Source of the DNA: Amycolatopsis mongoliensis
Lineage (GTDB): Bacteria; Actinomycetota; Actinomycetes; Mycobacteriales; Pseudonocardiaceae
Length of the DNA stretch: 64,000 nt
NCBI RefSeq assembly: GCF_030285665.1
Contig: NZ_CP127295.1
Span: 2,232,001 to 2,296,000 of the forward strand
Direction of reading: 5' to 3'
How positions within the stretch are numbered: position 1 is the first letter of the stretch; each line of letters starts with the position of its first letter. The position numbers were made by a program, and so were the translations under genes. The notes under the pieces are model-generated. The model saw only the letters and a program-made list of their open reading frames with translations, was not told the DNA's origin and did no database searches. This document shows positions 1 through 64,000 of this stretch, in pieces.

Positions 1-35
1 CCGTTCGTGCGGCGCTCGTAGAAGTCGTCGGTCAT
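1..35 (-). CDS. Start of a gene running off the left edge (partial)
   Basis: An ATG at 35-33 opens a frame reading MTDDFYERRTN before the window ends. It lies 13 bp downstream of the stop of the LytTR response regulator on the same strand, so it is probably co-transcribed with it. In actinomycetes the gene after a LytS/LytTR pair is sometimes a DUF485 or solute-symporter gene, but eleven residues cannot identify it. The start itself is seen; the function is not. Confidence 0.5.
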   Translation of the reverse strand, partial: MTDDFYERRTN

Positions 36-48
36 GACCGGGCCCGGG

Positions 49-873
49 TCAGCCGTTCCGGCCTGAACCGACCAGCCGGTCCTTCAGCGCGCGGGTGTGC
101 CGCCGGCTGACCGGCAGCACCTTCTCCTCGTTGCCGATCACGACCTGGTAGCCGCCCTGGCCCATGCGCAGCTCGGTGATGAGCGGCAGCGCGACCAGGA
201 ACGACCGGTGGATCCGGACGAAGCCGGCCTTCTCCCAGCGTTCCTCGAGCTGGGCAAGCGGGATGCGGACCAGGTGGCTGCCGTCGGTGGTGAACAACCG
301 CGCGTAGTCGCCCTGCGCCTCGACCCAGCGGACCGAGGAGCGCGGGATGAGCTTGGTGGTGCCCGCCAGCTCGACCGGGATGACCTCGTCGTCGTTCTTC
401 ACGCCCGGCTCGCCGCCCAGGGCACCGGGCGCCGGCGCCGCGGCCGAAGCCAGCTTCTCGATCACGCGCGAGATCGCGCGGTCCAGCCTGTCCTGCTGGT
501 ACGGCTTCAGCACGTAGTCCAGGGCGCCGAGGTCGAACGCGTTGACCGCCTCTTCGGCGTGCCCGGTGACGAACACGAGCGCGGGCGAGGGCCGGAGCGC
601 GGCGAACACGCGCGACATCTCCATCCCGGACAACCCGGGCATGTCGATGTCGGCGAAGACGGCGTCGACGATCGGCAGGCCACGCTCCTTGCGGTCGCGT
701 AGCCTCGGGTCGTCGGTCGACAGCAGCCGCAGCGCCTCCGACGCGTCGATCGCCGGGAACACCTTCGCGACGTGCGGGCTGTTGCGCAGGCAGTGGACCA
801 GTTCGTCCAGACCTCGAGGCTCGTCGTCCACAGCCAGGACCACGAGCTTCCGGGTGTCATCGTGAGCACTCAC
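49..873 (-). CDS. LytTR-family response regulator (LytR/AlgR type)
   Basis: Transcription factor of a LytS/LytTR two-component system. An N-terminal receiver domain spans about residues 8-135: acidic pair in LAVDDEP, phospho-acceptor Asp near residue 75 in FADIDMP, and the conserved K in LDYVLKPY. A short linker rich in Ala, Pro and Gly follows, then a LytTR DNA-binding domain to the end (VRWVEAQGDYARLFT, FVRIHRSFLV). The start is uncertain: TTG at 906 and ATG at 894 or 885 are in frame. GTG at 873 gives the usual short receiver N-terminus and was chosen. The partner is most likely the LytS-type kinase at 3391-4716, although two unrelated genes lie between. Its targets cannot be read from the sequence. 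Confidence 0.93.
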   Translation of the reverse strand: MSAHDDTRKLVVLAVDDEPRGLDELVHCLRNSPHVAKVFPAIDASEALRLLSTDDPRLRDRKERGLPIVDAVFADIDMPGLSGMEMSRVFAALRPSPALVFVTGHAEEAVNAFDLGALDYVLKPYQQDRLDRAISRVIEKLASAAAPAPGALGGEPGVKNDDEVIPVELAGTTKLIPRSSVRWVEAQGDYARLFTTDGSHLVRIPLAQLEERWEKAGFVRIHRSFLVALPLITELRMGQGGYQVVIGNEEKVLPVSRRHTRALKDRLVGSGRNG

Positions 874-936
874 AGTGAAACGCATCCTGCCCATTGCCGA
901 GTGCAATGTCCAGCCCCCGTCTGCCTGAAGTGGGGA

Positions 937-960
937 GACCCGCGGCCGGGGCCGCGGGTC
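937..960. terminator. GC-rich hairpin after the GH16 gene
   Basis: An 11-bp perfect inverted repeat (GACCCGCGGCC / GGCCGCGGGTC) with a 2-nt loop lies 8 bp beyond the GH16 stop codon and before the response regulator. There is no U-run, as is usual in actinomycetes. It probably ends the GH16 transcript and so separates it from the regulator. Confidence 0.7.
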
Positions 961-967
961 CCTCGTC

Positions 968-2368
968 TCAATGCACGAACGTGAACCAGTTGAGGTTCAC
1001 GAAGTCGGCGGGCTGGCCGCTCGTGAAGGTCACGTACACGTTGTGCACGCCGGTCACCCCGCTGATGTTGGCCGGGACCGTCCGCCAGCTCTGCCAGCCG
1101 CCGGTGTTGCCGACGGCGAAGCTGCCGATCGGCGCGTTGGCGAGGCTGTCGAGCCGCACCTCCACCAGCCCGCTCACGCCGCCGGCCGCCCCGGACGCCA
1201 CCCGTGCCTGGAAGTTCGTCGCCGCGGAGCTGCCGAAGTCCACGCTCGGGTAGAGCGCCCAGTCGCCGTTGCCCGCCGGGCCGATGTTCTCGCCTCCGCC
1301 GGTGTCGCTGGTCGTCTGCTTGGCCAGGCCGTTCTGCTGGGTGTACGACTCGGCCTGGATGGTGCTGTACGCGCTGCTGCCGCCGGACGGCGGCGTCGTG
1401 GTCGTGGTCGGCGGGGTCGTGGTCCCGCCGCCCGAACCGCGCGTGGTGACCGTCACGTAGTCGACGACCATCGGGCGGCCCGGCACGACCCCCGGCCCCG
1501 GCGTGGTCGTGCCGGAGTTGTTGTTGGGGAACGCGCCGCCGATCGCGACGTTCAGCAGCACGAAGTAGCCCTGGTGGCCGGTCATGTTCGCCCACGTCGT
1601 CGCGTCGACCTGGTTCTGGCTGACCGAGTGGAACTGCTGCCCGTCGACGAACCAGCGGAACACCTGCGGGCTGACGCTCGCGTCCCATTCGAAGCGGTAG
1701 GTGTGGAAGGCCGACTGGCAGCTGCTGCCGGGGCAGGCCCGGTTCGCGACGATGCCGGTGGTCTCGTTGCACGGGCCGCCGGGGTTGACGCCGCAGTGCA
1801 GGACGCCCCAGACGGAGTTGATCCCGTTGACGTTCTCCATGATGTCGAACTCGCCGACGGCCGGCCAGTTCCACCAGTTGCCGCGGTAGGGGCCGCCGAG
1901 GGCCCAGAACGCGGGCCAGTAGCCGAGCGCGGCCGCGCCGGTGACGTTCGGCATCTGGATCCGGCTTTCGATCCGCAGGACACCGCCGGCCGGCGGCTTG
2001 AAGTCGGTGCGCTGGGTTTCGATCCGCGCCGACGTCCAGTTGCCCGCGCCGTCGCGCAACGGCGTGATGCGGAGGTTGCCGGCGCCGTCCTGCGCGAGGT
2101 TGGACGTGCTCGCCGTGTAGTTCTGGATCTCGCCGGTGCCCCAGTTCCCGGGGCCGCCGGGGTAGGCGTGGCCGGTGTCGATGATCCAGTTCGAGCCCGA
2201 CGGCAGGGTGTTCGCGCCGCCGGTGAAGTCGTCGGCGAAGACCGTGGTCCAGCCCGACTCGGGCGGCGGGATCGACGCGGCGGCGGGCATGGTCAGCGGG
2301 ATCGCGATGAGCGCGGCGCCGAGCACGGCACCGAGGGCGAATCTTCGGGAGCGGGAGAAGTGGGGCAT
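968..2368 (-). CDS. Secreted GH16 endo-glucanase with C-terminal CBM6
   Basis: Exported beta-glucan hydrolase, probably acting on beta-1,3 or mixed-linkage glucans such as laminarin or fungal wall. Residues 1-32 form a signal peptide (Arg-rich start, hydrophobic core, A-A-A-S cleavage region). The GH16 domain covers about 33-310 and holds the signature EFDIMEN, whose two Glu are nucleophile and acid/base. A Gly/Thr/Pro linker (TTTPPTTTTTPP) leads to a CBM6-type carbohydrate-binding module that begins with an AESY motif and ends the protein. The ATG at 2368 follows GAGGAGG at good spacing; the upstream ATG at 2425 would put 19 charged residues before the signal peptide. It has its own upstream region with a Crp-like site and an inverted repeat, so it is likely regulated by carbon source. 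Confidence 0.93.
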   Translation of the reverse strand: MPHFSRSRRFALGAVLGAALIAIPLTMPAAASIPPPESGWTTVFADDFTGGANTLPSGSNWIIDTGHAYPGGPGNWGTGEIQNYTASTSNLAQDGAGNLRITPLRDGAGNWTSARIETQRTDFKPPAGGVLRIESRIQMPNVTGAAALGYWPAFWALGGPYRGNWWNWPAVGEFDIMENVNGINSVWGVLHCGVNPGGPCNETTGIVANRACPGSSCQSAFHTYRFEWDASVSPQVFRWFVDGQQFHSVSQNQVDATTWANMTGHQGYFVLLNVAIGGAFPNNNSGTTTPGPGVVPGRPMVVDYVTVTTRGSGGGTTTPPTTTTTPPSGGSSAYSTIQAESYTQQNGLAKQTTSDTGGGENIGPAGNGDWALYPSVDFGSSAATNFQARVASGAAGGVSGLVEVRLDSLANAPIGSFAVGNTGGWQSWRTVPANISGVTGVHNVYVTFTSGQPADFVNLNWFTFVH

Positions 2369-2394
2369 CGGGTACGACCTCCTCGTCGTCCGGA

Positions 2395-2415
2395 TTTGTT
2401 GCCGATCGCAACAAA
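2395..2415. promoter_or_regulatory. Operator-like inverted repeat upstream of the GH16 gene
   Basis: TTTGTTGC-CGATC-GCAACAAA is a perfect 8-bp inverted repeat with a 5-nt spacer, 27 bp before the GH16 start. Its AT-rich ends stand out from the surrounding high-GC DNA. It could bind a LacI/TetR-type regulator, or form a 5'-UTR hairpin. No cognate regulator gene is adjacent. Confidence 0.5.
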
Positions 2416-2473
2416 GCCCGTCCACAAGGAGACCCGGCGCCCCACCGCAACTCCAGGGGCGTTACGCGACTAG

Positions 2474-2489
2474 AGTGATCCAGGTCACA
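2474..2489. promoter_or_regulatory. Crp-like binding site upstream of the GH16 gene
   Basis: Read on the minus strand the site is TGTGACCTGGATCACT, matching the Crp/GlxR pattern TGTGA-N6-TCACA except for the last base. It lies about 106 bp upstream of the GH16 start and just past the end of sppA. Such sites precede many secreted-hydrolase genes in actinomycetes (established knowledge); use here is inferred. Confidence 0.55.
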
Positions 2490-2525
2490 AAGTCTGCCCG
2501 GAAGTACCCAAACCGGACATCGGTC

Positions 2526-3371
2526 TCAGAGGCCGAAGCGGGACCAGGCCGCCTTCTGCGTCACGGCGTCGAGCACCGCGGACGCGGCGGCCGGAGCACC
2601 CAGGCCGAGCCGCGCCAGCAGCGGGCGCTTCGGCTCGGCGACCGAGATGTCCGCGTCCGGGTACCGCTCGGTGACGATCTGGCGGAGACTGCCGAGGCCG
2701 TCGATCAGGCCGAGCTCGAGCGCGTTCGCGCCGAGCCAGACATCGCCGGTGAACAGGTCCTCGGCGTCGGTCAGCCGGTCACCGCGGCGCTCCTTCACCC
2801 AGTTCACGAACAGCTCGTGGAGCTGGGCGTGCATCTTCTTCAGCCACTCGACGTCTTCCGGCTTCTCCGGCGAGAACGGGTCGAGCCGCGACTTGTTCGC
2901 GCCCGCCGTGTGCAGCCGCCTCTCGACGCCGAAGCGCTCCAGCAGCCCGGTGAACCCGAAGCCGCCGCTGATCACGCCGATCGAGCCGACCATCGACGTC
3001 CGGTGCGCGAAGATCTCGTCGGCCGCGCAGGCCAGCCAGTACCCGCCGGAGGCGGCGACGTCCTCGCAGAACGCCAGCACCGGCACGCCCTTCTCGTCGG
3101 CCAGCTGCCGGATCCGCTCCGCGACCAGCCCGGACTGCGTCGGCGCCCCGCCCGGCGAGTTGATCAGCAACGCGACCGCCTTCAGCCGCTCGTGACCGAA
3201 CGCCCTGGTCAGCGCCGTTTCGACGGCGGCGAGGTTGATCGCACCCCTGGCCAGCGGCGACGGCGACGGCGTGATCACGCCGTGCAGCTTCACCACGGCC
3301 ACGACGTCCTTGCGCTCCACCCGGTCGGCGAGGCCCGGGATCCGCGAAGCCAGTTTGTCCGTAACGCTCAT
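2526..3371 (-). CDS. sppA: S49-family signal peptide peptidase (SppA-like)
   Basis: Serine protease of the SppA/protease IV family that degrades residual signal peptides or other membrane peptides. The 281-residue, single-domain form lacks an obvious N-terminal transmembrane helix, so it may sit on the membrane by association. Visible motifs are the oxyanion-forming NSPGG (71-75), nucleophile Ser108 in EDVAASGGYW, and the candidate general-base Lys160 in GANKSRLDPFSP. SMVGSIGVI is the typical S49 core strand. It starts 19 bp after the stop of the LytS kinase and is probably in the same transcript. No strong ribosome binding site precedes the ATG, which suggests coupling. Confidence 0.9.
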   Translation of the reverse strand: MSVTDKLASRIPGLADRVERKDVVAVVKLHGVITPSPSPLARGAINLAAVETALTRAFGHERLKAVALLINSPGGAPTQSGLVAERIRQLADEKGVPVLAFCEDVAASGGYWLACAADEIFAHRTSMVGSIGVISGGFGFTGLLERFGVERRLHTAGANKSRLDPFSPEKPEDVEWLKKMHAQLHELFVNWVKERRGDRLTDAEDLFTGDVWLGANALELGLIDGLGSLRQIVTERYPDADISVAEPKRPLLARLGLGAPAAASAVLDAVTQKAAWSRFGL

Positions 3372-3390
3372 AACGCCAGGCTAGCGGGAT

Positions 3391-4716
3391 TCAGCCCATG
3401 GGGAGGATGCCGGAGCGCGTGCCGTTGACACCGTTCACCTCGGAGCCGTTCAGCTGGGCCCGGCCGCCCTGCGACGGGACGTCGGCCTCGGCGGCGTCGG
3501 TTTCGGCGCTGTAGTCCGGCATGTTCGGCCGGACACCCGGGACGAACTTGGGTACCCGCAGCGTCACCTTCATGCCGGCGCCGGGCGCGGTCTCGACCAT
3601 CACCGCGTAGTCGCTGCCGAAGACCTGCTGCATGCGCTGGCTGATGTTGCCGAGCCCGACGTGCGCGCCGGTGCTGTGCGCGTTCTTGACGTCCTTCAGC
3701 CGGCGCGGGTCCATGCCGATGCCGTCGTCCTCGACGCTGATCAGCGCTTCGGTGCCGTAGTCCTGCGCGATCACCGTGACGCAGCCGCCGCTGGGCTTGC
3801 TGGCCAAGCCGTGCTTGACGGCGTTCTCCACCAGCGGCTGGATGATCAGGAACGGCACGACGACGCTGAGCACCTCGGGCGCGATCTTCATCCGCACCTC
3901 GAGCCGGCCGCCGAAGCGGGCGTTCTCGATCGTCAGGTAGCGGTCGATGTTGCGCAGCTCCTCGGCGAGCGAGGTGAACATGCCCGACGTCCGGAACGAG
4001 TAGCGCGTGAAGTCGGCGAAGTCCTGAAGCAGCTCTCGCGCCTCTTCGGGGTCCGTGCGGATCAGCGCGGAGATCGTGTTGAGCGCGTTGTAGACGAAGT
4101 GTGGCGAGATCTGCGCGCGCAGCGCCTTGATCTCGGCCTGCTGGAGCTGCTGCTTCGACTCGTCGAGGCGGGACAGCTCGAACTGCGTGCAGACGAACTG
4201 GGCGACGGCGTCGGCCATCTGCACCAGCCGCCCGCGGGTGCGGCCGACGACGATCAGCGCCGCCTCGGTCTCGCCCTCGACCAGCAGCGGCACGATGACG
4301 GCGGTCTTCATCCGGCAGGTACCGCGGTGGTTGCACGGCATCCGGTCGTGCGCGACGACCTCGCGGCGGTGCTTGCGGATGGCCGCGCCGATCGCGTCGA
4401 CGAGGTCGACGTAGTGCTCGTTCGCCTCGCCGTCCCAGGACAGCAGCGTGCCCTCGCTGTCGGTGATGCCGACGGCGACGCAGTCGAGCATCTGCAGCAG
4501 CTGGGTGGTGATCTTGTCGGCGGCGTCCTCGTCCAGGCCGGAACGGAGGTTCGGCGCGGCCTTCGACATCCGGTGGACGGCCTGCAGCATGGCGTCCTCC
4601 ACCACGCTGGCCGGCTTGCGCTGTTTTACGAGCAGCACGATCACCACGATGCCGAGCAGGGCCGCGACCCCCCAGGGGACGACCTGCGCAAGCGGAAACC
4701 CGGACACGGCGTCCAT
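3391..4716 (-). CDS. LytS-type sensor histidine kinase
   Basis: Membrane-bound histidine kinase of the His_kinase (PF06580) family. With the ATG at 4716 it has one N-terminal transmembrane helix (about residues 12-30), then a GAF-like cytoplasmic sensor region with a Cys pair in the motif CNHRGTC. The kinase core has the phospho-acceptor in ISPHFVYNALNTI (His near residue 206), followed by a HATPase domain with LVENAVKHG and DDGIGMD. An in-frame TTG at 4767 is an alternative start; neither start has a good ribosome binding site. The C-terminal 60 residues are low-complexity. The cognate LytTR regulator is probably the one at 49-873, three genes downstream. The Cys pair could sense redox state or metal, but that is inference. 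Confidence 0.92.
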   Translation of the reverse strand: MDAVSGFPLAQVVPWGVAALLGIVVIVLLVKQRKPASVVEDAMLQAVHRMSKAAPNLRSGLDEDAADKITTQLLQMLDCVAVGITDSEGTLLSWDGEANEHYVDLVDAIGAAIRKHRREVVAHDRMPCNHRGTCRMKTAVIVPLLVEGETEAALIVVGRTRGRLVQMADAVAQFVCTQFELSRLDESKQQLQQAEIKALRAQISPHFVYNALNTISALIRTDPEEARELLQDFADFTRYSFRTSGMFTSLAEELRNIDRYLTIENARFGGRLEVRMKIAPEVLSVVVPFLIIQPLVENAVKHGLASKPSGGCVTVIAQDYGTEALISVEDDGIGMDPRRLKDVKNAHSTGAHVGLGNISQRMQQVFGSDYAVMVETAPGAGMKVTLRVPKFVPGVRPNMPDYSAETDAAEADVPSQGGRAQLNGSEVNGVNGTRSGILPMG

Positions 4717-5008
4717 GCTCTGCGCTCGACCAACCGGGTGCAAGGCCTGATCCCACTTTCTGTCCAACTGTGATGACCGAGGGTTGGAGCGACCCTACTA
4801 AGAGTCGGTCGACGTGCCACCCGGTCACTGTCCGCAACACGCGGGAGGGGCGTCCTGTTCCACCGGATCCGGGGAAAGCGCCAGGAAGAGGGCGGTTTCG
4901 CGAACGACGGTCGCGGTGGCCACCGAGTCGGGTCCGGCGGCGGCGCAGCACGTGCGGCCGAACGGGGGAATCCCGGTGCGTGACGCGGTGACCACAGGTG
5001 TCACCCGG

Positions 5009-5869
5009 CTACTTGAGCAGCCGCGACATCCGGCGGTCGGCCAGGGGCTTGCCGCCCGTCTGGCAGGTCGGGCAGTACTGGAACGACTTGTCGGCGAACG
5101 AGATCTCGCGGATCGTGTCACCGCAGACCGGGCACGGCAGCCCGGTGCGCGCGTGCACCCGCAGGCCCGAGCGCTTCTCGCCTTTCAGGCGCGCCGCCTT
5201 CTGGCCGACCGACCGCTGGACCGCGTCGGACTCGATCTCGACGATCGCCTCGGCCAGGGTCTCCAGCGCGCCGTCGTCGAGCTTGCCGATCGTCGCGTAC
5301 GGGGAGAGCTTCGCGCGGTGCATGATCTCGTCGGAGTAGGCGTTGCCGATGCCGGCGATCAGCGACTGGTCGGTGAGCGCCCACTTCAGCCGGGTGTTCT
5401 TCCCGGCGAACAGCTCGCGCAGCTGGACGGCGTCCAGCGAGAGGGCGTCCGGGCCGAGGCGCGCCACGCTCGCGATCTCCTGCGGGTCCTTCACGACCCA
5501 CACCGCGAGGCCCTTCTTCGTGCCCGCTTCGGTGAGGTCGAAGCCGGGACCGGTGGCGGACTCGAGGTGCACGCGCAGCGAGATCGGGCCCTTGCCCGGC
5601 TTGAGCGGCGCCGCGGCGAGGCCGTCGGACCAGCGCAGCCAGCCCGCGCGGGCCAGGTGGACGACCAGGTGCAGGTCACCCACGACGACGTCGAGGTGCT
5701 TGCCGTGCCGGGTCGCGCCGGTGATCTCGCGGCCGTGCAGGTCGGTCCACGGCGGAGTCGCCGTCTTCAGGACGCTCAGCGATGCGACATCGATGCGGAA
5801 GATCGTCCGGCCGACGGCGTTCTCACGCAGGTGGTGCGCCAGGGCTTCGACCTCGGGCAGTTCGGGCAT
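5009..5869 (-). CDS. Fpg/Nei family DNA glycosylase (AP lyase)
   Basis: Base-excision repair enzyme that removes oxidised bases and cleaves the abasic site. The protein begins MPELPEVE: Pro2 becomes the catalytic N-terminus after Met removal and Glu3 is the second catalytic residue. The helix-two-turn-helix follows in the middle (IAGIGNAYSDEIMH, with the DNA-binding Asn). The C-terminus has a zinc finger with Cys pairs in CPVC and CPTC and ends in TGGKPLADRRMSRLLK. The 286-residue length is usual for the family. Substrate preference between 8-oxoG (Fpg) and pyrimidine lesions (Nei) cannot be assigned by eye. A weak hairpin (GGTGAC/GTCACC, 4987-5005) sits just past its stop. The 290 bp between it and the kinase hold nothing else I can support. 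Confidence 0.94.
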   Translation of the reverse strand: MPELPEVEALAHHLRENAVGRTIFRIDVASLSVLKTATPPWTDLHGREITGATRHGKHLDVVVGDLHLVVHLARAGWLRWSDGLAAAPLKPGKGPISLRVHLESATGPGFDLTEAGTKKGLAVWVVKDPQEIASVARLGPDALSLDAVQLRELFAGKNTRLKWALTDQSLIAGIGNAYSDEIMHRAKLSPYATIGKLDDGALETLAEAIVEIESDAVQRSVGQKAARLKGEKRSGLRVHARTGLPCPVCGDTIREISFADKSFQYCPTCQTGGKPLADRRMSRLLK

Positions 5870-5908
5870 GTCCCCAGTTTCACCCCTCCGGCCGATTTCC
5901 GGTACCGG

Positions 5909-6349
5909 CTACTCGACCGGGTGCAGCGGCCCGTCGAAGTCCGGCAGCGAGTGGCGCTGGATCGTCTTGGAGATCTTCTTGACCTCGCCCTGCACGGTGA
6001 ACATGCCGCGGATGGTGCCGACCCAGCGCTCGGACGGCCGGTCGCCGGTCATGTCGCCCTCGGTCTCGGCGACCACCGTCCACGGCCGGCGCAGGATCCA
6101 CCGCAGCGGGAAGAACAGCACCACGAGCAGCAGTGCCAGCAGCACCCACGCGGGGATGTTGACCTCGTTCGGCGTCCACACGACGAGGATCACGGCCAGC
6201 AGGGCGGTGACCACGATCATCGCGATGCCGGGGCCGTAACTGCCGGCGACGTCGTGCTCGAAGTCGTCGGCCGTCGCCGGTGCGCGCCATTCCATCTGGG
6301 CACGGACCACCCAGTCGCGGCCGTCTTCGCCGCGTACCAGCCGGTTCAT
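5909..6349 (-). CDS. Two-helix membrane protein of unknown function
   Basis: A 146-residue protein with an N-terminal hydrophilic segment (about 40 residues) and two adjacent transmembrane helices around residues 43-60 and 66-84. A hydrophilic C-terminal half of about 60 residues reads like a small beta-rich cytoplasmic domain (WTVVAETEGD, MFTVQGEVKKISKTIQ). The ATG at 6349 is preceded by GGGAGG at good spacing. I do not recognise a named domain; it looks like a conserved actinobacterial membrane protein. It lies 40 bp upstream of the DNA glycosylase on the same strand and may be co-transcribed, which does not reveal its job. Confidence 0.8.
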   Translation of the reverse strand: MNRLVRGEDGRDWVVRAQMEWRAPATADDFEHDVAGSYGPGIAMIVVTALLAVILVVWTPNEVNIPAWVLLALLLVVLFFPLRWILRRPWTVVAETEGDMTGDRPSERWVGTIRGMFTVQGEVKKISKTIQRHSLPDFDGPLHPVE

Positions 6350-6462
6350 TCAGTTGCCTCCCGGGGCGCCCGCAGGGTGAGCACCACAACGGTACCGTGC
6401 GCGGGCTCGCCCGCGCGAGGGAGGAATCGGACATCCCACCCGGCGAAGTTGATCACCGCAGT

Positions 6463-8007
6463 TCAGGGAGCCGGCGAGCCGGTCACGGTCGAATCCGCCG
6501 GTTCGCTCGAATCGGTGACGGCGGACGGGCGGCTCGGCCACGGCTTCCCGGACGTCGGCGTCACCGTCGTCGAGGGTTCGGTGGACGACGGTTCGCTTCC
6601 GGTCGGCTCCGGCTTGCCCGGCACCGTCGTCGTGCTCTCCGGGCAGCCGGACGGCGACAGCTCGGGTGCGTCGGCGCTCTCCGGCACCGTCTGGTCAGCG
6701 GACTTCGTCGTTTCCGTGCTCGTCGCGTCCAGCCGCGGCGACGTCTGGGCATGGCTGGGCGCGCTGAAGGTCGAGGACGACAGGTCGTCGCGCGGGGTGT
6801 CGCCGCTCGTGCCCGGCTGCGTCCCGGTGCCGACGTCCCCGGCCGGGACGTCGCCCGCCGGCACTGTGGGCACCTCGTTCGCCGCGACCTGCCCGCCGCC
6901 GGTGCGCTGCCGCGCCGGGACGGTGACCCCGGTGCCGCGGCCGTTGAGCACGCCGATGCCGATCAGCGGGTCCTGCTGCGGCTGCGGGGGCGGCTGGTGG
7001 TGCGTTTCGCTCGGCGGCACCACGACGAGCTCCGGCACGCCGCCGGTCAGCCCGACGTCCTGCACCGGCGTAGTCCCGAACAGGACGGGGCCGGCCGCGA
7101 CACCGACGGCACCCACGGCCGCGGTCGACGCCAGCGCGAGCCCGATCTTGACCTTCGAGCCGACCAGCACGCCCTTGATCGTCGTGCCGAGCCCGGCCAG
7201 CACGCCGCTGCCGCTCGCGGCGGCTCCCGCCGCCGGCACCAGCAGCACCAGCACCCCGGCGTGCGCGCGCAGCGACGAGCAGACGTCGCGCAGCTCGTCC
7301 TGGGTCGTGCGGCACGACGGGCAGCCGTGCAGGTGCGCCTTGATCCGCTCGGCTTCGGCGCCGGTGACGCTGCCCGCGGTGAACCCGCCGAGCTTCTCGA
7401 CGACCGCGCGGCACGAGTCCGGCCCGCGGTTCACCGAAAGGTGTGCCTGCAAGTACGCCGCGCGGAGGCCCTGACGGGCACGTCGGGCCAGGGCCGCGGT
7501 GGCGTTCGCGCTCAGCCCGAAGTGGGTGGCGACCATGGCGGGCTGCTCGCCCTCGACCTCGGTCTGCCACAGGACGGTCCGCCAGCGCTCGGGCAGGCTG
7601 GTGAACGCCGTCGTGATCAGCGTGTGCTCGGCCGTGCGGGCGTGCGTGTCGGCACCCGCGCCGGCGCGGAAGGTCAGCTCGTCGTCCGACACGGGGACGT
7701 CGCGGCGGGCACCGTGCCACTCCCAGGAGACCCGGCGGGCGACGGTGAGGAGGTAGGCGCGGACGTAGTCTCTGGGGCCGGCGCCGCGGCGAAGGGCCTG
7801 CAGGACGCGGAAGAACGTCTCCGCGGTGATGTCCTCGGCCTCGGACCGGTCGGCCGCGAGGCTCTGCGCGAGCCGGCGGACGGCGGCGGCGTGCAGCTCG
7901 AACAGCTCCCCGAACGCGGCGTCTTCGCCGTTTCGAAGTCGTTGCAGCAGTGCCTGCTCGTCGGATTCCGAGGCCGCTGGTGGCGGCACCGTGCCCAGCT
8001 CGGTCAT
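6463..8007 (-). CDS. ECF sigma factor fused to zinc-finger/membrane tail
   Basis: RNA polymerase sigma factor of the extracytoplasmic-function class carrying its own regulatory tail. Region sigma-2 lies at about residues 15-90 (FGELFELHAAAVRRLA, AEDITAETFFRVLQ) and sigma-4 at about 125-180 (SLPERWRTVLWQTEVEG, GLSANATAALARRARQGL). A zinc-binding anti-sigma-like motif with H-x3-C-x2-C (HLHGCPSC) follows near residue 220. Two hydrophobic segments (about 245-270 and 280-305) come next, then a 200-residue Pro/Thr/Ser-rich tail. The ATG at 8007 has a perfect AGGAGGTG nine bases upstream; GTG at 8019 is an alternative. Sigma factors fused to ZAS and membrane segments are known in actinobacterial ECF groups. 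The tail is probably extracytoplasmic and may sense the wall. No separate anti-sigma gene is adjacent, which fits self-containment. Confidence 0.88.
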   Translation of the reverse strand: MTELGTVPPPAASESDEQALLQRLRNGEDAAFGELFELHAAAVRRLAQSLAADRSEAEDITAETFFRVLQALRRGAGPRDYVRAYLLTVARRVSWEWHGARRDVPVSDDELTFRAGAGADTHARTAEHTLITTAFTSLPERWRTVLWQTEVEGEQPAMVATHFGLSANATAALARRARQGLRAAYLQAHLSVNRGPDSCRAVVEKLGGFTAGSVTGAEAERIKAHLHGCPSCRTTQDELRDVCSSLRAHAGVLVLLVPAAGAAASGSGVLAGLGTTIKGVLVGSKVKIGLALASTAAVGAVGVAAGPVLFGTTPVQDVGLTGGVPELVVVPPSETHHQPPPQPQQDPLIGIGVLNGRGTGVTVPARQRTGGGQVAANEVPTVPAGDVPAGDVGTGTQPGTSGDTPRDDLSSSTFSAPSHAQTSPRLDATSTETTKSADQTVPESADAPELSPSGCPESTTTVPGKPEPTGSEPSSTEPSTTVTPTSGKPWPSRPSAVTDSSEPADSTVTGSPAP

Positions 8008-8195
8008 CCGGCCCGGCACCTCCTCCCCGAAGGTCTCCCCGTTCGGTCGAATGGGGACACCATACGGAGGGAATCAGCCGTCGTCACCCCTTGTACGCCA
8101 GCTGTGACACCGAAGCACCGGGTCAGTGCACCGGGGGACCCGCTCATCGGAGCAGTTTTGGGAGGGTATAGAGTACTTCCCATCAGCAAGGCAGT

Positions 8196-8268
8196 GCGGA
8201 TGTAGCGCAGCTGGTAGCGCATCACCTTGCCAAGGTGAGGGTCGCGGGTTCGAATCCCGTCATCCGCT
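8196..8268 (+). tRNA. tRNA-Gly (anticodon GCC)
   Basis: All four arms can be drawn: the 7-bp acceptor stem GCGGATG/CATCCGC, a D-arm with GCGC, anticodon stem TCACC/GGTGA around loop TTGCCAA, and the T-arm CGGGTTCGAATCCCG. The discriminator base is T and CCA is not encoded. Anticodon GCC reads GGC/GGT glycine codons, the dominant ones in such a genome. A TATAGAGT stretch about 25 bp upstream is a plausible -10 region, and a strong terminator follows. Confidence 0.97.
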
Positions 8269-8276
8269 CAGGAACA

Positions 8277-8314
8277 GGGGCCGTGTGTCGACGTAACGCG
8301 TCGACCTCGGCCCC
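8277..8314 (+). terminator. Terminator after tRNA-Gly
   Basis: GGGGCCG...GTCGACG and CGTCGAC...CGGCCCC form a long hairpin with a 4-5 nt loop (TAAC), interrupted by one 2x2 internal loop, starting 8 bp after the tRNA. It is followed by a short TT stretch. Confidence 0.85.
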
Positions 8315-8526
8315 TTCGCCATTTCACCCGGGGGCCGAGCCCCCGGAACCCCACAGCGCCTTCGCCAGACTTCGCGCGTGAACTCGTCTGGTGATCGCCG
8401 TCACAACTGGACTGTTACCTTCCGGCCGGGTTCGCGCCGGTTCGGCAACTGTTTTCATCTGGTGTTCCGGCCGCGTTCCCGCGATGCCACCTCTTCGGGT
8501 GATGCTCCCGCGTGATCGTGCTGGAC

Positions 8527-9996
8527 ATGACCGAACTGACTCGCCGTCGTCTCCTCGGTGGGGCCGCCGGAGCCGCCGCCACCGCCGCTGCCGCCACCCT
8601 CATGCCGCCGAACGTCCAGCGGGCGCTCGCACAGGGTGCTCCCCAGCACGGTTCGCTGAAGGACATCGAGCACGTCGTGCTGCTCATGCAGGAGAACCGG
8701 TCCTTCGACCACTACTTCGGCACGCTGTCCGGCGTCCGCGGGTTCGGCGACCCGCACGCCGCGCGGCTGCCGAACGGCAAGCCCGTCTTCTACCAGCCCG
8801 ACGCCGAGAACCCCGCGGGTTATGCGCTGCCGTTCCACCTGGACACCCACGCCACCAACGCGCAGAAGATCCCGTCGACGTCGCACGCGTGGCAGGTCCA
8901 GCACGACGCCTGGAACGGCGGGAAGATGGACAGCTGGCTGCCGGCCCACCGCAAGGCCGACGGCAAGAACGGCCCGTACGTCATGGGCTACCACACCCGC
9001 GCCGACCTGCCGTTCCAGTTCGCGCTGGCCGAGGCGTTCACGATCTGCGACGCCTACCACTGCTCGGTGTTCGGCCCGACCTGGCCGAACCGGATGATGT
9101 GGATGACCGGCACGATCGACCCCGACGGCGAGCACGGCGGCCCGATCCTCGACAACAAGGCCCCGGCGGGCGGCTACACCTGGACGACGTACGCCGAGCG
9201 GCTGCAGGCGGCCGGCGTCAGCTGGAAGGTGTACGAGCAGAGCGACACCTACGGGTGCAACATGCTGGAGAACTTCGCGAACTTCAGGAACGCCCCCGCG
9301 GACTCGCCGCTGGCGGTCAACGGCCTCACCCACCGGCCCGAAGGCCAGTTCGAGTACGACGCGCGCAACGACAAGCTGCCGACGGTCTCGTGGATCATCT
9401 GCACCTCGACGGCCTCCGAGCACCCGCAGTACACGCCCGCCGAGGGCGCCGCGTTCGTCGCGTCGAAGATCGACGCGATCGCGGCCAACCCGGAGGTCTG
9501 GGCCAAGACGGTGTTCATCCTCAACTACGACGAGAACGACGGCCTGTTCGACCACGTCGTCCCGCCGACCCCGCCGGCCGGCACGCCGGGCGAGTTCGTC
9601 ACGAAGACCTCGCCGGGCGGCACCCCGGGCAACGGCCTCCCGGTCGGCGCGGGCTACCGCGTACCGGCGATCGTCGTGTCGCCGTGGACCGCGGGCGGCT
9701 GGGTGTGCAGCGAGAACTTCGACCACACGTCGACGCTGCAGTTCCTGGAGAAGGTGACCGGCGTGGCCGAGCCGAACATCTCGCAGTGGCGGCGCCGCAC
9801 CTTCGGGGACATGACCTCGGCGTTCCGGTTCGACGACCACAAGGCGCAGCCGCCGGTGCTCCCGGACACGTCGGGCCCGCTGACGCTGTCCCGCTACGAG
9901 CAGGCCAACCTGCCGGCGCCGACGTTCCCGGGCGTCGGCCAGAAGCCGCCGAAGCAGGAGCCGGGCGGACGGCCGCGGGTGCCGCGCCACCCGTGA
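8527..9996 (+). CDS. Tat-exported phospholipase C (phosphoesterase family)
   Basis: Non-haemolytic-type phospholipase C of the PLC/acid-phosphatase-like phosphoesterase family, cleaving phospholipid head groups outside the cell. The N-terminus has a twin-arginine signal (TRRRLLGGAAGAAAT) with an Ala-rich core ending near ALAQG. The catalytic core starts at HVVLLMQENRSFDHYFG, where Glu-Asn and the following Asp are metal ligands or active-site residues. NYDENDGLFDHVVPP near residue 340 is the second conserved acidic motif. At about 489 residues it matches the short mycobacterial PlcA-D class and lacks the C-terminal DUF756 repeats of the long Pseudomonas forms. A GTG at 8512 is an alternative start. 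It converges on the next gene and shares a bidirectional terminator with it. Confidence 0.92.
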   Translation: MTELTRRRLLGGAAGAAATAAAATLMPPNVQRALAQGAPQHGSLKDIEHVVLLMQENRSFDHYFGTLSGVRGFGDPHAARLPNGKPVFYQPDAENPAGYALPFHLDTHATNAQKIPSTSHAWQVQHDAWNGGKMDSWLPAHRKADGKNGPYVMGYHTRADLPFQFALAEAFTICDAYHCSVFGPTWPNRMMWMTGTIDPDGEHGGPILDNKAPAGGYTWTTYAERLQAAGVSWKVYEQSDTYGCNMLENFANFRNAPADSPLAVNGLTHRPEGQFEYDARNDKLPTVSWIICTSTASEHPQYTPAEGAAFVASKIDAIAANPEVWAKTVFILNYDENDGLFDHVVPPTPPAGTPGEFVTKTSPGGTPGNGLPVGAGYRVPAIVVSPWTAGGWVCSENFDHTSTLQFLEKVTGVAEPNISQWRRRTFGDMTSAFRFDDHKAQPPVLPDTSGPLTLSRYEQANLPAPTFPGVGQKPPKQEPGGRPRVPRHP

Positions 9997-10003
9997 GTCC
10001 AGC

Positions 10004-10030
10004 GGCCACCCCCGGAGTTCGGGGGTGGCC
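10004..10030. terminator. Bidirectional terminator
   Basis: GGCCACCCCCG/CGGGGGTGGCC is a perfect 11-bp stem with a 5-nt loop, placed 7 bp from both convergent stop codons (phospholipase C and the YiaA/B-like gene). Confidence 0.88.
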
Positions 10031-10037
10031 ACTTCCC

Positions 10038-10331
10038 TTACACCGCGGTGGTCTTGAAGGGGTCGTGCTCGGCGAGGAGCTTGTCGAGCCGGGCCTGGTC
10101 GACGCGGGAGACCACGGAGGTCTCGTCCTGTCTGTCGCGGACGCACTTGGCCAGCGTGAAGGTCGAGGTCACCAGGTAGAGCGCGCCGAGGGCGAGGAAA
10201 CCGCGGATCCAGCCGTCGACCGGGAGGTACGCGATCCCGCCGGTGACCGCTGCCAGCGCCAGGCCGAACGAGATCGCCGCCTGGATGTAGAAGGCCGTCG
10301 TGGTGGGGGACGTGGTTCCGGATTTGGTCAT
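10038..10331 (-). CDS. YiaA/B two-helix-domain membrane protein
   Basis: A 97-residue inner-membrane protein. Two hydrophobic helices (about residues 13-32 and 40-60) are joined by a short polar turn (LPVDGW), the pattern of the YiaA/YiaB two-helix family. A charged 35-residue C-terminal tail follows (AKCVRDRQDETSVVSRVDQ). The family has no firm biochemical role. It is a single-gene unit convergent with phospholipase C. Confidence 0.8.
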   Translation of the reverse strand: MTKSGTTSPTTTAFYIQAAISFGLALAAVTGGIAYLPVDGWIRGFLALGALYLVTSTFTLAKCVRDRQDETSVVSRVDQARLDKLLAEHDPFKTTAV

Positions 10332-10399
10332 GTGACCACGGTCTCGCCGGGTCCCGCGGGTGTCTTGAGCAGATCTACTCAGGCGCGGTTGCGATGTGG

Positions 10400-10801
10400 C
10401 TACAGCTCGTAGACGTCCAGAACCGTCGGTGCCACCGGGGTCAGGTGCGGGTCTTCGCGTTCCGTCACCTGGCCGCGGGCCATGCGGTACACGCGGAACT
10501 CGTTGTCGTGCTCGGGGTCCTGGTCGTCCCAGATGTGCAGGAGCCCGTACGACCCCGGGGCCAGCTCGCCGGCCCGGGTGAACAGCTCCAGCAGCTCGGG
10601 GGCCAGGCGGCCGCCGTGCTTGTCGAAGCCCGCGAAGTGGAGCATCGGCATGCCCGCGCTCCAGCGGAGGTCGACCAGGTCGAAGTCACCCGCGTCGCGG
10701 ATAGCGCGGTGTACGCGGTCGACCAGGCGCTCCAGGAGCGCCGCGTCGTCGTCGCCGCTCGCGGTCGCCTGGATGGTCACCCAGCCGTGATATTCGAACA
10801 C
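10400..10801 (-). CDS. Imm7-like immunity protein (orphan)
   Basis: A 133-residue cytosolic protein starting with GTG at 10801. The opening VFEYHGWVTIQAT and the later GLLHIWDDQDPEHDNEF pattern, with conserved Trp, Phe and acidic residues, resemble from memory the Imm7 family. Imm7 proteins are predicted to neutralise toxins of polymorphic toxin systems. No toxin gene or type VII secretion gene lies next to it, so it would be an orphan that could protect against toxins of relatives. The next gene downstream on the same strand is unrelated. The family call rests on motif memory, not a search. Confidence 0.65.
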   Translation of the reverse strand: MFEYHGWVTIQATASGDDDAALLERLVDRVHRAIRDAGDFDLVDLRWSAGMPMLHFAGFDKHGGRLAPELLELFTRAGELAPGSYGLLHIWDDQDPEHDNEFRVYRMARGQVTEREDPHLTPVAPTVLDVYEL

Positions 10802-10834
10802 CCGGAGAACGGTAGCAAGAGATCAACCGCGAGC

Positions 10835-11374
10835 TCAGCGGGCCAGTGCAGACGGCTTCCCGTCGCTGCGCAGGACGTTCGTCAGCACGCCTTCGCCGTG
10901 CCGCTCGAAGGCGGGCACCAGCTTCTCGCCGAACACGCAGAGCGTGCGCTCCCACGGGTGGCCGAGCGTGCCGAACGAGAAGTCCGCGGCCAGGAACAGG
11001 TGGTAGTCCGCGCGCGGGAAGACCGGCACCGGCCAGCGCGCGCCTTCGGTCATCCGGTGCGGCCGGACGCGGTAGGACTGGTGCTGCCAGTGCAGCGCCC
11101 ACATCCAGTCGTCGGGGCCGCAGACCTCGCGGAACGCGGCCAGCGCGATCGCCGAGACCTGGTGCTCCTCGACGGCGTACGGGCCGAGGCGGAACTCGGC
11201 CGAGGCGCGGTCCACGTCGCCGGGCGAAAGGTCCCAGGTCCGCGACGGCGCCGGCTCGCGGAAGCCCGGCCAGGCGTGGGCGTAGGTGCTCGGCCAGAAC
11301 CCCAGCTTGTCGTACACCCAGTACCAGGCGGGTTCGTCGGCGACGCGGGAGACGGCTTCCCAGGCAGCATTCAC
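10835..11374 (-). CDS. DUF2716-like protein of unknown function
   Basis: A 179-residue soluble protein starting with GTG at 11374. It is unusually rich in Trp and aromatic residues (AWYWVYDKLGFWPST, WMWALHWQHQSYRVRPH). The C-terminal motif DYHLFLAADFSFGTLGHPWERT recalls DUF2716 proteins, which occur beside Imm-type immunity genes in Streptomyces-like genomes. It lies 33 bp upstream of the Imm7-like gene on the same strand, so the two may form an operon. No catalytic motif is evident, and function is unknown. Confidence 0.65.
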   Translation of the reverse strand: MNAAWEAVSRVADEPAWYWVYDKLGFWPSTYAHAWPGFREPAPSRTWDLSPGDVDRASAEFRLGPYAVEEHQVSAIALAAFREVCGPDDWMWALHWQHQSYRVRPHRMTEGARWPVPVFPRADYHLFLAADFSFGTLGHPWERTLCVFGEKLVPAFERHGEGVLTNVLRSDGKPSALAR

Positions 11375-11508
11375 TGTTACGACCTCTGACTCGGCCGGGC
11401 ACGAAAGAACACGCGAAAGCTTCGTGTTCGGTCTCCGGTTTGTCCAGCCCTCATCCGCTCACCGCGAACTGTGTCACTCGACCGGGTGGGTTCTGCCAGA
11501 TTGTCACC

Positions 11509-12183
11509 ATGCGAGTTCTCTTCGTCCACGGGGCGTTCGTCCGGGACGGCGCCTGGTGGTGGCAGCCGACGGCGGACGTCCTCGCCGGGCACGGTCTGCG
11601 CAGCTCAGCGGCGGTGTTGCCGAGCTGCGAGCGCGAACCGCGCGGCGACCTCCACGACGACGCGGCCGCCGTCCGCGCGCTGCTGGACGCCTCCGACGAG
11701 CCCGCCGTGCTCGTCGGGCACTCCTACGGCGGGGTGGTGATCACCCAGGCCGGCGGCCACCCCGCGGTCCGCCGGCTCGTCTACGTGACGTCGTTCCTGC
11801 CGGACACCGGCGAGGCGCTCGCGGACTTCGGCACCGGCGAGCCACCGCCGTGGCACGTCAGCCACGGCGACGGGACGGCCGGTGTCCGGGAGGAGCTGGT
11901 GCGGCCGCTGTTCGCGCAGGACTTCGACGACGCCACGTACGCCGGCGCCGCGGCCCGGCTCACGGTCCAGAACGAAGCGGTGTTCGGCCAGCGGACGACG
12001 GCAGCCGCGTGGCGGGAGATCCCGTCCACCTACGTCGTCTGCGCCGACGACCGCGCGACGCAGCCGGAGAAGCAGCGGGAACAGGCGGCGCGCGCGACCG
12101 ACGTCGTCGAGCTGCCGGTGGCGCACCACCCGTTCGTCACGCGCCCGGACCTCGTGGCCGCGGTGCTTCAGACGACGACGTAG
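11509..12183 (+). CDS. Alpha/beta hydrolase (esterase-like)
   Basis: A 224-residue single-domain alpha/beta hydrolase. Visible are the oxyanion region VHGAF (residues 5-9) with the Trp-rich stretch GAWWWQP, the nucleophile elbow GHSYGG, a late acidic residue in VVCADDRATQP and the catalytic His in ELPVAHHPFV. This arrangement is that of the small EstC/salicylate-esterase-like and hydroxynitrile-lyase-like proteins. The substrate is unknown, with small esters most likely. The ATG at 11509 is the first Met before the core strand. It is divergent from the DUF2716-like gene and its 3' end overlaps the convergent kinase gene by 16 bp. Confidence 0.9.
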   Translation: MRVLFVHGAFVRDGAWWWQPTADVLAGHGLRSSAAVLPSCEREPRGDLHDDAAAVRALLDASDEPAVLVGHSYGGVVITQAGGHPAVRRLVYVTSFLPDTGEALADFGTGEPPPWHVSHGDGTAGVREELVRPLFAQDFDDATYAGAAARLTVQNEAVFGQRTTAAAWREIPSTYVVCADDRATQPEKQREQAARATDVVELPVAHHPFVTRPDLVAAVLQTTT

Positions 12184-13706
12184 CCCATCAGGAACTCCTT
12201 GGTCTTGCCCTCGCACCCGGCGTCGAGCGAGTCGAAGTGGCTCGCGCCCGCGTTGCAGCGGTAGAGCGCCCGCGCGCCCGCCCAGGACGGCGGATTGGCG
12301 TAGATGTGCCCGAGCAGGCCGAGTGACTGCTGGCCCTCGCACTTGCCGCTCTGGTCGGGCGAGGTGAACCAGTCCTTCCCGTCCTTCACCTTGCAGGCGA
12401 ACAGCTTCCGCGTGCCCGGCTCGGCCGTCGCGACGAGCGAGCCGAACACGCCTTCCTTGGTGAACCCGGCCGGCGGGCCGATCTTCTTCGTGCCGCTGAA
12501 GTGGCCGCCGTCCGGCTGGTGGTACCGGATCAGCGGCACCTCGGCCGGGTGGGGCTTCTCGCCGGTGGTCGTCGACGGCGGCGGGACCGTGGCGCTCGCT
12601 CCGGGCAGGGCAGATGTGCTCGGGGACGGCGTGGGCTTCTTGGAGCTGGGTTTCTTGCTGGTGGTCGGCGTCGCGGAGGTCGATGTCGGCGTGGCTCCCG
12701 CGGCCACCGGCGTGGTGCGGTCCGGCTTGAGGAGGAAGACCGTGCCGAGCGCGGCGACCACCGCGACCGCCACGCCGGTCAGCACCAGCGGGAGACGCCG
12801 TTTGCGACGCGGCTCCCAGTCCACTGTGGTCGGTGACGGCGGGGCCACCTTCGCCGTCACCGGCTCGAAGACGATCGTCGGCAGCGCAGCCGGGTCGACC
12901 GCCTGCGTCGGCGAGTCGGTGATCGCGGTGCGCGCGGTCTGCAGCAGGCCCCGCAGTCCCGACGCGCTCAACCGGTCCGAAGCGGACTGCGTGAGCAGCC
13001 CGCGGACGGCGTCGGCGAGCGGGCCGCGGCAGCGCTCCAGCACCGGCTGGTCGTACATGATCGCGTGCAGCGTCGCGGCCGTGGTGGTGCGCTGGAAGGG
13101 CGCCCGGCCTTCGGCGGCGTGGAAGAGCGTCGCGCCCAGCGACCAGAGGTCGGACGCGGGCGACGGGCCGGCCCCGGCGAACAGCTCGGGCGCCATGTAG
13201 CCGGGCGAGCCCATGACGCCGCCGGTCTGCGTCAGCGCCGGGTCGTCCATCGCCCGCGCGATGCCGAAGTCGGCGAGCTTCACGCGGTCGCCGGGCAGCA
13301 CCATGATGTTGCTGGGCTTGACGTCCCGGTGCACGACGCCGGCCGCGTGCGCGCTCTCCAGTGCGCCCAGCACCTGCAGGCCGAGCGCGGCGACGCGGTC
13401 GTTCGCCAGCGGACCTTCGCGCCCGACGACGTCGGCGAGCGTCGGCGCGACCACCAGTTCCATGACGATGAACGTGGCGCCCTGCTCGCTGACGACGTCG
13501 TAGACCGTGACGACACCGGGGTCGTTGAGCCGCCCGGCTGTCCGGGCCTCGCGCATGACCCGCTCGAGGTTGGTGCCCGGCGGGGTGGCCAGCTCCTTCA
13601 GCGCGACCGGCCGCCCGAGCACCCTGTCCTCGGCGCGCCAGACGACGCCCATGCCGCCCCGGCCCAGCTCGGCCGAGATCGCGTACCGTCCCGCGACCAG
13701 TCTCAT
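12168..13706 (-). CDS. PknB-type Ser/Thr kinase with DUF5648-like sensor domain
   Basis: Membrane-anchored eukaryotic-type protein kinase. The kinase domain (residues 8-265) has the glycine loop LGRGGMGVV, ATP-binding Lys37 in VALKE, catalytic HRDVKPSN (Asp128) and DFG at 146-148; GSPGYMAPE marks the activation segment end. A juxtamembrane stretch leads to basic RRKRRLP and one transmembrane helix near 305-325, then a Thr/Ser/Pro linker. Instead of PASTA repeats, the outer part (about 390-512) holds two repeats of a DUF5648-like module (LFACKVKDGKDWFTS; LYRCNAGASHFDS) with paired Cys. That module probably binds a ligand outside the cell. A single-gene unit; its stop overlaps the opposite hydrolase gene. 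Confidence 0.93.
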   Translation of the reverse strand: MRLVAGRYAISAELGRGGMGVVWRAEDRVLGRPVALKELATPPGTNLERVMREARTAGRLNDPGVVTVYDVVSEQGATFIVMELVVAPTLADVVGREGPLANDRVAALGLQVLGALESAHAAGVVHRDVKPSNIMVLPGDRVKLADFGIARAMDDPALTQTGGVMGSPGYMAPELFAGAGPSPASDLWSLGATLFHAAEGRAPFQRTTTAATLHAIMYDQPVLERCRGPLADAVRGLLTQSASDRLSASGLRGLLQTARTAITDSPTQAVDPAALPTIVFEPVTAKVAPPSPTTVDWEPRRKRRLPLVLTGVAVAVVAALGTVFLLKPDRTTPVAAGATPTSTSATPTTSKKPSSKKPTPSPSTSALPGASATVPPPSTTTGEKPHPAEVPLIRYHQPDGGHFSGTKKIGPPAGFTKEGVFGSLVATAEPGTRKLFACKVKDGKDWFTSPDQSGKCEGQQSLGLLGHIYANPPSWAGARALYRCNAGASHFDSLDAGCEGKTKEFLMGYVVV

Positions 13707-13774
13707 CGTCGCCCCCCTGAACGCTCGGGGGCGATGCTAAGGGAGGCGCCGGGCGGCCCCGGCGCCTCCCCGGC

Positions 13775-14380
13775 TCAGGCGGCGTCCCAGAGCGTGAGGA
13801 ACGCCGAAGCCTCGCTGCGGGCCCAGGGCCGCAACCGTTCGCGGTCGCGGGCGGAGAGCTGGAACTCCTTGCTCCGGCGGACGTCGATCACCAGCGCGTG
13901 CCCGCCCGGCAGGATGTCCGGCATCGCCTGCTCCAGCACCCACAGCGCGAGCTGCGCGGAGTCCTTCGTCAACGGCTCCTCCTTGAAGTAGAGCCAGGTC
14001 GCGTACCGGCGGCCGTCGCTCTTGCGGAGCCCGAGCTGCGGGCTGACGCCGATCTCGAGGTCGCCGATCCGGCAGCGGCCGCGCCCGACCTCGACCAGCC
14101 GCGGCGACTTCCGGCCGAGGTACCGCAGCCAGCCCTCGGCTATCGCGGCGTAGTGCGGTTTGGTCCGGTCGTCGGCGGCGTTGACGAGGGCGCGCAACGC
14201 CGTCGCGTCCTGCCCCGCCGCCCGCCCGGACCGCACGGCGTTCGCCGCCCGCCGGTAGTAGTTGAACGCGGCTCGTGCCGGGTCCTCGTACAGCCGGCGC
14301 TGCCGCCGGACGAACGACGACCGCGACGGACCGGTACTGGCGCTGTAGCCCACGAACGTGGGCAGGGTGATGTAGGCCAT
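13775..14380 (-). CDS. Uncharacterised protein, possibly SOS-regulated
   Basis: A 201-residue soluble, Arg-rich protein. The ATG at 14380 follows GGAGGAAGG; an earlier in-frame start at 14425 is less likely. No named domain is recognised. The middle shows beta-strand-like sequence with alternating acidic and basic residues (CRIGDLEIGVSPQLGLRKSD, WLYFKEEPLTKDS). This could be a diverged nuclease-type core, but no motif is clear enough to claim it. The upstream region carries a near-consensus LexA box set between a -10-like TAAAAT and the upstream gene, so DNA-damage induction is a testable idea. Confidence 0.75.
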   Translation of the reverse strand: MAYITLPTFVGYSASTGPSRSSFVRRQRRLYEDPARAAFNYYRRAANAVRSGRAAGQDATALRALVNAADDRTKPHYAAIAEGWLRYLGRKSPRLVEVGRGRCRIGDLEIGVSPQLGLRKSDGRRYATWLYFKEEPLTKDSAQLALWVLEQAMPDILPGGHALVIDVRRSKEFQLSARDRERLRPWARSEASAFLTLWDAA

Positions 14381-14447
14381 GGCCCTGCCTTCCTCCATCA
14401 CACCACCCGCGGGTGCGGGCGGCATCTCCCCTGTACAACGCCCATTT

Positions 14448-14463
14448 TAGAACATATGTACGA
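14448..14463. promoter_or_regulatory. LexA (SOS)-box-like palindrome in a promoter
   Basis: Read on the minus strand, CGTACATATGTTCTA matches the actinobacterial/Bacillus SOS box CGAAC-N4-GTTCG with one core mismatch. A TAAAAT hexamer overlaps its end, so a bound repressor would block the promoter of the unknown gene that starts at 14380, about 70 bp downstream. Confidence 0.45.
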
Positions 14464-14487
14464 CAGTTTCGGGGGCTGAAGAGGTGA

Positions 14488-16260
14488 CTAGCGGAGGGTG
14501 AACGTGACGAGGTCCGTCGACTCGGTGCGGGTGAGCGGCAGCCCGTCGAGCGGCCGGGTGAGCGCCTGTTCGTACGGCGTTCCGGCGGCGCCGACCTTCA
14601 GCACCAGCACCCGCGGGATGCCGTACTTGCGCAGCACGTCGACGCTGTGGGTATCCGGGAACGTCTTGAACGCCTCGTTGATCTCGAGGTACTGCGGCGG
14701 CAGGAGCCCGTTGTGGCCGTTGGCGAGCGTCGGGAAACCTTCGACGGACCAGAACTGGTAGACGAACTCGCTGAACGGCCGGTCGGGTTCCTGGACCATC
14801 GGCAGGATCAGCGCCGGGCCCGGGTCGTCGCGGAAGGCCTTGGCGAGGTCCGGCGGGATGCCCGGCGGCGTCGGGTGCGGGACGTCCGGGATGCCCTCCA
14901 CCAGCGCGAACAACGCGGGCACCACGAGCAGCAACTGGAGGAAGCGGCCCTGTCCGTACGACGTGTTCCGGGTGCGCAGCCACTCGGCCGCGCGGGTGAG
15001 CGCGCCCGCGGCGAGCAGGATCAGCAGCAGGAGCACCCACAGCATCAGGCGGCCGGGCGTGCGCAACGCGTCCCAGCCCGGCAGGTACCGCCACAGGATG
15101 TAGTAGGTGTAGTCGCCGCCGAAGAACTGCGAGCCCATCGCGAACACGAACACCACGACCGAGCCGACGCCGAGGGCGGCCCGCACCCGGACCGACCACG
15201 CGCTGAAGAACAGCCCCACGAGCGCCACGACCAGCAGCGCCAGCCCGGGGAACAGGACCTTCTCGGACGCGCCGGGCTGCATGAGCCAGTTCGAGTCGAC
15301 CAGGACACCGGTGTTCGGGTCCAGTGGCGTGCCCTGCCACAGCCAGGTCGAGCTGAGGGTGGTGAACAGCCCGTCCGCCGGCGGCGAAAAGACCTTGACC
15401 TCGTCCCAGGGCCGGACGAACCCGTAGTCGGTGACGACCTGCCGGTACGGAACGGTCATCAGGTAAGTGACGACAAGGAAGATCACGACGCCGGCGCCGT
15501 CGAGCACGGCCAGCCGGGTGCCGAACGACCGCCACCGCCGCAGCGCCGTCACCAGGATGACGAGCCCGACGACGCCCAACAGGTAGATGAACGGGAGACC
15601 GACGGCGAAGCCGAGCGTCACCTGCCACGCCGCGACCACCCAGCCGACGAACGCCCACCAAGGGCGGGCCAGCTCGGGACGGCGGCCGTGCCGCAGGGAG
15701 TAGCCGTGGCCGCGGGCCAGCGCGAAGAGCGCGAGGGCGATCCCGCCCGAGGAAAGGATGTTGAGGTGGCTGATGTGGGTCAGCCGCCACGGCGCCCAGG
15801 CGAAGGCGACACCGGCCAGTGCCGCGGCCTGCCAGGTCCCGCCCAGCTGGCGCACAAGCAGGTAGGCGCCGGCGTAGGCCAGCGCGAAGGAGATCAGGAA
15901 GACGATGTTGTAGCGGAAGACCGCGGCGTACTGACCGTCGCCGAACAGGGTCAGCGGCAGGTAGCCGAGCAGCGAGTCGGAAAAGGCGAAGCTGTCGGGC
16001 CCCGGGAAGAGCGTGTTGCCCGTCCACAGTGGCCCACCGCCGGTCGCGAAGTTGTGCTGCCACGCCAGCTGCCACGCCTGCAGCAGCGGGTCGCCGAGGT
16101 CGGCGGTGACGAGCGACTTCGGGTGCAGCAGGACGGGATAGTTGAACAGGGCGGAAAGGACTCCGCCGACGATCAGGGCGAACAGGCCTTCGCGGGCCCG
16201 TGCCGTCGGGCGGAGACGAACGATCGCGCGCTGCGGCCTGGGTGGTGCTTCGGTTGTCAC
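14488..16260 (-). CDS. Polytopic membrane protein, GT-C glycosyltransferase-like
   Basis: A 590-residue integral membrane protein with about 11-12 hydrophobic helices. The first outer loop after helix one carries an acidic motif (TADLGDPLLQAWQ) of the sort that holds the catalytic Asp in GT-C enzymes using lipid-phosphate sugars. FAWAPWRLTHISHLNIL and the soluble C-terminal part (about 100 residues, PQYLEINEAFKTF) are typical of actinobacterial conserved glycosyltransferase-like membrane proteins. GTG at 16260 is chosen because AGAGGGGAG precedes it; in-frame sequence further upstream is not membrane-like. It is divergent from the glycan block at 16471-26051, which supports a role in transferring sugar outside the membrane, but the donor and acceptor are unknown. 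Confidence 0.82.
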   Translation of the reverse strand: MTTEAPPRPQRAIVRLRPTARAREGLFALIVGGVLSALFNYPVLLHPKSLVTADLGDPLLQAWQLAWQHNFATGGGPLWTGNTLFPGPDSFAFSDSLLGYLPLTLFGDGQYAAVFRYNIVFLISFALAYAGAYLLVRQLGGTWQAAALAGVAFAWAPWRLTHISHLNILSSGGIALALFALARGHGYSLRHGRRPELARPWWAFVGWVVAAWQVTLGFAVGLPFIYLLGVVGLVILVTALRRWRSFGTRLAVLDGAGVVIFLVVTYLMTVPYRQVVTDYGFVRPWDEVKVFSPPADGLFTTLSSTWLWQGTPLDPNTGVLVDSNWLMQPGASEKVLFPGLALLVVALVGLFFSAWSVRVRAALGVGSVVVFVFAMGSQFFGGDYTYYILWRYLPGWDALRTPGRLMLWVLLLLILLAAGALTRAAEWLRTRNTSYGQGRFLQLLLVVPALFALVEGIPDVPHPTPPGIPPDLAKAFRDDPGPALILPMVQEPDRPFSEFVYQFWSVEGFPTLANGHNGLLPPQYLEINEAFKTFPDTHSVDVLRKYGIPRVLVLKVGAAGTPYEQALTRPLDGLPLTRTESTDLVTFTLR

Positions 16261-16470
16261 GTGGGCTCCCCTCTGAAGCCCAGCCGGCTCCCCGACCGCC
16301 GTGACCTGGGCAGCCGGACTGTACCGGAGGCCGAAATCGGACGCGGGTGCGGCGAGGGCTCCCGAAACCACGCCACTTGCGCTACGTTGCCGATCAACCT
16401 CAAACCGCAACCTCGCAGGTCGGCCGCACGTGCCAGACTGATGCCCCGAATGGTGGATGGGGGTCGAAGG

Positions 16471-17607
16471 ATGAGCTGGCAGGACGATCTGCGCCGACTC
16501 GACGCGGATCTGGCGGCCGGCCGGATCGAGCCGGCCGCACACCGGAAACAGCGTGACGAGCTGCTCGCGCAGGCGTCGGGTTCGACCGTCCCCTCACCTG
16601 TCCCCTCACCGCTGCGCCGGCCCGCGACCGCTTGGCACAGCACGAACCCCGCCGGCCAGCAGCCGGTCGACCCGCGGACCGCGCCGCCGCAGCGCATGGA
16701 GTCGCCGTCCACCGGGCCGCACCAGCCACCACGCCCGGCCCCGCCGTGGCAGCGGACCGACTCCGGCGCGCAAAGAACGCTCTCCCACCACGGAGTCCCA
16801 GCGGTCCCCGACCACCTCACCACCGCACCGAGCCCGGCCGACATCACCCCTACGCGCTACATGCGGGTCGAAGGGCCGGGTCCGGAGCCCGACCCGATCA
16901 GCCGGTTCCCACCCCTCGGCCGTCAGGTGCACCACCGGCCGGAGGAACCCGAGGAGGCGCCGGGCAGGCACCGCTACGGCAGTTCCACCGGCAGCGGGCG
17001 GCCGGCCTGGCTGTTCATCAGCCTCGGCGTGCTGGTCGTGCTGCTGATGGTCGTCGGCGTGACCGCGTGGCTCGGCTCGGGCGACGACACGCCGTCGCAG
17101 GGCGCGCCGGCGCCCGGGACGTCATCGTCCGCGGCCGGGGTCCGGCCCGACCCGCTGGAAGACCGGTTGCCGAAGCTGCCCGGCGACCCCAACCCGAACA
17201 ACTCGACGATGGCGATCGAGAAAGCGCGGGACCTGGGCCTGATCCCCGCCCCGACGGCCGACCTGTTCACCTCGAACGGTGCCAAGGAGATGGTGTTCCG
17301 CGGCAGCGCCGACGGTGACGTCCACTATCTCGTGCTGGTCATCCCGACGAGCAGCGCCGTGAACGCGCAGACCGTCGTCGAGACGCTCTACCAACAGGGA
17401 CTGGCGTCCGGTATGCACTCGGTCAGCGCCGATGTCCGGACCATCTCCGGCCACATCGACGACCAGTTCCTCAACACCAGCTGGTACGGCTCGGGCAACA
17501 ACGCCATCGTCATCGGCGTCGGGCTCCCCTACAAGGGCCAGTACGCGATGAGCGGCGAGCTGGCCGAGATGGTGAAGCAGTTCGAAAGCGTCCTGCCGGC
17601 GGGGTAA
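16471..17607 (+). CDS. SHOCT-like N-terminus, Pro-rich linker, single-TM envelope protein (paralogue 1)
   Basis: A 378-residue protein in four parts. A short helical module (MSWQDDLRRLDADLAAGRIE) resembles the SHOCT domain but sits at the N-terminus. A Pro/Thr/Arg-rich cytoplasmic linker of about 150 residues follows, then one transmembrane helix (near 185-208, LFISLGVLVVLLMVV). The C-terminal extracytoplasmic domain has about 150 residues (NTSWYGSGNNAIVIGVGLPY). ATG at 16450 is an alternative start. The next gene is a paralogue with the same architecture. The outer domain has no recognised family. Position at the head of the glycan locus suggests a link to wall or surface polysaccharide, by inference only. 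Confidence 0.8.
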   Translation: MSWQDDLRRLDADLAAGRIEPAAHRKQRDELLAQASGSTVPSPVPSPLRRPATAWHSTNPAGQQPVDPRTAPPQRMESPSTGPHQPPRPAPPWQRTDSGAQRTLSHHGVPAVPDHLTTAPSPADITPTRYMRVEGPGPEPDPISRFPPLGRQVHHRPEEPEEAPGRHRYGSSTGSGRPAWLFISLGVLVVLLMVVGVTAWLGSGDDTPSQGAPAPGTSSSAAGVRPDPLEDRLPKLPGDPNPNNSTMAIEKARDLGLIPAPTADLFTSNGAKEMVFRGSADGDVHYLVLVIPTSSAVNAQTVVETLYQQGLASGMHSVSADVRTISGHIDDQFLNTSWYGSGNNAIVIGVGLPYKGQYAMSGELAEMVKQFESVLPAG

Positions 17608-17715
17608 CGGGTGGGGTCACGAAACGACCCTCCGAGGCCCGGCGAGCAGGGCTGAGTGCACAATGATGCGTGAGCTGGCTCAGCTGGCAACCGCTGACGA
17701 GATAGGGGGCCGGGT

Positions 17716-18924
17716 TTGTCCTGGCAGGAGGAACTGCGCCGGTTGGACGAAGAGCTGGCCGCTGGCCAGATTTCGGCCGACGACTACCGGATGCGCCGGG
17801 ACAGTGTCCTGTCCGCGGCCGTGAACGCCGATCCCCACGCGGCCCCGATCCAGGGCGGTCCGGCGGAGAGCACCCAGATCATCGCCCCGGTCAACTCGCC
17901 GCAGAGCGGTGCGACACCGGCGCAGCCCGGGGGCTCGACATCGGCCGACCAGACCCAGATCGTGAACTCGTCCTTCGGTGACGGCGAACGAACCCAAGCC
18001 GTCAACCAGGGGTCGCCGCAGGGCTGGGCCCCGGGCGGCCAGGCCGGTGACGCCGACCGCACGCAGGTCGTGCCGGGCGTGCCGCCGCAGGCGGTCGCCG
18101 GTGGGTACCGGCCGGCGGGCCAGGGGTCCGGCGGGTTCCCCGCGCAGCCGACGCCGCAGTACCACCCGCCGCAGGGTCAGCAGATGCCCTGGAACGTCCC
18201 CAGCCAGGACACGAGCACGCCGTGGGGCGGCTCCGACTTCCCGGCCGACAGCAACTGGGTCGCGCAGGGCCCCGAGCCGTCGTTCGAGGCCGCCCCGGCC
18301 AAGGGCGGCAAGAAGATCATCGCGATCGTCATCGCGATCGTCGTGCTCGCCGGGCTCGGCGTCGGCGGGTACTTCCTCTTCTCCGGCAACGACGACAAGA
18401 CGCCGCCGGTCGCGCAGTCGTCGAGCGCGGCCCCGTCGCCGACGCAGAAGCCGAAGGACGACCTCGAGATCGCGAAACTGCCGGGGAACGTCCTGGCGAC
18501 CAACGACTTCGCGTCCTTCGCCGACCTCAAGGCGGCCAAGGCCCTCACCGACGGCGAGTTCCAGGCGCTCGCCGACGCGAGCCCGACGAAGGCCCGCCAG
18601 TCGGTGTCCAAGCTGCCGTCCGGGGCGACCGCGGTCGTGCTGACCGTGCTGGCCTCCGACGCGTCCGCCGCGTCGAGCGCCGTCGAGGGGCTCACCGACC
18701 AGCAGGTCAAGTTCAAGCTCGTCAAGTACAGCGGCACCACGCCTCCCGGGGTCGAAGTGATGCAGCTGGTCAACAACGACGGCGTCTCCCTGATCCGCGC
18801 GCACTACGTGCACAAGCAGACCGTCGTCCGCGTGCACGTCGACGGGCCCGACATGGCCACCGTCTCGAAGGTGTTCGACGAAATCCTCGCGAAGCAGCTG
18901 ACCGAGCTGCCCGCCACCGGCTGA
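17716..18924 (+). CDS. SHOCT-like N-terminus, Gln/Pro-rich linker, single-TM envelope protein (paralogue 2)
   Basis: A 402-residue paralogue of the preceding protein. It opens with LSWQEELRRLDEELAAGQIS from a TTG start behind GGGGG. The long linker repeats the motif T-Q-(I/V)-(I/V) four times (TQIIAP, TQIVNS, TQAVNQ, TQVVPG), a spaced pattern that could be phosphorylation or docking sites. One transmembrane helix (near 200-222) leads to a domain of about 160 residues outside the membrane (LPGNVLATNDFASFADLKAAKAL). Its stop is one base before the start of the glycosyltransferase gene, so the two are almost certainly translated from one message. That spacing is the strongest sign that these proteins belong to the glycan pathway. 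Confidence 0.85.
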   Translation: MSWQEELRRLDEELAAGQISADDYRMRRDSVLSAAVNADPHAAPIQGGPAESTQIIAPVNSPQSGATPAQPGGSTSADQTQIVNSSFGDGERTQAVNQGSPQGWAPGGQAGDADRTQVVPGVPPQAVAGGYRPAGQGSGGFPAQPTPQYHPPQGQQMPWNVPSQDTSTPWGGSDFPADSNWVAQGPEPSFEAAPAKGGKKIIAIVIAIVVLAGLGVGGYFLFSGNDDKTPPVAQSSSAAPSPTQKPKDDLEIAKLPGNVLATNDFASFADLKAAKALTDGEFQALADASPTKARQSVSKLPSGATAVVLTVLASDASAASSAVEGLTDQQVKFKLVKYSGTTPPGVEVMQLVNNDGVSLIRAHYVHKQTVVRVHVDGPDMATVSKVFDEILAKQLTELPATG

Positions 18925-18925
18925 C

Positions 18926-21301
18926 ATGGCGGGAAGCGGCCCCGCCCGGATCACCGCCTGCACCGTCGTCACCGCGGACCGGCGCGCCGTCGCGGACGTG
19001 CTCGCCGGGTCCTACCGGGCGCACCACCCCGGGCACGGATTCACCACGCTCGTCGCCGATGACGCCGAGGTGCCCGGCGAGCTCGGCCTGGACCCGGACG
19101 AGTACCACCGGCTGGTCACCTCCCACGCCGGCGCAGACCTCGTCGACGTCCTCCGGCCGCTCCTCGTGCGCACTCTGCTGGACCGGTACGACGTCGTCGT
19201 CCTGCTCGACCCGGACGTCGAGGTCCACGCGCCGTTCGAGGACGTCTGCGTGCTCGCCGCGGAACGCGGAATCGTCGTCACGGCGGCCCTGCTCGAACCG
19301 CTGCCGCAGGACGGCCTGGAGCCGGAGCACGTGCCCGGTGTCTTCGACGGCTTCCTCGCCGCCGGGCCGGCCGCCCGGCCGTTCCTCGACCACTGGGCCG
19401 GCCAGGCGCGCCGGCGCCCGCCGCACCGGACCGAGCCGACCTGGCGCTGGCCGGACCTGCTGGCCGGGGTGTTCGCCCACCACGTCGTCCGCAACCCCGG
19501 TCTCGCGGTCGGCTACTGGAACCTGCACGAACGCCCCCTCGCCGAGCTGAAGTTCTTCGCCTTCCGGGGTTACGACCCCGAGACGCCGTGGCTGCTGACC
19601 ACCGACTGCGGGCACCGGCCCCGGGTCCGGCTGTCGGCCGACCCGGCGCTTCGCGATCTCTGCGAAAGCTACGGCGAACGCGTTGCCCGGGAGGCCGAGG
19701 ACGTCGAGGCACCGTACGAAAAGCTGCCCGACGGCACCCCGCTCACCACCCAGATGCGGCAGCTCTACCACGACACCTGGAGCCGTGCGGAACGCTTCCG
19801 GCACACGTCCGACCCGCTCGGCCGGATCGCCGGCGAACTCCCGCCGCACCCGTTCGGCGACGACGGCGGCCGTGCGTTCCGGCGGTGGCTGGCCGAACCC
19901 GCGTCCCCGCTCGACGCCGCCACCGGGCTGACGCGGCTGGCCGCCGCCGTCTGGCTCGCCCGCGTCGACCTGCAGGCGGTGTTCCCGCACCCGCGCGGCG
20001 CGAGCCGGGACGGCTTCCGGCGGTGGTGCGCCACCCACGGCATCGAGGAAGGCCTCGTGCCGGAGTGGGCCGTGCCGACGGAGCCACCGCCACCGGTCGC
20101 ACCGGTGGACGGCTTCGGCGTCAACGTCGCCGGCTACCTGACCGCCGAGCTCGGGCTCGGCGAGATGGCCCGGGTGGTCCAGCGGGCCATCGCCGCGGCC
20201 GGCGTGCCGATGGTGTCGGTCGTGGAGGAGCACTCGCTGTCCGGGTCGGTCCGCACCGGCCTGGCGGCGCCGGCCGACGTCGGCGTGCCGCGGTTCGGAG
20301 TCAGCCTGCTGACCGTGAACTCGGACTTCACCCGGCTGATCCTCGATACCCACCCGGACACCGGGGCGGGACGCTACCGGATCGGGCTGTGGGCGTGGGA
20401 GCTCGAGGACTTCCCGGCCGCGATGCACGACGGGTTCGCGTTGGTCGACGAGATCTGGACGCCCAGTGAGTTCGCCACCAGGGCGATCGCGGCGCACTCG
20501 CCGGTCCCGGTCCGGACCATTCCGGTCCCGGTGCCAGATCCCGGCGAACCCGCGCGCGAACCGGGTCCGGTCACCCAGTTCCTCTTCATCTTCGACTTCA
20601 ACTCCACCGGCGGCCGGAAAAACCCGTGGGGCGTCGTCGAGGCGTTCCACCGCGCCTTCCCGGGCCGCGACGACGTCCGGCTCGTCCTCAAGGCGACCAA
20701 CGGGCACCTCAACACGCCCGCGGTCGAGCGGCTGCGCCGCGTGATCGGCGACGACGCGCGCATCGAGCTCCAGGAGCGTTACCTCACAGTGACCGAACTC
20801 GGGGCCCTGTATGCCGGGACCGACGCCTACGTTTCGCTGCACCGCAGCGAGGGCTTCGGGCTCACGGTCGCGGAGGCGATGGTCAGGGGGATACCGGTGA
20901 TCGCCACCGACTACTCGGGCACGACGGAGTTCTTCGGGCCCGAGCACGGCTGGCCGGTGCCGTACGCGATGACCGACGTCGGCCCCGGCTGGCCTCCCTA
21001 CCAGCCCGAAGGCCGGTGGGCCGACCCCGACCTCGACGCCGCCGCCGAGGCGATGCGTTCGGTCGCCGACGACCGGGACGAAGCCCGGCGCCGGGGGCAG
21101 GCCGCCCGCGCGCACATCCTGCGGACCCGCTCGACGGACACCGCCGCGGCATGGATGCGCGAGCGGCTGGCGGAGGCGCACCAGGCCTGGCTCGCCGACC
21201 GGCGAGCGTCCGCGTCGCGGCGGCATCCTCTGGTCGCCGGTGCCCGGCGGGTACTCCGGCCGGTCCGCGCCGCGGCTCGGCGGATGGGAGTGACGTCGTG
21301 A
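18926..21301 (+). CDS. Two-domain glycosyltransferase (GT-A-like plus GT4)
   Basis: A 791-residue cytosolic enzyme. The N-terminal 270 residues resemble a nucleotide-sugar-binding GT-A fold, with a DxD-type acidic motif in VVLLDPDVEV. A linker follows; the second part, from about residue 405 (GFGVNVAGYLTAELGLGEMARV), is a GT-B GT4-family transferase. It contains FIFDFNSTGGRKNPWGVVEAF and the E-x7-E type signature in SLHRSEGFGLTVAEAMVRG. The enzyme probably adds two different sugars or makes a repeating disaccharide. It is the first of four genes joined by 1-25-bp gaps or overlaps, and its stop overlaps the next start as GTGA. Donor sugars are unknown, though GDP-mannose-derived 6-deoxyhexose is suggested by the nearby gmd. 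Confidence 0.88.
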   Translation: MAGSGPARITACTVVTADRRAVADVLAGSYRAHHPGHGFTTLVADDAEVPGELGLDPDEYHRLVTSHAGADLVDVLRPLLVRTLLDRYDVVVLLDPDVEVHAPFEDVCVLAAERGIVVTAALLEPLPQDGLEPEHVPGVFDGFLAAGPAARPFLDHWAGQARRRPPHRTEPTWRWPDLLAGVFAHHVVRNPGLAVGYWNLHERPLAELKFFAFRGYDPETPWLLTTDCGHRPRVRLSADPALRDLCESYGERVAREAEDVEAPYEKLPDGTPLTTQMRQLYHDTWSRAERFRHTSDPLGRIAGELPPHPFGDDGGRAFRRWLAEPASPLDAATGLTRLAAAVWLARVDLQAVFPHPRGASRDGFRRWCATHGIEEGLVPEWAVPTEPPPPVAPVDGFGVNVAGYLTAELGLGEMARVVQRAIAAAGVPMVSVVEEHSLSGSVRTGLAAPADVGVPRFGVSLLTVNSDFTRLILDTHPDTGAGRYRIGLWAWELEDFPAAMHDGFALVDEIWTPSEFATRAIAAHSPVPVRTIPVPVPDPGEPAREPGPVTQFLFIFDFNSTGGRKNPWGVVEAFHRAFPGRDDVRLVLKATNGHLNTPAVERLRRVIGDDARIELQERYLTVTELGALYAGTDAYVSLHRSEGFGLTVAEAMVRGIPVIATDYSGTTEFFGPEHGWPVPYAMTDVGPGWPPYQPEGRWADPDLDAAAEAMRSVADDRDEARRRGQAARAHILRTRSTDTAAAWMRERLAEAHQAWLADRRASASRRHPLVAGARRVLRPVRAAARRMGVTS

Positions 21302-22572
21302 CGCGCACCGAAGGTCCGAAGTCCACGCTGCCGCCGGTCTACGAGGCGTTCCTCCCGCGCGAGCACGCGCTGTACCGGCCCCGGCACGGCGGCAAGCAGC
21401 TGATCGCGCTGCTGTGCGCGACCGTCTTCTTCGCGACCCCGGTTCTGTCGGCGGTGCTCGGCGCGCAACCGTCGGAGTTCGAGAACCGCAAGCTGACGCC
21501 GTTCCCGAGCATCGGACAGGGCTGGTCGTTCTTCACCCAGCTGAGCCAGTGGACGACCGACCACCTGGTGTTCCGCGAGCAGGCGGTGCACGCGGCCGAC
21601 GGCATCAGCCGCGGGGTGTTCGGCGAGCCGCCCCCGCTGCACCAGGAGAACCAGCAGGGTCCGCTCCAGGTGCCCGACAACACGCCGGCGAAGCTGGACC
21701 CGCGCCAGTTCCCGGACGTCATCGAGGGCAAGGACGGCTGGCTCTACCTCGGCGACGAGGCCACGAGCCACTGCGTGCAGCACGTCAGCCTGGACACGAC
21801 GTTCGCCGCCCTGCGCTCCTTCCGCGACGCGGTCGAGGCGTCCGGGCGACAGTTCGTGGTCGTCGTCGCACCGGACAAGATCGGCATGGTCCCGGAGCAC
21901 CTGCCCGCCAGCTACCTGGGCAAGGACTGCCGTGACAAGGTGGCCGACGACTTCTGGCGCCGGGTGGACGCCGAGAACTTCATGCTCGACCTGCGCGGCC
22001 CGATGCAGGAGTGGGCGAGCCGCAAGGGTTCGCCGCTCTACGGACCGCAGGACGCGCACTGGGGCGACGAAGGCGCCATCACCGCGGTGCGCTCGGTCGT
22101 CGAGAAGCTGCGGCCGGGGATCAGCGAGAAGTGGCGGCTCCAGCCGAAGGGCGACTGGCAGCTGCCGGCCGACCTGCCCCCGCTGATCGGCCGGACCGGG
22201 ACCACGTCGGGAACGCACTACGCGCTGATGCCGGACGGCCGGACCGACCGGACACGGCCGATGCCCAGCGACTACGTCACCCCGGTGCACACCGACACCG
22301 CGCGCGGGGACGGCACCTACGGCCTGCGCACGGCGTGGATCGGCGATTCCTTCACCGTCCGCGCCCTGCCGTACCTCGCGGCGGCGTTCGGCGACCTGAC
22401 CGCGCTCCACACGAGCACGGCCGACCACGACGGCGGCGAAGCCATCGGGGACCTGCTCAAGCGCAGTGACGTCGTGGTGGTCGAGCTGACCGAACGCGGT
22501 TTCGCCGCCGGCTCGGTGTCGCTGTTGTCACCCGGTGTCGAGCAGAACATCTTCCGCAAGCTCAACCCGTGA
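21298..22572 (+). CDS. AlgX/AlgJ-like SGNH acyltransferase-type protein
   Basis: A 424-residue protein with an N-terminal transmembrane or signal-anchor helix (about residues 33-55, LIALLCATVFFATPVL) and a large extracytoplasmic domain. KDGWLYLGDEA, the DxH(W) motif in GPQDAHWGDEGA and the GDSF motif in WIGDSFTVRALPYL are those of the ALGX/SGNH-hydrolase-like domain. In alginate machinery this domain O-acetylates the growing polymer. Ser of GDSF, with Asp and His of DAHW, would form the catalytic triad. The GTG start at 21298 overlaps the upstream stop. The likely role is O-acylation of the polymer made by the flanking glycosyltransferases. An accompanying membrane-bound O-acyltransferase (AlgI type) is not present in the window. 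Confidence 0.85.
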   Translation: MTRTEGPKSTLPPVYEAFLPREHALYRPRHGGKQLIALLCATVFFATPVLSAVLGAQPSEFENRKLTPFPSIGQGWSFFTQLSQWTTDHLVFREQAVHAADGISRGVFGEPPPLHQENQQGPLQVPDNTPAKLDPRQFPDVIEGKDGWLYLGDEATSHCVQHVSLDTTFAALRSFRDAVEASGRQFVVVVAPDKIGMVPEHLPASYLGKDCRDKVADDFWRRVDAENFMLDLRGPMQEWASRKGSPLYGPQDAHWGDEGAITAVRSVVEKLRPGISEKWRLQPKGDWQLPADLPPLIGRTGTTSGTHYALMPDGRTDRTRPMPSDYVTPVHTDTARGDGTYGLRTAWIGDSFTVRALPYLAAAFGDLTALHTSTADHDGGEAIGDLLKRSDVVVVELTERGFAAGSVSLLSPGVEQNIFRKLNP

Positions 22573-22596
22573 CGAGAGCGAACCAGGGAACCGAGA

Positions 22597-23703
22597 ATGT
22601 CTGCTGACCGCGTGGCCGCCGCACTGGCCCGCCTCGACGAGCACCGCGAGCTGCACCTGCCGCTGCGCAAGAGCGACCTGCTGGGCCGGTTGGCCCTGCG
22701 CTTCCTGTGGAAGCGCCAGGTGAAGTGGCAGATCGAAGCCAACCTGGCGATCCGGGACGCGCTCGAAGCCGTCCACGAGCAAACCCAGGGCGGGGACGGC
22801 AGGCTCGTCCGGCACCCCGAGCTGGTCCACGAGATCGAGCAGCTCCGGCGGCACGACCAGACGATGACCGCCGGGCTGAACCAGCGGCTGTACTCCGGAC
22901 TCGGCCGGGTCGAGTCGCAGCTGAGCGAGATGCGGCTGCGCCACGCGGAAAGCGCCGAGTCCGGCGACGACGTCGAGCAGCGGCTGAAGGCCATCGAGAC
23001 GCAGGTCGCCGCGCTGGCGTCGGCGGCCACCGACGTCCGGCTCCGGCACGCTCAGCTGGACCTCGCGCTCGACCGCGTCCGCGCCGGGCAGGAGCCGGCC
23101 GACGTCGAGGCCGCCGACCGCGAGTCCTTCCTCGAGCTCGCGCTGATCGAGCTGCTCGACGGTCCCGCGGACCACGTCCGCGAAGCCCGCCGCAGCCACC
23201 TGCCGCTGGTCACCGCCGCCCGCGAAGCCGGCGCCACCGGCCCGGTCTTCGACGTCGCGCCGGCCCGCGGTGAGTGGCTCGAAGTCCTGCGCTCGGCCGG
23301 GTTGCCGATCGCGGCGGCGTCGGACAACTCGCTGGTCCGGAAGCACTGCGCCGGGCTCGGCTTCGACATCGACGCGCGGGAGCCGCTGGCCGCGCTCGCC
23401 GCCCGGCCGCCGCGCTCGCTGGGTGCGGTGACGGCCTTCCGGTTCGCCGAGCGCCTGGCGCCGGACGTCCTCGCCCGTTTCACCGACCTCGCCGCGACCG
23501 CGCTGCAGCCCGGCGGGGTGCTGCTCGTCGAGACGCCGGCTTCGGAGGCCGACCTACGGCTGGACCCGTTCGCCCGCAAGGCGTTGCCCGCCGTCTACCT
23601 GCGGTTCCTCGCCGAAGCTTCGGGCTTCGCCGACGTCGAGGTCACTTCGGTCGAGGCCCCGCACGGGCTCGGCGAGCGGCTGCGCCTGGTCGCCCGCCGA
23701 TGA
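22597..23703 (+). CDS. Coiled-coil protein with degenerate SAM-methyltransferase domain
   Basis: A 368-residue protein. The first 180 residues are mainly helical and charged, with heptad-like spacing (VEQRLKAIETQVAALASAA), probably a coiled coil. The C-terminal 170 residues align with class I methyltransferases seen in glycan loci: the post-core motif LQPGGVLLVETPASEADLRL is well kept, but motif I reads FDVAPARGEWLEVL where DxGCGRGEFL is expected, so the Gly-rich SAM loop is broken. It may still bind SAM weakly or act only as a scaffold. Coiled-coil plus methyltransferase is the plan of WbdD, which ends and measures O-antigen chains, so a similar chain-length role is an attractive inference. 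The stop overlaps the next start as ATGA. Confidence 0.8.
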   Translation: MSADRVAAALARLDEHRELHLPLRKSDLLGRLALRFLWKRQVKWQIEANLAIRDALEAVHEQTQGGDGRLVRHPELVHEIEQLRRHDQTMTAGLNQRLYSGLGRVESQLSEMRLRHAESAESGDDVEQRLKAIETQVAALASAATDVRLRHAQLDLALDRVRAGQEPADVEAADRESFLELALIELLDGPADHVREARRSHLPLVTAAREAGATGPVFDVAPARGEWLEVLRSAGLPIAAASDNSLVRKHCAGLGFDIDAREPLAALAARPPRSLGAVTAFRFAERLAPDVLARFTDLAATALQPGGVLLVETPASEADLRLDPFARKALPAVYLRFLAEASGFADVEVTSVEAPHGLGERLRLVARR

Positions 23704-26051
23704 CGGGGTCGCGGGCGCGCGCCGCGGTGTGGACGCCGCTGCCGCCGCAGACCAGCGGCATCGCGGACTACAGCTACCGGCTGCTCGAAGCGCTGTCCGA
23801 ACTGGTCGACGTCACCGCGGTGCACAAGTCGCCGTCGGCACGCGTGCCGGACGGCGTCGAGCTGCGGCGACCGAGCGATCCCGGCGACGGCGTGCCGGTC
23901 TACCACATGGGCAACCACGCGGGGGTCCACGGCGAGATCTACCGCGAGGCGATCAAGAACCCCGGCGTCGTCGTGCTCCACGACCCGGCGCTGGTCGACT
24001 TCCACGCCGGGTACTTCGGCAGCTACACCAGCGAGGCGTTCGCGGCGGAGGTGCGGTACGCGCACGGCCCGATCTGGGGCCACTCCACGGATCCCGCACT
24101 GCTGCACGGCATGCCGGCCATCGAGGTCGACGGCGTCAAGACGCTCGACTACGCGACGTTGACCCTGGAACGACGGCTCGTGACGAACAGCCGTGGCGTG
24201 ATCGTCCACGACCCGCACACGGCGAAGTTCCTCCAGGCGCGGTACCCCCACGTTCCGGTGCACGCCGTGCCGCTCGGCGCGACGCTGCTCGACGGCTCCC
24301 GGCGCGACACGATCCGCGCCGAGCTGGGCTGGACCGACGACCAGGTCGTGTTCGGTGTGTTCGGCAGCTTGGTCCGGTACAAGCGGGTGCCGGCCGCCGT
24401 GCTGGCGTTCGCCGAGCTGCGCCGCCGCTGGCCGAACGCCCGGCTCGTCGTCGCCGGGCACGCCGGTGACCCCGAGCTGCTGGCCGGACTCCGGCAGACC
24501 ATCGAGCAGAGCGGCGCGGCCGGCTCCGTCCACTTCGAACTGTCGCCGGACGAAAACCGGTTCGACGAACTGATCCTCGCCACCGACGCGGTGATCAGCC
24601 TCCGCTGGCCGACCGCCGGCGAGACCAGCGCCGTGATGATGCAGGCCCTCGGCGCCGGGCGGACGGTGATCGCGAGCGACCTGCCGCAGCACCGGCACTT
24701 CGACCCCGCGTTCGTGTGGACCGTGCCGACCGATCCGGCGGGCGAGGCGGCCGGGCTCTACCGGCTGCTGGAACGCGGGATGTACTGGCCCGAAGAGCTG
24801 CGCGCGGCCGGGGACCTGGCCCGCAAGTGGGTCGGCGAGAACGCGAGCTGGCCGATCGCCGCCCAGGGCTACACGAAGGCGATCGAAGCGGCACTTCCCG
24901 AACCAGCACCCGAAGTTCGGCGCCCCGGCGTCAACACCTTCGCCGACGTCCGCGCCACCACCGGCTTGTCGGAGTCGGCGCGGCGGCACATCCAGGCCCT
25001 CGCCGCGACGGACACGAACGTCACCTTCACCGAGTTCAACAGCCAGGCGCCGTACCGCTCGGTCGAAATCCCGCCGGACATCGCCGCGCTGCGCCGCGGC
25101 AAGGAGTTCGACGTCGACCTCTGGATCGTCAACGTCAACGAGTGGCAGCTGATCCCCGAGCACGCGCTGGACCGCTACACGATCGCGCTGTGGGCGTGGG
25201 AACTGCCGGAACCGCCGCCGCACGCGCTGCCGCACCTGCCGGGCATCGACGAGCTGTGGGTGCTTTCGTCGTTCGTCTCGGACGCGTTCCGCACGGTCAC
25301 CGACATCCCGATCCTCGTCGTGCCGAGCGTGGTGCCGCACGCGCCGGGCATCCAGCCCGACCGGGCGCGGCTCGGCCTGCCGGAAGACGGCCTGATCGTG
25401 CTGTACACCTTCAGCGCGTCGTCCAGTGACGCGCGGAAGAACCCGTGGGCGCTGATCGAGGCGTTCCGCCGCGCGTTCCCGCCGGAGGAGCGGGGCACGA
25501 AGGCCCACCTGGTGCTCAAGGTGAACAACCTCGAACGCTTCCCGGAGCTGGACGCGGCGTTGACCGCGGCGATGGCTTCGGTCGGCGGCACGTTGCTCCG
25601 GCGCGAGATGTCCCGCGACGACATGGACACGCTGCTCGCGAGCTGCGACATCTACGCGTCGCTGCACCGGTCCGAGGGCTTCGGCATGGGCATGGCCGAG
25701 GCGATGGCGATGGGCAAGCCGGTGGTGGCCACCGGTTTCAGCGCCAACACCGACTTCATGCCGCCGGGTTCGGCCGCGGTGGTCGGGTACGACGTCCGCC
25801 CGATCTCGAAGCACGACCACCGGTTCGGCGCCGAGTTCGGCGACTGGTACACCGTCGGTCAGCTGTGGGCGGAGCCGGACGTCGACCAGGCCGCGCAGTG
25901 GCTGCGGCGGCTCGCGGACAGCCCCCGGCTGCGCGCGTCCATGGGTGAGCGGGCGATCCAGGCGATCCAGGACTGGTCCAGCCCGGCCGCCGTCGGCAAG
26001 GTCATGACGGACCGGCTGGCGCAGCTCGCCCGCGAGCGCGCGGCTCAGTAA
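23700..26051 (+). CDS. Tandem GT4 glycosyltransferase (two GT-B domains)
   Basis: A 783-residue cytosolic enzyme of two glycosyltransferase units. The first (1-400) opens WTPLPPQTSGIADYSYRLL, a typical GT4 acceptor-side start, and has GSLVRYKRVPAAVLAFAELR and RWPTAGETSAVMMQALG. The second (410-783) has YTFSASSSDARKNPWALIEAF and the strong signature SLHRSEGFGMGMAEAMAMG. A nearly identical second half occurs in the two-domain enzyme at 18926-21301, so they share ancestry. The start is fixed by the ATGA overlap with the preceding methyltransferase. It ends the plus-strand operon and overlaps the convergent FkbM gene by 7 bp. It probably extends a polymer together with the other transferase. Confidence 0.88.
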   Translation: MTGSRARAAVWTPLPPQTSGIADYSYRLLEALSELVDVTAVHKSPSARVPDGVELRRPSDPGDGVPVYHMGNHAGVHGEIYREAIKNPGVVVLHDPALVDFHAGYFGSYTSEAFAAEVRYAHGPIWGHSTDPALLHGMPAIEVDGVKTLDYATLTLERRLVTNSRGVIVHDPHTAKFLQARYPHVPVHAVPLGATLLDGSRRDTIRAELGWTDDQVVFGVFGSLVRYKRVPAAVLAFAELRRRWPNARLVVAGHAGDPELLAGLRQTIEQSGAAGSVHFELSPDENRFDELILATDAVISLRWPTAGETSAVMMQALGAGRTVIASDLPQHRHFDPAFVWTVPTDPAGEAAGLYRLLERGMYWPEELRAAGDLARKWVGENASWPIAAQGYTKAIEAALPEPAPEVRRPGVNTFADVRATTGLSESARRHIQALAATDTNVTFTEFNSQAPYRSVEIPPDIAALRRGKEFDVDLWIVNVNEWQLIPEHALDRYTIALWAWELPEPPPHALPHLPGIDELWVLSSFVSDAFRTVTDIPILVVPSVVPHAPGIQPDRARLGLPEDGLIVLYTFSASSSDARKNPWALIEAFRRAFPPEERGTKAHLVLKVNNLERFPELDAALTAAMASVGGTLLRREMSRDDMDTLLASCDIYASLHRSEGFGMGMAEAMAMGKPVVATGFSANTDFMPPGSAAVVGYDVRPISKHDHRFGAEFGDWYTVGQLWAEPDVDQAAQWLRRLADSPRLRASMGERAIQAIQDWSSPAAVGKVMTDRLAQLARERAAQ

Positions 26052-26968
26052 CGGCGGACGCCGAGCTGGGCTTCCAGCTCGGCGACGCGGTGTTCGAGCG
26101 CGGCCGCGCGACGGCGGTGCTCTTCGGCCGTCCGGCGGGCCTGCGCGAGTTCCTGCCGCGCGGCGTCCAGCTGCGCACCCAGCTCGCCGCGCGCCTTCTG
26201 CGCCGCTTCCACCGTCTCCTCGAGCCGCCGGATGTACGCAACTTCGGACGGCCGGGCCTGGCGCAGCTGATCCCGCTCTTCGCGCACTTCGGCCGCCGCG
26301 TAGCGCTCGAAGTCGTCGAAGACGTTCGCGGGCGCAGCCAGTGCGGCCAGCGCGTCGGTGTCGGTGGCCTGGGCGTAGAAGCGGTTGAGGCCGTCGAACA
26401 GCCCGCAGCGGTAACCCGCTTCGAGCAGCATCGGCTCCCACTCGTCGTGGGCGGGCTTCGGCGAGCCGGGCTCGGTCGCCTCAACGACGAGCACCCGCGG
26501 CCGGTGGCGGCTCCAGTCGGCGCCCTCGATCACCGCGCGTTCCGCGCCTTCGACGTCGATCTTGAGGAAGTCGACGGGCCCGGGGTGCCGGTCGAGCAGC
26601 TCGGCCAGCGTGACGACCTCGACCTCGACGTCCCGGACCGCCCAGTCTTCGCTGTACTGCTCGGCGAGCGAGTCGTCGACGGTCGCGCGGCCCCACTGGC
26701 CGTCGACCACGTGCAGCACGGTCTTGCCGGGCCGGGCCCCCACGGCGACGCGGAGGTTGCGGTCCTCGGGGCGCTCCCGGTCGAGCTCGTCGGCCAGAGC
26801 CGGTTCCGGCTCGACGTTGATCCCGCGCCAACCCAGGTCGTAGAAGTGCTTGGTGACCGAGTCCCGCGTCGGATAGCCGGCACCCAAGTCGACATAACGA
26901 CCGGTCGCCTGGCCCGCGAAGACCCGGGCCAGGACGACGTCCTCCGCGTTCTGCGCGTAGGAAATCAC
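26045..26968 (-). CDS. FkbM-family methyltransferase with C-terminal coiled coil
   Basis: A 307-residue SAM-dependent O-methyltransferase. FkbM features are the opening [14 protein letters not shown], the SAM-binding [17 protein letters not shown], and the hallmark [18 protein letters not shown] (about residues 125-142). From about 225 on, a charged helical tail ([20 protein letters not shown]) is predicted to be a coiled coil; similar tails occur in glycan-modifying enzymes. The GTG at 26968 overlaps the stop of gmd (GTGA), so the two are co-translated. It probably methylates a sugar hydroxyl of the glycan. This is the second coiled-coil methyltransferase of the locus. Confidence 0.9.
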
Positions 26969-27960
26969 GGGAGCGAGATCCCGGCCTTCTTGGCTTCGAG
27001 GCGCAGGTCGTGGTCGACCATCATGGCGACCAGGTCCTCGAAGCCGACCTCGGGCTTCCAGCCCAGCTCGGTGTGGGCCTTGGTGGCGTCGCCGACCAGG
27101 AGGTCGACCTCGGCGGGCCGGAAGAACCTCGGGTCTTGCTGGACGAACCGCTCCCAGTCGTCGAGGCCGGCGTGCTTGAACGCCAGGTCGACGAAGTTGC
27201 GGACGCTGTGCGTGCGGCCGGTCGCGACGACGTAGTCCTGCGGCTCGTCCTGCTGCAGCATCTGCCACATCGCGCGGACGTAGTCGCCGGCGAAGCCCCA
27301 GTCGCGGCGCGGGTCGAGGTTGCCGAGCACCAGCTTTTCCTGCAGCCCGAGCTTGATCCGCGCGACGGCGTTGGTCACCTTGCGGGTGACGAACTCCATG
27401 CCGCGGCGCGGGCTCTCGTGGTTGAAGAGGATGCCCGAGCAGGCGTAGAGGCCGTAGCTGTCGCGGTAGTTCACGGTGATGTCGTGCCCGAACACCTTCG
27501 CCACGCCGTAGGGCGAGCGCGGGTAGAACGGCGTGTCCTCGGTCTGCGGCGACTGCCGGACCTTGCCGAACATCTCCGAGCTGGACGCCTGGTAGAAGCG
27601 GATCGGGTTGTTCTGGCTCCCGCCGACCATCCGGACGGCGTCGAGCAGCCGCAGCACCCCGAGCCCGGTGACGTTCGCCGTCAGCTCGGCCTGCTTGAAG
27701 GAGAGCGCGACGAAGGAGATCGCGCCGAGGTTGTAGACCTCGTCCGGCTGCACCTGCTCCAGCACCCCGACCAGGCTCGACAGGTCCTGCAGGTCGCCCT
27801 CGACGATCTCGACGAAGGGGTACTCCGTGCGGATCATGTCGATCCGAGGGTTGTTCTGCCCCTTGACCAGGCCGAACACCTCGTACTGCTGCTCGTGGAG
27901 CAGCTCGGCGAGATATTGGCCATCCTGACCGGTGATACCGGTGATCAACGCACGTCGCAC
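26965..27960 (-). CDS. gmd: GDP-mannose 4,6-dehydratase
   Basis: An NAD(P)-dependent SDR-superfamily enzyme converting GDP-D-mannose to GDP-4-keto-6-deoxy-D-mannose, precursor of GDP-rhamnose, GDP-fucose or GDP-perosamine. The Rossmann motif TGITGQDG is at residues 8-15, the catalytic Ser/Glu region at [10 protein letters not shown] and Tyr/Lys in [23 protein letters not shown] and the substrate loop [18 protein letters not shown] are hallmark gmd sequences. The 331-residue length is usual. The enzyme that would finish the sugar (RMD reductase, GDP-fucose synthase or aminotransferase) is not in this window. Co-translated with the FkbM methyltransferase downstream. Confidence 0.96.
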
Positions 27961-28084
27961 CCGGTGAGCTTAGCCGGGAAGTCTCCTTCACTTAGCCCGA
28001 AGGTGTGACTTCCGCCGTGTCGGTGAACGCCGTCCCACTCCCGGACGCCCTCTGAGCAGAGCATCGGCCCGGGAAGGAGGCGCC

Positions 28085-28180
28085 GTGATCTGGATCTGCC
28101 TGGTCGCCGTCCTCGCGGTGGTGTTCCTGGTCCGCGCGTTCCGCGTGGTGCGCCGGGTCAGGCGGAGTGGCGTGGGGTGA
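28085..28180 (+). CDS. 31-residue single-helix membrane protein
   Basis: A short frame with a GTG start at 28085 preceded by AAGGAGG at ideal spacing, one of the best ribosome binding sites in the window. It encodes about 31 residues: a hydrophobic helix (VIWICLVAVLAVVFLVRAF) and a basic tail (RVVRRVRRSGVG), the positive-inside arrangement of a small single-pass protein. It ends inside the 3' end of the convergent response regulator gene (23-bp overlap). The function is unknown. Small membrane peptides often modulate sensor kinases or transporters, but nothing here shows the partner. Confidence 0.55.
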   Translation: MIWICLVAVLAVVFLVRAFRVVRRVRRSGVG

Positions 28181-28826
28181 CCAGCCCCGACTCGTAGGCC
28201 AGCACCACCAGCTGCGCCCGGTCGCGGGCGCCGATCTTCGTCATGATGCGGCTGACGTGGGTGCGCGCCGTCGCCGTGGAGATCACCAGGTGGGCCGCGA
28301 TCTCGTCGTTCGACATGCCGCCCGCCACCAGGCCCAGCACCTCACGCTCGCGGTCGGTGATCTCGCGGACGGCGCTCGTGTCGATGCGCCGGTTCTCCGG
28401 GCGGCCGACGAACTCCTGGATCAGCCGCCGCGTCACCGTCGGCGCCAGCAGCGCCTCGCCGCTCGCCACGACCCGCAGCGCACGCAGCAGCTCGACCGGT
28501 TCGGTGTCCTTGAGCAGGAACCCGCTGGCGCCTGAGCGCAGGGCTTCGTAGACGTACTCGTCGACGTCGAAGGTGGTCAGGACCAGCACCTTCGTCCTGG
28601 CGAGGTCGGGGTTCGCGGTGATCCGGCGAGTGGCTTCGAGACCGTCGACGCCCGGCATCCGGACGTCCATCACCACGATGTCCGGCTTGTGCTCGATCGC
28701 ACCGGCCACGGCCTGCTCGCCGTCGCCGGCCTCGCCGACGACGTCGAAGCCGTCTTCGGTCTCCAGCAGCACGCGGAACCCGGCGCGGACCAGGACCTGG
28801 TCGTCGGCCAGCAGGACGCGGATCAT
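28158..28826 (-). CDS. NarL/LuxR-type response regulator
   Basis: A 222-residue two-component regulator. The receiver domain (1-120) has the acidic DD pair at LLADDQ, phospho-acceptor Asp in IVVMDVRMPGVDG, Thr in VLTTFD and Lys in FLLKDTEP. A LuxR helix-turn-helix domain follows (about 150-215; ITDREREVLGLVAGGMSNDEIA). The start ATG overlaps the stop of the histidine kinase by 4 bp (ATGA), so kinase and regulator are co-translated. Targets cannot be told from the sequence; such pairs often control an adjacent ABC exporter, but none is here. Confidence 0.96.
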   Translation of the reverse strand: MIRVLLADDQVLVRAGFRVLLETEDGFDVVGEAGDGEQAVAGAIEHKPDIVVMDVRMPGVDGLEATRRITANPDLARTKVLVLTTFDVDEYVYEALRSGASGFLLKDTEPVELLRALRVVASGEALLAPTVTRRLIQEFVGRPENRRIDTSAVREITDREREVLGLVAGGMSNDEIAAHLVISTATARTHVSRIMTKIGARDRAQLVVLAYESGLVTPRHSA

Positions 28827-29938
28827 GCTTCCCCCTCGATCGGTAGCTCGACGCACACTTCGAAACCGCCGTCGACCGGCCCGGCGGTGCACCGCCCGCC
28901 GAGCGCGGCGGCGCGTTCGCCCATGCCCCGCAGGCCGTGACCCGGCGTCGGCTGGGCGGTGCCGCGGCCGTCGTCGCGCACCCGGAGCGTGAAGGTGCCT
29001 CTTTGTCGTTCGAACCGGACGTCGACGTGTTCCGGCCGGTCGGCGTGCCGGACGACGTTCGTCAGCGACTCCTGCAGGATCCGGTAGGCGGCCGCGTCCA
29101 CGGGGGCCGGGAGGTCGACGGCCTCGCCGTGGACGTCGACCGTGAGCCCGGCGTCGCGGGCGTGCTCCAGCAGCTCGGCGGCCTGGGCGAGGCTCGGCGC
29201 GGGCGCCTTGTCCTCGCCCGAGCGGAGCACGGCCAGGGTCGCGCGCAGGTCCTTGAGCGCGGACGCGCTGGCCGCCTTGATGTTGAGCAGCGCCTCCTTC
29301 GCCTGCTCCGGCCGCCGGTCGGCGACGTGCGCGGCGACGCCGGCCTGGACGTTGATCACGGCGAGGCTGTGCGCGACGACGTCGTGCACCTCGCGGGCGA
29401 TCCGCAGCCGTTCCTGCTCGGCGAGCCGGTGGCGGTGCTCGTCGGCCTGCTCGCGGCGGGCGGCGAGCGCGTCGAGCTGGTAGCGGACGGCGGTCCCGAC
29501 CCCGATGACGGCGATCAGCCACACGACGACGAACCCGGCACCGGCCGCCAGCGTGAACGACCTGGTCGTGACGACGTGCACGACGTAGGCGGCGGCGAGC
29601 GCGGCCGAACCCGTGATGCCCGCGGTGAGCGGCCCCCGCTGCCGGGTCAGCACGAACAACGCGATGGTCGGCACGACGATGATCGGCCCGCCGGGCAGGC
29701 CGGACGCGTAGTAGCCGAACGCCGACGCGGCCGTGACCAGGAAAAGCGTCAGCGGGAAGCGGTGGACGAGCAGCAGGGTCAGGACGGTCGCGGCCAGCCA
29801 CGCCGCACCGGGCGGCGTCAGCGGGGTCGCCCCGGGCTGCCACCTCGACGACGCGCTGGTCGCCCCGAGCACGAACCCCAGGACGATGACCGTGCGCACG
29901 ACGCGCCCCACCCACGGGGACATGCTCGGCCATCTCAT
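28823..29938 (-). CDS. HisKA_3-type sensor histidine kinase
   Basis: A 371-residue membrane histidine kinase. About five hydrophobic segments fill the first 155 residues, with very short outer loops, so the stimulus is probably sensed in or near the membrane. The dimerisation domain has the phospho-acceptor His in RIAREVHDVVAHSLAVI, and the HATPase domain has the N box LTNVVRHAD and RDDGRG with GHGLRGMGERA. ATG at 29938 has a weak ribosome binding site; ATG at 29923 is a possible start. It forms a co-translated pair with the LuxR-type regulator. Confidence 0.94.
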   Translation of the reverse strand: MRWPSMSPWVGRVVRTVIVLGFVLGATSASSRWQPGATPLTPPGAAWLAATVLTLLLVHRFPLTLFLVTAASAFGYYASGLPGGPIIVVPTIALFVLTRQRGPLTAGITGSAALAAAYVVHVVTTRSFTLAAGAGFVVVWLIAVIGVGTAVRYQLDALAARREQADEHRHRLAEQERLRIAREVHDVVAHSLAVINVQAGVAAHVADRRPEQAKEALLNIKAASASALKDLRATLAVLRSGEDKAPAPSLAQAAELLEHARDAGLTVDVHGEAVDLPAPVDAAAYRILQESLTNVVRHADRPEHVDVRFERQRGTFTLRVRDDGRGTAQPTPGHGLRGMGERAAALGGRCTAGPVDGGFEVCVELPIEGEA

Positions 29939-30014
29939 GCTGCGAAAGCTACCGTTCGCCGGGCCGCGGCGCGTCCGTCCTGAAGCGACTCCCGAGGTAC
30001 GTCGACGGCCGTAG

Positions 30015-30848
30015 TCAGTCGAACATGAGGGGCAGCTTCGCCGCCGTCTCCTCGTCGGCCGGGGTGTACGTCGAGAACGTGATTTCCGAGCGGCGGCCGG
30101 AGTAGAGGTAGGTGAAGTTGAACCGCAGCAGCCCGACGTCCGGGTGCAGGTACCGCTTCGTGCGGATGGGCTCGGAGTTGACGTCGTGGTGCGGCCAGAG
30201 CTCGGCGAACAGCGGGGACTCCGCCTTCAGGCGCTTGACCAGGTTCTTCCACGCCGGCTCCGCGACGTGCTCGGCCATCGCCGCGCGGAAGGACGCGATC
30301 ACGCGGGGGATGTTCGTCTCCCAGTCCAGCATGCGCTCGCGCCACTGCGGGTTGAGCAGGCACTGGACCAGCGTGTTGCGGTCCTCGAACGGGATCGCGT
30401 CGACCTCGCCCATCAGCCAGGTGTAGCCGCGGTTGTAGCCCAGCAGGTCGCAGCGGGCGTTGCGCACCGCGACCGGGTACGGCTCCAGCTTCTTCAGCAT
30501 CATCTCCAGCTGCGGCGAGATGACCTGGCAGTCCTTCTCGCTCTCCGGCTCGGGCGCGCCGGCCAGGCGGAAGAGGTGCGTGTGCTCGTGCGGGTCGAGG
30601 CGCAGGGTGCGGGCGATCGCCTGCAGCACCTGCTCGGACGCGTTGATGTCGCGGCCCTGCTCGAGCCACGTGTACCAGGTGACCCCGACGCCGGCGAGCT
30701 GCGCGACCTCTTCGCGGCGCAGCCCCGGCGTCCGGCGGCGGCCCAGCATCGGGAGGCCGACCTGCTCGGGCGTGATCCGCTCACGCCGGCTGCGCAGGAA
30801 CCTCGCCAGCTCCTGACGGCGGAGCTCGGATTCGACGGCGGTGGTCAT
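30015..30848 (-). CDS. XRE-family regulator with MmyB-type ligand domain
   Basis: A 277-residue transcriptional regulator. The N-terminal helix-turn-helix spans about residues 8-85 (RTPGLRREEVAQLAGVGVTWYTWLEQGRDI), the pattern of the HTH_31/MmyB class. The remainder is an MmyB-like ligand-binding domain (NARCDLLGYNRGYTWLMG, NIPRVIASFRAAMAEH), which in related proteins resembles a PAS fold that binds fatty acids. It is transcribed divergently from an MFS efflux pump across a 101-bp spacer with two perfect palindromes. It therefore probably represses the pump and itself, with release by the pump's substrate. Confidence 0.92.
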   Translation of the reverse strand: MTTAVESELRRQELARFLRSRRERITPEQVGLPMLGRRRTPGLRREEVAQLAGVGVTWYTWLEQGRDINASEQVLQAIARTLRLDPHEHTHLFRLAGAPEPESEKDCQVISPQLEMMLKKLEPYPVAVRNARCDLLGYNRGYTWLMGEVDAIPFEDRNTLVQCLLNPQWRERMLDWETNIPRVIASFRAAMAEHVAEPAWKNLVKRLKAESPLFAELWPHHDVNSEPIRTKRYLHPDVGLLRFNFTYLYSGRRSEITFSTYTPADEETAAKLPLMFD

Positions 30849-30872
30849 GGTGCCAGGATCGCACGTCTTCGA

Positions 30873-30886
30873 ACCTGGTACCAGGT
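30873..30886. promoter_or_regulatory. Operator 1, perfect palindrome ACCTGGTACCAGGT
   Basis: A perfect 14-bp palindrome 25 bp upstream of the XRE regulator start. Its core CTGGTACCAG is shared with operator 2, whose centre is 38 bp away. A further half-site-like CCTGG lies at 30897-30901, and a degenerate copy (TGGTGCCAGG) touches the regulator start codon. Confidence 0.8.
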
Positions 30887-30910
30887 AGTCGCAATACCTG
30901 GATAAACGAC

Positions 30911-30924
30911 AACTGGTACCAGTT
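30911..30924. promoter_or_regulatory. Operator 2, perfect palindrome AACTGGTACCAGTT
   Basis: A perfect 14-bp palindrome with the same CTGGTACCAG core as operator 1, 25 bp upstream of the MFS start and followed at once by TAGATC, a candidate -10 element. Each divergent gene thus has one operator at an equal distance of about 25 bp. Confidence 0.8.
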
Positions 30925-30949
30925 TAGATCCGCGGCGATCGTAGTACTC

Positions 30950-32374
30950 ATGACCACGACAGAACTAGCGCCGACCGCGGCCGGAGCCAGATTTCGGCCG
31001 GGACTGACCCCCGCCGGCCTGGTCACGGTGCTGCTGGGGGCGGCACTGCCCATCATCGACTTCTTCATCGTCAACGTCGCGCTCCCGACGATCGATGCCG
31101 ACCTCGAGGCGTCCACCGCGACGCTGGAGCTGGTGGTGGCCGCCTACGGCATCGCGTACGCGGTGCTGCTGGTGGTCGGCGGCCGCCTCGGCGACTCGTT
31201 CGGCAGGCGGCGGCTGTTCTTCGCGGGACTGTGGCTGTTCACGCTGACGTCCCTGGCCTGCGGAATCGCCCCGACGGCGACGACGCTGGTGATCGCCCGC
31301 GCCGCGCAGGGGGCGGCGTCGGCGTTGCTGCTGCCGCAGGTGCTCTCGATCATCCAGGCGACGACGTCCGGCGAAGAGCGTTCGCGGGCGCTGGGCCTCT
31401 ACGGCGCCACCGGCGGTCTCTCGACGGTCGTCGGCCAGCTGCTCGGCGGCGGCCTGGTGGCGGCGGACCTGTTCGGCACCGGCTGGCGGCCGATCTTCCT
31501 GGTGAACGTGCCGATCGGGCTGGTGGTCCTGGTGATGGCCCGCCGGCTGCCGGAGAGCCGGGCGCACAATCCGCTGGGCGTCGACCGCCTCGGGACGACT
31601 CTGCTGGCGGTGACCCTGCTGTCGTTGCTGGTCCCGCTGATGGAAGGCCGGGCACTGGGCTGGCCGGCGTGGACGATCGCGCTGCTGATCGTGTCGCCGT
31701 TTTCGGCCGCGGCTTTCGTGCACGTGGAACGACGTCTGGAGCGGATCGGCGGAACCCCGCTGCTGCCGCCGTCGGTGATGCGGCTGCCGAGCGTCCGGCG
31801 CGGCTTGATGGTGGCGATCCCGTTCTTCGGCGCGTTCGGCTCGTTCATGTTCGTGTTCGCGATGACGCTGCAGGAAGGCCTGAAGTTCGGCCCGCTGAGC
31901 GCGGGCGCCGCGCTGACGCCGCTGGCCGTCGCGTACTTCACGGTGTCGATGCTGAGCAGCCGGCTGGTGGCGCGCTACGGCCAGAAGGTCGTCCCGATCG
32001 GCGGCGCGATCACGGCGGTGGGGATGGTGGCGCTGCTGTGCACGACGCTGTCGACGTGGCCGCACGTGACGGTGCTCGACCTGGCGCCGTCGATGGTGGC
32101 GATCGGTGTGGGGAACGCGCTGGCGATGACGACGTTGTTCCGGATCGTGCTGTCGCACGTGCCGACCGATTTGGCCGGCGTCGGGTCGGGCGTGATGACG
32201 ACCAACCAGCAGACGTCGCTGGCTTTGGGCGTGGCGACGCTGGGGAGTCTGTACGCGGCGCTTTCAGGGTCGCTGGGGAGCCGCGACGCGTTCGCGGTGG
32301 TGATCGGGCTGGTGGCGGTGCTGGCGACGGTGGTCGCGATCACCGGCCGGCGGTTGCCGGATCCCCGGGTGTGA
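30950..32374 (+). CDS. MFS drug-efflux transporter (DHA2, EmrB/QacA-like)
   Basis: A 474-residue proton-coupled exporter with about 14 transmembrane helices. Motif C-like and family signatures include PIIDFFIVNVALPTID in helix 1, VGGRLGDSFGRRRLFFAG (motif A, between helices 2 and 3) and ARAAQGAASALLLPQ (helix 4). These are typical of EmrB/QacA-type multidrug pumps, and the acidic residue in helix 1 is conserved in the DHA2 group. The divergent XRE regulator and paired operators point to inducible export of a toxic compound. The 3' end overlaps the convergent DUF397 gene by 35 bp. Substrate unknown. Confidence 0.95.
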   Translation: MTTTELAPTAAGARFRPGLTPAGLVTVLLGAALPIIDFFIVNVALPTIDADLEASTATLELVVAAYGIAYAVLLVVGGRLGDSFGRRRLFFAGLWLFTLTSLACGIAPTATTLVIARAAQGAASALLLPQVLSIIQATTSGEERSRALGLYGATGGLSTVVGQLLGGGLVAADLFGTGWRPIFLVNVPIGLVVLVMARRLPESRAHNPLGVDRLGTTLLAVTLLSLLVPLMEGRALGWPAWTIALLIVSPFSAAAFVHVERRLERIGGTPLLPPSVMRLPSVRRGLMVAIPFFGAFGSFMFVFAMTLQEGLKFGPLSAGAALTPLAVAYFTVSMLSSRLVARYGQKVVPIGGAITAVGMVALLCTTLSTWPHVTVLDLAPSMVAIGVGNALAMTTLFRIVLSHVPTDLAGVGSGVMTTNQQTSLALGVATLGSLYAALSGSLGSRDAFAVVIGLVAVLATVVAITGRRLPDPRV

Positions 32375-32540
32375 CGGTGGAGAGGAAGGCGGACCACGCG
32401 GCCGGCGGCACTTCGAGTGCCCCGGCCGTGGGGGCTTTCGAGTCCCGCGCGGCGATGGAGTCACGGGCGAAGGCAACCTCGACGCAGTCGCCATTGTTGC
32501 CGGACCCGCCGCTGTAACTGCTCTTCCGCCACCGATCCAC
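32340..32540 (-). CDS. DUF397 domain protein
   Basis: A 66-residue protein starting with GTG at 32540 after GGGAGGG. The DUF397 pattern is clear: WRKSSYSGGSGNNGDCVEVAF, then AARDSKAPTAGALEVPPAAW and a short tail. DUF397 proteins sit beside HTH regulators in sporulating and filamentous actinomycetes and act with them, as in the BldB/WhiJ-like systems. Here it lies 15 bp downstream of its XRE partner on the same strand. The partner lies upstream and the pair probably controls development or secondary metabolism, which is inference from the family. Confidence 0.93.
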   Translation of the reverse strand: MDRWRKSSYSGGSGNNGDCVEVAFARDSIAARDSKAPTAGALEVPPAAWSAFLSTVTPGDPATAGR

Positions 32541-32555
32541 TGTGCGCCCTCCCGG

Positions 32556-33377
32556 TCAGGTGATCATCCGCTCGATCAGCGCACGAGAATCGCCATCGTC
32601 CAGCGCCAGATCGGCGAGATGCTCGAACATCAGGTTAGCACCGCGGACCTCGGCCTCCTTCTCGATCTGCAGCGATCCGAACCCGTATTCGAGGTAGGCG
32701 AGATCGGGCTCGGACCGCTCGGGAAATCCGGCGACGATGATGAAGTTGCTGTACAGCCCGTCGTGCGAGCCCACCGCCTGCGAAATCACCTGGAAGGTGA
32801 CGTTCGGCAGTGCGGAAACATCGAGCAGGCGCAGCAACTGCTCGCGATTACACGGATCACGCCGCAAGGCGCTCTCGTCAACGATGGCGTGCAACTCCAG
32901 CACAGGCTCTTCGGTCAGCCGAAGCTGGCGATGCAGGCGGACCTGCACCTGGGCTTCGAGATCCCTTCCTTCGAACTCGCGCGCGGCCGCGAAGGTCTCG
33001 CGCATGTACGGCTCGGTCTGCATCAAGCCCGGCACGAAACCAAGCTGGTAGCTGCGAATCCGTGATGCCTCGGCCTCCACGCTCACGAAACCGCGATCGC
33101 TCAACCCGAACGCGTGCCACCAGCCCTTCTCCTTGGCGTAGTCGAACATCCGCACGTACTCGCCGTAGTCCGAGCTGATGATCCCGTAGCGGTCGAGGAG
33201 CGCCAGGAAGTCGTTGTAGCCCGGGATGTAGCCCTGCTCGATCCGGCTCATCTTCGACGTGGAGAACCGCAGCGGGCGGCCTGCGTCCTCTTGGCTCAGC
33301 CCGGCCGCCTCGCGTAGCTTGCGCAGGGTGCGGCCGAGCTGGCGTCGCCGGTAGTTCGGCTTGGTCGGCCGATCCAT
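32556..33377 (-). CDS. XRE-family regulator with DUF5753 domain
   Basis: A 273-residue regulator of the WhiJ/AbaA-ORFA-like type. The helix-turn-helix lies at about residues 12-70 (LRKLREAAGLSQEDAGRPL, STSKMSRIEQGYI). The remainder is the DUF5753 domain (SYQLGFVPGLMQTEPYMRE, QVRLHRQLRLTEEPVLELHAIVDE split across the domain). It is upstream of and co-oriented with DUF397. The ATG at 33377 was chosen; GTG at 33386 is also in frame with a good ribosome binding site. Such regulators usually act on morphological development and antibiotic production. Confidence 0.93.
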   Translation of the reverse strand: MDRPTKPNYRRRQLGRTLRKLREAAGLSQEDAGRPLRFSTSKMSRIEQGYIPGYNDFLALLDRYGIISSDYGEYVRMFDYAKEKGWWHAFGLSDRGFVSVEAEASRIRSYQLGFVPGLMQTEPYMRETFAAAREFEGRDLEAQVQVRLHRQLRLTEEPVLELHAIVDESALRRDPCNREQLLRLLDVSALPNVTFQVISQAVGSHDGLYSNFIIVAGFPERSEPDLAYLEYGFGSLQIEKEAEVRGANLMFEHLADLALDDGDSRALIERMIT

Positions 33378-33488
33378 GGTGGTCACCCCTCGCTGTCGAT
33401 CAACCACGAATCGTAGGGCGGGCGGCCCGATGTGGGATTCCCGTGCGCAGGCCGCGTCGCGCTGACTTGCGGCGAGAACCTTCAGGTC

Positions 33489-33815
33489 ATGGACAGGTAC
33501 GGCTACCCCCACGAGCTCGAATACCGGCGCGAGGTCGACGACGGGCGCGTGCACGAATACACCGAACTCGTCGACGACATGGGGTTCGTCCTCGAGCACC
33601 GCAGTGATCGGTACCAGGGGTGGACCGTCCGGTACGGGACTGCCTGCGCGCACGACTACCTGTCCCGCAAACGCGCGCGGGCCGGGACGTTCGTCGTCAG
33701 CGTCTACCGGCTCTTTCCCGGACGGCGGGACCACGTCGTCACCATCCGGGTGAGCTGGCCGCCGAAAAAATCACCGGTTCGCCCGTCGGAAAAGTCGCGC
33801 GCCGGACGACTATGA
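33489..33815 (+). CDS. Small unknown protein upstream of a sigma factor
   Basis: A 108-residue basic protein with several aromatic residues (MDRYGYPHELEYRREVDD, VRYGTACAHDYLSRK). No domain is recognised. It starts 111 bp from the divergent XRE gene and ends 4 bp before the ECF sigma factor start, so it would be co-transcribed. The ribosome binding site is weak and the reading could be non-coding upstream sequence. The codon pattern (strong third-position GC in most of the frame) supports coding until the last 25 residues. Confidence 0.55.
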   Translation: MDRYGYPHELEYRREVDDGRVHEYTELVDDMGFVLEHRSDRYQGWTVRYGTACAHDYLSRKRARAGTFVVSVYRLFPGRRDHVVTIRVSWPPKKSPVRPSEKSRAGRL

Positions 33816-33819
33816 GGGT

Positions 33820-34344
33820 GTGACGGAACCTCGGGTACGACCGGACCCGGCCTTCGCGCTGCTCGGGCTCTACGAAACCGCCCTGCCGGAGGTCTACGGG
33901 TACCTGTTGTCCCGGTGCGGTGACCGCACGCTCGCCGAGGAGCTCACTTCCGAGACGTTCCTCGGGGCGGTCGCCGCCTGTCGCAAGGAGTACGCACCTC
34001 CAGTGAGCACCGGGTGGCTGATCGGCGTCGCCCGGCACAAGCTCGCCGACCACTGGCGGCGCAAAGAACGTGAGGAACGCGGGCTGCGGCTGGTGCACGA
34101 CAGTGAGCCGGACGTCGACGACCCGTGGGACGAGCAGCTCGACGCCCTGCGCGCGAGACAGGTGCTCGAATCCCTCGGGTCGCACCACCGCGCGGCCCTG
34201 ACCCTGCGGTACGTCGACGGCCTGGGCGTGCCCGAGGTCGCCGGCCATCTGGGGCGCAGCGTGCACGCCACCGAGGCGCTGCTCGTGCGGGCCCGTGCCG
34301 CGTTCCGGCGCGCCTACGAGGAGAAGGAGGGTCGCGATGCCTGA
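33820..34344 (+). CDS. ECF-type RNA polymerase sigma factor
   Basis: A 174-residue sigma-70 family protein. Sigma-2 (about 15-85) has VYGYLLSRCGDRTLAEELTSETFLGAV and the -10-binding GWLIGVARHKLADHWRRK; sigma-4 (about 110-165) has LGSHHRAALTLRYVDGLGVPEVAGHLGRSV read across a helix-turn-helix. It starts with GTG at 33820. It overlaps the downstream VOC gene by 8 bp, so the pair is translationally coupled. No anti-sigma factor with a transmembrane helix follows, so activity may be set by the coupled VOC protein or by expression. Confidence 0.92.
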   Translation: MTEPRVRPDPAFALLGLYETALPEVYGYLLSRCGDRTLAEELTSETFLGAVAACRKEYAPPVSTGWLIGVARHKLADHWRRKEREERGLRLVHDSEPDVDDPWDEQLDALRARQVLESLGSHHRAALTLRYVDGLGVPEVAGHLGRSVHATEALLVRARAAFRRAYEEKEGRDA

Positions 34345-35221
34345 GCCTTTCGACGCGCTTCGCCGGCCCTCCGAGCGGGTCGACCCCGACCCGGACTTCG
34401 CCGCCGAACTGCGCGACAACCTGCGTCGCGTCATCTTGAACGGAGCCGATATGACGACCACCGAAGCCGCCCCGGCGGCCACCGCCGAACTGCGTTCGCT
34501 GACGCCCTACCTCGCCGTGCCCGACGCGCGGGCCGCGCTCGACTTCTACGTCGACGTCTTCGGCGCGACCCGCCGCGGCGAGCCGATCCTCATGGACGAC
34601 GGCCGCATCGGGCACGCCGAACTGGCGATCGGCGACGCGGTGCTGATGCTCGCCGAGGAGTACCCGGAGATCGGGCACGTCGCACCGCAGAGCGGGGGCG
34701 CGTCGGTGCGGGTGGAGGTGCCGGACGCGGACGCCAGCGTGGCCCGGGCAGTGGAACTGGGCGGGACGCTGATCCGCGCGGTCAGCGATTCGCCGTACGG
34801 CCGGGGCGGCTCGTTCCGCGACCCGTTCGGCCAGCGCTGGCTGGTCTCGCAGGCAGCGCCGAAGCCGCAGCCGACGCCGAAGCAGGGCGAGGCCATGTAC
34901 TTCACGTTCCAGGTCCCGGCCGACGAGCCCGCGAAGACGTTCTACGGCGCGGTGCTCGGCTGGCAGTTCTCCCCCGGCTCGGTCGAAAGCGCGTGGAACA
35001 TCCAGGGCCACGGCTTGCAGGGCGGCCTCTGGGGCGGCCCGGGCCGCCAGGTCGGCTGGAAGCTGATGTACGCGGTGGACGACCTCGACGCGGCGCTCGG
35101 CCGGGTCCGCGAGCAAGGCGGACAGGCGGGCGAGGTCGAGACCCACCCGTACGGGCTGACCGCCGACTGCACCGACAACCAGGGCATCGAGTTCTACCTC
35201 TGGCAGCAGCCCGCCAAGTGA
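34337..35221 (+). CDS. VOC-family protein (two glyoxalase-like modules) coupled to sigma factor
   Basis: A 294-residue protein. The first 55 residues are a short linker-like region (PFDALRRPSERVDPDPDFAA) that resembles N-termini of sigma-factor partner proteins. Two vicinal-oxygen-chelate modules follow: about 55-185 (LTPYLAVPDARAALDFYVDV, RDPFGQRWLVS) and 190-294 (MYFTFQVPADEPAKTFYGAV, IEFYLWQQ). Metal ligands cannot be assigned with confidence. It starts inside the sigma gene (8-bp overlap), so the two are made in equal amounts. The protein could bind a small molecule and modulate the sigma factor, or be an enzyme of its regulon. Confidence 0.85.
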   Translation: MPEPFDALRRPSERVDPDPDFAAELRDNLRRVILNGADMTTTEAAPAATAELRSLTPYLAVPDARAALDFYVDVFGATRRGEPILMDDGRIGHAELAIGDAVLMLAEEYPEIGHVAPQSGGASVRVEVPDADASVARAVELGGTLIRAVSDSPYGRGGSFRDPFGQRWLVSQAAPKPQPTPKQGEAMYFTFQVPADEPAKTFYGAVLGWQFSPGSVESAWNIQGHGLQGGLWGGPGRQVGWKLMYAVDDLDAALGRVREQGGQAGEVETHPYGLTADCTDNQGIEFYLWQQPAK

Positions 35222-35267
35222 GCGATCCCCTCCGCCGGGCCGTGCTTTCGGGCGCACGCTCGAAGGC

Positions 35268-35387
35268 ATGGCCGGGCAATGGACGCCACGTGACCACGAC
35301 GAGCTGACCGCGGGCTGGCGGTTGTGGCTCGAACTCGGCTCGTCGGCCTGGCCCCGGCCGGACTGGGACGGCCGCACCGTCGAATAG
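35268..35387 (+). CDS. Possible 39-residue Trp-rich ORF
   Basis: An ATG at 35268 opens a 39-residue frame (MAGQWTPREHDELTAGW, then WLELGSSAWPRPDWDG) with five Trp. Trp is rare in random high-GC frames, so coding is possible. The Shine-Dalgarno (CGAAGGC) is weak. It could also be the stub of a longer gene truncated by the TAG at 35385. No family is recognised. Confidence 0.35.
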   Translation: MAGQWTPRDHDELTAGWRLWLELGSSAWPRPDWDGRTVE

Positions 35388-35639
35388 GGCCTGTCGGGGC
35401 CACCTACCCAGCCCCCGCCCTCTCCGGGGGACCGGCCCCGCTTCCAGCGTATCGGTGGTGGGGGCGCAAAAGGGGTGGTGCGGCGAATCTGTGGATAGCC
35501 AGGGTGGATGTGGACAACTCGGCCGTGCCAGGGCAATCGCGCTTGACAGGGGCTGCGTGAACCGCCGGCACTTCGCCGAACACGCCCTCGGCGTGCGGAC
35601 ACTGCTCGCCGAGGGCGGGGGCTGGGCTTCACTGACCTT
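35388..35639. other. Intergenic stretch with DnaA-box-like sites and a hairpin
   Basis: No gene is supported between the small ORF and ggt. It contains a perfect DnaA box (TGTGGACAA, 35509-35517) and a one-mismatch box (TGTGGATAG, 35490-35498). A hairpin follows (GCCCTCGGCG/CGCCGAGGGC, 35584-35616, 13-nt loop) 24 bp beyond the ggt stop; it may end that transcript. The frames crossing it look like shadows. Confidence 0.5.
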
Positions 35640-37406
35640 CTAGCGCCCGGCCGCGTAGCCCTGCATGCCGCGGGCGTTGGCCGCTGCCCGCAGCAGACCG
35701 TCGGAGCGCGAAACCGCCGACAACCGGCCCAGGGCCCAGTCGCCCGCGTCCAGGACCTGGTGGCCGCGGGCGCGCAGGGCGTCCAAAGTGGACGCACCCA
35801 GCCGGGACTCGACCACCAGCTCGCGCGGGTTCCACGAGCGCGGGTAGAACGAGCTCGGGAACGCCGTCGTGTGCCAGGCCGGCGAGTCGATCGACTCCTG
35901 GAGGTTCAGGCCGCCGTACACGTGGGCCAGCCAGAAGCACAGCTGCCACTGGTCCTGCTGGTCGCCGCCCGGGGTGCCGAACGCCAGCGTCGGGACGCCG
36001 TCGCGCAGGGCCAGCGACGGCGACAGCGTGATGCGCGGGCGCTTGCGGGGCGCCAGCGAGTTCGGCAGGCCCTGTTCCAGCCAGAACATCTGCCCCCGCG
36101 AATCGAGGCAGAAGCCCAGCGACGGGATCGTCGGGCTCGACTGCAGCCAGCCGCCCGACGGCGTCAGCGACACCAGGTTGCCCGCCGCGTCGACGACGTC
36201 GAGGTGCACCGTGTCGCCGCGGGTCTGGCCCTGGGGGCCGATCGTCGGCTCGCCCGTCGCGCCGCCCTCGACCTGCACGCCCTGCAGCGAGTCCAGGATC
36301 GCCGGGAGCCGGGCCGGACCACGAGCGTCCCCGGGGCGGAGTTCGGCGGACGCCGTGTCGGTGATCAGGGCACGCCGGGCGTCGGTGTATTCAGCGGAGA
36401 GGAGCACGTCCAGCGGGACGTCCGTGTCGCCGTACCAAGCCTCGCGGTCCGCGAAGGCCAGCTTTGCCGCCTCGACCGCCAGGTGCACCGTGCGCTCCGA
36501 CGCGACGCCGTCCACAAAGGACAGTTCGTCGCGGAAGCCGTGCATCAGCAGCGCCTGCTGCAACAACGCCGGCCCCTGCGTCCAGCCGCCCATCTTGACC
36601 AGGCGCCAGTCGCCGACGTCGACCGAAGCCGGTTCTTCGTACGACGCCGACCACGACGCCAGGTCGTCACCGGTCAGCAGGCCCGCGTGGTCGCGACCGG
36701 AGTCGTCGCGGAAGGCCTGCCGGCTGAACTTCTCGATCGCTTCAGCGACGAAACCCTGTGACCAGGCACGACGTCCCGCGTCGATCTGCGCTTCCCGGCC
36801 GGAGACGGACTCCGCCTCCCGCAGGAGACGTTCCCAGGTGTCCGCCAGCGCCGGGTTGCGGTGCAGGCCGGACGCGGGCTTGCCGTCCGGCAGCCAGAGC
36901 GACGCCGACGTCGGCCAGTGCTCGACGAACAGCCGCTCGACGGCGCGGATCGTGTCGCCGACCCGCGAAACCAGCGGGACGCCGTTGCGCGCGTAGCCGA
37001 TCGCGTACGACAGCACCTCGCGAAGCGACTTCGTGCCGTAGTCGCGAAGCAGCAGGAGCCAGCCGTCCCACGCGCCGGGGACGGTCGCCGGGAGCAGGCC
37101 GCTGCCCGGGATGAGGTCCAGCCCCAGCGACGCGAAGTGCTCGGGCGTGGCCCCCGCGGGCGACGGGCCCTGGCTCGCCAGCGCCCGCGGGGTCGGGTCG
37201 TCCGCCGTCACGAAGAGGCCGGGTACCTGGCCCGCCGGGCCGCAGAGGTGCGGCTCGGCGACCTGCAGGACGAACCCGGCCGCGACCGCCGCGTCGAACG
37301 CGTTGCCGCCGTCCTCCAGCACCGCCATCCCGGTGGCCGAGGCCAGCCAGTGCGTCGATGCCACCATCCCGAAGGTGCCGGCCAGCTCCGGCCTCGTCGT
37401 GAACAT
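35640..37406 (-). CDS. Gamma-glutamyltransferase family protein
   Basis: A 588-residue N-terminal-nucleophile hydrolase that splits gamma-glutamyl bonds, as in glutathione or ergothioneine-type thiol turnover or gamma-glutamyl peptides. The precursor cleaves itself before a Thr nucleophile, here in RGDTVHLDVVDAAGNLVS. The large subunit (about 1-390) starts GMVASTHWLASATGMAVLEDGGNA, split across its first helix; the small subunit has APRKRPRITLSPSLALRDG and FGTPGGDQQDQW. No signal peptide is visible, so it is probably cytoplasmic. A TACTAT hexamer ends 6 bp before the ATG at 37406, which suggests a leaderless transcript. The symbol ggt is avoided because the family also includes acylases. Confidence 0.92.
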   Translation of the reverse strand: MFTTRPELAGTFGMVASTHWLASATGMAVLEDGGNAFDAAVAAGFVLQVAEPHLCGPAGQVPGLFVTADDPTPRALASQGPSPAGATPEHFASLGLDLIPGSGLLPATVPGAWDGWLLLLRDYGTKSLREVLSYAIGYARNGVPLVSRVGDTIRAVERLFVEHWPTSASLWLPDGKPASGLHRNPALADTWERLLREAESVSGREAQIDAGRRAWSQGFVAEAIEKFSRQAFRDDSGRDHAGLLTGDDLASWSASYEEPASVDVGDWRLVKMGGWTQGPALLQQALLMHGFRDELSFVDGVASERTVHLAVEAAKLAFADREAWYGDTDVPLDVLLSAEYTDARRALITDTASAELRPGDARGPARLPAILDSLQGVQVEGGATGEPTIGPQGQTRGDTVHLDVVDAAGNLVSLTPSGGWLQSSPTIPSLGFCLDSRGQMFWLEQGLPNSLAPRKRPRITLSPSLALRDGVPTLAFGTPGGDQQDQWQLCFWLAHVYGGLNLQESIDSPAWHTTAFPSSFYPRSWNPRELVVESRLGASTLDALRARGHQVLDAGDWALGRLSAVSRSDGLLRAAANARGMQGYAAGR

Positions 37407-37450
37407 GCCCCGATAGTACGCATTGCTAAGGAACTTTTGCCAGACAGCGC

Positions 37451-37867
37451 TTACCAAGACGTCGGGCGACGCCGATCCGGCTCGTACGGCTGCGTGATGA
37501 TTTCCATCCCGTTCCCACCGGGATCGAGGAAGTAGACGCCACGGCCGCCGTGGTTGTGGTTGATTTCGCCGAGCTGCTTCCCCATCGGGTCGGCGTGGTA
37601 GGTCACGCCCGTTTCGACGAGCCGCGCGAAGACGGCGTCGAAGTCGTCCTCCGGGATCAGGAAGCAGTAGTGCTGCAGGCGAAGGTCCTCTTCGGGGACG
37701 GTCGCGAAGTCCAGCCGGACGCCGTTGCGCGTCTCGACGGGGATGAACGGACCCCATTCCTCCCCGACTTCGAGGCCGAGCAGGTTCGCCAGGAATTCGG
37801 CGGATTCCCGGTTGTTCCGGGACGGGACGATCAGATGGTTCAATTCAACGGATACGGAAACTGACAC
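37451..37867 (-). CDS. VOC-family dioxygenase-like protein
   Basis: A 138-residue single-module glyoxalase/bleomycin-resistance/dioxygenase-fold protein. It begins VSVSVELNHLIVPSRNNRES; the His in LNHL is the usual first metal ligand, and GRGVYFLDPGGNGMEI carries the later Glu. GTG at 37867 follows GGAGG; no nearer ATG fits. It lies about 100 bp downstream of ugd on the same strand and about 45 bp upstream of ggt. Function within the family is unknown. Confidence 0.85.
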   Translation of the reverse strand: MSVSVSVELNHLIVPSRNNRESAEFLANLLGLEVGEEWGPFIPVETRNGVRLDFATVPEEDLRLQHYCFLIPEDDFDAVFARLVETGVTYHADPMGKQLGEINHNHGGRGVYFLDPGGNGMEIITQPYEPDRRRPTSW

Positions 37868-37967
37868 GATTGAAATGCCTCCACGGGCACTCCCGCCACC
37901 TCCATGCCTCACCCAGCCGGTGACCGACACGCGATGCCGTGCGGCCAGCCTAGCCAAGAGAGGGCCG

Positions 37968-39272
37968 TCAAGAAACCTTGATTCGCGCCGCCGCCCGCGG
38001 CCGGCCCACGCCCTGCCAGGAGAGCCCCGCGTCGACGATCACCCGCGGGTCGAGCAGGTTGCGCGTGTCGACGACGTCGATGCCCTCCATGAGCTCGGCC
38101 ATCGCCGCCCAGTCGAGGTGCTTGAACTCGGCCCACTCGGTCAGCACGACGACGACGTCCGCGTCCTTCGCGACCTGGTAGGCGTCGTCGACCACGGTCA
38201 TCCCGTCGATCCCGCCGTCGACCGCCGGGTCGTAGGCGACCAGTTCGGCACCCAGCGCGCCCAGCACCGATGACACGGCGAGCGCGGGCGAGTCGCGCAG
38301 GTCGTTCGTGCCCGCCTTGAACGCCAGGCCCAGCACGCCGATCCGCGCGCCGGCCAGGGTGCCGCCGACCGCACCGGCGATCTTCGCGACGATCCGGTCG
38401 CGCTGGGCGATGTTCTCGTCGATCGCCGAGGTCAGCATGCGGAAGTCGTAGTTGACCGACTCGGCGACCTTGACCAGCGCGCTGGTGTCCTTCGGCAGGC
38501 ACGAGCCGCCCCAGCCCGGGCCGGGCTTGAGGAACGTCCGGCCGATCCGGCGGTCGTGGCCCATGCCCTCGGTGACGAGGTCGATGTCCGCGCCGAGCCG
38601 TTCACAGAGCTCGGCGATCGAGTTGACGTAGGACAGCTTCAGCGCGAGGTAGCAGTTCGCGGCGTACTTCACGAGCTCCGCACTCGCCGCGTCGGCGACG
38701 ACGACCGGCGCGTCCAGCTCCGCGTACAGCTCGCCGACCCAGTGCGCGGCGGCGAAGTCGGCCGAGCCGACGACGATCCGGTCCGGGCCCAGGAAGTCCG
38801 CGACCGCGGTGCCCTCGCGGAGGAACTCGGGGTTCGACACCACCGGCACATCGGCCCGGCCGAGCATCTGCTGAATGCGCTTCGACGTGCCGACCGGCAC
38901 GGTCGACTTGGTGACCAGCGCACAGCCGGCGGGCAGGACGTCGCCGATCTCGGCGGCCACCGCCTCGACCGCGCGCAGGTCCGCGGAACCGCCCGCCCCC
39001 ATCGGCGTCGGCACGCAGAGGAACACCGCCTGGGCGTCGCGGACCGCGTCCCGCGCGCCGACGACGAACTGCAGGCGCCCGGCCGAGATCCCGCGGGCGA
39101 CCAAGTCGGCCAGCCCCGGTTCGAGGATGTCGACGCGCCCGGCGGCCAGCCGGGACACCTTCGCGCGATCGACGTCCACGCAGGTGACGAAATGCCCGAG
39201 ACTGGCCAGGCAAGCCCCTGTGGTCAAGCCGACGTAACCGGTTCCTACCACCACGATCCGAGCTGGCGTCAT
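37968..39272 (-). CDS. ugd: UDP-glucose 6-dehydrogenase
   Basis: A 434-residue NAD-dependent enzyme oxidising UDP-glucose to UDP-glucuronate for capsule, teichuronic-acid-like or surface polysaccharides. The Rossmann motif VVGTGYVGLTTGACLASLGH starts the protein. TKSTVPVGTSKRI, NPEFLREGTAV and the catalytic Cys in GPGWGGSCLPKD are all present. Lys in KYAANCYLALKLSYVNS and the C-terminal AFKAGTNDLRDSPAL are typical. The length is normal. It lies 10 kb from the glycan locus, and a shared pathway is possible but unproven. Confidence 0.97.
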   Translation of the reverse strand: MTPARIVVVGTGYVGLTTGACLASLGHFVTCVDVDRAKVSRLAAGRVDILEPGLADLVARGISAGRLQFVVGARDAVRDAQAVFLCVPTPMGAGGSADLRAVEAVAAEIGDVLPAGCALVTKSTVPVGTSKRIQQMLGRADVPVVSNPEFLREGTAVADFLGPDRIVVGSADFAAAHWVGELYAELDAPVVVADAASAELVKYAANCYLALKLSYVNSIAELCERLGADIDLVTEGMGHDRRIGRTFLKPGPGWGGSCLPKDTSALVKVAESVNYDFRMLTSAIDENIAQRDRIVAKIAGAVGGTLAGARIGVLGLAFKAGTNDLRDSPALAVSSVLGALGAELVAYDPAVDGGIDGMTVVDDAYQVAKDADVVVVLTEWAEFKHLDWAAMAELMEGIDVVDTRNLLDPRVIVDAGLSWQGVGRPRAAARIKVS

Positions 39273-39414
39273 GCCGCTGAAGGTGACAGCCGGAGTTGAC
39301 CACGACGCTAACGGAACCGGTCGCCCCCGGGAGCGGTGAGCGAAGACACGAACCTCGCCTGCGAACGAGCGTTAACCTGGGTCGGCGAATCGGATCACGA
39401 AGGGAACGGCGAAG

Positions 39415-40173
39415 ATGCAGATCACCGACACCGCGGCGCTCGTCACCGGGGGCGCGTCCGGCCTCGGCGGGGCGACGGCGAAGGCCCTCGCGGCCCAGGG
39501 CGCGCGGGTGTTCGCGCTCGACCTGGCGCCGTCCATCGAGAGGGCCGAGCAGGTCGACGGCATCACCTACGTCGAGGCCGACGTGACCGACGTCGAGCAG
39601 GTCGAGGCCGCCGTCGCGACCGCGGCCGGCTCCGGGGTGCCGCTGCGGACCGTGGTGAACTGCGCCGGCATCGGGCCGTCCGCGCGGATCCTGTCCAAGA
39701 AGGGCCGCCACGACCTCGCGCTGTACGCGAAGGTCATCCAGATCAACCTGATCGGCACGTTCAACGTCCTGACCGTCGCGGCCGAGGCGATCGCGCAGAC
39801 CGAGCCCCTCGAGGACGACGCCCGCGGCGTCATCATCAACACCGCGTCCATCGCCGCGTTCGACGGCCAGATCGGGCAGGTCGCCTACGCGTCGTCCAAG
39901 GGCGGCGTCGTCGGCATGACGCTCCCCGCGGCTCGCGACCTGGCCTCGCAGGGCATCCGCGTGCTGACCATCGCGCCGGGCATCGTCGACACCCCGATGC
40001 TCGCCACCGTCAGCGACGAGTTCCGCGCGTCGCTCGCCGCCGGCATCCCGTTCCCGAAGCGCCTCGCGCGGCCGGACGAGTACGCGCAGCTCGCGCTGTC
40101 GCTCATCGACCACGACTACCTGAACGGCGAGGTCGTCCGGATGGACGGCTCGCTGCGAATGGCCCCGCGCTAA
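39415..40173 (+). CDS. SDR-family dehydrogenase (3-hydroxyacyl-CoA dehydrogenase II-like)
   Basis: A 252-residue short-chain dehydrogenase. Cofactor motif TGGASGLGGATAKALAAQG (TGxxxGxG) with an Asp at the end of strand two (ALDLAP) favours NAD. Catalytic residues: Asn in the VNCAGIGP region, Ser in INTASIAAF, and Tyr/Lys in YASSKGG. The sequence, including FPKRLARPDEYAQL and YLNGEVVRMDG, resembles type II 3-hydroxyacyl-CoA/17-beta-HSD10-like enzymes, so a role in fatty-acid or branched-chain acyl-CoA oxidation is likely. It is a single-gene unit and is followed by a strong inverted repeat. Confidence 0.92.
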   Translation: MQITDTAALVTGGASGLGGATAKALAAQGARVFALDLAPSIERAEQVDGITYVEADVTDVEQVEAAVATAAGSGVPLRTVVNCAGIGPSARILSKKGRHDLALYAKVIQINLIGTFNVLTVAAEAIAQTEPLEDDARGVIINTASIAAFDGQIGQVAYASSKGGVVGMTLPAARDLASQGIRVLTIAPGIVDTPMLATVSDEFRASLAAGIPFPKRLARPDEYAQLALSLIDHDYLNGEVVRMDGSLRMAPR

Positions 40174-40187
40174 CCCCGAGGTCGTCA

Positions 40188-40245
40188 CTTTCGTAGGGAA
40201 AGTTCGGCTCGAGGGGCCCCGGAGGCCGAACTTTCCCTAGGAAAG
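40188..40245. terminator. 21-bp-arm inverted repeat, bidirectional terminator
   Basis: CTTTCGTAGGGAAAGTTCGGC and its complement 16 bp later pair over 21 positions with one mismatch, between the convergent SDR and methyltransferase genes. Each arm contains an ACTTTC-N5-GAAAG palindrome of its own, also seen at 54300-54318, so it may belong to a dispersed repeat family. Confidence 0.8.
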
Positions 40246-40257
40246 ATGCGTTTTGTC

Positions 40258-40917
40258 TCAGCGGGTGAGACGGACTTCCAGGCCGATGCCGTCGGCCGTC
40301 ACCGAGCAGCCGCCGAACGCGCTCTCCGCGGCCAGCGCCTCGAACTGCTCGCGGGTGAACGCGCGGCGCCGGAGCCAGCCCAGCGTCTGGCGGACGGTGA
40401 AGCCGGCCACCGCGCCGACGTTCATGCCTTCGACCTCGCGGGCGATGTCCGCGCCGGTGGCCTCGTGGTTCAGGTCGTGGATCACCGCGAACCCGCCCGG
40501 GCGCAGCACCCGGTGCATCTCGTTCAACGCCGTCACCGGCTGCCGGAAGTTCTTGAACGCGGCCTGGCAGACCACGAAGTCGAACGACTCGTCGGCGAAC
40601 GGCGCGTGCGTGACGTCTCCTTGCCGGAAGTCGACCTCCACCCCGGCCTGGCCGCTGTGTTCGATGGCGATCTCCACCATCGTGTGGCTGATGTCGAGCC
40701 CGGTGACGTGGAAGCCGCGCTTCGCCAGCTCCACGGCGAAGAAGCCCGGCCCGGGCGCCACCTCCAGGACGTCGGCACCCTCCTTCAGCCCGGACGTGAC
40801 CTCGGCGGCCTGCCGGCGGTACTGCGCGAGCTGCGGCCCGGTGCCCCGGTTCTTGGCATACCAACGGGCCTGGAAGCCCTCCATCTCGGGCACCTTGTGC
40901 TTGCGGGTCGTCTCCAT
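40258..40917 (-). CDS. Class I SAM-dependent methyltransferase
   Basis: A 219-residue methyltransferase. Motif I reads VLEVAPGPGFFAVELAKRG (Gly-rich SAM loop), followed by HVTGLDISHTMVEIA (acidic ribose ligand), GDVTHAPFADESFDFVVCQ and LRPGGFAVIHDL. The N-terminal MEGFQARWYAKNRG is common in UbiE/COQ5-like enzymes. The substrate is unknown. It starts 6 bp after the PadR regulator stop, so it is in the same operon and probably under that repressor's control. Confidence 0.93.
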   Translation of the reverse strand: METTRKHKVPEMEGFQARWYAKNRGTGPQLAQYRRQAAEVTSGLKEGADVLEVAPGPGFFAVELAKRGFHVTGLDISHTMVEIAIEHSGQAGVEVDFRQGDVTHAPFADESFDFVVCQAAFKNFRQPVTALNEMHRVLRPGGFAVIHDLNHEATGADIAREVEGMNVGAVAGFTVRQTLGWLRRRAFTREQFEALAAESAFGGCSVTADGIGLEVRLTR

Positions 40918-40923
40918 CGGTTC

Positions 40924-41553
40924 CTACCTCTCCACGAACTCCCCCAGGTCGTCCGGGAATTCGCCGGTTTCGTGAAAGCGCCGCCAGGCGTCGATGCCCG
41001 GCAGGGCGCCGGTGGTCAGTTCTTCGAGGAAGCCGCGCGCCCAGCGCGCCTCGGCCTCCGTCATCGCGATGTCGTACTCGACCTCCACCAGGAACAGCCG
41101 TGGCATCAGCGGACGCAGCTGCTCCAGGGCCGCCCGCTGCGCCCCGACGTGGTCGTCGAGCTGCTCCAGCCGCTGCCGCAGCAGGCTGATCGCCTGGTCG
41201 GGGCCGAGGACGCCGATCATCGACAGCCCGGACCGGAACCGCGGCGGTTCCTTCTCGACGGTGCCGACGAGCTCGCGGACCCAGTCCTCGAACTCCTCGC
41301 GCCCGGCCGGGGTGATCCGGTAGACGGTCCGCTCGGGCCGCCCGCCGTCCTTGACGCTCTCGACGGCCTCCAGGAAGCCGTGCTTTTCGAGGTTCGCGAC
41401 GACCGTGTAGAGCGAGCCCCACTTGATCGGCATGTCGGCGTCCTTGCCGCGCTGCTTCAGCACGGCCGCCATCTCGTACGGGTGCATCGCGCGTTCCAGC
41501 GCGACGGACAGCACGGCCAGGCCGAGCATGCTGCCGACCTTCCGCTTCTTCAT
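40924..41553 (-). CDS. PadR-family transcriptional regulator
   Basis: A 209-residue winged-helix regulator. The N-terminal PadR domain (1-90) has LGLAVLSVALERAMHPYEM, KWGSLYTVVANLEKHGFLE and RTVYRITPAGREEFEDW; a C-terminal helical dimerisation domain follows (PadR subfamily with Vir_act_alpha_C-like region). The ATG at 41553 follows GAGGAG. The repressor is the first gene of a two-gene operon with a methyltransferase, and its promoter carries repeated CGAGTA motifs. Effector unknown. Confidence 0.94.
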   Translation of the reverse strand: MKKRKVGSMLGLAVLSVALERAMHPYEMAAVLKQRGKDADMPIKWGSLYTVVANLEKHGFLEAVESVKDGGRPERTVYRITPAGREEFEDWVRELVGTVEKEPPRFRSGLSMIGVLGPDQAISLLRQRLEQLDDHVGAQRAALEQLRPLMPRLFLVEVEYDIAMTEAEARWARGFLEELTTGALPGIDAWRRFHETGEFPDDLGEFVER

Positions 41554-41569
41554 GCCGACTCCTCGTTCA

Positions 41570-41593
41570 CGAGTACTCGCAGACGAGTATACG
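41570..41593. promoter_or_regulatory. Operator-like CGAGTA repeats upstream of padR
   Basis: CGAGTACTCG (41570-41579) is a perfect 10-bp palindrome; CGAGTATACG (41584-41593) repeats its left half 14 bp on. Both lie 17-40 bp upstream of the padR start, suitable for autorepression. The contiguous TATACTCG on the minus strand may hold the -10 element. Confidence 0.55.
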
Positions 41594-41634
41594 CAAGACG
41601 TGCCAGCAGACAAGTGTCTTAGTCGACGAACTAC

Positions 41635-43275
41635 TCAGAGATCGAACATGTACGGGACTTCGGTCTGCGCCCGCGCGCTGATCCACTCCCGCAGCGCGCG
41701 CGTCGCCAGGACGTCATCCTCGTTGTAGCGCAGCAACCGCTCGCGCTGCGCACCGTCCGGCGTCTCGCCGTCCATGCCGACGGCGTCGCGGTACCAGCGC
41801 ATCGACGCCTCGCCGCCCGCCTCCGGATCGCGCCAGGAGAAGCCGGCGACCGGGGCGATCACCTTGAGGCCCTTGCCGTGGGAGCAGAGGAACTGGTCGG
41901 TGACGCTGCGGAAGAGGTCGACCCACTCCTCGGAGTCCACAAAGGACTGGATTTCCTTCTTGTCCGGGATGCCCGGGTGGTCACCGAAGCGCTCGACCGA
42001 GCCGAAGAGCCAGCGGTTCTCGGCGAGCGCGTTGTAGCAGTACGCGCGGAAGGTCAGCCCTGCCGCTTCGGTGCGCTCACGGACGTCGGTGAGCCAGGCC
42101 CAGAACTCGGCGAAGGACCGGGCCTCGTCGTCGGTGGGCAGCGGGTCCCACGTCGCGAAGGCGCGGTAACCGGGCTCCAGTCCGATGTCGGCGCCGGTCA
42201 GCAGGCAGCCCCAGAGGTACGCGCCGGCGTCGCCGAAGCTCTCCATGTCGACGTCGACCTCGACGTCCGCGCGCGGCACCTCGACGCGGTCGACGCGGCG
42301 CACCAGGGTCAGGTCGGCCAGCCAGGCGCGGGCGAGCACGACCGCGTCCGGGAACGACACGCCGGTCCAGTTCACCTCCGGCGCATCGCCGGCGGGATCG
42401 AGCGCGGCCAGCTGGTCCACAGTGGACACGCCGGCGCGGCGCAGCTCCACCGCGTCCTCGCCGCGGACCACGAGGCTGACGTCGCGGGAGTCGGTGAGCA
42501 CCACCTCGCACGTCGGCCACCACGGGCAGCGGCGGCACTCCAGCACGCGCGACGGCTCGGCCAGCGGCTCCTCGCCGTTCGCGGCCGCCGTGGCGATCGC
42601 GAGCCGGTCGGCGAACCGGGCCTGGTACTCGGTGAGCGCGCTGCGCCCGCCCGGCCAGGTGCCCGCGGTGAGGTCGTGCCAGACGACGACGTCGGCGTCG
42701 AGGCCGATGACGCCGCCCAGGGCGAGGCTCTCGTCGGCCTGCCCGAGCGTCTGCAGCATGCGGCGGATGTGCACGAGCCGGAGCTGGTCGCGCGGCTGCG
42801 ACCGGACCTTGCGGCCCTCGTCGGCGCCGCGGTGCGCCGGGTCGAGGTCGGTCATCCCGGTGACGACGGCGCCGGTGCCGCGGTCGGTGATGCGGTGGCG
42901 CACGACGAGCACCGGGACGTAGCCGCGGCCGGTGCGGACGAGCAGGTCGATGCCGCCGCGCCGGTGCCCGGCCGGGTCGACCGGCAGCAGCGCGCCCCAG
43001 ATGTAGCGGGCTTCGGCGGCGAAGGCCTGTCCGGTGAGTTCGACGCGCTCGTGGGCCGCGAGGTCGCGGCCGATCTTCACCCAGTGGCCGGGGTTGGCCG
43101 CCATCAGCCGGGCGACGATGTCCTCGCGGTGGGCGGTGGCGTCGTCGATCCGCTGCTGCGCGGTGGGGTCCGGCGGGGAAAGCGGTACCTCGCGCATCGC
43201 GGGGTCGTGTTCCAGGTGCACGCGGCGGCGGCAGCGGCTGACCGCTCCCGCGTCGAGTACCACCTCGCCCTTCAT
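41635..43275 (-). CDS. TM0106-family RecB-like nuclease with exonuclease-type C-terminus
   Basis: A 546-residue DNA-processing protein. The first part (about 1-250) is a PD-(D/E)xK RecB-type nuclease (GGIDLLVRTGRGYVPVLVVRH, with D/E-x-V as the core), ended by an Fe-S-type Cys cluster (CRRCPWWPTCE). A small helix-hairpin-helix-like segment follows (LRRAGVSTVDQLAAL). The C-terminal 230 residues are an RNase H-fold exonuclease-like domain (VDVDMESFGDAGAYLWG, LRYNEDDVLATRALREW). This matches the TM0106/YprB-like class seen alone or with helicases. The ATG at 43275 lacks a strong ribosome binding site. A defence or repair role is possible; nothing near it decides. Confidence 0.88.
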   Translation of the reverse strand: MKGEVVLDAGAVSRCRRRVHLEHDPAMREVPLSPPDPTAQQRIDDATAHREDIVARLMAANPGHWVKIGRDLAAHERVELTGQAFAAEARYIWGALLPVDPAGHRRGGIDLLVRTGRGYVPVLVVRHRITDRGTGAVVTGMTDLDPAHRGADEGRKVRSQPRDQLRLVHIRRMLQTLGQADESLALGGVIGLDADVVVWHDLTAGTWPGGRSALTEYQARFADRLAIATAAANGEEPLAEPSRVLECRRCPWWPTCEVVLTDSRDVSLVVRGEDAVELRRAGVSTVDQLAALDPAGDAPEVNWTGVSFPDAVVLARAWLADLTLVRRVDRVEVPRADVEVDVDMESFGDAGAYLWGCLLTGADIGLEPGYRAFATWDPLPTDDEARSFAEFWAWLTDVRERTEAAGLTFRAYCYNALAENRWLFGSVERFGDHPGIPDKKEIQSFVDSEEWVDLFRSVTDQFLCSHGKGLKVIAPVAGFSWRDPEAGGEASMRWYRDAVGMDGETPDGAQRERLLRYNEDDVLATRALREWISARAQTEVPYMFDL

Positions 43276-43364
43276 GGAGATCACTCTAGATTCCCACCGC
43301 CGAGCCGACATGCCCGCCACCCGGGCGACCAGTAAGTTCGTCCTCACACGTCGCAGGAGGTGCC

Positions 43365-43826
43365 ATGGCGCGCAAGGCCAAGGTCGAGGGTGATGCCAGG
43401 TTCACCCCCAAGAAGGCGAAGAACGCGGTCGCGGTGGCGAAGGTGCTCGGCCCGGCCGTGATCCCGGTGGTCGCGCCGTTCGCGGTGCGCGCGGCGGGCG
43501 CCGCCCGGGAGGCGTACGACCGCTACCAGGCACGCAAGCTGGGGGTCTCGGTCGACAAGCTGGGCGAGTACACCGGCCGCGGCGCGGCGCTGCACGCGCG
43601 CATCGCCGGCGTTGCCGACGGCTGCCGCGACCTCCAGAAGTCCGAGAAGGCGTCGAAGGCCGACCAGGAGTTCGCGAAGGACACCCTGAGCACGCTCGAG
43701 CAGCTGTCGGCGTCGGTCCGGGCGGCGGAGCGGATGCCGGCGGCACGGCGCAAGTCCGTGCACCGCGCGGTGCACGGCGAGCTGGAGCGGCTGGAAGGCC
43801 AGCTCCTCCACCGCCTCGGGATCTGA
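43365..43826 (+). CDS. DUF6474-like helical protein
   Basis: A 153-residue protein with a strong AGGAGGTG ribosome binding site. It starts MARKAKVEGDARFTPKKAKN, has one hydrophobic, Ala/Val-rich segment (AKVLGPAVIPVVAPFAVRAA) and a long charged helical C-terminal half. From memory it resembles DUF6474, conserved in Pseudonocardiales and relatives. It is divergent from the RecB-like nuclease and separated from the ABC operon by a strong terminator. Function unknown. Confidence 0.78.
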   Translation: MARKAKVEGDARFTPKKAKNAVAVAKVLGPAVIPVVAPFAVRAAGAAREAYDRYQARKLGVSVDKLGEYTGRGAALHARIAGVADGCRDLQKSEKASKADQEFAKDTLSTLEQLSASVRAAERMPAARRKSVHRAVHGELERLEGQLLHRLGI

Positions 43827-43837
43827 CCCGGACACGA

Positions 43838-43871
43838 AGACGGCCCCCGGTGCGCGCACCGGGGGCCGTCT
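43838..43871. terminator. Strong bidirectional terminator
   Basis: AGACGGCCCCCGGTGC/GCACCGGGGGCCGTCT forms a near-perfect stem of 16 bp around a minimal loop. It lies 11 bp past the DUF6474-like stop and 9 bp past the ABC operon stop. Confidence 0.92.
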
Positions 43872-43880
43872 CGCGCCTGC

Positions 43881-44849
43881 CTACTTCACGAAGCCCTTCT
43901 TGACCATCCAGTCGTGGGCGACCTTGCCCGCGTCCTGGCCGTCGACGTCGACCTGCTTGCAGAGCTGGACCATCTGCTCGTTGTCGATCGCCGCGCTGAT
44001 CTTCTCCAGCGGGCCGCGCAGGTCCGGGTGCGCCTTGATGAAGTCCGTGCGCAGCGTCGCGACCGCGTTGTACTGCGGGAACGCCTTCTTGTCGTCCTCG
44101 AGCACCCGCAGGTTGAGCCCGGAGATCCGGCCGTCGGTGGTGAACACCTCGCCGACCGGGCACGTGCCGCCCGCGACCGCCGAGTAGATCGTGCCGATGC
44201 CGAAGTTCTCGATCTTCGGGTTCTGGAAGCCGTAGGCCTTCACCGCGGCCGGGAACCCGTCCTGGCGGCTGGTGAACTCCGTCTCCAAGCAGAACACCGC
44301 CTGGTCCGGCTTCTGCTTGATGAACGCCGCGAGGTCGGACGTCGTCTTCAGGTTGTTCTGCGCGCCGTACGCCTCGGTGACGGCGAACGCGTACTGGTCG
44401 TTGAGCGGCGAGTAGTTCAGCCACGTGACGCCGAACTTCTCTTCGTCGGCCTTGGCCGTCGCGTCGTACTGGGCCTTCTCGCCGCCGGGCACCGGGAGCT
44501 CGTTGCCCTGGTAGTTGATCCAGCCCGTGCCGGTGTACTCCCAGGTGACGTCGGTCTGCCCGGACAGCAGCGCCTGCCGCGACGAGTTGGAGCCCTTGAT
44601 GTCGGACAGGTCGACGACGTCCGCGCCGGCCGCCGTCAGGGCCATTTCCGCCATGTACGCCAGGATGATGTTCTCGGTGAAGTCCTTCGACCCCACCGTC
44701 ACCTTCAGGCCCTGCAACGACGGGATCGGCTGGATCGTGCCCGGCTGGATGTCGTACGGCACCGCCTGGTTGACCGTCAGCCCGCACGACGAGAGCGTCG
44801 CGCCGAGCACGGCCGCGCCGAGGACTGCCGTGATGCGCCGGAGTTTCAT
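43881..44849 (-). CDS. Glycine betaine/choline-type ABC substrate-binding lipoprotein
   Basis: A 322-residue lipoprotein of the OpuAC/ProX family that captures quaternary amines (betaine, choline, carnitine or ectoine-like). The signal peptide ends in the lipobox LSSC (Cys22). The mature protein has VTVGSKDFTENIILAYM, QTDVTWEYTGTGWINY, with Trp/Tyr that form the cation-binding cage, and DGRISGLNLRVLEDDK. It is the last gene of a four-gene operon; its start overlaps the stop of the permease gene (ATGA). Confidence 0.93.
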   Translation of the reverse strand: MKLRRITAVLGAAVLGATLSSCGLTVNQAVPYDIQPGTIQPIPSLQGLKVTVGSKDFTENIILAYMAEMALTAAGADVVDLSDIKGSNSSRQALLSGQTDVTWEYTGTGWINYQGNELPVPGGEKAQYDATAKADEEKFGVTWLNYSPLNDQYAFAVTEAYGAQNNLKTTSDLAAFIKQKPDQAVFCLETEFTSRQDGFPAAVKAYGFQNPKIENFGIGTIYSAVAGGTCPVGEVFTTDGRISGLNLRVLEDDKKAFPQYNAVATLRTDFIKAHPDLRGPLEKISAAIDNEQMVQLCKQVDVDGQDAGKVAHDWMVKKGFVK

Positions 44850-45625
44850 CGCAGCCCCTTCGGTCCGAAGTACTGTTCGGCGACCGCGCCCAGCCAGTCC
44901 ACCAGCAGCGCCAGCGCCACGGCCAGCACCGAGCCGGTCACCAGCACCGAGGTCAGGTTCAGCTTGTAACCGGTGTCGATCAGCAGCCCGAACCCGCCGG
45001 CGTTGACGAACATGCCGAACGTCGCGGTGCCGACGGCCAGGACGAGCGACGTGCGCAGGCCGGCCAGGATCAGCGGGACGGCGAGCGGCAGCTCGACCCG
45101 CCACAGCACCGCGGCTGCCGACATCCCGATGCCGCGGCCCGCGTCGATCAGCGACTCGTCCACCTGCTGGATGCCGACCATCGTGTTCCGCAACACCGGC
45201 AGCAGCGAGTAGAAGGCCAGCGGCAGCGCCGCCACCCACAGCCCGCCGACCGCGCCGGTGACGATGAACCACAGCACCAGCACACCGAGCGCGGGCGCGG
45301 CCTGGCCGATGTTCGCGATGGCCAGGAAGACCGGCGCGAGGAAGCGCGCCCACGGCCGCGTCACGATCACCCCGAGCGGCACCGCGACCAGCACGACGAT
45401 CGCGGTCACCACGAGCGTCATCAGCACGTGGTCCCACAGAGCAGTGAACAGCGAAGACGCGTTGAGCGTCTCCTTCTCGGTCGCGGTCAGCCCACTGGAG
45501 AACACCCAGACCAGCGTCACCGCGACGATCACCAGCACCACGATGGGCTGCGCGAACAGCCGGACGCGTTCCGCGCGTTTGGAGCCGGACTCGGTGCTGA
45601 AACCGGTATCGACGGCAGCCGTCAT
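44846..45625 (-). CDS. ABC transporter permease (ProW/OpuCB-like)
   Basis: A 259-residue permease with about six transmembrane helices and the EAA-type loop (IDAGRGIGMSAAAVLWRVELP), which contacts the ATPase. The first helix is followed by an outer segment (SSGLTATEKETLNASSLF). It overlaps both neighbours by 4 bp, a hallmark of a tightly coupled operon. Its partner is a second, shorter permease at the head of the operon. Confidence 0.93.
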   Translation of the reverse strand: MTAAVDTGFSTESGSKRAERVRLFAQPIVVLVIVAVTLVWVFSSGLTATEKETLNASSLFTALWDHVLMTLVVTAIVVLVAVPLGVIVTRPWARFLAPVFLAIANIGQAAPALGVLVLWFIVTGAVGGLWVAALPLAFYSLLPVLRNTMVGIQQVDESLIDAGRGIGMSAAAVLWRVELPLAVPLILAGLRTSLVLAVGTATFGMFVNAGGFGLLIDTGYKLNLTSVLVTGSVLAVALALLVDWLGAVAEQYFGPKGLR

Positions 45626-46794
45626 GCGGACACCTCTTCGTCGTTGGTGTGCTCCTCACGCAGCTGCTGGATGGTCGCGATCACGGTGTCGAGCTGGATG
45701 GTGCCCGCGTACTCGCCGCGCGCGCCGGTCACCGGCACCGAGCCGCCTTCGGCGAGCATCGCCTCGAGCGCGTCCTGCAGCGTCGACTGCAGGCTGACGA
45801 TGTCCCGCAGCGGCTTGCCGACCGACGTCATCGATGTCGCCGACGTCAGCTCGCGGACGTGCGCCCAGCGGAGCGGGCGGCGCCGCCGGTCGAGCACCAG
45901 CGCGAAGTGCTTGCGCTGGTCTTCGAGCTTCTTGCGGATCTCGGCCGGGTCGTCGTCGACCGTCGCGGTCAGCGCGTCCTGCGCCAGCTCGACGTCCCGG
46001 ACCCGCAGCAGTGTCAGCTGCTTCAGCGACGCGCCGGCGCCGACGAAGCCGGCGACCGTGTCGTTGGCCGGGTTGGCCAGGATCGCCTCGGGCGTGTCGT
46101 ACTGCATGATCGTCGACTGGTTGCCGAGCACCGCGATCTTGTCGCCGAGCTTCACGGCCTCGTCGAAGTCGTGCGTGACGAACACGATCGTCTTCTTCAG
46201 GTCCGTCTGCAGCCGCAGCAGCTCGTCCTGCAGGTTGCCGCGGGTGATCGGGTCGACCGCGCCGAACGGCTCGTCCATCAGCAGCACCGGCGGGTCCGCG
46301 GCGAGCGCCCGCGCGACGCCGACGCGCTGCTGCTGCCCGCCGGAGAGCTGGCGCGGGAAGCGGTCGCGGAAGTCGGCCGGGTCGAGCCCGACCAGGTCCA
46401 TCATCTCCTCGACCCGGTCGTTGACCTTCTTCTTATCCCAGCCGAGCAGGCCCGGCACCACCGCGATGTTCTGCGCGACGGTGAAGTGCGGGAACAGCCC
46501 GGCCTGCTGGATGGCATAGCCGATCCGGCGGCGCAGGGTGTCGACGTCGAGCTTCAGCGCGTCGTCGCCGCCGATGGTGATCCGGCCGGACGTCGGCTCG
46601 ATCAGCCGGTTGATCATCCGCATCGTGGTCGTCTTGCCACAGCCGGACGGGCCGACGAAGACCACGATCTTGCCGGCGGGGACGACCATCGAGAAGTCGT
46701 CGACCGCGGGCTCGCGGGTGCCGGGGTACCGCTTGGTCACGTGCTCCAGCTCGATCTCGACGCCGGAGACTTCCTCGTTCTCAGCCACGGACAC
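45622..46794 (-). CDS. ABC transporter ATP-binding protein with CBS domains (ProV/OpuCA-like)
   Basis: A 390-residue ATPase. Walker A is GPSGCGKTTT, the signature LSGGQQQR, and Walker B VLLMDEPFGAVD; a Q-loop lies in YAIQQAGLFP. The C-terminal 130 residues (about 255-380) form a CBS pair (LTSATSMTSVGKPLRDIVSL and the following motif), which in OpuA senses ionic strength or c-di-AMP. So import is probably gated by osmotic state. Overlaps the upstream permease by 14 bp and the downstream one by 4 bp. Confidence 0.95.
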   Translation of the reverse strand: MSVAENEEVSGVEIELEHVTKRYPGTREPAVDDFSMVVPAGKIVVFVGPSGCGKTTTMRMINRLIEPTSGRITIGGDDALKLDVDTLRRRIGYAIQQAGLFPHFTVAQNIAVVPGLLGWDKKKVNDRVEEMMDLVGLDPADFRDRFPRQLSGGQQQRVGVARALAADPPVLLMDEPFGAVDPITRGNLQDELLRLQTDLKKTIVFVTHDFDEAVKLGDKIAVLGNQSTIMQYDTPEAILANPANDTVAGFVGAGASLKQLTLLRVRDVELAQDALTATVDDDPAEIRKKLEDQRKHFALVLDRRRRPLRWAHVRELTSATSMTSVGKPLRDIVSLQSTLQDALEAMLAEGGSVPVTGARGEYAGTIQLDTVIATIQQLREEHTNDEEVSA

Positions 46795-47428
46795 CCCTAG
46801 AAATGGTGAAGCGCTTGATCAGGACGTAGACGCCGTCGAGCAGCAGGGCGAGGATGACCACCCCGACCGTGCCGGTGACGGCTTGGTTCAGGGAGTTCGT
46901 GCTCCCCGCGTTCGTGAGCCCGGAGAAGACCTCGGCGCCGAAGCCGGGCCCCTTCGCGTAGGCGGCGATCACCGCGATGCCCATCAGCATCTGGGTGGCC
47001 ACCCGCATGCCGGTGAGGATCGCCGGCCAGGCCAGCCGCAGCTCGACCCGGGTGAGCACGCCGAGGCGGCTCATCCCGATGCCGCGCGCGGCATCGGTGA
47101 TCGCCGGGTCGACGCCGTCGAGCCCGACGATGGTGTTCCGGACGATCGGCAGGAGGCCGTAGAGCACCAGCGCGATCACGGCCGTCGTCGGACCGAGCCC
47201 CGAGATCGGGATCAGCAGGCCCAGAAGGGCGAACGACGGGACCGTCAGGATCGTGCTCGCCAGCGCCGTGGCCACCGCCGAACCGATCGGGCTGCGGTAG
47301 ACCGCGATCCCGATCAGCACGCCGAGTACGGCCGCGAGGATCGTGCACTGCACCACCATGCTGGTGTGCAGGTAAGCCTCCAGCCAGAGCTTGCTCGCCC
47401 GGTCGGAGATGTAGTCGAAGAGGTTCAT
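46781..47428 (-). CDS. ABC transporter permease (OpuCD-like), operon head
   Basis: A 215-residue permease with about five to six helices and the EAA-type loop ITDAARGIGMSRLGVLTRVELR. The ATG at 47428 follows GGGAGAG; a further upstream start at 47464 lacks one. It is the promoter-proximal gene of the four-gene importer. The 250 bp upstream to the divergent membrane protein hold its promoter; no clear operator is visible there. Confidence 0.92.
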   Translation of the reverse strand: MNLFDYISDRASKLWLEAYLHTSMVVQCTILAAVLGVLIGIAVYRSPIGSAVATALASTILTVPSFALLGLLIPISGLGPTTAVIALVLYGLLPIVRNTIVGLDGVDPAITDAARGIGMSRLGVLTRVELRLAWPAILTGMRVATQMLMGIAVIAAYAKGPGFGAEVFSGLTNAGSTNSLNQAVTGTVGVVILALLLDGVYVLIKRFTISRGVRG

Positions 47429-47680
47429 CCGTGTCCGCTCTCCCGCCTTTGCGCAGGCCTTCACCCGAACGGGCTAGTTCCTGACCGACGGCTCAGTACC
47501 CAGCGCGATGCCGGGTCAAACCCCCGTTTCGGCCCACCGGTTCCGCCCACCTTGGCCTTTCCGGCCGTGATCGGCAACAAATGGCCTGAACCACGGCGTG
47601 GCACGGCCCGTGAACTCGGTGTGTGCTCACTTCACGGGATCACACGCTCACCCGGGAGCAAGTCCCTTAGGCTGCTCCTC

Positions 47681-48232
47681 ATGAGCGTTCCGGCACGGCG
47701 TCCCGCCGTGCTCGGCGCTACCCGTGGCGTGTCGCTCGCCGTGTGCGCGGCGGCGCTCTCCGTGACCGCGCACCGGCTCGCCGACGGCGGCCTGCCCGAC
47801 CCGGCGATGACCGTGCTGCTCGCCGGCCTCTTCGGCTGGACCGCGACCGCGCTGGCCGGCAAGGCGCGCGGGGCGGTCGCCACCACCACGCTGCTCGGCG
47901 CCGCCCAGCTCGTGATGCACCTGCTGCTCACCACGCTCGCCGGCCGCCACGTCCACGACATGAACGCCATGCCCGCCGGCACCGGGTTCGGCATGGTCGC
48001 CGCGCACGCGTTCGCGACCCTGGCCACCGCACTCCTGCTCGCCCGCGCGGACGCGACGCTGCTGACGGTGCTCGCCGTGCTGCGCGCGATCCTGCCGCGG
48101 CTGCTCACCCCGCTGCCCGTCCCGGTCGCGGCCCCCGCGCTCGTCCCGGCCCGCACCACGTCGCCGGGGCACCTCGTCGGTGTCGACCTGCGCCGGATCC
48201 GCGGGCGGCGCGGCCCACCGGGTCACTCCTGA
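47681..48232 (+). CDS. Membrane protein of unknown function at head of copper locus
   Basis: A 183-residue protein with four to five hydrophobic helices (LAVCAAALSVTAHRL, AMTVLLAGLFGWTATALAG, AQLVMHLLLTTLAGRH, TGFGMVAAHAFATLATALLL). A loop after the third holds His and Met (GRHVHDMNAMP), consistent with metal handling. The last 40 residues are hydrophilic. No strong ribosome binding site precedes the ATG. It lies 70 bp before ycnI-like and is likely in the same transcript, so a role in copper transport is inferred. Confidence 0.8.
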   Translation: MSVPARRPAVLGATRGVSLAVCAAALSVTAHRLADGGLPDPAMTVLLAGLFGWTATALAGKARGAVATTTLLGAAQLVMHLLLTTLAGRHVHDMNAMPAGTGFGMVAAHAFATLATALLLARADATLLTVLAVLRAILPRLLTPLPVPVAAPALVPARTTSPGHLVGVDLRRIRGRRGPPGHS

Positions 48233-48302
48233 ACCCAGCTCGTCCCCGAACAGCGGCCCCCCGAGTCCGCTGCCCTTTCTTGAGTTCATCAGGAGTGAAC
48301 CC

Positions 48303-49061
48303 ATGTCCCAGCACGTCTTCAAGCGCGCCGGATTCCTCGCCGCCACCGTCGGCGCCGCCGGTCTCCTCGGTGCGGGCGTCGCCTCCGCGCACGTCACCGC
48401 CAACGTCTACGGCCCGCAGCCGACGAAGGGCGGTTACGCCGCAATCGTCTTCCGCGTGCCGAGCGAAGAGCCGACCGCGACGACCACCAAGGTCTCCGTC
48501 GACTTCAAGGCCGACTACGGCATCGGCTCCGTGCGGACCAAGCCGGTCCCCGGATGGACCGCCGAGGTGACGAAGTCGAAGCTGCCGACCCCGGTCACGA
48601 AGGACAACGGCGCGCAGATCACCGAAGCCGTGACCGCCGTGACCTGGACCGCGCAGGCGGGCAGCGAGCTCAAGGCCACCGACTACCAGGAGTTCTCGGT
48701 CAGCTTCGGCCCGCTGCCGAACGTGGACCAGGTGGAGTTCCCGGCCCACCAGACCTACAGCGACGGCAAGGTCGTGGACTGGAACCAGCCGACGCCGGCG
48801 GGCGGCGAGGAGCCGGAGCACCCGGCACCGGTCGTCAAGCTGGCCGCCAAGGCCGCGGAAGGCGACGAGCACGCCGGGATGGCCGCGGGAACGGCGTCGA
48901 CCACCGGCGAGCACACTGAAGCCGCCGCGTCGACGTCCGACAGCACAGCTCGCTGGCTCGGCGGGGCCGGCCTGCTCGTCGGCGCCATCGGCCTCGGCGT
49001 CGGAGCCGGGGCGACCATCCGGGCCCGCAAGGCCACGGCCAAGTCGGGAGGCAACAGCTAA
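48303..49061 (+). CDS. YcnI-family copper-binding exported protein
   Basis: A 252-residue secreted, membrane-anchored protein of the YcnI (DUF1775) family. The signal peptide (1-29) is cut so that His is the first mature residue (ASA|HVTANVYGP), as in the YcnI copper brace. The Trp in VPGWTAEVTKSK is the conserved second-shell residue. A Pro/Ala-rich linker with His (EHPAPV, DEHAGMAAG, GEHTEAA) ends in a C-terminal transmembrane helix (GGAGLLVGAIGLGVGAG). AGGAGTG precedes the ATG. Stop is directly followed by the copC-like start. Confidence 0.94.
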   Translation: MSQHVFKRAGFLAATVGAAGLLGAGVASAHVTANVYGPQPTKGGYAAIVFRVPSEEPTATTTKVSVDFKADYGIGSVRTKPVPGWTAEVTKSKLPTPVTKDNGAQITEAVTAVTWTAQAGSELKATDYQEFSVSFGPLPNVDQVEFPAHQTYSDGKVVDWNQPTPAGGEEPEHPAPVVKLAAKAAEGDEHAGMAAGTASTTGEHTEAAASTSDSTARWLGGAGLLVGAIGLGVGAGATIRARKATAKSGGNS

Positions 49062-49625
49062 ATGCGGAAGGCGCTCGTCGCGCTGGCGTTGACGGTGGTG
49101 GCCGTGCTCGGCACGGCCACCCCGGCGCTGGCGCACAACGTGCTGGTCTCCTCGGACCCGGCGAACGGCTCGTCCGTCGCCGCCGGCCCGCAGAAGATCA
49201 GCCTGACGTTCGACCAGTACGTGCAGGGCGCGGACGTCAACCAGATCGCGGTGACCGGACCCGGCGGCGGCCAGTGGGCCGAGGGACCGATCAGCGTGGT
49301 GAACAACGTCATCAGCGCGCCCCTGCGGCCGCTCGGCCCGGCCGGCAAGTACACCGTCGGCTACCGCGTCCTGTCCGCGGACGGCCACCCGGTGACCGGT
49401 GAGCTCACCTTCACCCTCACGACCGCGGGCACCGGCACGCCGGCGACCGTCGACGCGGCGAAGTCCCCGGGCGGCTCGTCGTCGCAGGCGACCTCGCCGG
49501 GGTCGACCGGGGTGCCGATCTGGGTCTGGATCGCCGGCGCGGTCGTGCTGCTGGCGATCGGGCTGACCGTGGCCCTGCGTTCCGGCGGCCGCGCCGGTCA
49601 AGAGAACACAGCGGAGAAGCAGTAG
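49062..49625 (+). CDS. CopC-domain copper-resistance protein
   Basis: A 187-residue exported copper chaperone. The signal peptide (1-24) leaves His as the first mature residue (ALA|HNVLVSSDPANGS). The Ig-like CopC domain contains the later YRVLSADGHPVTGEL with conserved Asp and His of the Cu(II) site. A Ser/Thr/Gly linker and a C-terminal transmembrane anchor follow (VWIAGAVVLLAIGLTVAL). It has GGGAGG in the end of the upstream gene. Its neighbours are ycnI and copD. Confidence 0.94.
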   Translation: MRKALVALALTVVAVLGTATPALAHNVLVSSDPANGSSVAAGPQKISLTFDQYVQGADVNQIAVTGPGGGQWAEGPISVVNNVISAPLRPLGPAGKYTVGYRVLSADGHPVTGELTFTLTTAGTGTPATVDAAKSPGGSSSQATSPGSTGVPIWVWIAGAVVLLAIGLTVALRSGGRAGQENTAEKQ

Positions 49626-49627
49626 CG

Positions 49628-50656
49628 ATGACCCAGACCGAGACCACCGCGAAACCCCGCTATTCGACGCTGCTGTGCGTCGTGACGGCGGGCCTGCTCG
49701 GCGCCTTGATCGGCGTCGCGCTGATGGCCACCACCCCGGTCCCCGGCGTGGTGCAGCCCAGCGCGGTGGTCTCGGCCGGCATCCCGGTCGTGCGGGTCCT
49801 GCTCGACCTCGCCGCGGTCACGACGATCGGCCTGGCCCTGCTTTCGGTCCTCGTCGGCTACGACCGGCCGAAGCTGACCGAGCCGATCCTGCGGCTGGCC
49901 CGGCCGGCCGGCGTCGCGGCCGCGCTCGTCTGGGCCACGGCCGCGGTCGTCGCCCTGATCCTGCAGACCGCGGAGTACAAGCCCGGCTCGGCGACGCTCT
50001 CGGCGGGGGACATCGGCGGCTACATCGCCGCCGTCGGCGCCGGGAAGGCGCTCGTGATCGTCGCCGTGCTCGCGCTCGTCCACGCCGGGATCGGCGCGCT
50101 GGCGCTGCGCTTCGGCGAGAAGGTGCCCGCCGAGGTCCGCGTCGGGCTCGGCCTGTTCGCGCTGCTGCCGCTGCCGGTCACCGGGCACGCGGCGAACTGG
50201 AACTACCACGACTACACGATGATCTCGATGGAGCTGCACGTCATGAGCGCCGTCGCCTGGACCGGCGGCCTCGGCGCGATGGCCGTGCTGCTCGTCGCGA
50301 ACCGGACGCTGCTCGCGCACGCGCTGCCCCGGTTCTCCAAGCTCGCGACGCTCTGCCTGGTCCTTTCCGCGGCGACCGGGCTGTTCAACGGCCTCGTCGA
50401 GATCTCCCTCAACCCGACCATCGGGTTCTGGGCGGCGATCTTCACGACGCCGTACGGGCAGCTCTTCGTCCTGAAGTTCCTGTGCACCGGCGTCATCGCA
50501 CTGCTCGGCGCGTACACCCGCTGGCGGCTGATGCCGCAGGTCGTCCGGCACAACCGGACGGCCCTCGCCGCGTGGGCGACGCTCGAGCTGACCGTCATGG
50601 GGTTGGCGTTCGGCTTCGCCGTGGTGCTGACGCGGGCGCCGGTCGTCGCCTCCTGA
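49628..50656 (+). CDS. CopD-family copper permease
   Basis: A 342-residue membrane protein with about eight to nine helices of the CopD family, thought to move copper inward from the CopC/YcnI relay. The copper-coordinating His region is visible in PVTGHAANWNYHDYTMISME followed by LHVMSAVAWTGGLGAMAVL, and the TPYGQLFVLKFLCTG helix is typical. It starts 2 bp after copC and ends the locus. No terminator hairpin is obvious; the 210 bp that follow are lower in GC and hold no gene I can support. Confidence 0.94.
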   Translation: MTQTETTAKPRYSTLLCVVTAGLLGALIGVALMATTPVPGVVQPSAVVSAGIPVVRVLLDLAAVTTIGLALLSVLVGYDRPKLTEPILRLARPAGVAAALVWATAAVVALILQTAEYKPGSATLSAGDIGGYIAAVGAGKALVIVAVLALVHAGIGALALRFGEKVPAEVRVGLGLFALLPLPVTGHAANWNYHDYTMISMELHVMSAVAWTGGLGAMAVLLVANRTLLAHALPRFSKLATLCLVLSAATGLFNGLVEISLNPTIGFWAAIFTTPYGQLFVLKFLCTGVIALLGAYTRWRLMPQVVRHNRTALAAWATLELTVMGLAFGFAVVLTRAPVVAS

Positions 50657-50867
50657 AAGCCCTTCCACGCAGGTAGGGCCGGTTTCAGGTCACGGCGAGT
50701 AGCTGCAATTTGCGCATTGGGATGACAGGTGATCCATTGGGGGTGACCGGTCGGACTGAACTTTCTACCCAGAGCTGACTGCATTTCTGAAGCGACGAAC
50801 GGTCATTTGCAGTCGTCGAATGCACGTGCAGATTGTGGCGCCGGTCACATGAAGTGACAGATGTGGG

Positions 50868-51755
50868 TCAACGGTAACGCGTCCACCGCGTGTCCGTCCT
50901 GGCGTTGCGGAGATCGTCCAGGCGGCGGTAGAGCTCCGGCCGCACCTGCGGCCGGCTGCGCAGGATCGGCAGCACGCTCGTCGTCAGCTTCAGCTCGCGG
51001 ATCGCCCGGAGCACGGCGAACCCGGGCCACGACGTGACGTCGAAGCCGTAGGTCGCGGCGAACGTCCGGTAGCGCACCGCCGGGTCGCCGAACCGCTCGC
51101 GACCGACCGCCAGCGGCGTCAGGTCCCACTCCGGCGGGCCGACGCACGACGAGTCGAAGTCGCAGAGCACCGGTCCGTCGGGGCCGGGGATGACGTTGCC
51201 GGGGTACGCGTCACCGTGGACCAGGCCCCTGGGCAGCGGAAACTCCAGCTCGGCCAGCGCGGCCTCGAGCTCGGCGCAGCGGTCGAGCAGGAACGCGCGG
51301 TCGTCGGCGGCGAGCTCTTCGGCGTCGGACACCCGGGCCCGCACCGCGGCGAACGGGGCCCACTCGGCGAGCCCCTCGGGCGCGGGCAGCGCGTGCACCT
51401 GGCGCAGCAGCCGGGCCAGGTCGGCGGACGTCGCCGGGCGGCCGATGCTCGGCACCTGGTGCCACACGGTCACCAGGTGCGCGCCGACCCGCATCGGCTG
51501 CTCCACGGCGTCGAGCAGCCGGATCGCGGGGACGCCGTGGCGCTCGAAGTGCCGGGCCACGCGGACCACGGTCTCGACGCGGTGCCGGAGCTGGGTGGAG
51601 CCGACGATCCGGATCACGAAAGGCGCGGTGACCAGGGCGTACACCGCGTTGTTGGTGAATCGCAGCAACCGCGCGCCCGCCGGGTCCAAACCCAGCTGCG
51701 CACACGTCTCCGCCAGGACCCCACGCAGCTTGCCGGAGGTGAACCGGCCGTCCAA
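50868..51755 (-). CDS. Aminoglycoside phosphotransferase-family kinase
   Basis: A 295-residue small-molecule kinase of the APH fold. The catalytic loop is RGLVHGDAYPGNVIPG (HxDxxxxN) and the metal-binding motif CDFDSSCVGPPEWDL. The start is likely TTG at 51755, 23 bp after the stop of the HTH-TPR regulator; no ATG or GTG fits. It is in the same operon as that regulator, so it may be controlled with it. Substrates of such orphan APH proteins range from antibiotics to homoserine or choline; none can be named. Confidence 0.88.
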   Translation of the reverse strand: MDGRFTSGKLRGVLAETCAQLGLDPAGARLLRFTNNAVYALVTAPFVIRIVGSTQLRHRVETVVRVARHFERHGVPAIRLLDAVEQPMRVGAHLVTVWHQVPSIGRPATSADLARLLRQVHALPAPEGLAEWAPFAAVRARVSDAEELAADDRAFLLDRCAELEAALAELEFPLPRGLVHGDAYPGNVIPGPDGPVLCDFDSSCVGPPEWDLTPLAVGRERFGDPAVRYRTFAATYGFDVTSWPGFAVLRAIRELKLTTSVLPILRSRPQVRPELYRRLDDLRNARTDTRWTRYR

Positions 51756-51777
51756 GACGGTTCCGGCGCCTTCGGCG

Positions 51778-53163
51778 TTATGCGGCGTAGAAAGCGTTGA
51801 GGCGGTCGGCGAGATCACGCGCGTCGGCGTTGTTGCGGCGGCGCTCGGCCTCGTCCTGCAGGGGCCGCATGCGGTCCTTGACCCGCTCGGACTTGATGCC
51901 CTCGGCGCAGTCGATGGCCTTGCCGCCGACCTTGGCGCCGTGGTCGAGGTCGCCGTCAAGCAGGTGGTTGGTGGCCAGCGCGCTCAGCATGAACGTCTTG
52001 GAGCGGGCCATCTCGTCGTCGTAGGACTCGACGGCCCTGGTCAGCGCCGGGATCGCGTACTTCGTGTGCTCGGTGTTCTGCTGCGCGAGCACCGTGTGGA
52101 CGGTGCCGACCATGGCGTAGACGTCGGTCTCGGTGAAGAACTTCACCCACGACTCGGCTTCGGCCAGGTTGGCGCGCTCGAACTCGTCCTTGCTCCGGCC
52201 GAGCAGCTTCACCGCCTGCTCCTCGTTGCCCATCATCGCGTAGGCCCAGGCCTCGTTCGCGCAGAGCACGGAGACCGCCAGCTCGGAGCCGGATTCCTGG
52301 GCGGCGATCTGGCCGAGCTGGAACAGCTTCAGCGCGTCGTTCGGGGCGTCCTGGTGCAGGTAGACGCGGCCCATCCGGTAGAGCACGTTGGCGACGAGCG
52401 GGTGGTTTTCGCCCTGCTTGGCCAGGTCAAGCGCGTTCGCGAAGTGGCCGCGGGCGGAGTCCATCAGGCCGGTGTCGAAAGACGTCCAGCCGGCCAGCGA
52501 GTGGAGGTCGGCGAGGGCCACGTACAGCCGGTTCTTGACGATGTCGGTGCCGTGCGCCTCGAGCATCTGCTGTCCCCAGGACAGCTGCGCGACGACCGCG
52601 TCACGGCAGAACCCGCCGCCGTACTGGTAGTCCAGGGCGCGAAGGGCGCGCGTCGCGGCCTCCACCTGGCGCACGTCGGTCATGCCGATGCGCCCGGGCG
52701 CCGGTGTCCTGGCCGGCCCTGCCGACCACGAGCCGGATTCCGGACCGAACACCGCCGCACCCATCGTGACCTGGGCGGCGTGCGCGAGGAACCTCCGTCG
52801 CTTCACGGACTCGTCCTCCTCAGCCTGCTGGCCGTCGGCGGAGCCGACGACGCGTATCGCCGTGGCCTCGTCGTAGGCGAGGCCCATGTATCCACGCGGG
52901 ACACCCAGGCCGTCGGCGATCCGCGTGAGGACGTCGTAGGCCATGACCTGGCGACCCTTGAGGATCTCCGACACCTCGGACTGGGACTGGCCGGTCATCG
53001 CGGCGATCTGGCGCTGCGAGACACCGTGCTTGCGCAGGAGCCGGTAGACGGCGCTGATCTCGCGGGACGCGAGAGCCGCTCTCATCTCCGGCTGCTCCCA
53101 CGCGTCAGCGGGAACTGCGTGACTCTGCCGGGCTTCGGCACTGCCACCGTTACTGGCGTCCAT
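51778..53163 (-). CDS. HTH regulator with TPR-like helical sensor domain
   Basis: A 461-residue regulator. An XRE-type helix-turn-helix lies at about residues 35-95 (YRLLRKHGVSQRQIAAMTGQ, VSEILKGRQVMAYDVLTRIA). A Tat-like patch follows (KRRRFLAHAAQVTMGAAVFG) but sits inside the chain and is probably not a signal. The rest (about 160-460) is built of helical repeats of TPR type (SARGHFANALDLAKQGENH, PNDALKLFQLGQIAAQESG, PALTRAVESYDDEMARS). The layout recalls NsdA-like and peptide-responsive regulators of filamentous actinomycetes. GGAGGGGG precedes the ATG at 53163. Divergent from two small unknown genes. Confidence 0.93.
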   Translation of the reverse strand: MDASNGGSAEARQSHAVPADAWEQPEMRAALASREISAVYRLLRKHGVSQRQIAAMTGQSQSEVSEILKGRQVMAYDVLTRIADGLGVPRGYMGLAYDEATAIRVVGSADGQQAEEDESVKRRRFLAHAAQVTMGAAVFGPESGSWSAGPARTPAPGRIGMTDVRQVEAATRALRALDYQYGGGFCRDAVVAQLSWGQQMLEAHGTDIVKNRLYVALADLHSLAGWTSFDTGLMDSARGHFANALDLAKQGENHPLVANVLYRMGRVYLHQDAPNDALKLFQLGQIAAQESGSELAVSVLCANEAWAYAMMGNEEQAVKLLGRSKDEFERANLAEAESWVKFFTETDVYAMVGTVHTVLAQQNTEHTKYAIPALTRAVESYDDEMARSKTFMLSALATNHLLDGDLDHGAKVGGKAIDCAEGIKSERVKDRMRPLQDEAERRRNNADARDLADRLNAFYAA

Positions 53164-53485
53164 CGCGCCCCCTCCACTGTCCGGTCGGGCGTCTGTGAAA
53201 CAGCGTAGGCAAACCTGCGAAACCGTGTGAACAGCCGAACTGGTGCCCTGATCGGTCCGGGCGAAGTCCGTTGACCGCTTACCGTGGAACCCGGTCCGGT
53301 CACCGCTATGACGCCATTTCGACCTTCTATCGCACCCGGTTTCACCTCACTGTAGTTGTCAGATCTCCGTCACCGCCCGGACACCGGCAGCGATCACGGA
53401 GAGCTACGAAAACCGCAGGGATGTTGCAGAAGGCATCTTCGAAGCCCGACGGATTCGAAGACGGCACGACAGAGCGGAGAAGGGC
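53164..53485. promoter_or_regulatory. Divergent promoter region
   Basis: The 322 bp between the HTH-TPR regulator (minus) and the small gene at 53486 (plus) contain no gene I can support. It must hold both promoters. I could not fix a clear -10/-35 pair or operator. Confidence 0.5.
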
Positions 53486-53821
53486 GTGGAGTTCGTGGAC
53501 TCGTTCGCAGGGGGACATGCCGGTACGGCGACCCGCGCCGTGCGGCCGGTGGTCTCTCCCATCTCCGCCGTCCGCCCGGTCACCCCCGCCGCCGCGGTGG
53601 ACCCCCGCACCGCGAGCGTCCGCCACTACGAAGGCGGACAGCTGGTGTGGCGCGTGCAGTGCGGCGACCTCATCAGCCGCGAGCGCGCGGTGACGGTGTT
53701 CGTCGAGGACAACCAGGTGGTACTGGTCTCGCCCCCCGGCGAGACCGCGCGGTTGACGTCCGGCCAGCTCGGCCAGCTGCGCGCCGCGCTCAACGAAGCC
53801 GCCAAAATGGCGGAAAGGTAA
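53486..53821 (+). CDS. Small protein of unknown function next to HTH-TPR regulator
   Basis: A 111-residue protein with a GTG start behind GAGAAGGG. The first 40 residues are low-complexity (Ala/Pro/Val); the second half is a compact beta-rich domain with a central Cys (QLVWRVQCGDLISRERAV, then VFVEDNQVVLVSPPGE) and a C-terminal helix. No named family is recognised. It is 13 bp before the next gene and divergent from the HTH-TPR regulator, which suggests that the three act together. Confidence 0.78.
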   Translation: MEFVDSFAGGHAGTATRAVRPVVSPISAVRPVTPAAAVDPRTASVRHYEGGQLVWRVQCGDLISRERAVTVFVEDNQVVLVSPPGETARLTSGQLGQLRAALNEAAKMAER

Positions 53822-53834
53822 CGGTGAGCTGATC

Positions 53835-54257
53835 ATGGATCAGGTACTCGGGCAGGTCCTCCGCAACGCGGTCTGGGAGCGCCTCGACATGCTGACCGAC
53901 CTGGCGAACCGCGCCGACGCCCAGTCGCTCGTCTCGGTCGCGCGCTCCGAACTGCCCCGTTTGACGGAGGCCTGGCGCGCGATGCTGAAGATGCACGAGC
54001 CCGACGAGCGCGGTGACTGCCCGACCTGCTCGACCCGGTGGCACCGATGCAAGGCGCCGTGCTCGGTCTGGCAGGTCGCCCACGAACACCTGGTGGCCGG
54101 CGGACTGGCTCCGCAGCAGTCCTCGGCGGACAGCCGCCTGCAGGGCCGCCGCAAGAGCCCGGTCCCGGCACAGGGCCGTCCGGCTCCGGCGCCCACCGCG
54201 GCCGAGACCACCGGGCGCCACGCGCTGGTGAACCCGCGCCGAGCGGTCACGGCCTGA
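53835..54257 (+). CDS. Cys-motif protein of unknown function
   Basis: A 140-residue soluble protein. The N-terminal 55 residues are helical (LGQVLRNAVWERLDMLTDLA). A likely zinc-binding or structural motif follows: CPTC-x6-C-x3-C (CPTCSTRWHRCKAPC). The C-terminal 60 residues are low-complexity and basic. The motif resembles a small zinc ribbon but no family is recognised. It is co-directional with and 13 bp after the preceding small gene. Confidence 0.78.
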   Translation: MDQVLGQVLRNAVWERLDMLTDLANRADAQSLVSVARSELPRLTEAWRAMLKMHEPDERGDCPTCSTRWHRCKAPCSVWQVAHEHLVAGGLAPQQSSADSRLQGRRKSPVPAQGRPAPAPTAAETTGRHALVNPRRAVTA

Positions 54258-54299
54258 AAGATCCGGGCCACCCCACGTGAAATCCGCGTGAAGAAGCCG

Positions 54300-54318
54300 C
54301 ACTTTCATAGCGAAAGTG
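54300..54318. repeat. ACTTTC-ATAGC-GAAAGT palindrome
   Basis: CACTTTC-ATAGC-GAAAGTG is a 19-bp inverted repeat with 7-bp arms, 42 bp past the preceding stop. Two related copies with N5 = GTAGG and CCTAG lie in the inverted repeat at 40187-40246. The spacer always holds a TAG core. The rest of 54258-54658 up to the candidate RNA holds no gene I can support. Confidence 0.6.
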
Positions 54319-54533
54319 ACGCTTCGGCAGAGCCCTCCTGATCCGGCGAGCGCGGCCGACCGATCGCCCCATCGGACCCGCGCCGGCTCTCGCCCCGGCC
54401 GAGGACCGTTTCGCCCGCACCCCCGAGCAGCGCGAACCGGCCCTCGGCCGCCCCACCCGGTCCCCACCGCGATTAATCGAAGAAATTATGTGTTAGGCCT
54501 AGCCCAGGCGGTAATCCCCCGCTAGATTGATCA

Positions 54534-54648
54534 TCGAAGAGGCCTGGACCACTGGTTCGCCTCGACATGACCCGCCTGTGAGCGGCCCCTGAATTCCGCG
54601 GGCCGGTGCCGTTGCACTCCCCTCCCCCGACCGGCACCGGCCCGCGGT
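54534..54648 (+). ncRNA. Candidate small RNA ending in a strong terminator
   Basis: A 115-bp stretch unlinked to any reading frame. TAGATT at 54523-54528 is a plausible -10 hexamer; a good -35 is not seen. The transcript would form a hairpin (GAGGC-GGACC with GGTTC-GCCTC, 54537-54562), a short CCGC/GCGG hairpin with loop CTGTGA (about 54572-54585) and a 16-bp terminal stem with a C-rich loop (CTCCCCTCCCCC). C-rich hairpin loops recall the actinobacterial 6C RNA, but I cannot align it. It lies between convergent genes in a lower-GC island. Confidence 0.42.
54596..54647. terminator. 16-bp-stem terminator
   Basis: CCGCGGGCCGGTGCCG pairs perfectly with CGGCACCGGCCCGCGG over a 20-nt C-rich loop, 11 bp past the MFS gene stop. 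It would end transcripts from both sides. Confidence 0.85.
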
Positions 54649-54658
54649 TCCAAATCTG

Positions 54659-57301
<2,643 letters not shown>

Positions 57302-57370
57302 AGGTCTTCACTCGTCCGTGGGGAAGCCCGTCGGCACGATAAAGTCCCAGATCAGACGAGGAGGAGCGCC

Positions 57371-58018
57371 GTGTCCGACATCCAGGCCGCGAAGGTGCCG
57401 GCAGAAGCCACCCCCTTGCGCCGTCAGCCGGTCCAGCAGCGAAGCGCGAAGCGGGTCGAGCAGATGCTCGACGCCAGCGCGGCGCTGATCGACGAACTCG
57501 GCTACGACGCACTCACGACGACCCTGATCGCCAAACGAGCGGGCGTGGCGGTCGGTTCGCTGTACCAGTTCTTCCCGGACAAGCGCGCGGTCGTGCAGGC
57601 GCTCACCGCCCGCAACCTGGAGAGGTTCGTCGGCGCGGTGAACGAGCGGCTGAAGCAGCTCGGGCCGGAGCACTGGTGGGACGTCGTGGACTCGATCCTC
57701 GACATCTACCTGGAGATGCACCGGACGGTGCCGGGGTTTTCGAAGGTCCACTTCGGCGACATCATCGACCGCCAGCTCCTCGACGAGACCCGCGACAACA
57801 ACGCGGTGATCGTGGATTCGCTGACGGACCTGGTGGCCACGCAGGTGGATCAGCCGGTGGAAGACCTGCGGTTCGCGATCGGGATCGCCAACGAGGTGGC
57901 CGACGCGCTGCTGAAGCTGGCGTTCCGGCAGGAGCCCAGAGGGGACGAGAAGATCGTCGCCGAGGCCAAGTACGTGGTGAAGGGCTACCTGGCGGCTCGG
58001 TTCGGGGAGCAGTCCTAG
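57371..58018 (+). CDS. TetR/AcrR-family transcriptional regulator
   Basis: A 215-residue repressor. The N-terminal helix-turn-helix (about 25-75) has RVEQMLDASAALIDELGYDAL and IAKRAGVAVGSLYQFFPDKRAV, the typical TetR recognition helix. The C-terminal ligand domain is helical (QVDQPVEDLRFAIGIANEVA). GTG at 57371 follows GAGGAG. It is divergent from the GH1-MFS operon and probably represses it, with a glucoside or a derived sugar as inducer. Its stop is followed at once by a DnaA-box cluster. Confidence 0.94.
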   Translation: MSDIQAAKVPAEATPLRRQPVQQRSAKRVEQMLDASAALIDELGYDALTTTLIAKRAGVAVGSLYQFFPDKRAVVQALTARNLERFVGAVNERLKQLGPEHWWDVVDSILDIYLEMHRTVPGFSKVHFGDIIDRQLLDETRDNNAVIVDSLTDLVATQVDQPVEDLRFAIGIANEVADALLKLAFRQEPRGDEKIVAEAKYVVKGYLAARFGEQS

Positions 58019-58061
58019 CTGTCCACAGAAGTTGTCCACAGGTATGCACAGCTGTGGACAA
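58019..58061. other. Cluster of DnaA-box sequences
   Basis: TTGTCCACA (58032-58040) and its inverse TGTGGACAA (58053-58061) are perfect actinobacterial DnaA boxes; CTGTCCACA (58019-58027) is a third with one mismatch. All lie within 43 bp directly after the tetR stop. There is no dnaA, dnaN or AT-rich unwinding region nearby, so this is not an origin; it could be a DnaA-titration site or a repeat-type element. Confidence 0.6.
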
Positions 58062-58370
58062 CCTGGCGGTTCGGGACGGGGCTGTCGGGGAGCGCCGATA
58101 GACTGGACAGGGGACGCCCCCCAGGGATGGGCGGGGGCCTGCTGTCTGGGCAGTGGCCCTGGCTGGTGAACCGATCGCCGATGACGCGCGGCTCGGCGTG
58201 GACCGACCTGATTCGGCCCAGCGCAAGCGATCGGCACGGCTGGTCCCGCCCGGACCAGGCGAGCGCTAGCCACCGACACGGCCTGGGCCCGTGAAGGCAA
58301 GCGCCCCGAAAGCACCCGAAACGGCCTAGTCCTGCGAAGGCAAAGCGCCCGGTCCGACCCGGCGACGTCT
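58062..58370. other. Structured spacer without a supported gene
   Basis: The 310 bp contain several hairpin-forming stretches: a C/G-rich pair around 58108-58135 (GCCCCCCA...GGGGGC) and CTGGTCC/CGGACCAG near 58239-58258. Frames across it are shadow-like and no ribosome binding site with coding bias was found. Its role is unknown. Confidence 0.4.
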
Positions 58371-58415
58371 TGAATGACTCATTCCTGTCGTCGGACGAGG
58401 TGAATGGGTCATTCA
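58371..58415. repeat. GAATGA-type inverted repeat
   Basis: TGAATGACTCATTC (58371-58384) and GAATGGGTCATTCA (58402-58415) are each nearly palindromic and also complement each other with one mismatch over an 18-bp spacer. Such GAATGNNTCATTC repeats look like a dispersed intergenic element; only this copy pair occurs in the window. Confidence 0.55.
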
Positions 58416-58540
58416 CGACACCCCGGCCCCTCGAACGGCACCCCACCACGACCAGACCGTCAAGTCGACCGCGGACCCGGCCTTGCCGGGCCCCTGCCAG
58501 GATGCGCAGGGACAGCGGCGGTTTCGAAAGGTGGGTCTCC

Positions 58541-58757
58541 ATGGCCGATCTCCGAAGCCGTACCAGGGACCAGCCTGGGGAGATCCGGCCGGGTGACATC
58601 TACGAGGACTGTTCTTTCCACCCGTCCTGTGCACCTACATCGATGACGACGACGAGATCGGTGGCATCTCGCTGATCGATGCCAGCTCTCCGAGGGCCTG
58701 CTCGCTCAGTGGCCACGCGCTCGCCGCAAGGCGGAGTTCGACGCCGAGAACCGGTGA
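58541..58757 (+). pseudogene. Frameshifted small gene remnant
   Basis: An ATG at 58541 behind AAAGGTGGG reads MADLRSRTRDQP to ...GDIYEDCSFHP and then turns to nonsense. Shifting frame at 58624 restores a protein-like reading (VLCTYIDDDDEIGGISLIDA, then SSPRACSL). A third frame ends with AQWPRARRKAEFDAENR and a TGA at 58755. The first break looks like loss of one G in a CCCGGTCCTG-type run. The reading across the break resembles a small conserved protein of Pseudonocardiaceae that I recall but cannot name. So the gene has decayed by at least one, perhaps two, frameshifts, or the sequence has an error. Confidence 0.55.
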
Positions 58758-58758
58758 G

Positions 58759-59943
58759 TCAGCCGAAGTTCTGGTGCTCGCCTCGGTACGTCGGGACCGT
58801 GCGCTCCACCCGGTCGCCCAGCACCAGGTGGTAGTGCGTGAAGCGCTCGGCCAGCTCGCCCGCCTTGGCGTGCCTCAGCCAGACCCGGTCGCCCAGGTCG
58901 AGGCTTCGGGCCGCTCGGCCCGTCACCGGGGTCTGGACCTCGCCCGCTCCCTCGAAGCCGAGGAACTTCAGGCCCGTCGGGAGGTACGGCGTCGGCTGGC
59001 GCGAAGGGCCCGTGGGCCCCGAAGCGATGTAGCCGCCGGAGTACAGCGTGGCGATCTTGCGCGTCGGGCGGCGGACCACCGGCAGGGCGAACAGCGCCGC
59101 CGGGCGGGGCTTGAAGCGCGTGTAGCCGTCGAAGAGCGTGGGCCCGATCAAGCCCGAGCCCGCCGCGATCTCCGTGACCACCGCGTCCGCGCCCGTGGAC
59201 TCGATGCTTCCCGTGCCGCCGCCGTTCACGAACTCCAGGGACGTCACCGCCTGGACCGCGCGGACCGCTTCGCCGCGGCGGCGGTTCAGCTCCGCCGCCG
59301 AACGGCGCTGCATCCAGCCGATCACGGCCTGGTTCAGGCGGCGGCCGGCCGCGTCGCCGAGGCCGGCGATCTGGCCCTCGTACGCCATCACGCCCACCAG
59401 GCGGAAGCCCGGCCGCGCCACGACCTGCTGGGCGAACGCCGACGCCTGCTTCGGCGTGAAGATCGGGGAACGCCGGGTGCCGACGTGGACTCCCGGCAGC
59501 GGGCGCCACGACGCGTCCAACTCCAGGCACACCCGGATCTCCGGGTGGCCGTGGCCGAGGGCCGCGTCCACCAGGTCCAGGTGCTCGGGCGAATCCACCA
59601 TGATCGTGATCGCCGCGCGAGCCTGCTCGGACGCGGCCAGGCGCCGAAGCGCCTCGTGGTCGGCCGTCGGGTAGGCGACGACGATGTCGTCCGTCGTGCC
59701 CTGCTCGACGTGCCAAACCGCTTCCGCCAGCGAGTAGCACATCAGGCCCTCGAAGCCCGGCATCGCGAGCACGCGCTCCAGCAACGCCCGGCAGCGGACC
59801 GACTTGCTGACGACGCGGATCGGCTTGCCCGCCGCACGGCGGTGGAGGTCGTCGGCGTTCGCGTCGAAGGCCGCCAAGTCGACCACGGCCAAGGGTGGAT
59901 CGAGGTCCTTGGTCGCCAAGTCGTACACCGTCGCACTGGTCAC
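58759..59943 (-). CDS. PLP-dependent amino acid deaminase/aldolase (alanine racemase N-terminal type)
   Basis: A 394-residue enzyme with an alanine-racemase-like N-terminal barrel; the PLP-binding Lys is in IRVVSKSVRCRALL. The C-terminal domain resembles D-threonine aldolase/D-serine dehydratase (FVNGGGTGSIESTG, PTYRGEHQNFG), including the HYHLVLGDRV region with a metal-type His. It probably acts on a D-amino acid or a beta-hydroxy amino acid; the exact substrate is unknown. GTG at 59943. Divergent from the sugar-lactone oxidase; both may share a promoter region. Confidence 0.9.
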   Translation of the reverse strand: MTSATVYDLATKDLDPPLAVVDLAAFDANADDLHRRAAGKPIRVVSKSVRCRALLERVLAMPGFEGLMCYSLAEAVWHVEQGTTDDIVVAYPTADHEALRRLAASEQARAAITIMVDSPEHLDLVDAALGHGHPEIRVCLELDASWRPLPGVHVGTRRSPIFTPKQASAFAQQVVARPGFRLVGVMAYEGQIAGLGDAAGRRLNQAVIGWMQRRSAAELNRRRGEAVRAVQAVTSLEFVNGGGTGSIESTGADAVVTEIAAGSGLIGPTLFDGYTRFKPRPAALFALPVVRRPTRKIATLYSGGYIASGPTGPSRQPTPYLPTGLKFLGFEGAGEVQTPVTGRAARSLDLGDRVWLRHAKAGELAERFTHYHLVLGDRVERTVPTYRGEHQNFG

Positions 59944-60030
59944 GAGGTCTAAAGTACGACACGAAGGCTTGAAACGCGAATACTATTCACTTACTGTTTC
60001 GGGCACTCGACGGATGAAGGGTGCGCGCGC

Positions 60031-61326
60031 ATGACCCGGTGGACCAACTGGGCGGGCACGGCGTCCGCCTCACCGCAGCACGTTCACCAGCCGCGCAGTG
60101 CGGCGGAGATCGCGGCGACCGTCGAAGGCATCGCCGCGGCCGGCCGGACCGTGCGCCCCTGGGGCAGCGGGCACTCCTTCACCGCGATCGCCGTCGCCGA
60201 CTCCGACGCCCTCGACCTGCGCAGCTGGACCGGCGTCGAGCGCGCCGACCTCGAAACCGGGCAGGTCACCGTCCGCTCGGGCACCACGATCAAGCAGCTC
60301 AACGCCGAGCTCGACGCGCTCGGGCTGGCCATGACCAACCTCGGCGACATCGACGCGCAGACCATCGCCGGCGCGATTTCCACCGGCACCCACGGCACCG
60401 GCGCACGCCTCGGCGGCATCGCCACCCAGATCGCCGCGCTCGAGCTCGTCCTCGCGGACGGCTCGGTCGTCACCTGCTCGGCCGACGAGCGCCCGGACCT
60501 CTTCGCCGCGGCCCGCGTCGGCCTCGGCGCGCTCGGCGTGATCACCACCGTCACGCTCCGGTGCGAGCCGTCGTTCGTGCTGCGCGCACAGGAACGGCCC
60601 GAGCCGCTGGAGCAGGTCCTCGAAGGCTTCCACGACTTCGCCGACCAGAACGAGCACTTCGAGTTCTACTGGTTCCCGTACGGCAAGAATGCGCTGGTCA
60701 AGCGCAACAACCGGTGCGAGACCGCGGAGCCGCTGAGCAAGGTCCGCGAGTTCGTCGACTACCGGATCATGGAGAACATCGCGTTCGGCGGCCTCTGCCG
60801 GACGGGCCGGCTGATGCCGCGGCTCGTGCCGTCGCTCGGCAGCTTCGCCTCGAACGTCCTCTCGGCGCGCGAGTACAGCGACACCTCGCACCGCGTCTTC
60901 GTCACCGCGCGCAACGTCCGGTTCACCGAAACGGAATACGCTGTTCCACGTGAATCAGTGCTCGACGTGCTCGCCGAACTACGGGCCGTGGTGCCGACGC
61001 TGAAGGACCCGGTGATGTTCCCGGTCGAGGTCCGGGTCGCCGCGGCCGACGACATCTGGCTGTCGACGGCGCAGGGCCGCGACTCCGCCTACATCGCCAT
61101 CCACCAGTTCGTCGGCATGCCGTACCGCGAGTACTTCAGCGCGTTCGAGAAGATCGCCGGCGCCGTCGGCGGCCGCCCGCACTGGGGCAAGATGCACGAC
61201 CTCGACGCCGGCGTCCTCCGCTCGCGCTACCCGCACTTCGACGACTTCCTGCGCGTGCGCAAGGAAACCGACCCCAACGGCGTCTTCAGCAACACCTACC
61301 TGGACCGGGTGCTCGGCCCGGCCTAG
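60031..61326 (+). CDS. FAD-linked sugar-1,4-lactone oxidase (D-arabinono/L-gulono type)
   Basis: A 431-residue flavoprotein of the VAO/ALO family. The FAD domain (about 20-180) has RPWGSGHSFTAIAVADSDAL, in which the His of GSGHSF binds FAD, covalently in relatives, and GAISTGTHGTGARLGGI. The C-terminal ALO domain contains HFEFYWFPYGKNALVKRNN and ends HWGKMHDLDAGVLRSRYPHF. Such enzymes oxidise sugar lactones to ascorbate-like or related products; the bacterial substrate is often uncertain. Its stop overlaps the convergent PRPP synthetase by 4 bp. Confidence 0.92.
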   Translation: MTRWTNWAGTASASPQHVHQPRSAAEIAATVEGIAAAGRTVRPWGSGHSFTAIAVADSDALDLRSWTGVERADLETGQVTVRSGTTIKQLNAELDALGLAMTNLGDIDAQTIAGAISTGTHGTGARLGGIATQIAALELVLADGSVVTCSADERPDLFAAARVGLGALGVITTVTLRCEPSFVLRAQERPEPLEQVLEGFHDFADQNEHFEFYWFPYGKNALVKRNNRCETAEPLSKVREFVDYRIMENIAFGGLCRTGRLMPRLVPSLGSFASNVLSAREYSDTSHRVFVTARNVRFTETEYAVPRESVLDVLAELRAVVPTLKDPVMFPVEVRVAAADDIWLSTAQGRDSAYIAIHQFVGMPYREYFSAFEKIAGAVGGRPHWGKMHDLDAGVLRSRYPHFDDFLRVRKETDPNGVFSNTYLDRVLGPA

Positions 61327-62273
61327 AAAAGCGCGGACACCGATTCGCCGTTGTGGATCCGGCGGATCGCCTCGGCCATGGCCGGCGCGATCGAGAGGAT
61401 CTTCAGCTTTTCGGTGCGCTCCTCCTCGGGCACCGGAACCGTGTTGGTGCAGACGATCTCCAGGACCTCCGCCCGGCTGCCGATGCGCTCGATGGCCTTC
61501 GCCGCGAACAGCCCGTGGGTGCAGGCGACGCGAATCGAGCGCGGCTCCAGCTCGGCGAGCTTGTCGAGCAGTTCGAGGACCGTGCTGCCCTTGGCGATCT
61601 CGTCGTCGAGCACGATCACGTCGCGGCCGGTGATCTCGCCGATCACCGACGAGATCTGGACGCGGTCGTCCGGGAAGCGCTCCTTCGCACCGGCCGCGAC
61701 CTGGACGCCGAGCAGACGCGCGAAGTGCGACGCCTCCTTCGCGTTGCCCAGGTCGGGCGAGACGACGGTGGTGCACGAGAGGTCGTACTGCCGGAAGTGC
61801 TTGGCCAGCTCCTGCAGCGCGTGCAGGTGGTCGACCGGAACGCTGAAGAAGCCGTGGACCTGCGGCGAGTGCAGGGTCATCGCGAGCACGCGGTTCGCAC
61901 CCGCCGTGGTCAGCAGGTCGGCGACCAGGCGGCCGCCGAGGGAGATGCGCGGCGCGTCCTTCTTGTCCGACCGCGCGTACGAGTAGTGCGGCATCACGGC
62001 GGTGATCCGCGACGCCGAAGCGCCGCGTGCGGCGTCGAGCATCAGCAGGAGCTCGACCAGGTGTTCCTGCACCGGCTTCACGAGCGGCTGGATGATGAAG
62101 ACGTCGCGCTCGCGGCAGTTCGCCTGGAGCTGCACTTCGAGGCAGTCGTTCGCGAACCGACGGATCTCCGCCGGCTGCAGCGGCACGCCCAGGTCGGCGC
62201 AGATCTCTTCGGCCAGCTCGGGGTGCGCGCTTCCGCTGAAAACAGCGATTTCTCTGGATGCTTGGCTGATCAC
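61323..62273 (-). CDS. prs: Ribose-phosphate pyrophosphokinase (PRPP synthetase)
   Basis: A 316-residue enzyme making PRPP from ribose 5-phosphate and ATP for nucleotide, His and Trp synthesis. Motifs are MPHYSYARSDKKDAPR (ATP site), the PP-binding region with VVSPDLGNAKEA, and the PRPP loop DVIVLDDEIAKGST. Length and end (IHNGESVSALF) are normal. The GTG at 62273 overlaps the SDR stop (GTGA). It differs from the usual glmU-linked prs in the SPDLGNAK motif, so this may be a second paralogue. Confidence 0.94.
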   Translation of the reverse strand: MISQASREIAVFSGSAHPELAEEICADLGVPLQPAEIRRFANDCLEVQLQANCRERDVFIIQPLVKPVQEHLVELLLMLDAARGASASRITAVMPHYSYARSDKKDAPRISLGGRLVADLLTTAGANRVLAMTLHSPQVHGFFSVPVDHLHALQELAKHFRQYDLSCTTVVSPDLGNAKEASHFARLLGVQVAAGAKERFPDDRVQISSVIGEITGRDVIVLDDEIAKGSTVLELLDKLAELEPRSIRVACTHGLFAAKAIERIGSRAEVLEIVCTNTVPVPEEERTEKLKILSIAPAMAEAIRRIHNGESVSALF

Positions 62274-62920
62274 AGTGCTGAAATCGCCTCACCGATGGTG
62301 GCTTCGCCGGAAATCAGTTCCAAGGTGCGGTGCGCGGAGGCGGGGGTGTCGAGCAGGCCGGCGAGCACGGCGGCGACGTCGTCGCGCGGCACCGAGCCGC
62401 GGCCGGTCTTCTCGGCGAGCAGGACCAGGCCGGTGCCGGCGTCGTCGGTGAGCTGGCCGGGCCGGAGGATCGTCCAGTCCAGGTCGCGGGCCTTGAGGTC
62501 GTCCTCCGCCGCGCGCTTGGCGCGCAGGTAGTGGCGGAACTCCTCGCTGACGTCGGGGTTCTCCGGGTTGTCGGCACCCATCGAGCCGACCTGGATGTGC
62601 CGCCGGACGCCGGCCCGCTCGGCCGCCTCGGCGAACAGCGCCGCGGCGCCGCGGTCCACAGTGTCCTTACGGGCGGGGCCGCTGCCCGGGCCGGCGCCGG
62701 CCGCGAAGATCGCGGCGTCGGCACCCTTCAGGACCTCGGCGACGGCGTCCACATCGGAGTTCTCCAGGTCGAGGACGACGGCCTGGGCGCCGGCGGCTTC
62801 GAGGTCCGCCGCGTGGGCGGGGTTGCGGATGATGCCGACCGCTTCGTCACCGCGCGCGGCGAGAAGCCGCTCGAGCCGCAGCGCGATCTGACCATGTCCA
62901 CCTGCAATGACGACTCGCAT
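62270..62920 (-). CDS. NAD(P)-binding atypical SDR protein
   Basis: A 216-residue NmrA/atypical-SDR-type protein. It starts MRVVIAGGHGQIALRLERLL (GGHGQIA in the Rossmann loop). Later motifs are IFAAGAGPGSGPARK, YLRAKRAAEDDLKARDLDWT (Tyr-x3-Lys-like region) and ILRPGQLTDDAGTG. It overlaps the PRPP synthetase start by 4 bp, so the two are co-translated; a metabolic link is not obvious. Small proteins of this type are often redox sensors or NAD(P)H-dependent reductases. Confidence 0.9.
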   Translation of the reverse strand: MRVVIAGGHGQIALRLERLLAARGDEAVGIIRNPAHAADLEAAGAQAVVLDLENSDVDAVAEVLKGADAAIFAAGAGPGSGPARKDTVDRGAAALFAEAAERAGVRRHIQVGSMGADNPENPDVSEEFRHYLRAKRAAEDDLKARDLDWTILRPGQLTDDAGTGLVLLAEKTGRGSVPRDDVAAVLAGLLDTPASAHRTLELISGEATIGEAISAL

Positions 62921-62952
62921 GAGCCGACCCTATTACTGATCCGGCGAAACCG

Positions 62953-63603
62953 TCAGTCGAGGGCGGGGACCTCGGCGGTGCGGAGCAGGTGGTCGTAGAC
63001 CAGCTCGTTCACCAGGCGGGAGACCGGGTCCTCGGCCAGCACGACGCGCTCGGTGCGGCCCTCGAGGTCGAGGTCGACGACCGCGTTCGGGTCGGCCGTC
63101 ACGACGGCGAGGCCGTACGCGCGGGCCCGCGGCAGGCAGTTGCCGACGTAGTCCTCGGTGAGGACGGCCGGCGACGGCAGCACCATCGCGGCCTCGCCGT
63201 AGCGGGCGAACGGAACCGCGGAGGCCATCGCGGTGCGCCAGTGGCGCGCGACGACCAGGACGCCGACGATCTCGGCGGCCGGGGCGGGGGCGGTTCCGGC
63301 CAGCTCCGGCCAGGTCCAGGTGTCGACGGTGGCGCGGTCGGCCACCGGGCCGGCACCCATCGCGATGCGTTCGGCGTGCACGTCGGTGCGAAGCTTGGCG
63401 ACCACGCAGACCTTGCGGCCGAGGATCGTGGTCTCGGGGAGGACGACGCCGTTCCAGCCCAGCTGGGCCGCGGCGGCGCGGGCGAGTTCGTCGACGCTCG
63501 CGGGGAGCTCGATCGGCGGCACCACACGGCTCGGCATCGACCGGCTGCGCTTCGCGCCACCGGCGACCGTCGAGCGCTCGGTGTTCTGAGGTGTAGCCGC
63601 CAC
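62953..63603 (-). CDS. Uncharacterised 216-residue protein
   Basis: A GTG start at 63603 follows AAGGAGG at good spacing, one of the clearest ribosome binding sites here, so it is a real gene. The first 30 residues are polar and basic (KRSRSMPSRVVPP), followed by a soluble domain rich in Ala/Val (ELARAAAAQLGWNGVVLPE, EIVGVLVVARHWRTAMAS, LPSPAVLTEDYVGNC). No named domain is recognised. It lies 32 bp upstream of the SDR gene and may head the SDR-prs operon. Confidence 0.8.
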   Translation of the reverse strand: MAATPQNTERSTVAGGAKRSRSMPSRVVPPIELPASVDELARAAAAQLGWNGVVLPETTILGRKVCVVAKLRTDVHAERIAMGAGPVADRATVDTWTWPELAGTAPAPAAEIVGVLVVARHWRTAMASAVPFARYGEAAMVLPSPAVLTEDYVGNCLPRARAYGLAVVTADPNAVVDLDLEGRTERVVLAEDPVSRLVNELVYDHLLRTAEVPALD

Positions 63604-64000
63604 GAGTCCGCCTCCTTCTAACCTGCACCGCTTCGTGACCGGTGAAAACCGGCACTCAATCTGTCTAACAGCGCGACGGCGCGGCGTCGCCGGGTAGTGC
63701 GAGTGGCTGCGATCGGCGGCGCCCAGCGGTCGATGACCGGTCGGTAGGCGGTCATCGGACTTCGGTCGAACGGTGCGGCCAACCGAGTGATCGCGAGGTG
63801 AGTGGCACTACCGTCCGCCTGCGACCGACTACCCGGGGCACGGTTCGACACACCCGGTCCAGCTAGCCCGTTCGGCGCAACCCGGAGGAAATCCACAGTG
63901 GACGCGGGCCGCTGAGCTGCGGATGTCCGGTGTCACCCACATGGCGGTGACTTACGCCGCAGCGGTGCCGCGTCCCCCGGACTAAAGTTACCCATCAGTC
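63604..64000. other. Terminal stretch without a supported gene
   Basis: The last 397 bp hold no convincing gene. A 92-codon minus-strand frame lacks a ribosome binding site and has low coding character. GTCACC-GGTGAC (about 63932-63951) forms an inverted repeat, and the window ends in AAGTTACCCATCAGTC, possibly the start of a promoter for a gene beyond the edge. Confidence 0.4.

Follow-up and report, generated by a model that had tools for sequence, protein, structure and literature searches.

A putative surface-glycan locus of Amycolatopsis mongoliensis in which a degenerate methyltransferase-like protein occurs together with a two-domain glycosyltransferase

Amycolatopsis is a genus of soil actinomycetes used for antibiotic production, and one locus of A. 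mongoliensis raises the question of how a surface glycan might be extended, modified and measured in such an organism: what could a methyltransferase-like protein with a broken S-adenosylmethionine (SAM) loop contribute beside two large glycosyltransferases? The window analyzed is a stretch of 64,000 nucleotides (contig NZ_CP127295.1, positions 2,232,001 to 2,296,000), and all coordinates below are positions within it. We propose, with a probability of about 0.5 for the model as a whole, that the locus represents one allele at a polymorphic site for surface-glycan synthesis, with the degenerate protein (CCMT) as a scaffold or rod, an FkbM methyltransferase methylating, and an AlgX-like protein (ALGX) acylating together with an MBOAT protein.

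Gene content and variation among genomes

The locus comprises the following genes, with occurrence given for 25 homologous loci.

14488..16260, minus strand: GTC, a polytopic-looking membrane protein, divergent at the left edge; optional neighbor, 14 of 25 loci
16471..17607, plus strand: S1, with an N-terminus that we read as SHOCT-like, one transmembrane segment and a domain outside the cytoplasm; lies beside the variable core and was detected in 12 of 25 loci
17716..18924, plus strand: S2, a SHOCT-like membrane protein related to S1; core, 25 of 25 loci
18926..21301, plus strand: GTa, 791 amino acids, an N-terminal half (about residues 1 to 520) with no family match plus a GT4 half; core, 25 of 25 loci
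21298..22572, plus strand: ALGX, a membrane-anchored SGNH (AlgX/AlgJ-like) acyltransferase; accessory, 20 of 25 loci
22597..23703, plus strand: CCMT, a helical arm (residues 28 to 162) and a degenerate class I methyltransferase fold (175 to 368); core
23700..26051, plus strand: GTb, 783 amino acids, two GT4 domains; core, overlapping CCMT by 4 bases
26045..26968, minus strand: FkbM methyltransferase, convergent, with a coiled-coil-like C-terminal tail (about 229 to 303); core, 25 of 25 loci
26965..27960, minus strand: gmd, GDP-mannose 4,6-dehydratase; accessory, 17 of 25 loci

The first-pass annotation had correctly described two glycosyltransferases of about 790 residues, an ALGX-domain protein lying between GTa and the gene for the methyltransferase-like protein, and gmd on the opposite strand. 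Its starting position, 16471, is that of a separate gene, S1, and neither S1 nor S2 had been named. S2 ends one base before the start of GTa and matches DUF1707 at 15.7 bits, under the Pfam cutoff of 27.6. The left-edge protein does look polytopic and is divergent, but the proposal that it is GT-C-like found no support: it has no Pfam match, and its one NCBIfam match, to MmpA, is weak (29 versus 210 bits).

The 25 loci were selected by the presence of CCMT in a family sample of 390 genomes (the genus sample comprised 80 Amycolatopsis genomes); their genes were called with a GC-position script and labeled by homology rather than by per-gene family searches. The core, consisting of S2, GTa, CCMT, GTb and FkbM, keeps its order and orientation in all 25 loci, which come from six genera. 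The accessory genes do not follow it throughout, a situation that the first-pass annotation had named as one that would refute its reading. gmd is missing from eight loci and ALGX from five, and all five ALGX-less cassettes belong to one genus (g33), so that this correlation may represent a single event. Two of the gmd-less genomes (G058 and G257) contain no gmd match anywhere at an E value of 1e-60, and gmd was consequently rejected as a constitutive part. A match to the GDP-fucose synthase (Fcl) family at 1e-40 was likewise absent from 24 of the 25 genomes. The product had first been read as a methylated, O-acylated 6-deoxyhexose polymer; methylation and O-acylation of a surface glycan remain likely, but because gmd and ALGX are each absent from some loci, neither “6-deoxyhexose” nor “O-acylated” is constitutive for the machine.

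Other genomes carry alternative cores. In L055, L014 and L085, checked at the domain level, a glycosyltransferase and a methyltransferase lie in a single chain with a coil-like stretch between them; the heptad scores of these stretches are not clearly better than those of shuffled sequences (P = 0.10, 0.09 and 0.17, respectively). The core protein of L085, a type II locus, has the order methyltransferase, coil-like stretch, GT2 and GT4 in one chain. The site is probably a polymorphic, variable surface-glycan block in Amycolatopsis and related genera.

The degenerate methyltransferase and its glycosyltransferase partner

The broken SAM loop of CCMT is real and common to the whole family found. 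A homologue of CCMT is listed from A. mediterranei (P0011). In a protein search that scored only the 8,000 candidates with the most shared words, functional SAM motif I and the ribose-binding acid were lost in the window protein and in every homologue: all 102 close homologues lack the motif I Gly-Cys, and the ribose-binding acid and the histidine of the EHL motif are each kept in 0 of 101 (one partial homologue does not cover these sites). By comparison, 3dli, a SAM-dependent methyltransferase of Archaeoglobus fulgidus, has GCGRGE, VD and EHL, none of which is complete in CCMT. The replacement residues are themselves conserved (Pro in 100/102, Ser in 98/101, and Arg for the EHL histidine in 101/101), as are R224 and G225 (102/102), N244 and E285 (101/101) and, for the most part, E226 (93/102). 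Across six pairs, dN/dS was 0.23 to 0.39 for the protein and 0.20 to 0.37 for the methyltransferase fold, indicating purifying selection. These low values on the fold, with replacements fixed in the family, lead us to reject pseudogene decay as the cause of the broken loop. The active site thus appears to be lost, and SAM catalysis apparently with it. It may be that the changed pocket nonetheless accepts SAM or a different ligand, a possibility that the conserved new residues would fit equally well.

An AlphaFold2 (AF2) model of CCMT contains three long helices, predicted with moderate confidence, joined to a confidently predicted methyltransferase fold, and leaves no room for a further domain; Pfam detected no kinase either. 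Coiled coils had been proposed for both methyltransferases. In CCMT the heptad periodicity of the long helical arm is marginal against shuffles (P = 0.047), and the flanks of the stalk are variable in length. The FkbM tail gives a weaker signal, with sub-cutoff matches to coiled-coil families (e.g., ATG16, E = 2e-5) and P = 0.18 in the heptad test. The two methyltransferases have no recognizable sequence relationship.

CCMT and GTb were found in an identical set of 25 genomes out of 390 and are adjacent in all 25, although the searches scored few candidates per genome (two for GTb and five for CCMT; four each for MBOAT and ALGX), so that a distant copy could be missed. That CCMT has apparently shed its active site while remaining linked to one particular glycosyltransferase suggests a methyltransferase turned scaffold or measuring rod.

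The first-pass annotation had given GTa and GTb a near-identical GT4 half. This is incorrect: the GT4 halves share 31% identity across 479 amino acids, and the architectures differ. PF00534 scores 45.5 bits in GTa and 78.3 bits, in two stretches, in GTb (cutoff, 26.4). In GTa the GT4 half is covered by PF20706/PF00534 within residues 524 to 742, and the first ∼520 residues match no Pfam family. A profile of 14 such N-terminal halves gave no significant match in the PDB (best E value, 0.22), and an LDPDVEV motif present in the window protein, the candidate for the D-x-D of a GT-A glycosyltransferase, is unconserved among the 14. An AF2 model of GTa from the single sequence, with no alignment, reached a pLDDT of 38 and was not used. 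For GTb, a PDB sequence search returned no match at 1e-3.

Methylation and acylation

The FkbM methyltransferase is assigned by PF05050 (103.4 bits; cutoff, 22.7) and TIGR01444 (68.1 bits; cutoff, 37.7). A PDB sequence search gave no match at an E value of 0.1, and its predicted activity therefore follows from family membership. The assignment of gmd is by TIGR01472 (430.8 bits; cutoff, 415).

ALGX matches PF16822 at 65.6 bits (cutoff, 26.5) and AlgJ (4o8v) with an E value of 6e-8, and its D-x-H-W and D-S motifs are intact in the alignment. PatA and PatB are an MBOAT and SGNH pair that acylates polymers. ALGX resembles PatB with PatA, and AlgX/AlgJ with AlgI, in being an SGNH protein with D-x-H and Ser and in co-occurring with an MBOAT protein in the genome; it differs in being actinobacterial and in the distance between the partners. 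The search for an AlgI-type MBOAT found a single copy in A. mongoliensis, 807 kb from ALGX. Across the family, MBOAT and ALGX occur together in 259 of 390 genomes, a count that includes related genomes, with four exceptions, and the lone MBOAT is the likely partner of ALGX.

A model for the locus, its alternatives and known systems

The following sequence of events would account for these data. GTa and GTb would assemble the chain, presumably a polymer on some acceptor, on the cytoplasmic side. CCMT, its SAM catalysis lost, may serve as a helical scaffold, or as a rod that sets chain length, and hold GTb in the way that WbdD does WbdA. FkbM would carry out the real methyl transfer and may attach to the assembly through its coiled-coil-like tail. 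In alleles that use it, gmd would supply a GDP-6-deoxyhexose precursor. The chain would be exported and then O-acylated outside the membrane by ALGX and MBOAT.

In the WbdD/WbdA system of Escherichia coli O8/O9a, WbdD is described as recruiting WbdA through a noncatalytic region (PMC3482155, PMC11231755), and coiled-coil chain-length rulers are described for Gram-negative O-antigens with ruler and terminator in one protein (PMC11231755). CCMT resembles WbdD in joining a methyltransferase fold to a long helical arm and, judged by co-occurrence, in having a dedicated multidomain glycosyltransferase partner. The analogy gains weight because CCMT pairs with a two-domain glycosyltransferase in 25 of 25 genomes and because the alternative cores fuse a glycosyltransferase, a methyltransferase and a coil-like stretch. 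The differences are several: the coil is C-terminal to the methyltransferase in WbdD whereas the arm is N-terminal in CCMT; the likely active methyltransferase is the separate FkbM; a kinase domain occurs in the O9a type only, the O8 type lacking it as CCMT appears to; an exporter with the Wzt_C domain was found in none of the 25 genomes; and Amycolatopsis is Gram positive. WbdD structures were not among the best 50 matches listed for CCMT (Foldseek, VIA-align), which carries no weight either way. ORF6 of Klebsiella pneumoniae O7 and WbbB of O12 each hold terminator, coil and glycosyltransferase in one chain. The L085 chain has the order described for O7 (PMC11231755), a likeness of domain order only; the window distributes these modules among separate proteins, and Pfam found no kinase. 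The earlier proposal of a WbdD-like ruler holds as the best analogy. We interpret CCMT as having no catalytic activity and as serving GTb as a scaffold or ruler in the manner of WbdD; the marginal periodicity of the arm is among the points against this.

We consider it rather unlikely, though less so than the other alternatives, that the locus makes only a short glycan, or decorates a protein or lipoglycan, and that CCMT is a membrane or complex anchor and no ruler. The C-terminal glycan-binding domain of Wzt (PF14524), an exporter component sought at the suggestion of the first-pass annotation, matched in 0 of the 25 genomes and in 2 of 14 control genomes; no ABC exporter or polymerase is among the genes called in the window's cassette; S1 and S2 could be carriers; and the variable stalk flanks sit comfortably with an anchor. 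Two large multidomain glycosyltransferases speak against a short product, as does an alternative core with the methyltransferase-coil-glycosyltransferase order described for polymer machines. That CCMT remains catalytically active through an unusual SAM site, as an ordinary chain-terminating methyltransferase of the WbdD O8 type, we regard as improbable. In its favor are the intact predicted fold, the retained residues and the purifying selection; and among the seven canonical relatives that lie outside the family, one (P0104) bears the source name O-antigen chain-terminating methyltransferase. Set against this are the losses at all three sites in every homologue covering them and the FkbM methyltransferase alongside in every locus.

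ALGX might instead serve another, genome-wide polymer and have reached the locus by chance relocation, which we think unlikely. Each of the 80 Amycolatopsis genomes has one ALGX (mostly 41 to 48% identical to that of the window), which in six Amycolatopsis loci (L011, L013, L048 and L094 to L096) is found elsewhere, close to genes for ZnuB and DUF445; its substrate may therefore be general. On the other hand, ALGX lies inside the variable core, beside quite different enzymes, in eight type II loci and in the ALGX-bearing cassettes, and type III loci without ALGX carry a gene for an AT3-like acyltransferase (L055 by Pfam; L057 to L059 by similarity). A cluster for glycosylation of an antibiotic or other natural product is very improbable. 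gmd and FkbM recur in such clusters, in which Amycolatopsis is rich, but the gene order is kept in six genera, the double GT4 and ALGX content does not fit, and no neighboring called gene looked synthase-like on unsystematic inspection by eye.

A more specific version of the scaffold-or-rod model is offered tentatively, as one that may well not hold. CCMT would be a ruler shorn of terminator catalysis, with a 55-residue stalk segment whose length is fixed and with obligate binding to the dual-GT4 polymerase; a separate FkbM, docking through its own coiled-coil tail, would stop the chain; and the whole would be a Gram-positive ruler system at a position in the chromosome where split and fused forms of one machine replace each other. 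Judged by titles and the beginnings of abstracts, we found no open-access paper on this locus or on a dead coiled-coil methyltransferase of the CCMT kind. The word “pseudo-methyltransferase” is reportedly used in a paper on a meningococcal capsule locus (PMC6619384).

If it is true that a dead CCMT is tied to its own dual glycosyltransferase, the jobs of ruler and terminator would be separated, and each could be tested apart from the other. A further prediction of the model is that Amycolatopsis and its relatives make a surface polymer that is variable and O-acylated, to which the remote MBOAT would be assigned.

Layout and conservation of the cassette

The window is part of a 10.8-Mb chromosome and contains the genes listed here, whose products were assigned domains with Pfam and NCBIfam.

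Genes of the cassette and its left edge (window positions)
14488-16260, minus strand: GTC, polytopic-looking protein at the left edge
16471-17607, plus strand: S1, SHOCT-like membrane protein
17716-18924, plus strand: S2, SHOCT-like membrane protein
18926-21301, plus strand: GTa, glycosyltransferase
21298-22572, plus strand: ALGX, AlgX/AlgJ-like acyltransferase
22597-23703, plus strand: CCMT, helical arm with degenerate methyltransferase fold
23700-26051, plus strand: GTb, glycosyltransferase
26045-26968, minus strand (convergent): FkbM, methyltransferase
26965-27960, minus strand (convergent): gmd, GDP-mannose 4,6-dehydratase

Junctions from S2 to GTb are overlaps of 4 bases or gaps of 1 or 24 bases, which suggests that these genes form one transcript. 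GTa, ALGX, CCMT, GTb and FkbM are 73 to 94% identical to proteins of A. bullii, A. iheyensis, A. rifamycinica and A. kentuckyensis.

CCMT was found in 25 of 390 family genomes, representing 6 of 46 genera (E 1e-30), and an independent search with GTb (E 1e-100) recovered the identical 25 genomes. The core of S2, GTa, CCMT, GTb and FkbM has the same order and orientation in all 25 loci, one of which (L062) is a stretch of just 15 kb beginning at a contig end. Other genes are optional: ALGX is present in 20/25, gmd in 17/25 and GTC in 14/25, and S1 was detected in 12/25. Nine of the 80 Amycolatopsis genomes carry this version, a weak tenth match with stops (G050) being left out of the count. The GTb match of G145 (L073) is split in two pieces, and GTa is called there in part only. 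Some cassettes have an extra small methyltransferase adjoining GTb or FkbM (L060:6159-6884 and L047:5109-5918, both Pfam matches), with similar genes in L063, L072 and L074.

Two points of the first-pass annotation need correction. GTa and GTb share 31% identity over 479 residues in their GT4 halves, which had been described as near identical, and neither Pfam nor NCBIfam gives a GT-C assignment for the left-edge protein that had been called GT-C-like. GTb consists of two GT4 domains (Pfam). The ∼520 residues ahead of the GT4 domain in GTa contain no domain recognized by Pfam or by a profile search of the PDB, and a D-x-D-like motif in this part is not conserved among 14 relatives.

The degenerate SAM site of CCMT

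A protein database search with CCMT returned 109 proteins, of which 102 form a close family (42 to 97% identity). The other seven, set apart by a fall in score, are canonical methyltransferases. All family members named to genus by their source belong to genera of the Pseudonocardiaceae, and one is labeled Actinomycetota bacterium only.

The broken SAM loop noticed earlier in the 22597-23703 protein proved to be a family trait, the catalytic signature being altered throughout the 102 members. D-x-G-C-G-x-G-E has become D-x-A/S-P-x-R-G-E in most: the first Gly and the Cys are kept in none of the 102, Pro is present in 100/102 and the third-place Gly is retained in 45/102. The SAM ribose-binding acid is replaced by Ser (98/101), Thr (2/101) or Cys (1/101), and the EHL histidine by Arg in 101/101. 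The seven canonical relatives retain the SAM-site residues, with the single exception of an Ala replacing the first Gly. These motif residues have well-known roles in class I methyltransferases. A statement on the E/DXGXGXG motif in PMC11231755 agrees with those roles.

dN/dS is 0.20 to 0.37 for the fold, indicating purifying selection, and 0.24 to 0.63 for the arm, where selection is weaker yet the ratio stays below 1. Judged from the fixed replacements and from selection, CCMT thus has the signature of a stable pseudo-methyltransferase, and decay was rejected as the source of the motif loss.

Alternative cores at one site

In Amycolatopsis, similar neighbors (S1, S2, response regulator, histidine kinase, XRE and MFS genes, of which some stretches showed only a part) flank three different cores. 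The site beside the regulator-kinase-XRE-MFS genes resembles an O-antigen locus in that its glycan core varies, with three or more alternatives in this genus; a fourth type was seen in other genera. S1 and S2 (16471-18924) are related SHOCT-like single-transmembrane proteins, and S2 accompanies every core type seen.

Type I is the version in the window. Type II, called in 8 of 16 loci compared (L085-L090, L092 and L093), combines ALGX with a protein of ∼1060 residues. Domain checks of this protein in L085 and L092 gave methyltransferase, GT2 and GT4; a coiled-coil-like stretch lies between methyltransferase and GT2 in L085, the only type II locus so checked. A second, separate methyltransferase-like gene (445 to 488 residues) was called in 7/8 and checked in L085. 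The remaining loci are a ZnuB/DUF445 site (L094-L096), type IV (L097, L098, L099, which is the same as L008, and L100) and L091, which matches no type.

In type III (17/80 Amycolatopsis genomes), GTa lies within an open frame of 1226 to 1242 codons; in L055, where the fusion was checked, a coil-like stretch connects GTa with an FkbM domain. An AT3 acyltransferase lies downstream (Pfam in L055, similarity in L057-L059), and none of five type III loci (L055-L059) has a match to CCMT, ALGX, gmd or a separate FkbM. Actinophytocola L014 has the same fusion plus ALGX. The four distinct type IV loci, from other genera, contain S2, GTa, a methyltransferase with a canonical Pfam score (L008 and L098) and ALGX; regulator and kinase genes were seen beside L099 only. 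Like the terminator-ruler-polymerase chains of Klebsiella O7 described in PMC11231755, type II and III proteins combine methyltransferase and glycosyltransferase in a single chain with a coil-like stretch between, whose heptad scores show no clear excess over shuffles (P = 0.09 to 0.17).

Genes at 35640-39179, which we take from their sequence to encode a gamma-glutamyltranspeptidase-like protein and a UDP-glucose dehydrogenase-like protein, also neighbor the cassette in loci from other genera: both genes in L065-L067 and L069, and only the former in L068.

Acyltransferase lineage, sugar and export

The proposed search for MBOAT, the presumed acylation partner of ALGX, found a single copy in the genome (3061241-3062671, beside rlmB and cysS), 807 kb from ALGX. 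By hand tally, 262 of the 390 family genomes have MBOAT, 260 have ALGX and 259 have both, the exceptions being G191, G205 and G217 (MBOAT alone) and G394 (ALGX alone). The five cassettes without ALGX, all from one genus, are in genomes without MBOAT, and the other 20 are in genomes with it.

ALGX occurs once per genome in 80/80 Amycolatopsis genomes, and is matched as two separate pieces in G032 (L095) and G073 (L096). It lies between ZnuB and DUF445 genes in L011, L012, L013, L048, L094 and L096, and likewise in L095, with two kinase-like genes intervening. In A. mongoliensis this place (L044:760-854) is empty of ALGX, which sits in the glycan locus. By phylogeny the cassette copy is a separate lineage, as the 20 cassette copies group together in a tree of 31 proteins (support 85/88); these 20 and L008, a copy of type IV, share a branch supported at 100/98. 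L014 from Actinophytocola, where ALGX likewise lies close to a GTa gene, clusters with the remaining proteins of the tree.

As to sugar supply, gmd is optional for the locus (17/25), and the GDP-fucose synthase family has no match at E 1e-40 in 24 of the 25 CCMT genomes. The export route, for which a Wzm/Wzt transporter had been suggested as a target, was checked for the type of Wzt with a C-terminal glycan-binding domain, and none of the 25 genomes has a Wzt_C match.

Gene content suggests putative scaffold, terminator and polymer roles, and the parts of the locus are of known kinds. The analogous system is WbdD/WbdA, and the catalytic signature is lost throughout the CCMT family found. We found no earlier account, in the open-access literature, of a dead long-armed methyltransferase family paired with a dual GT4 protein in Gram-positive bacteria. 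As far as that literature shows, what is new compared to WbdD/WbdA is that an entire family of long-armed methyltransferases has stably lost this signature, in a Gram-positive setting and in one-to-one association with a dual GT4 glycosyltransferase.
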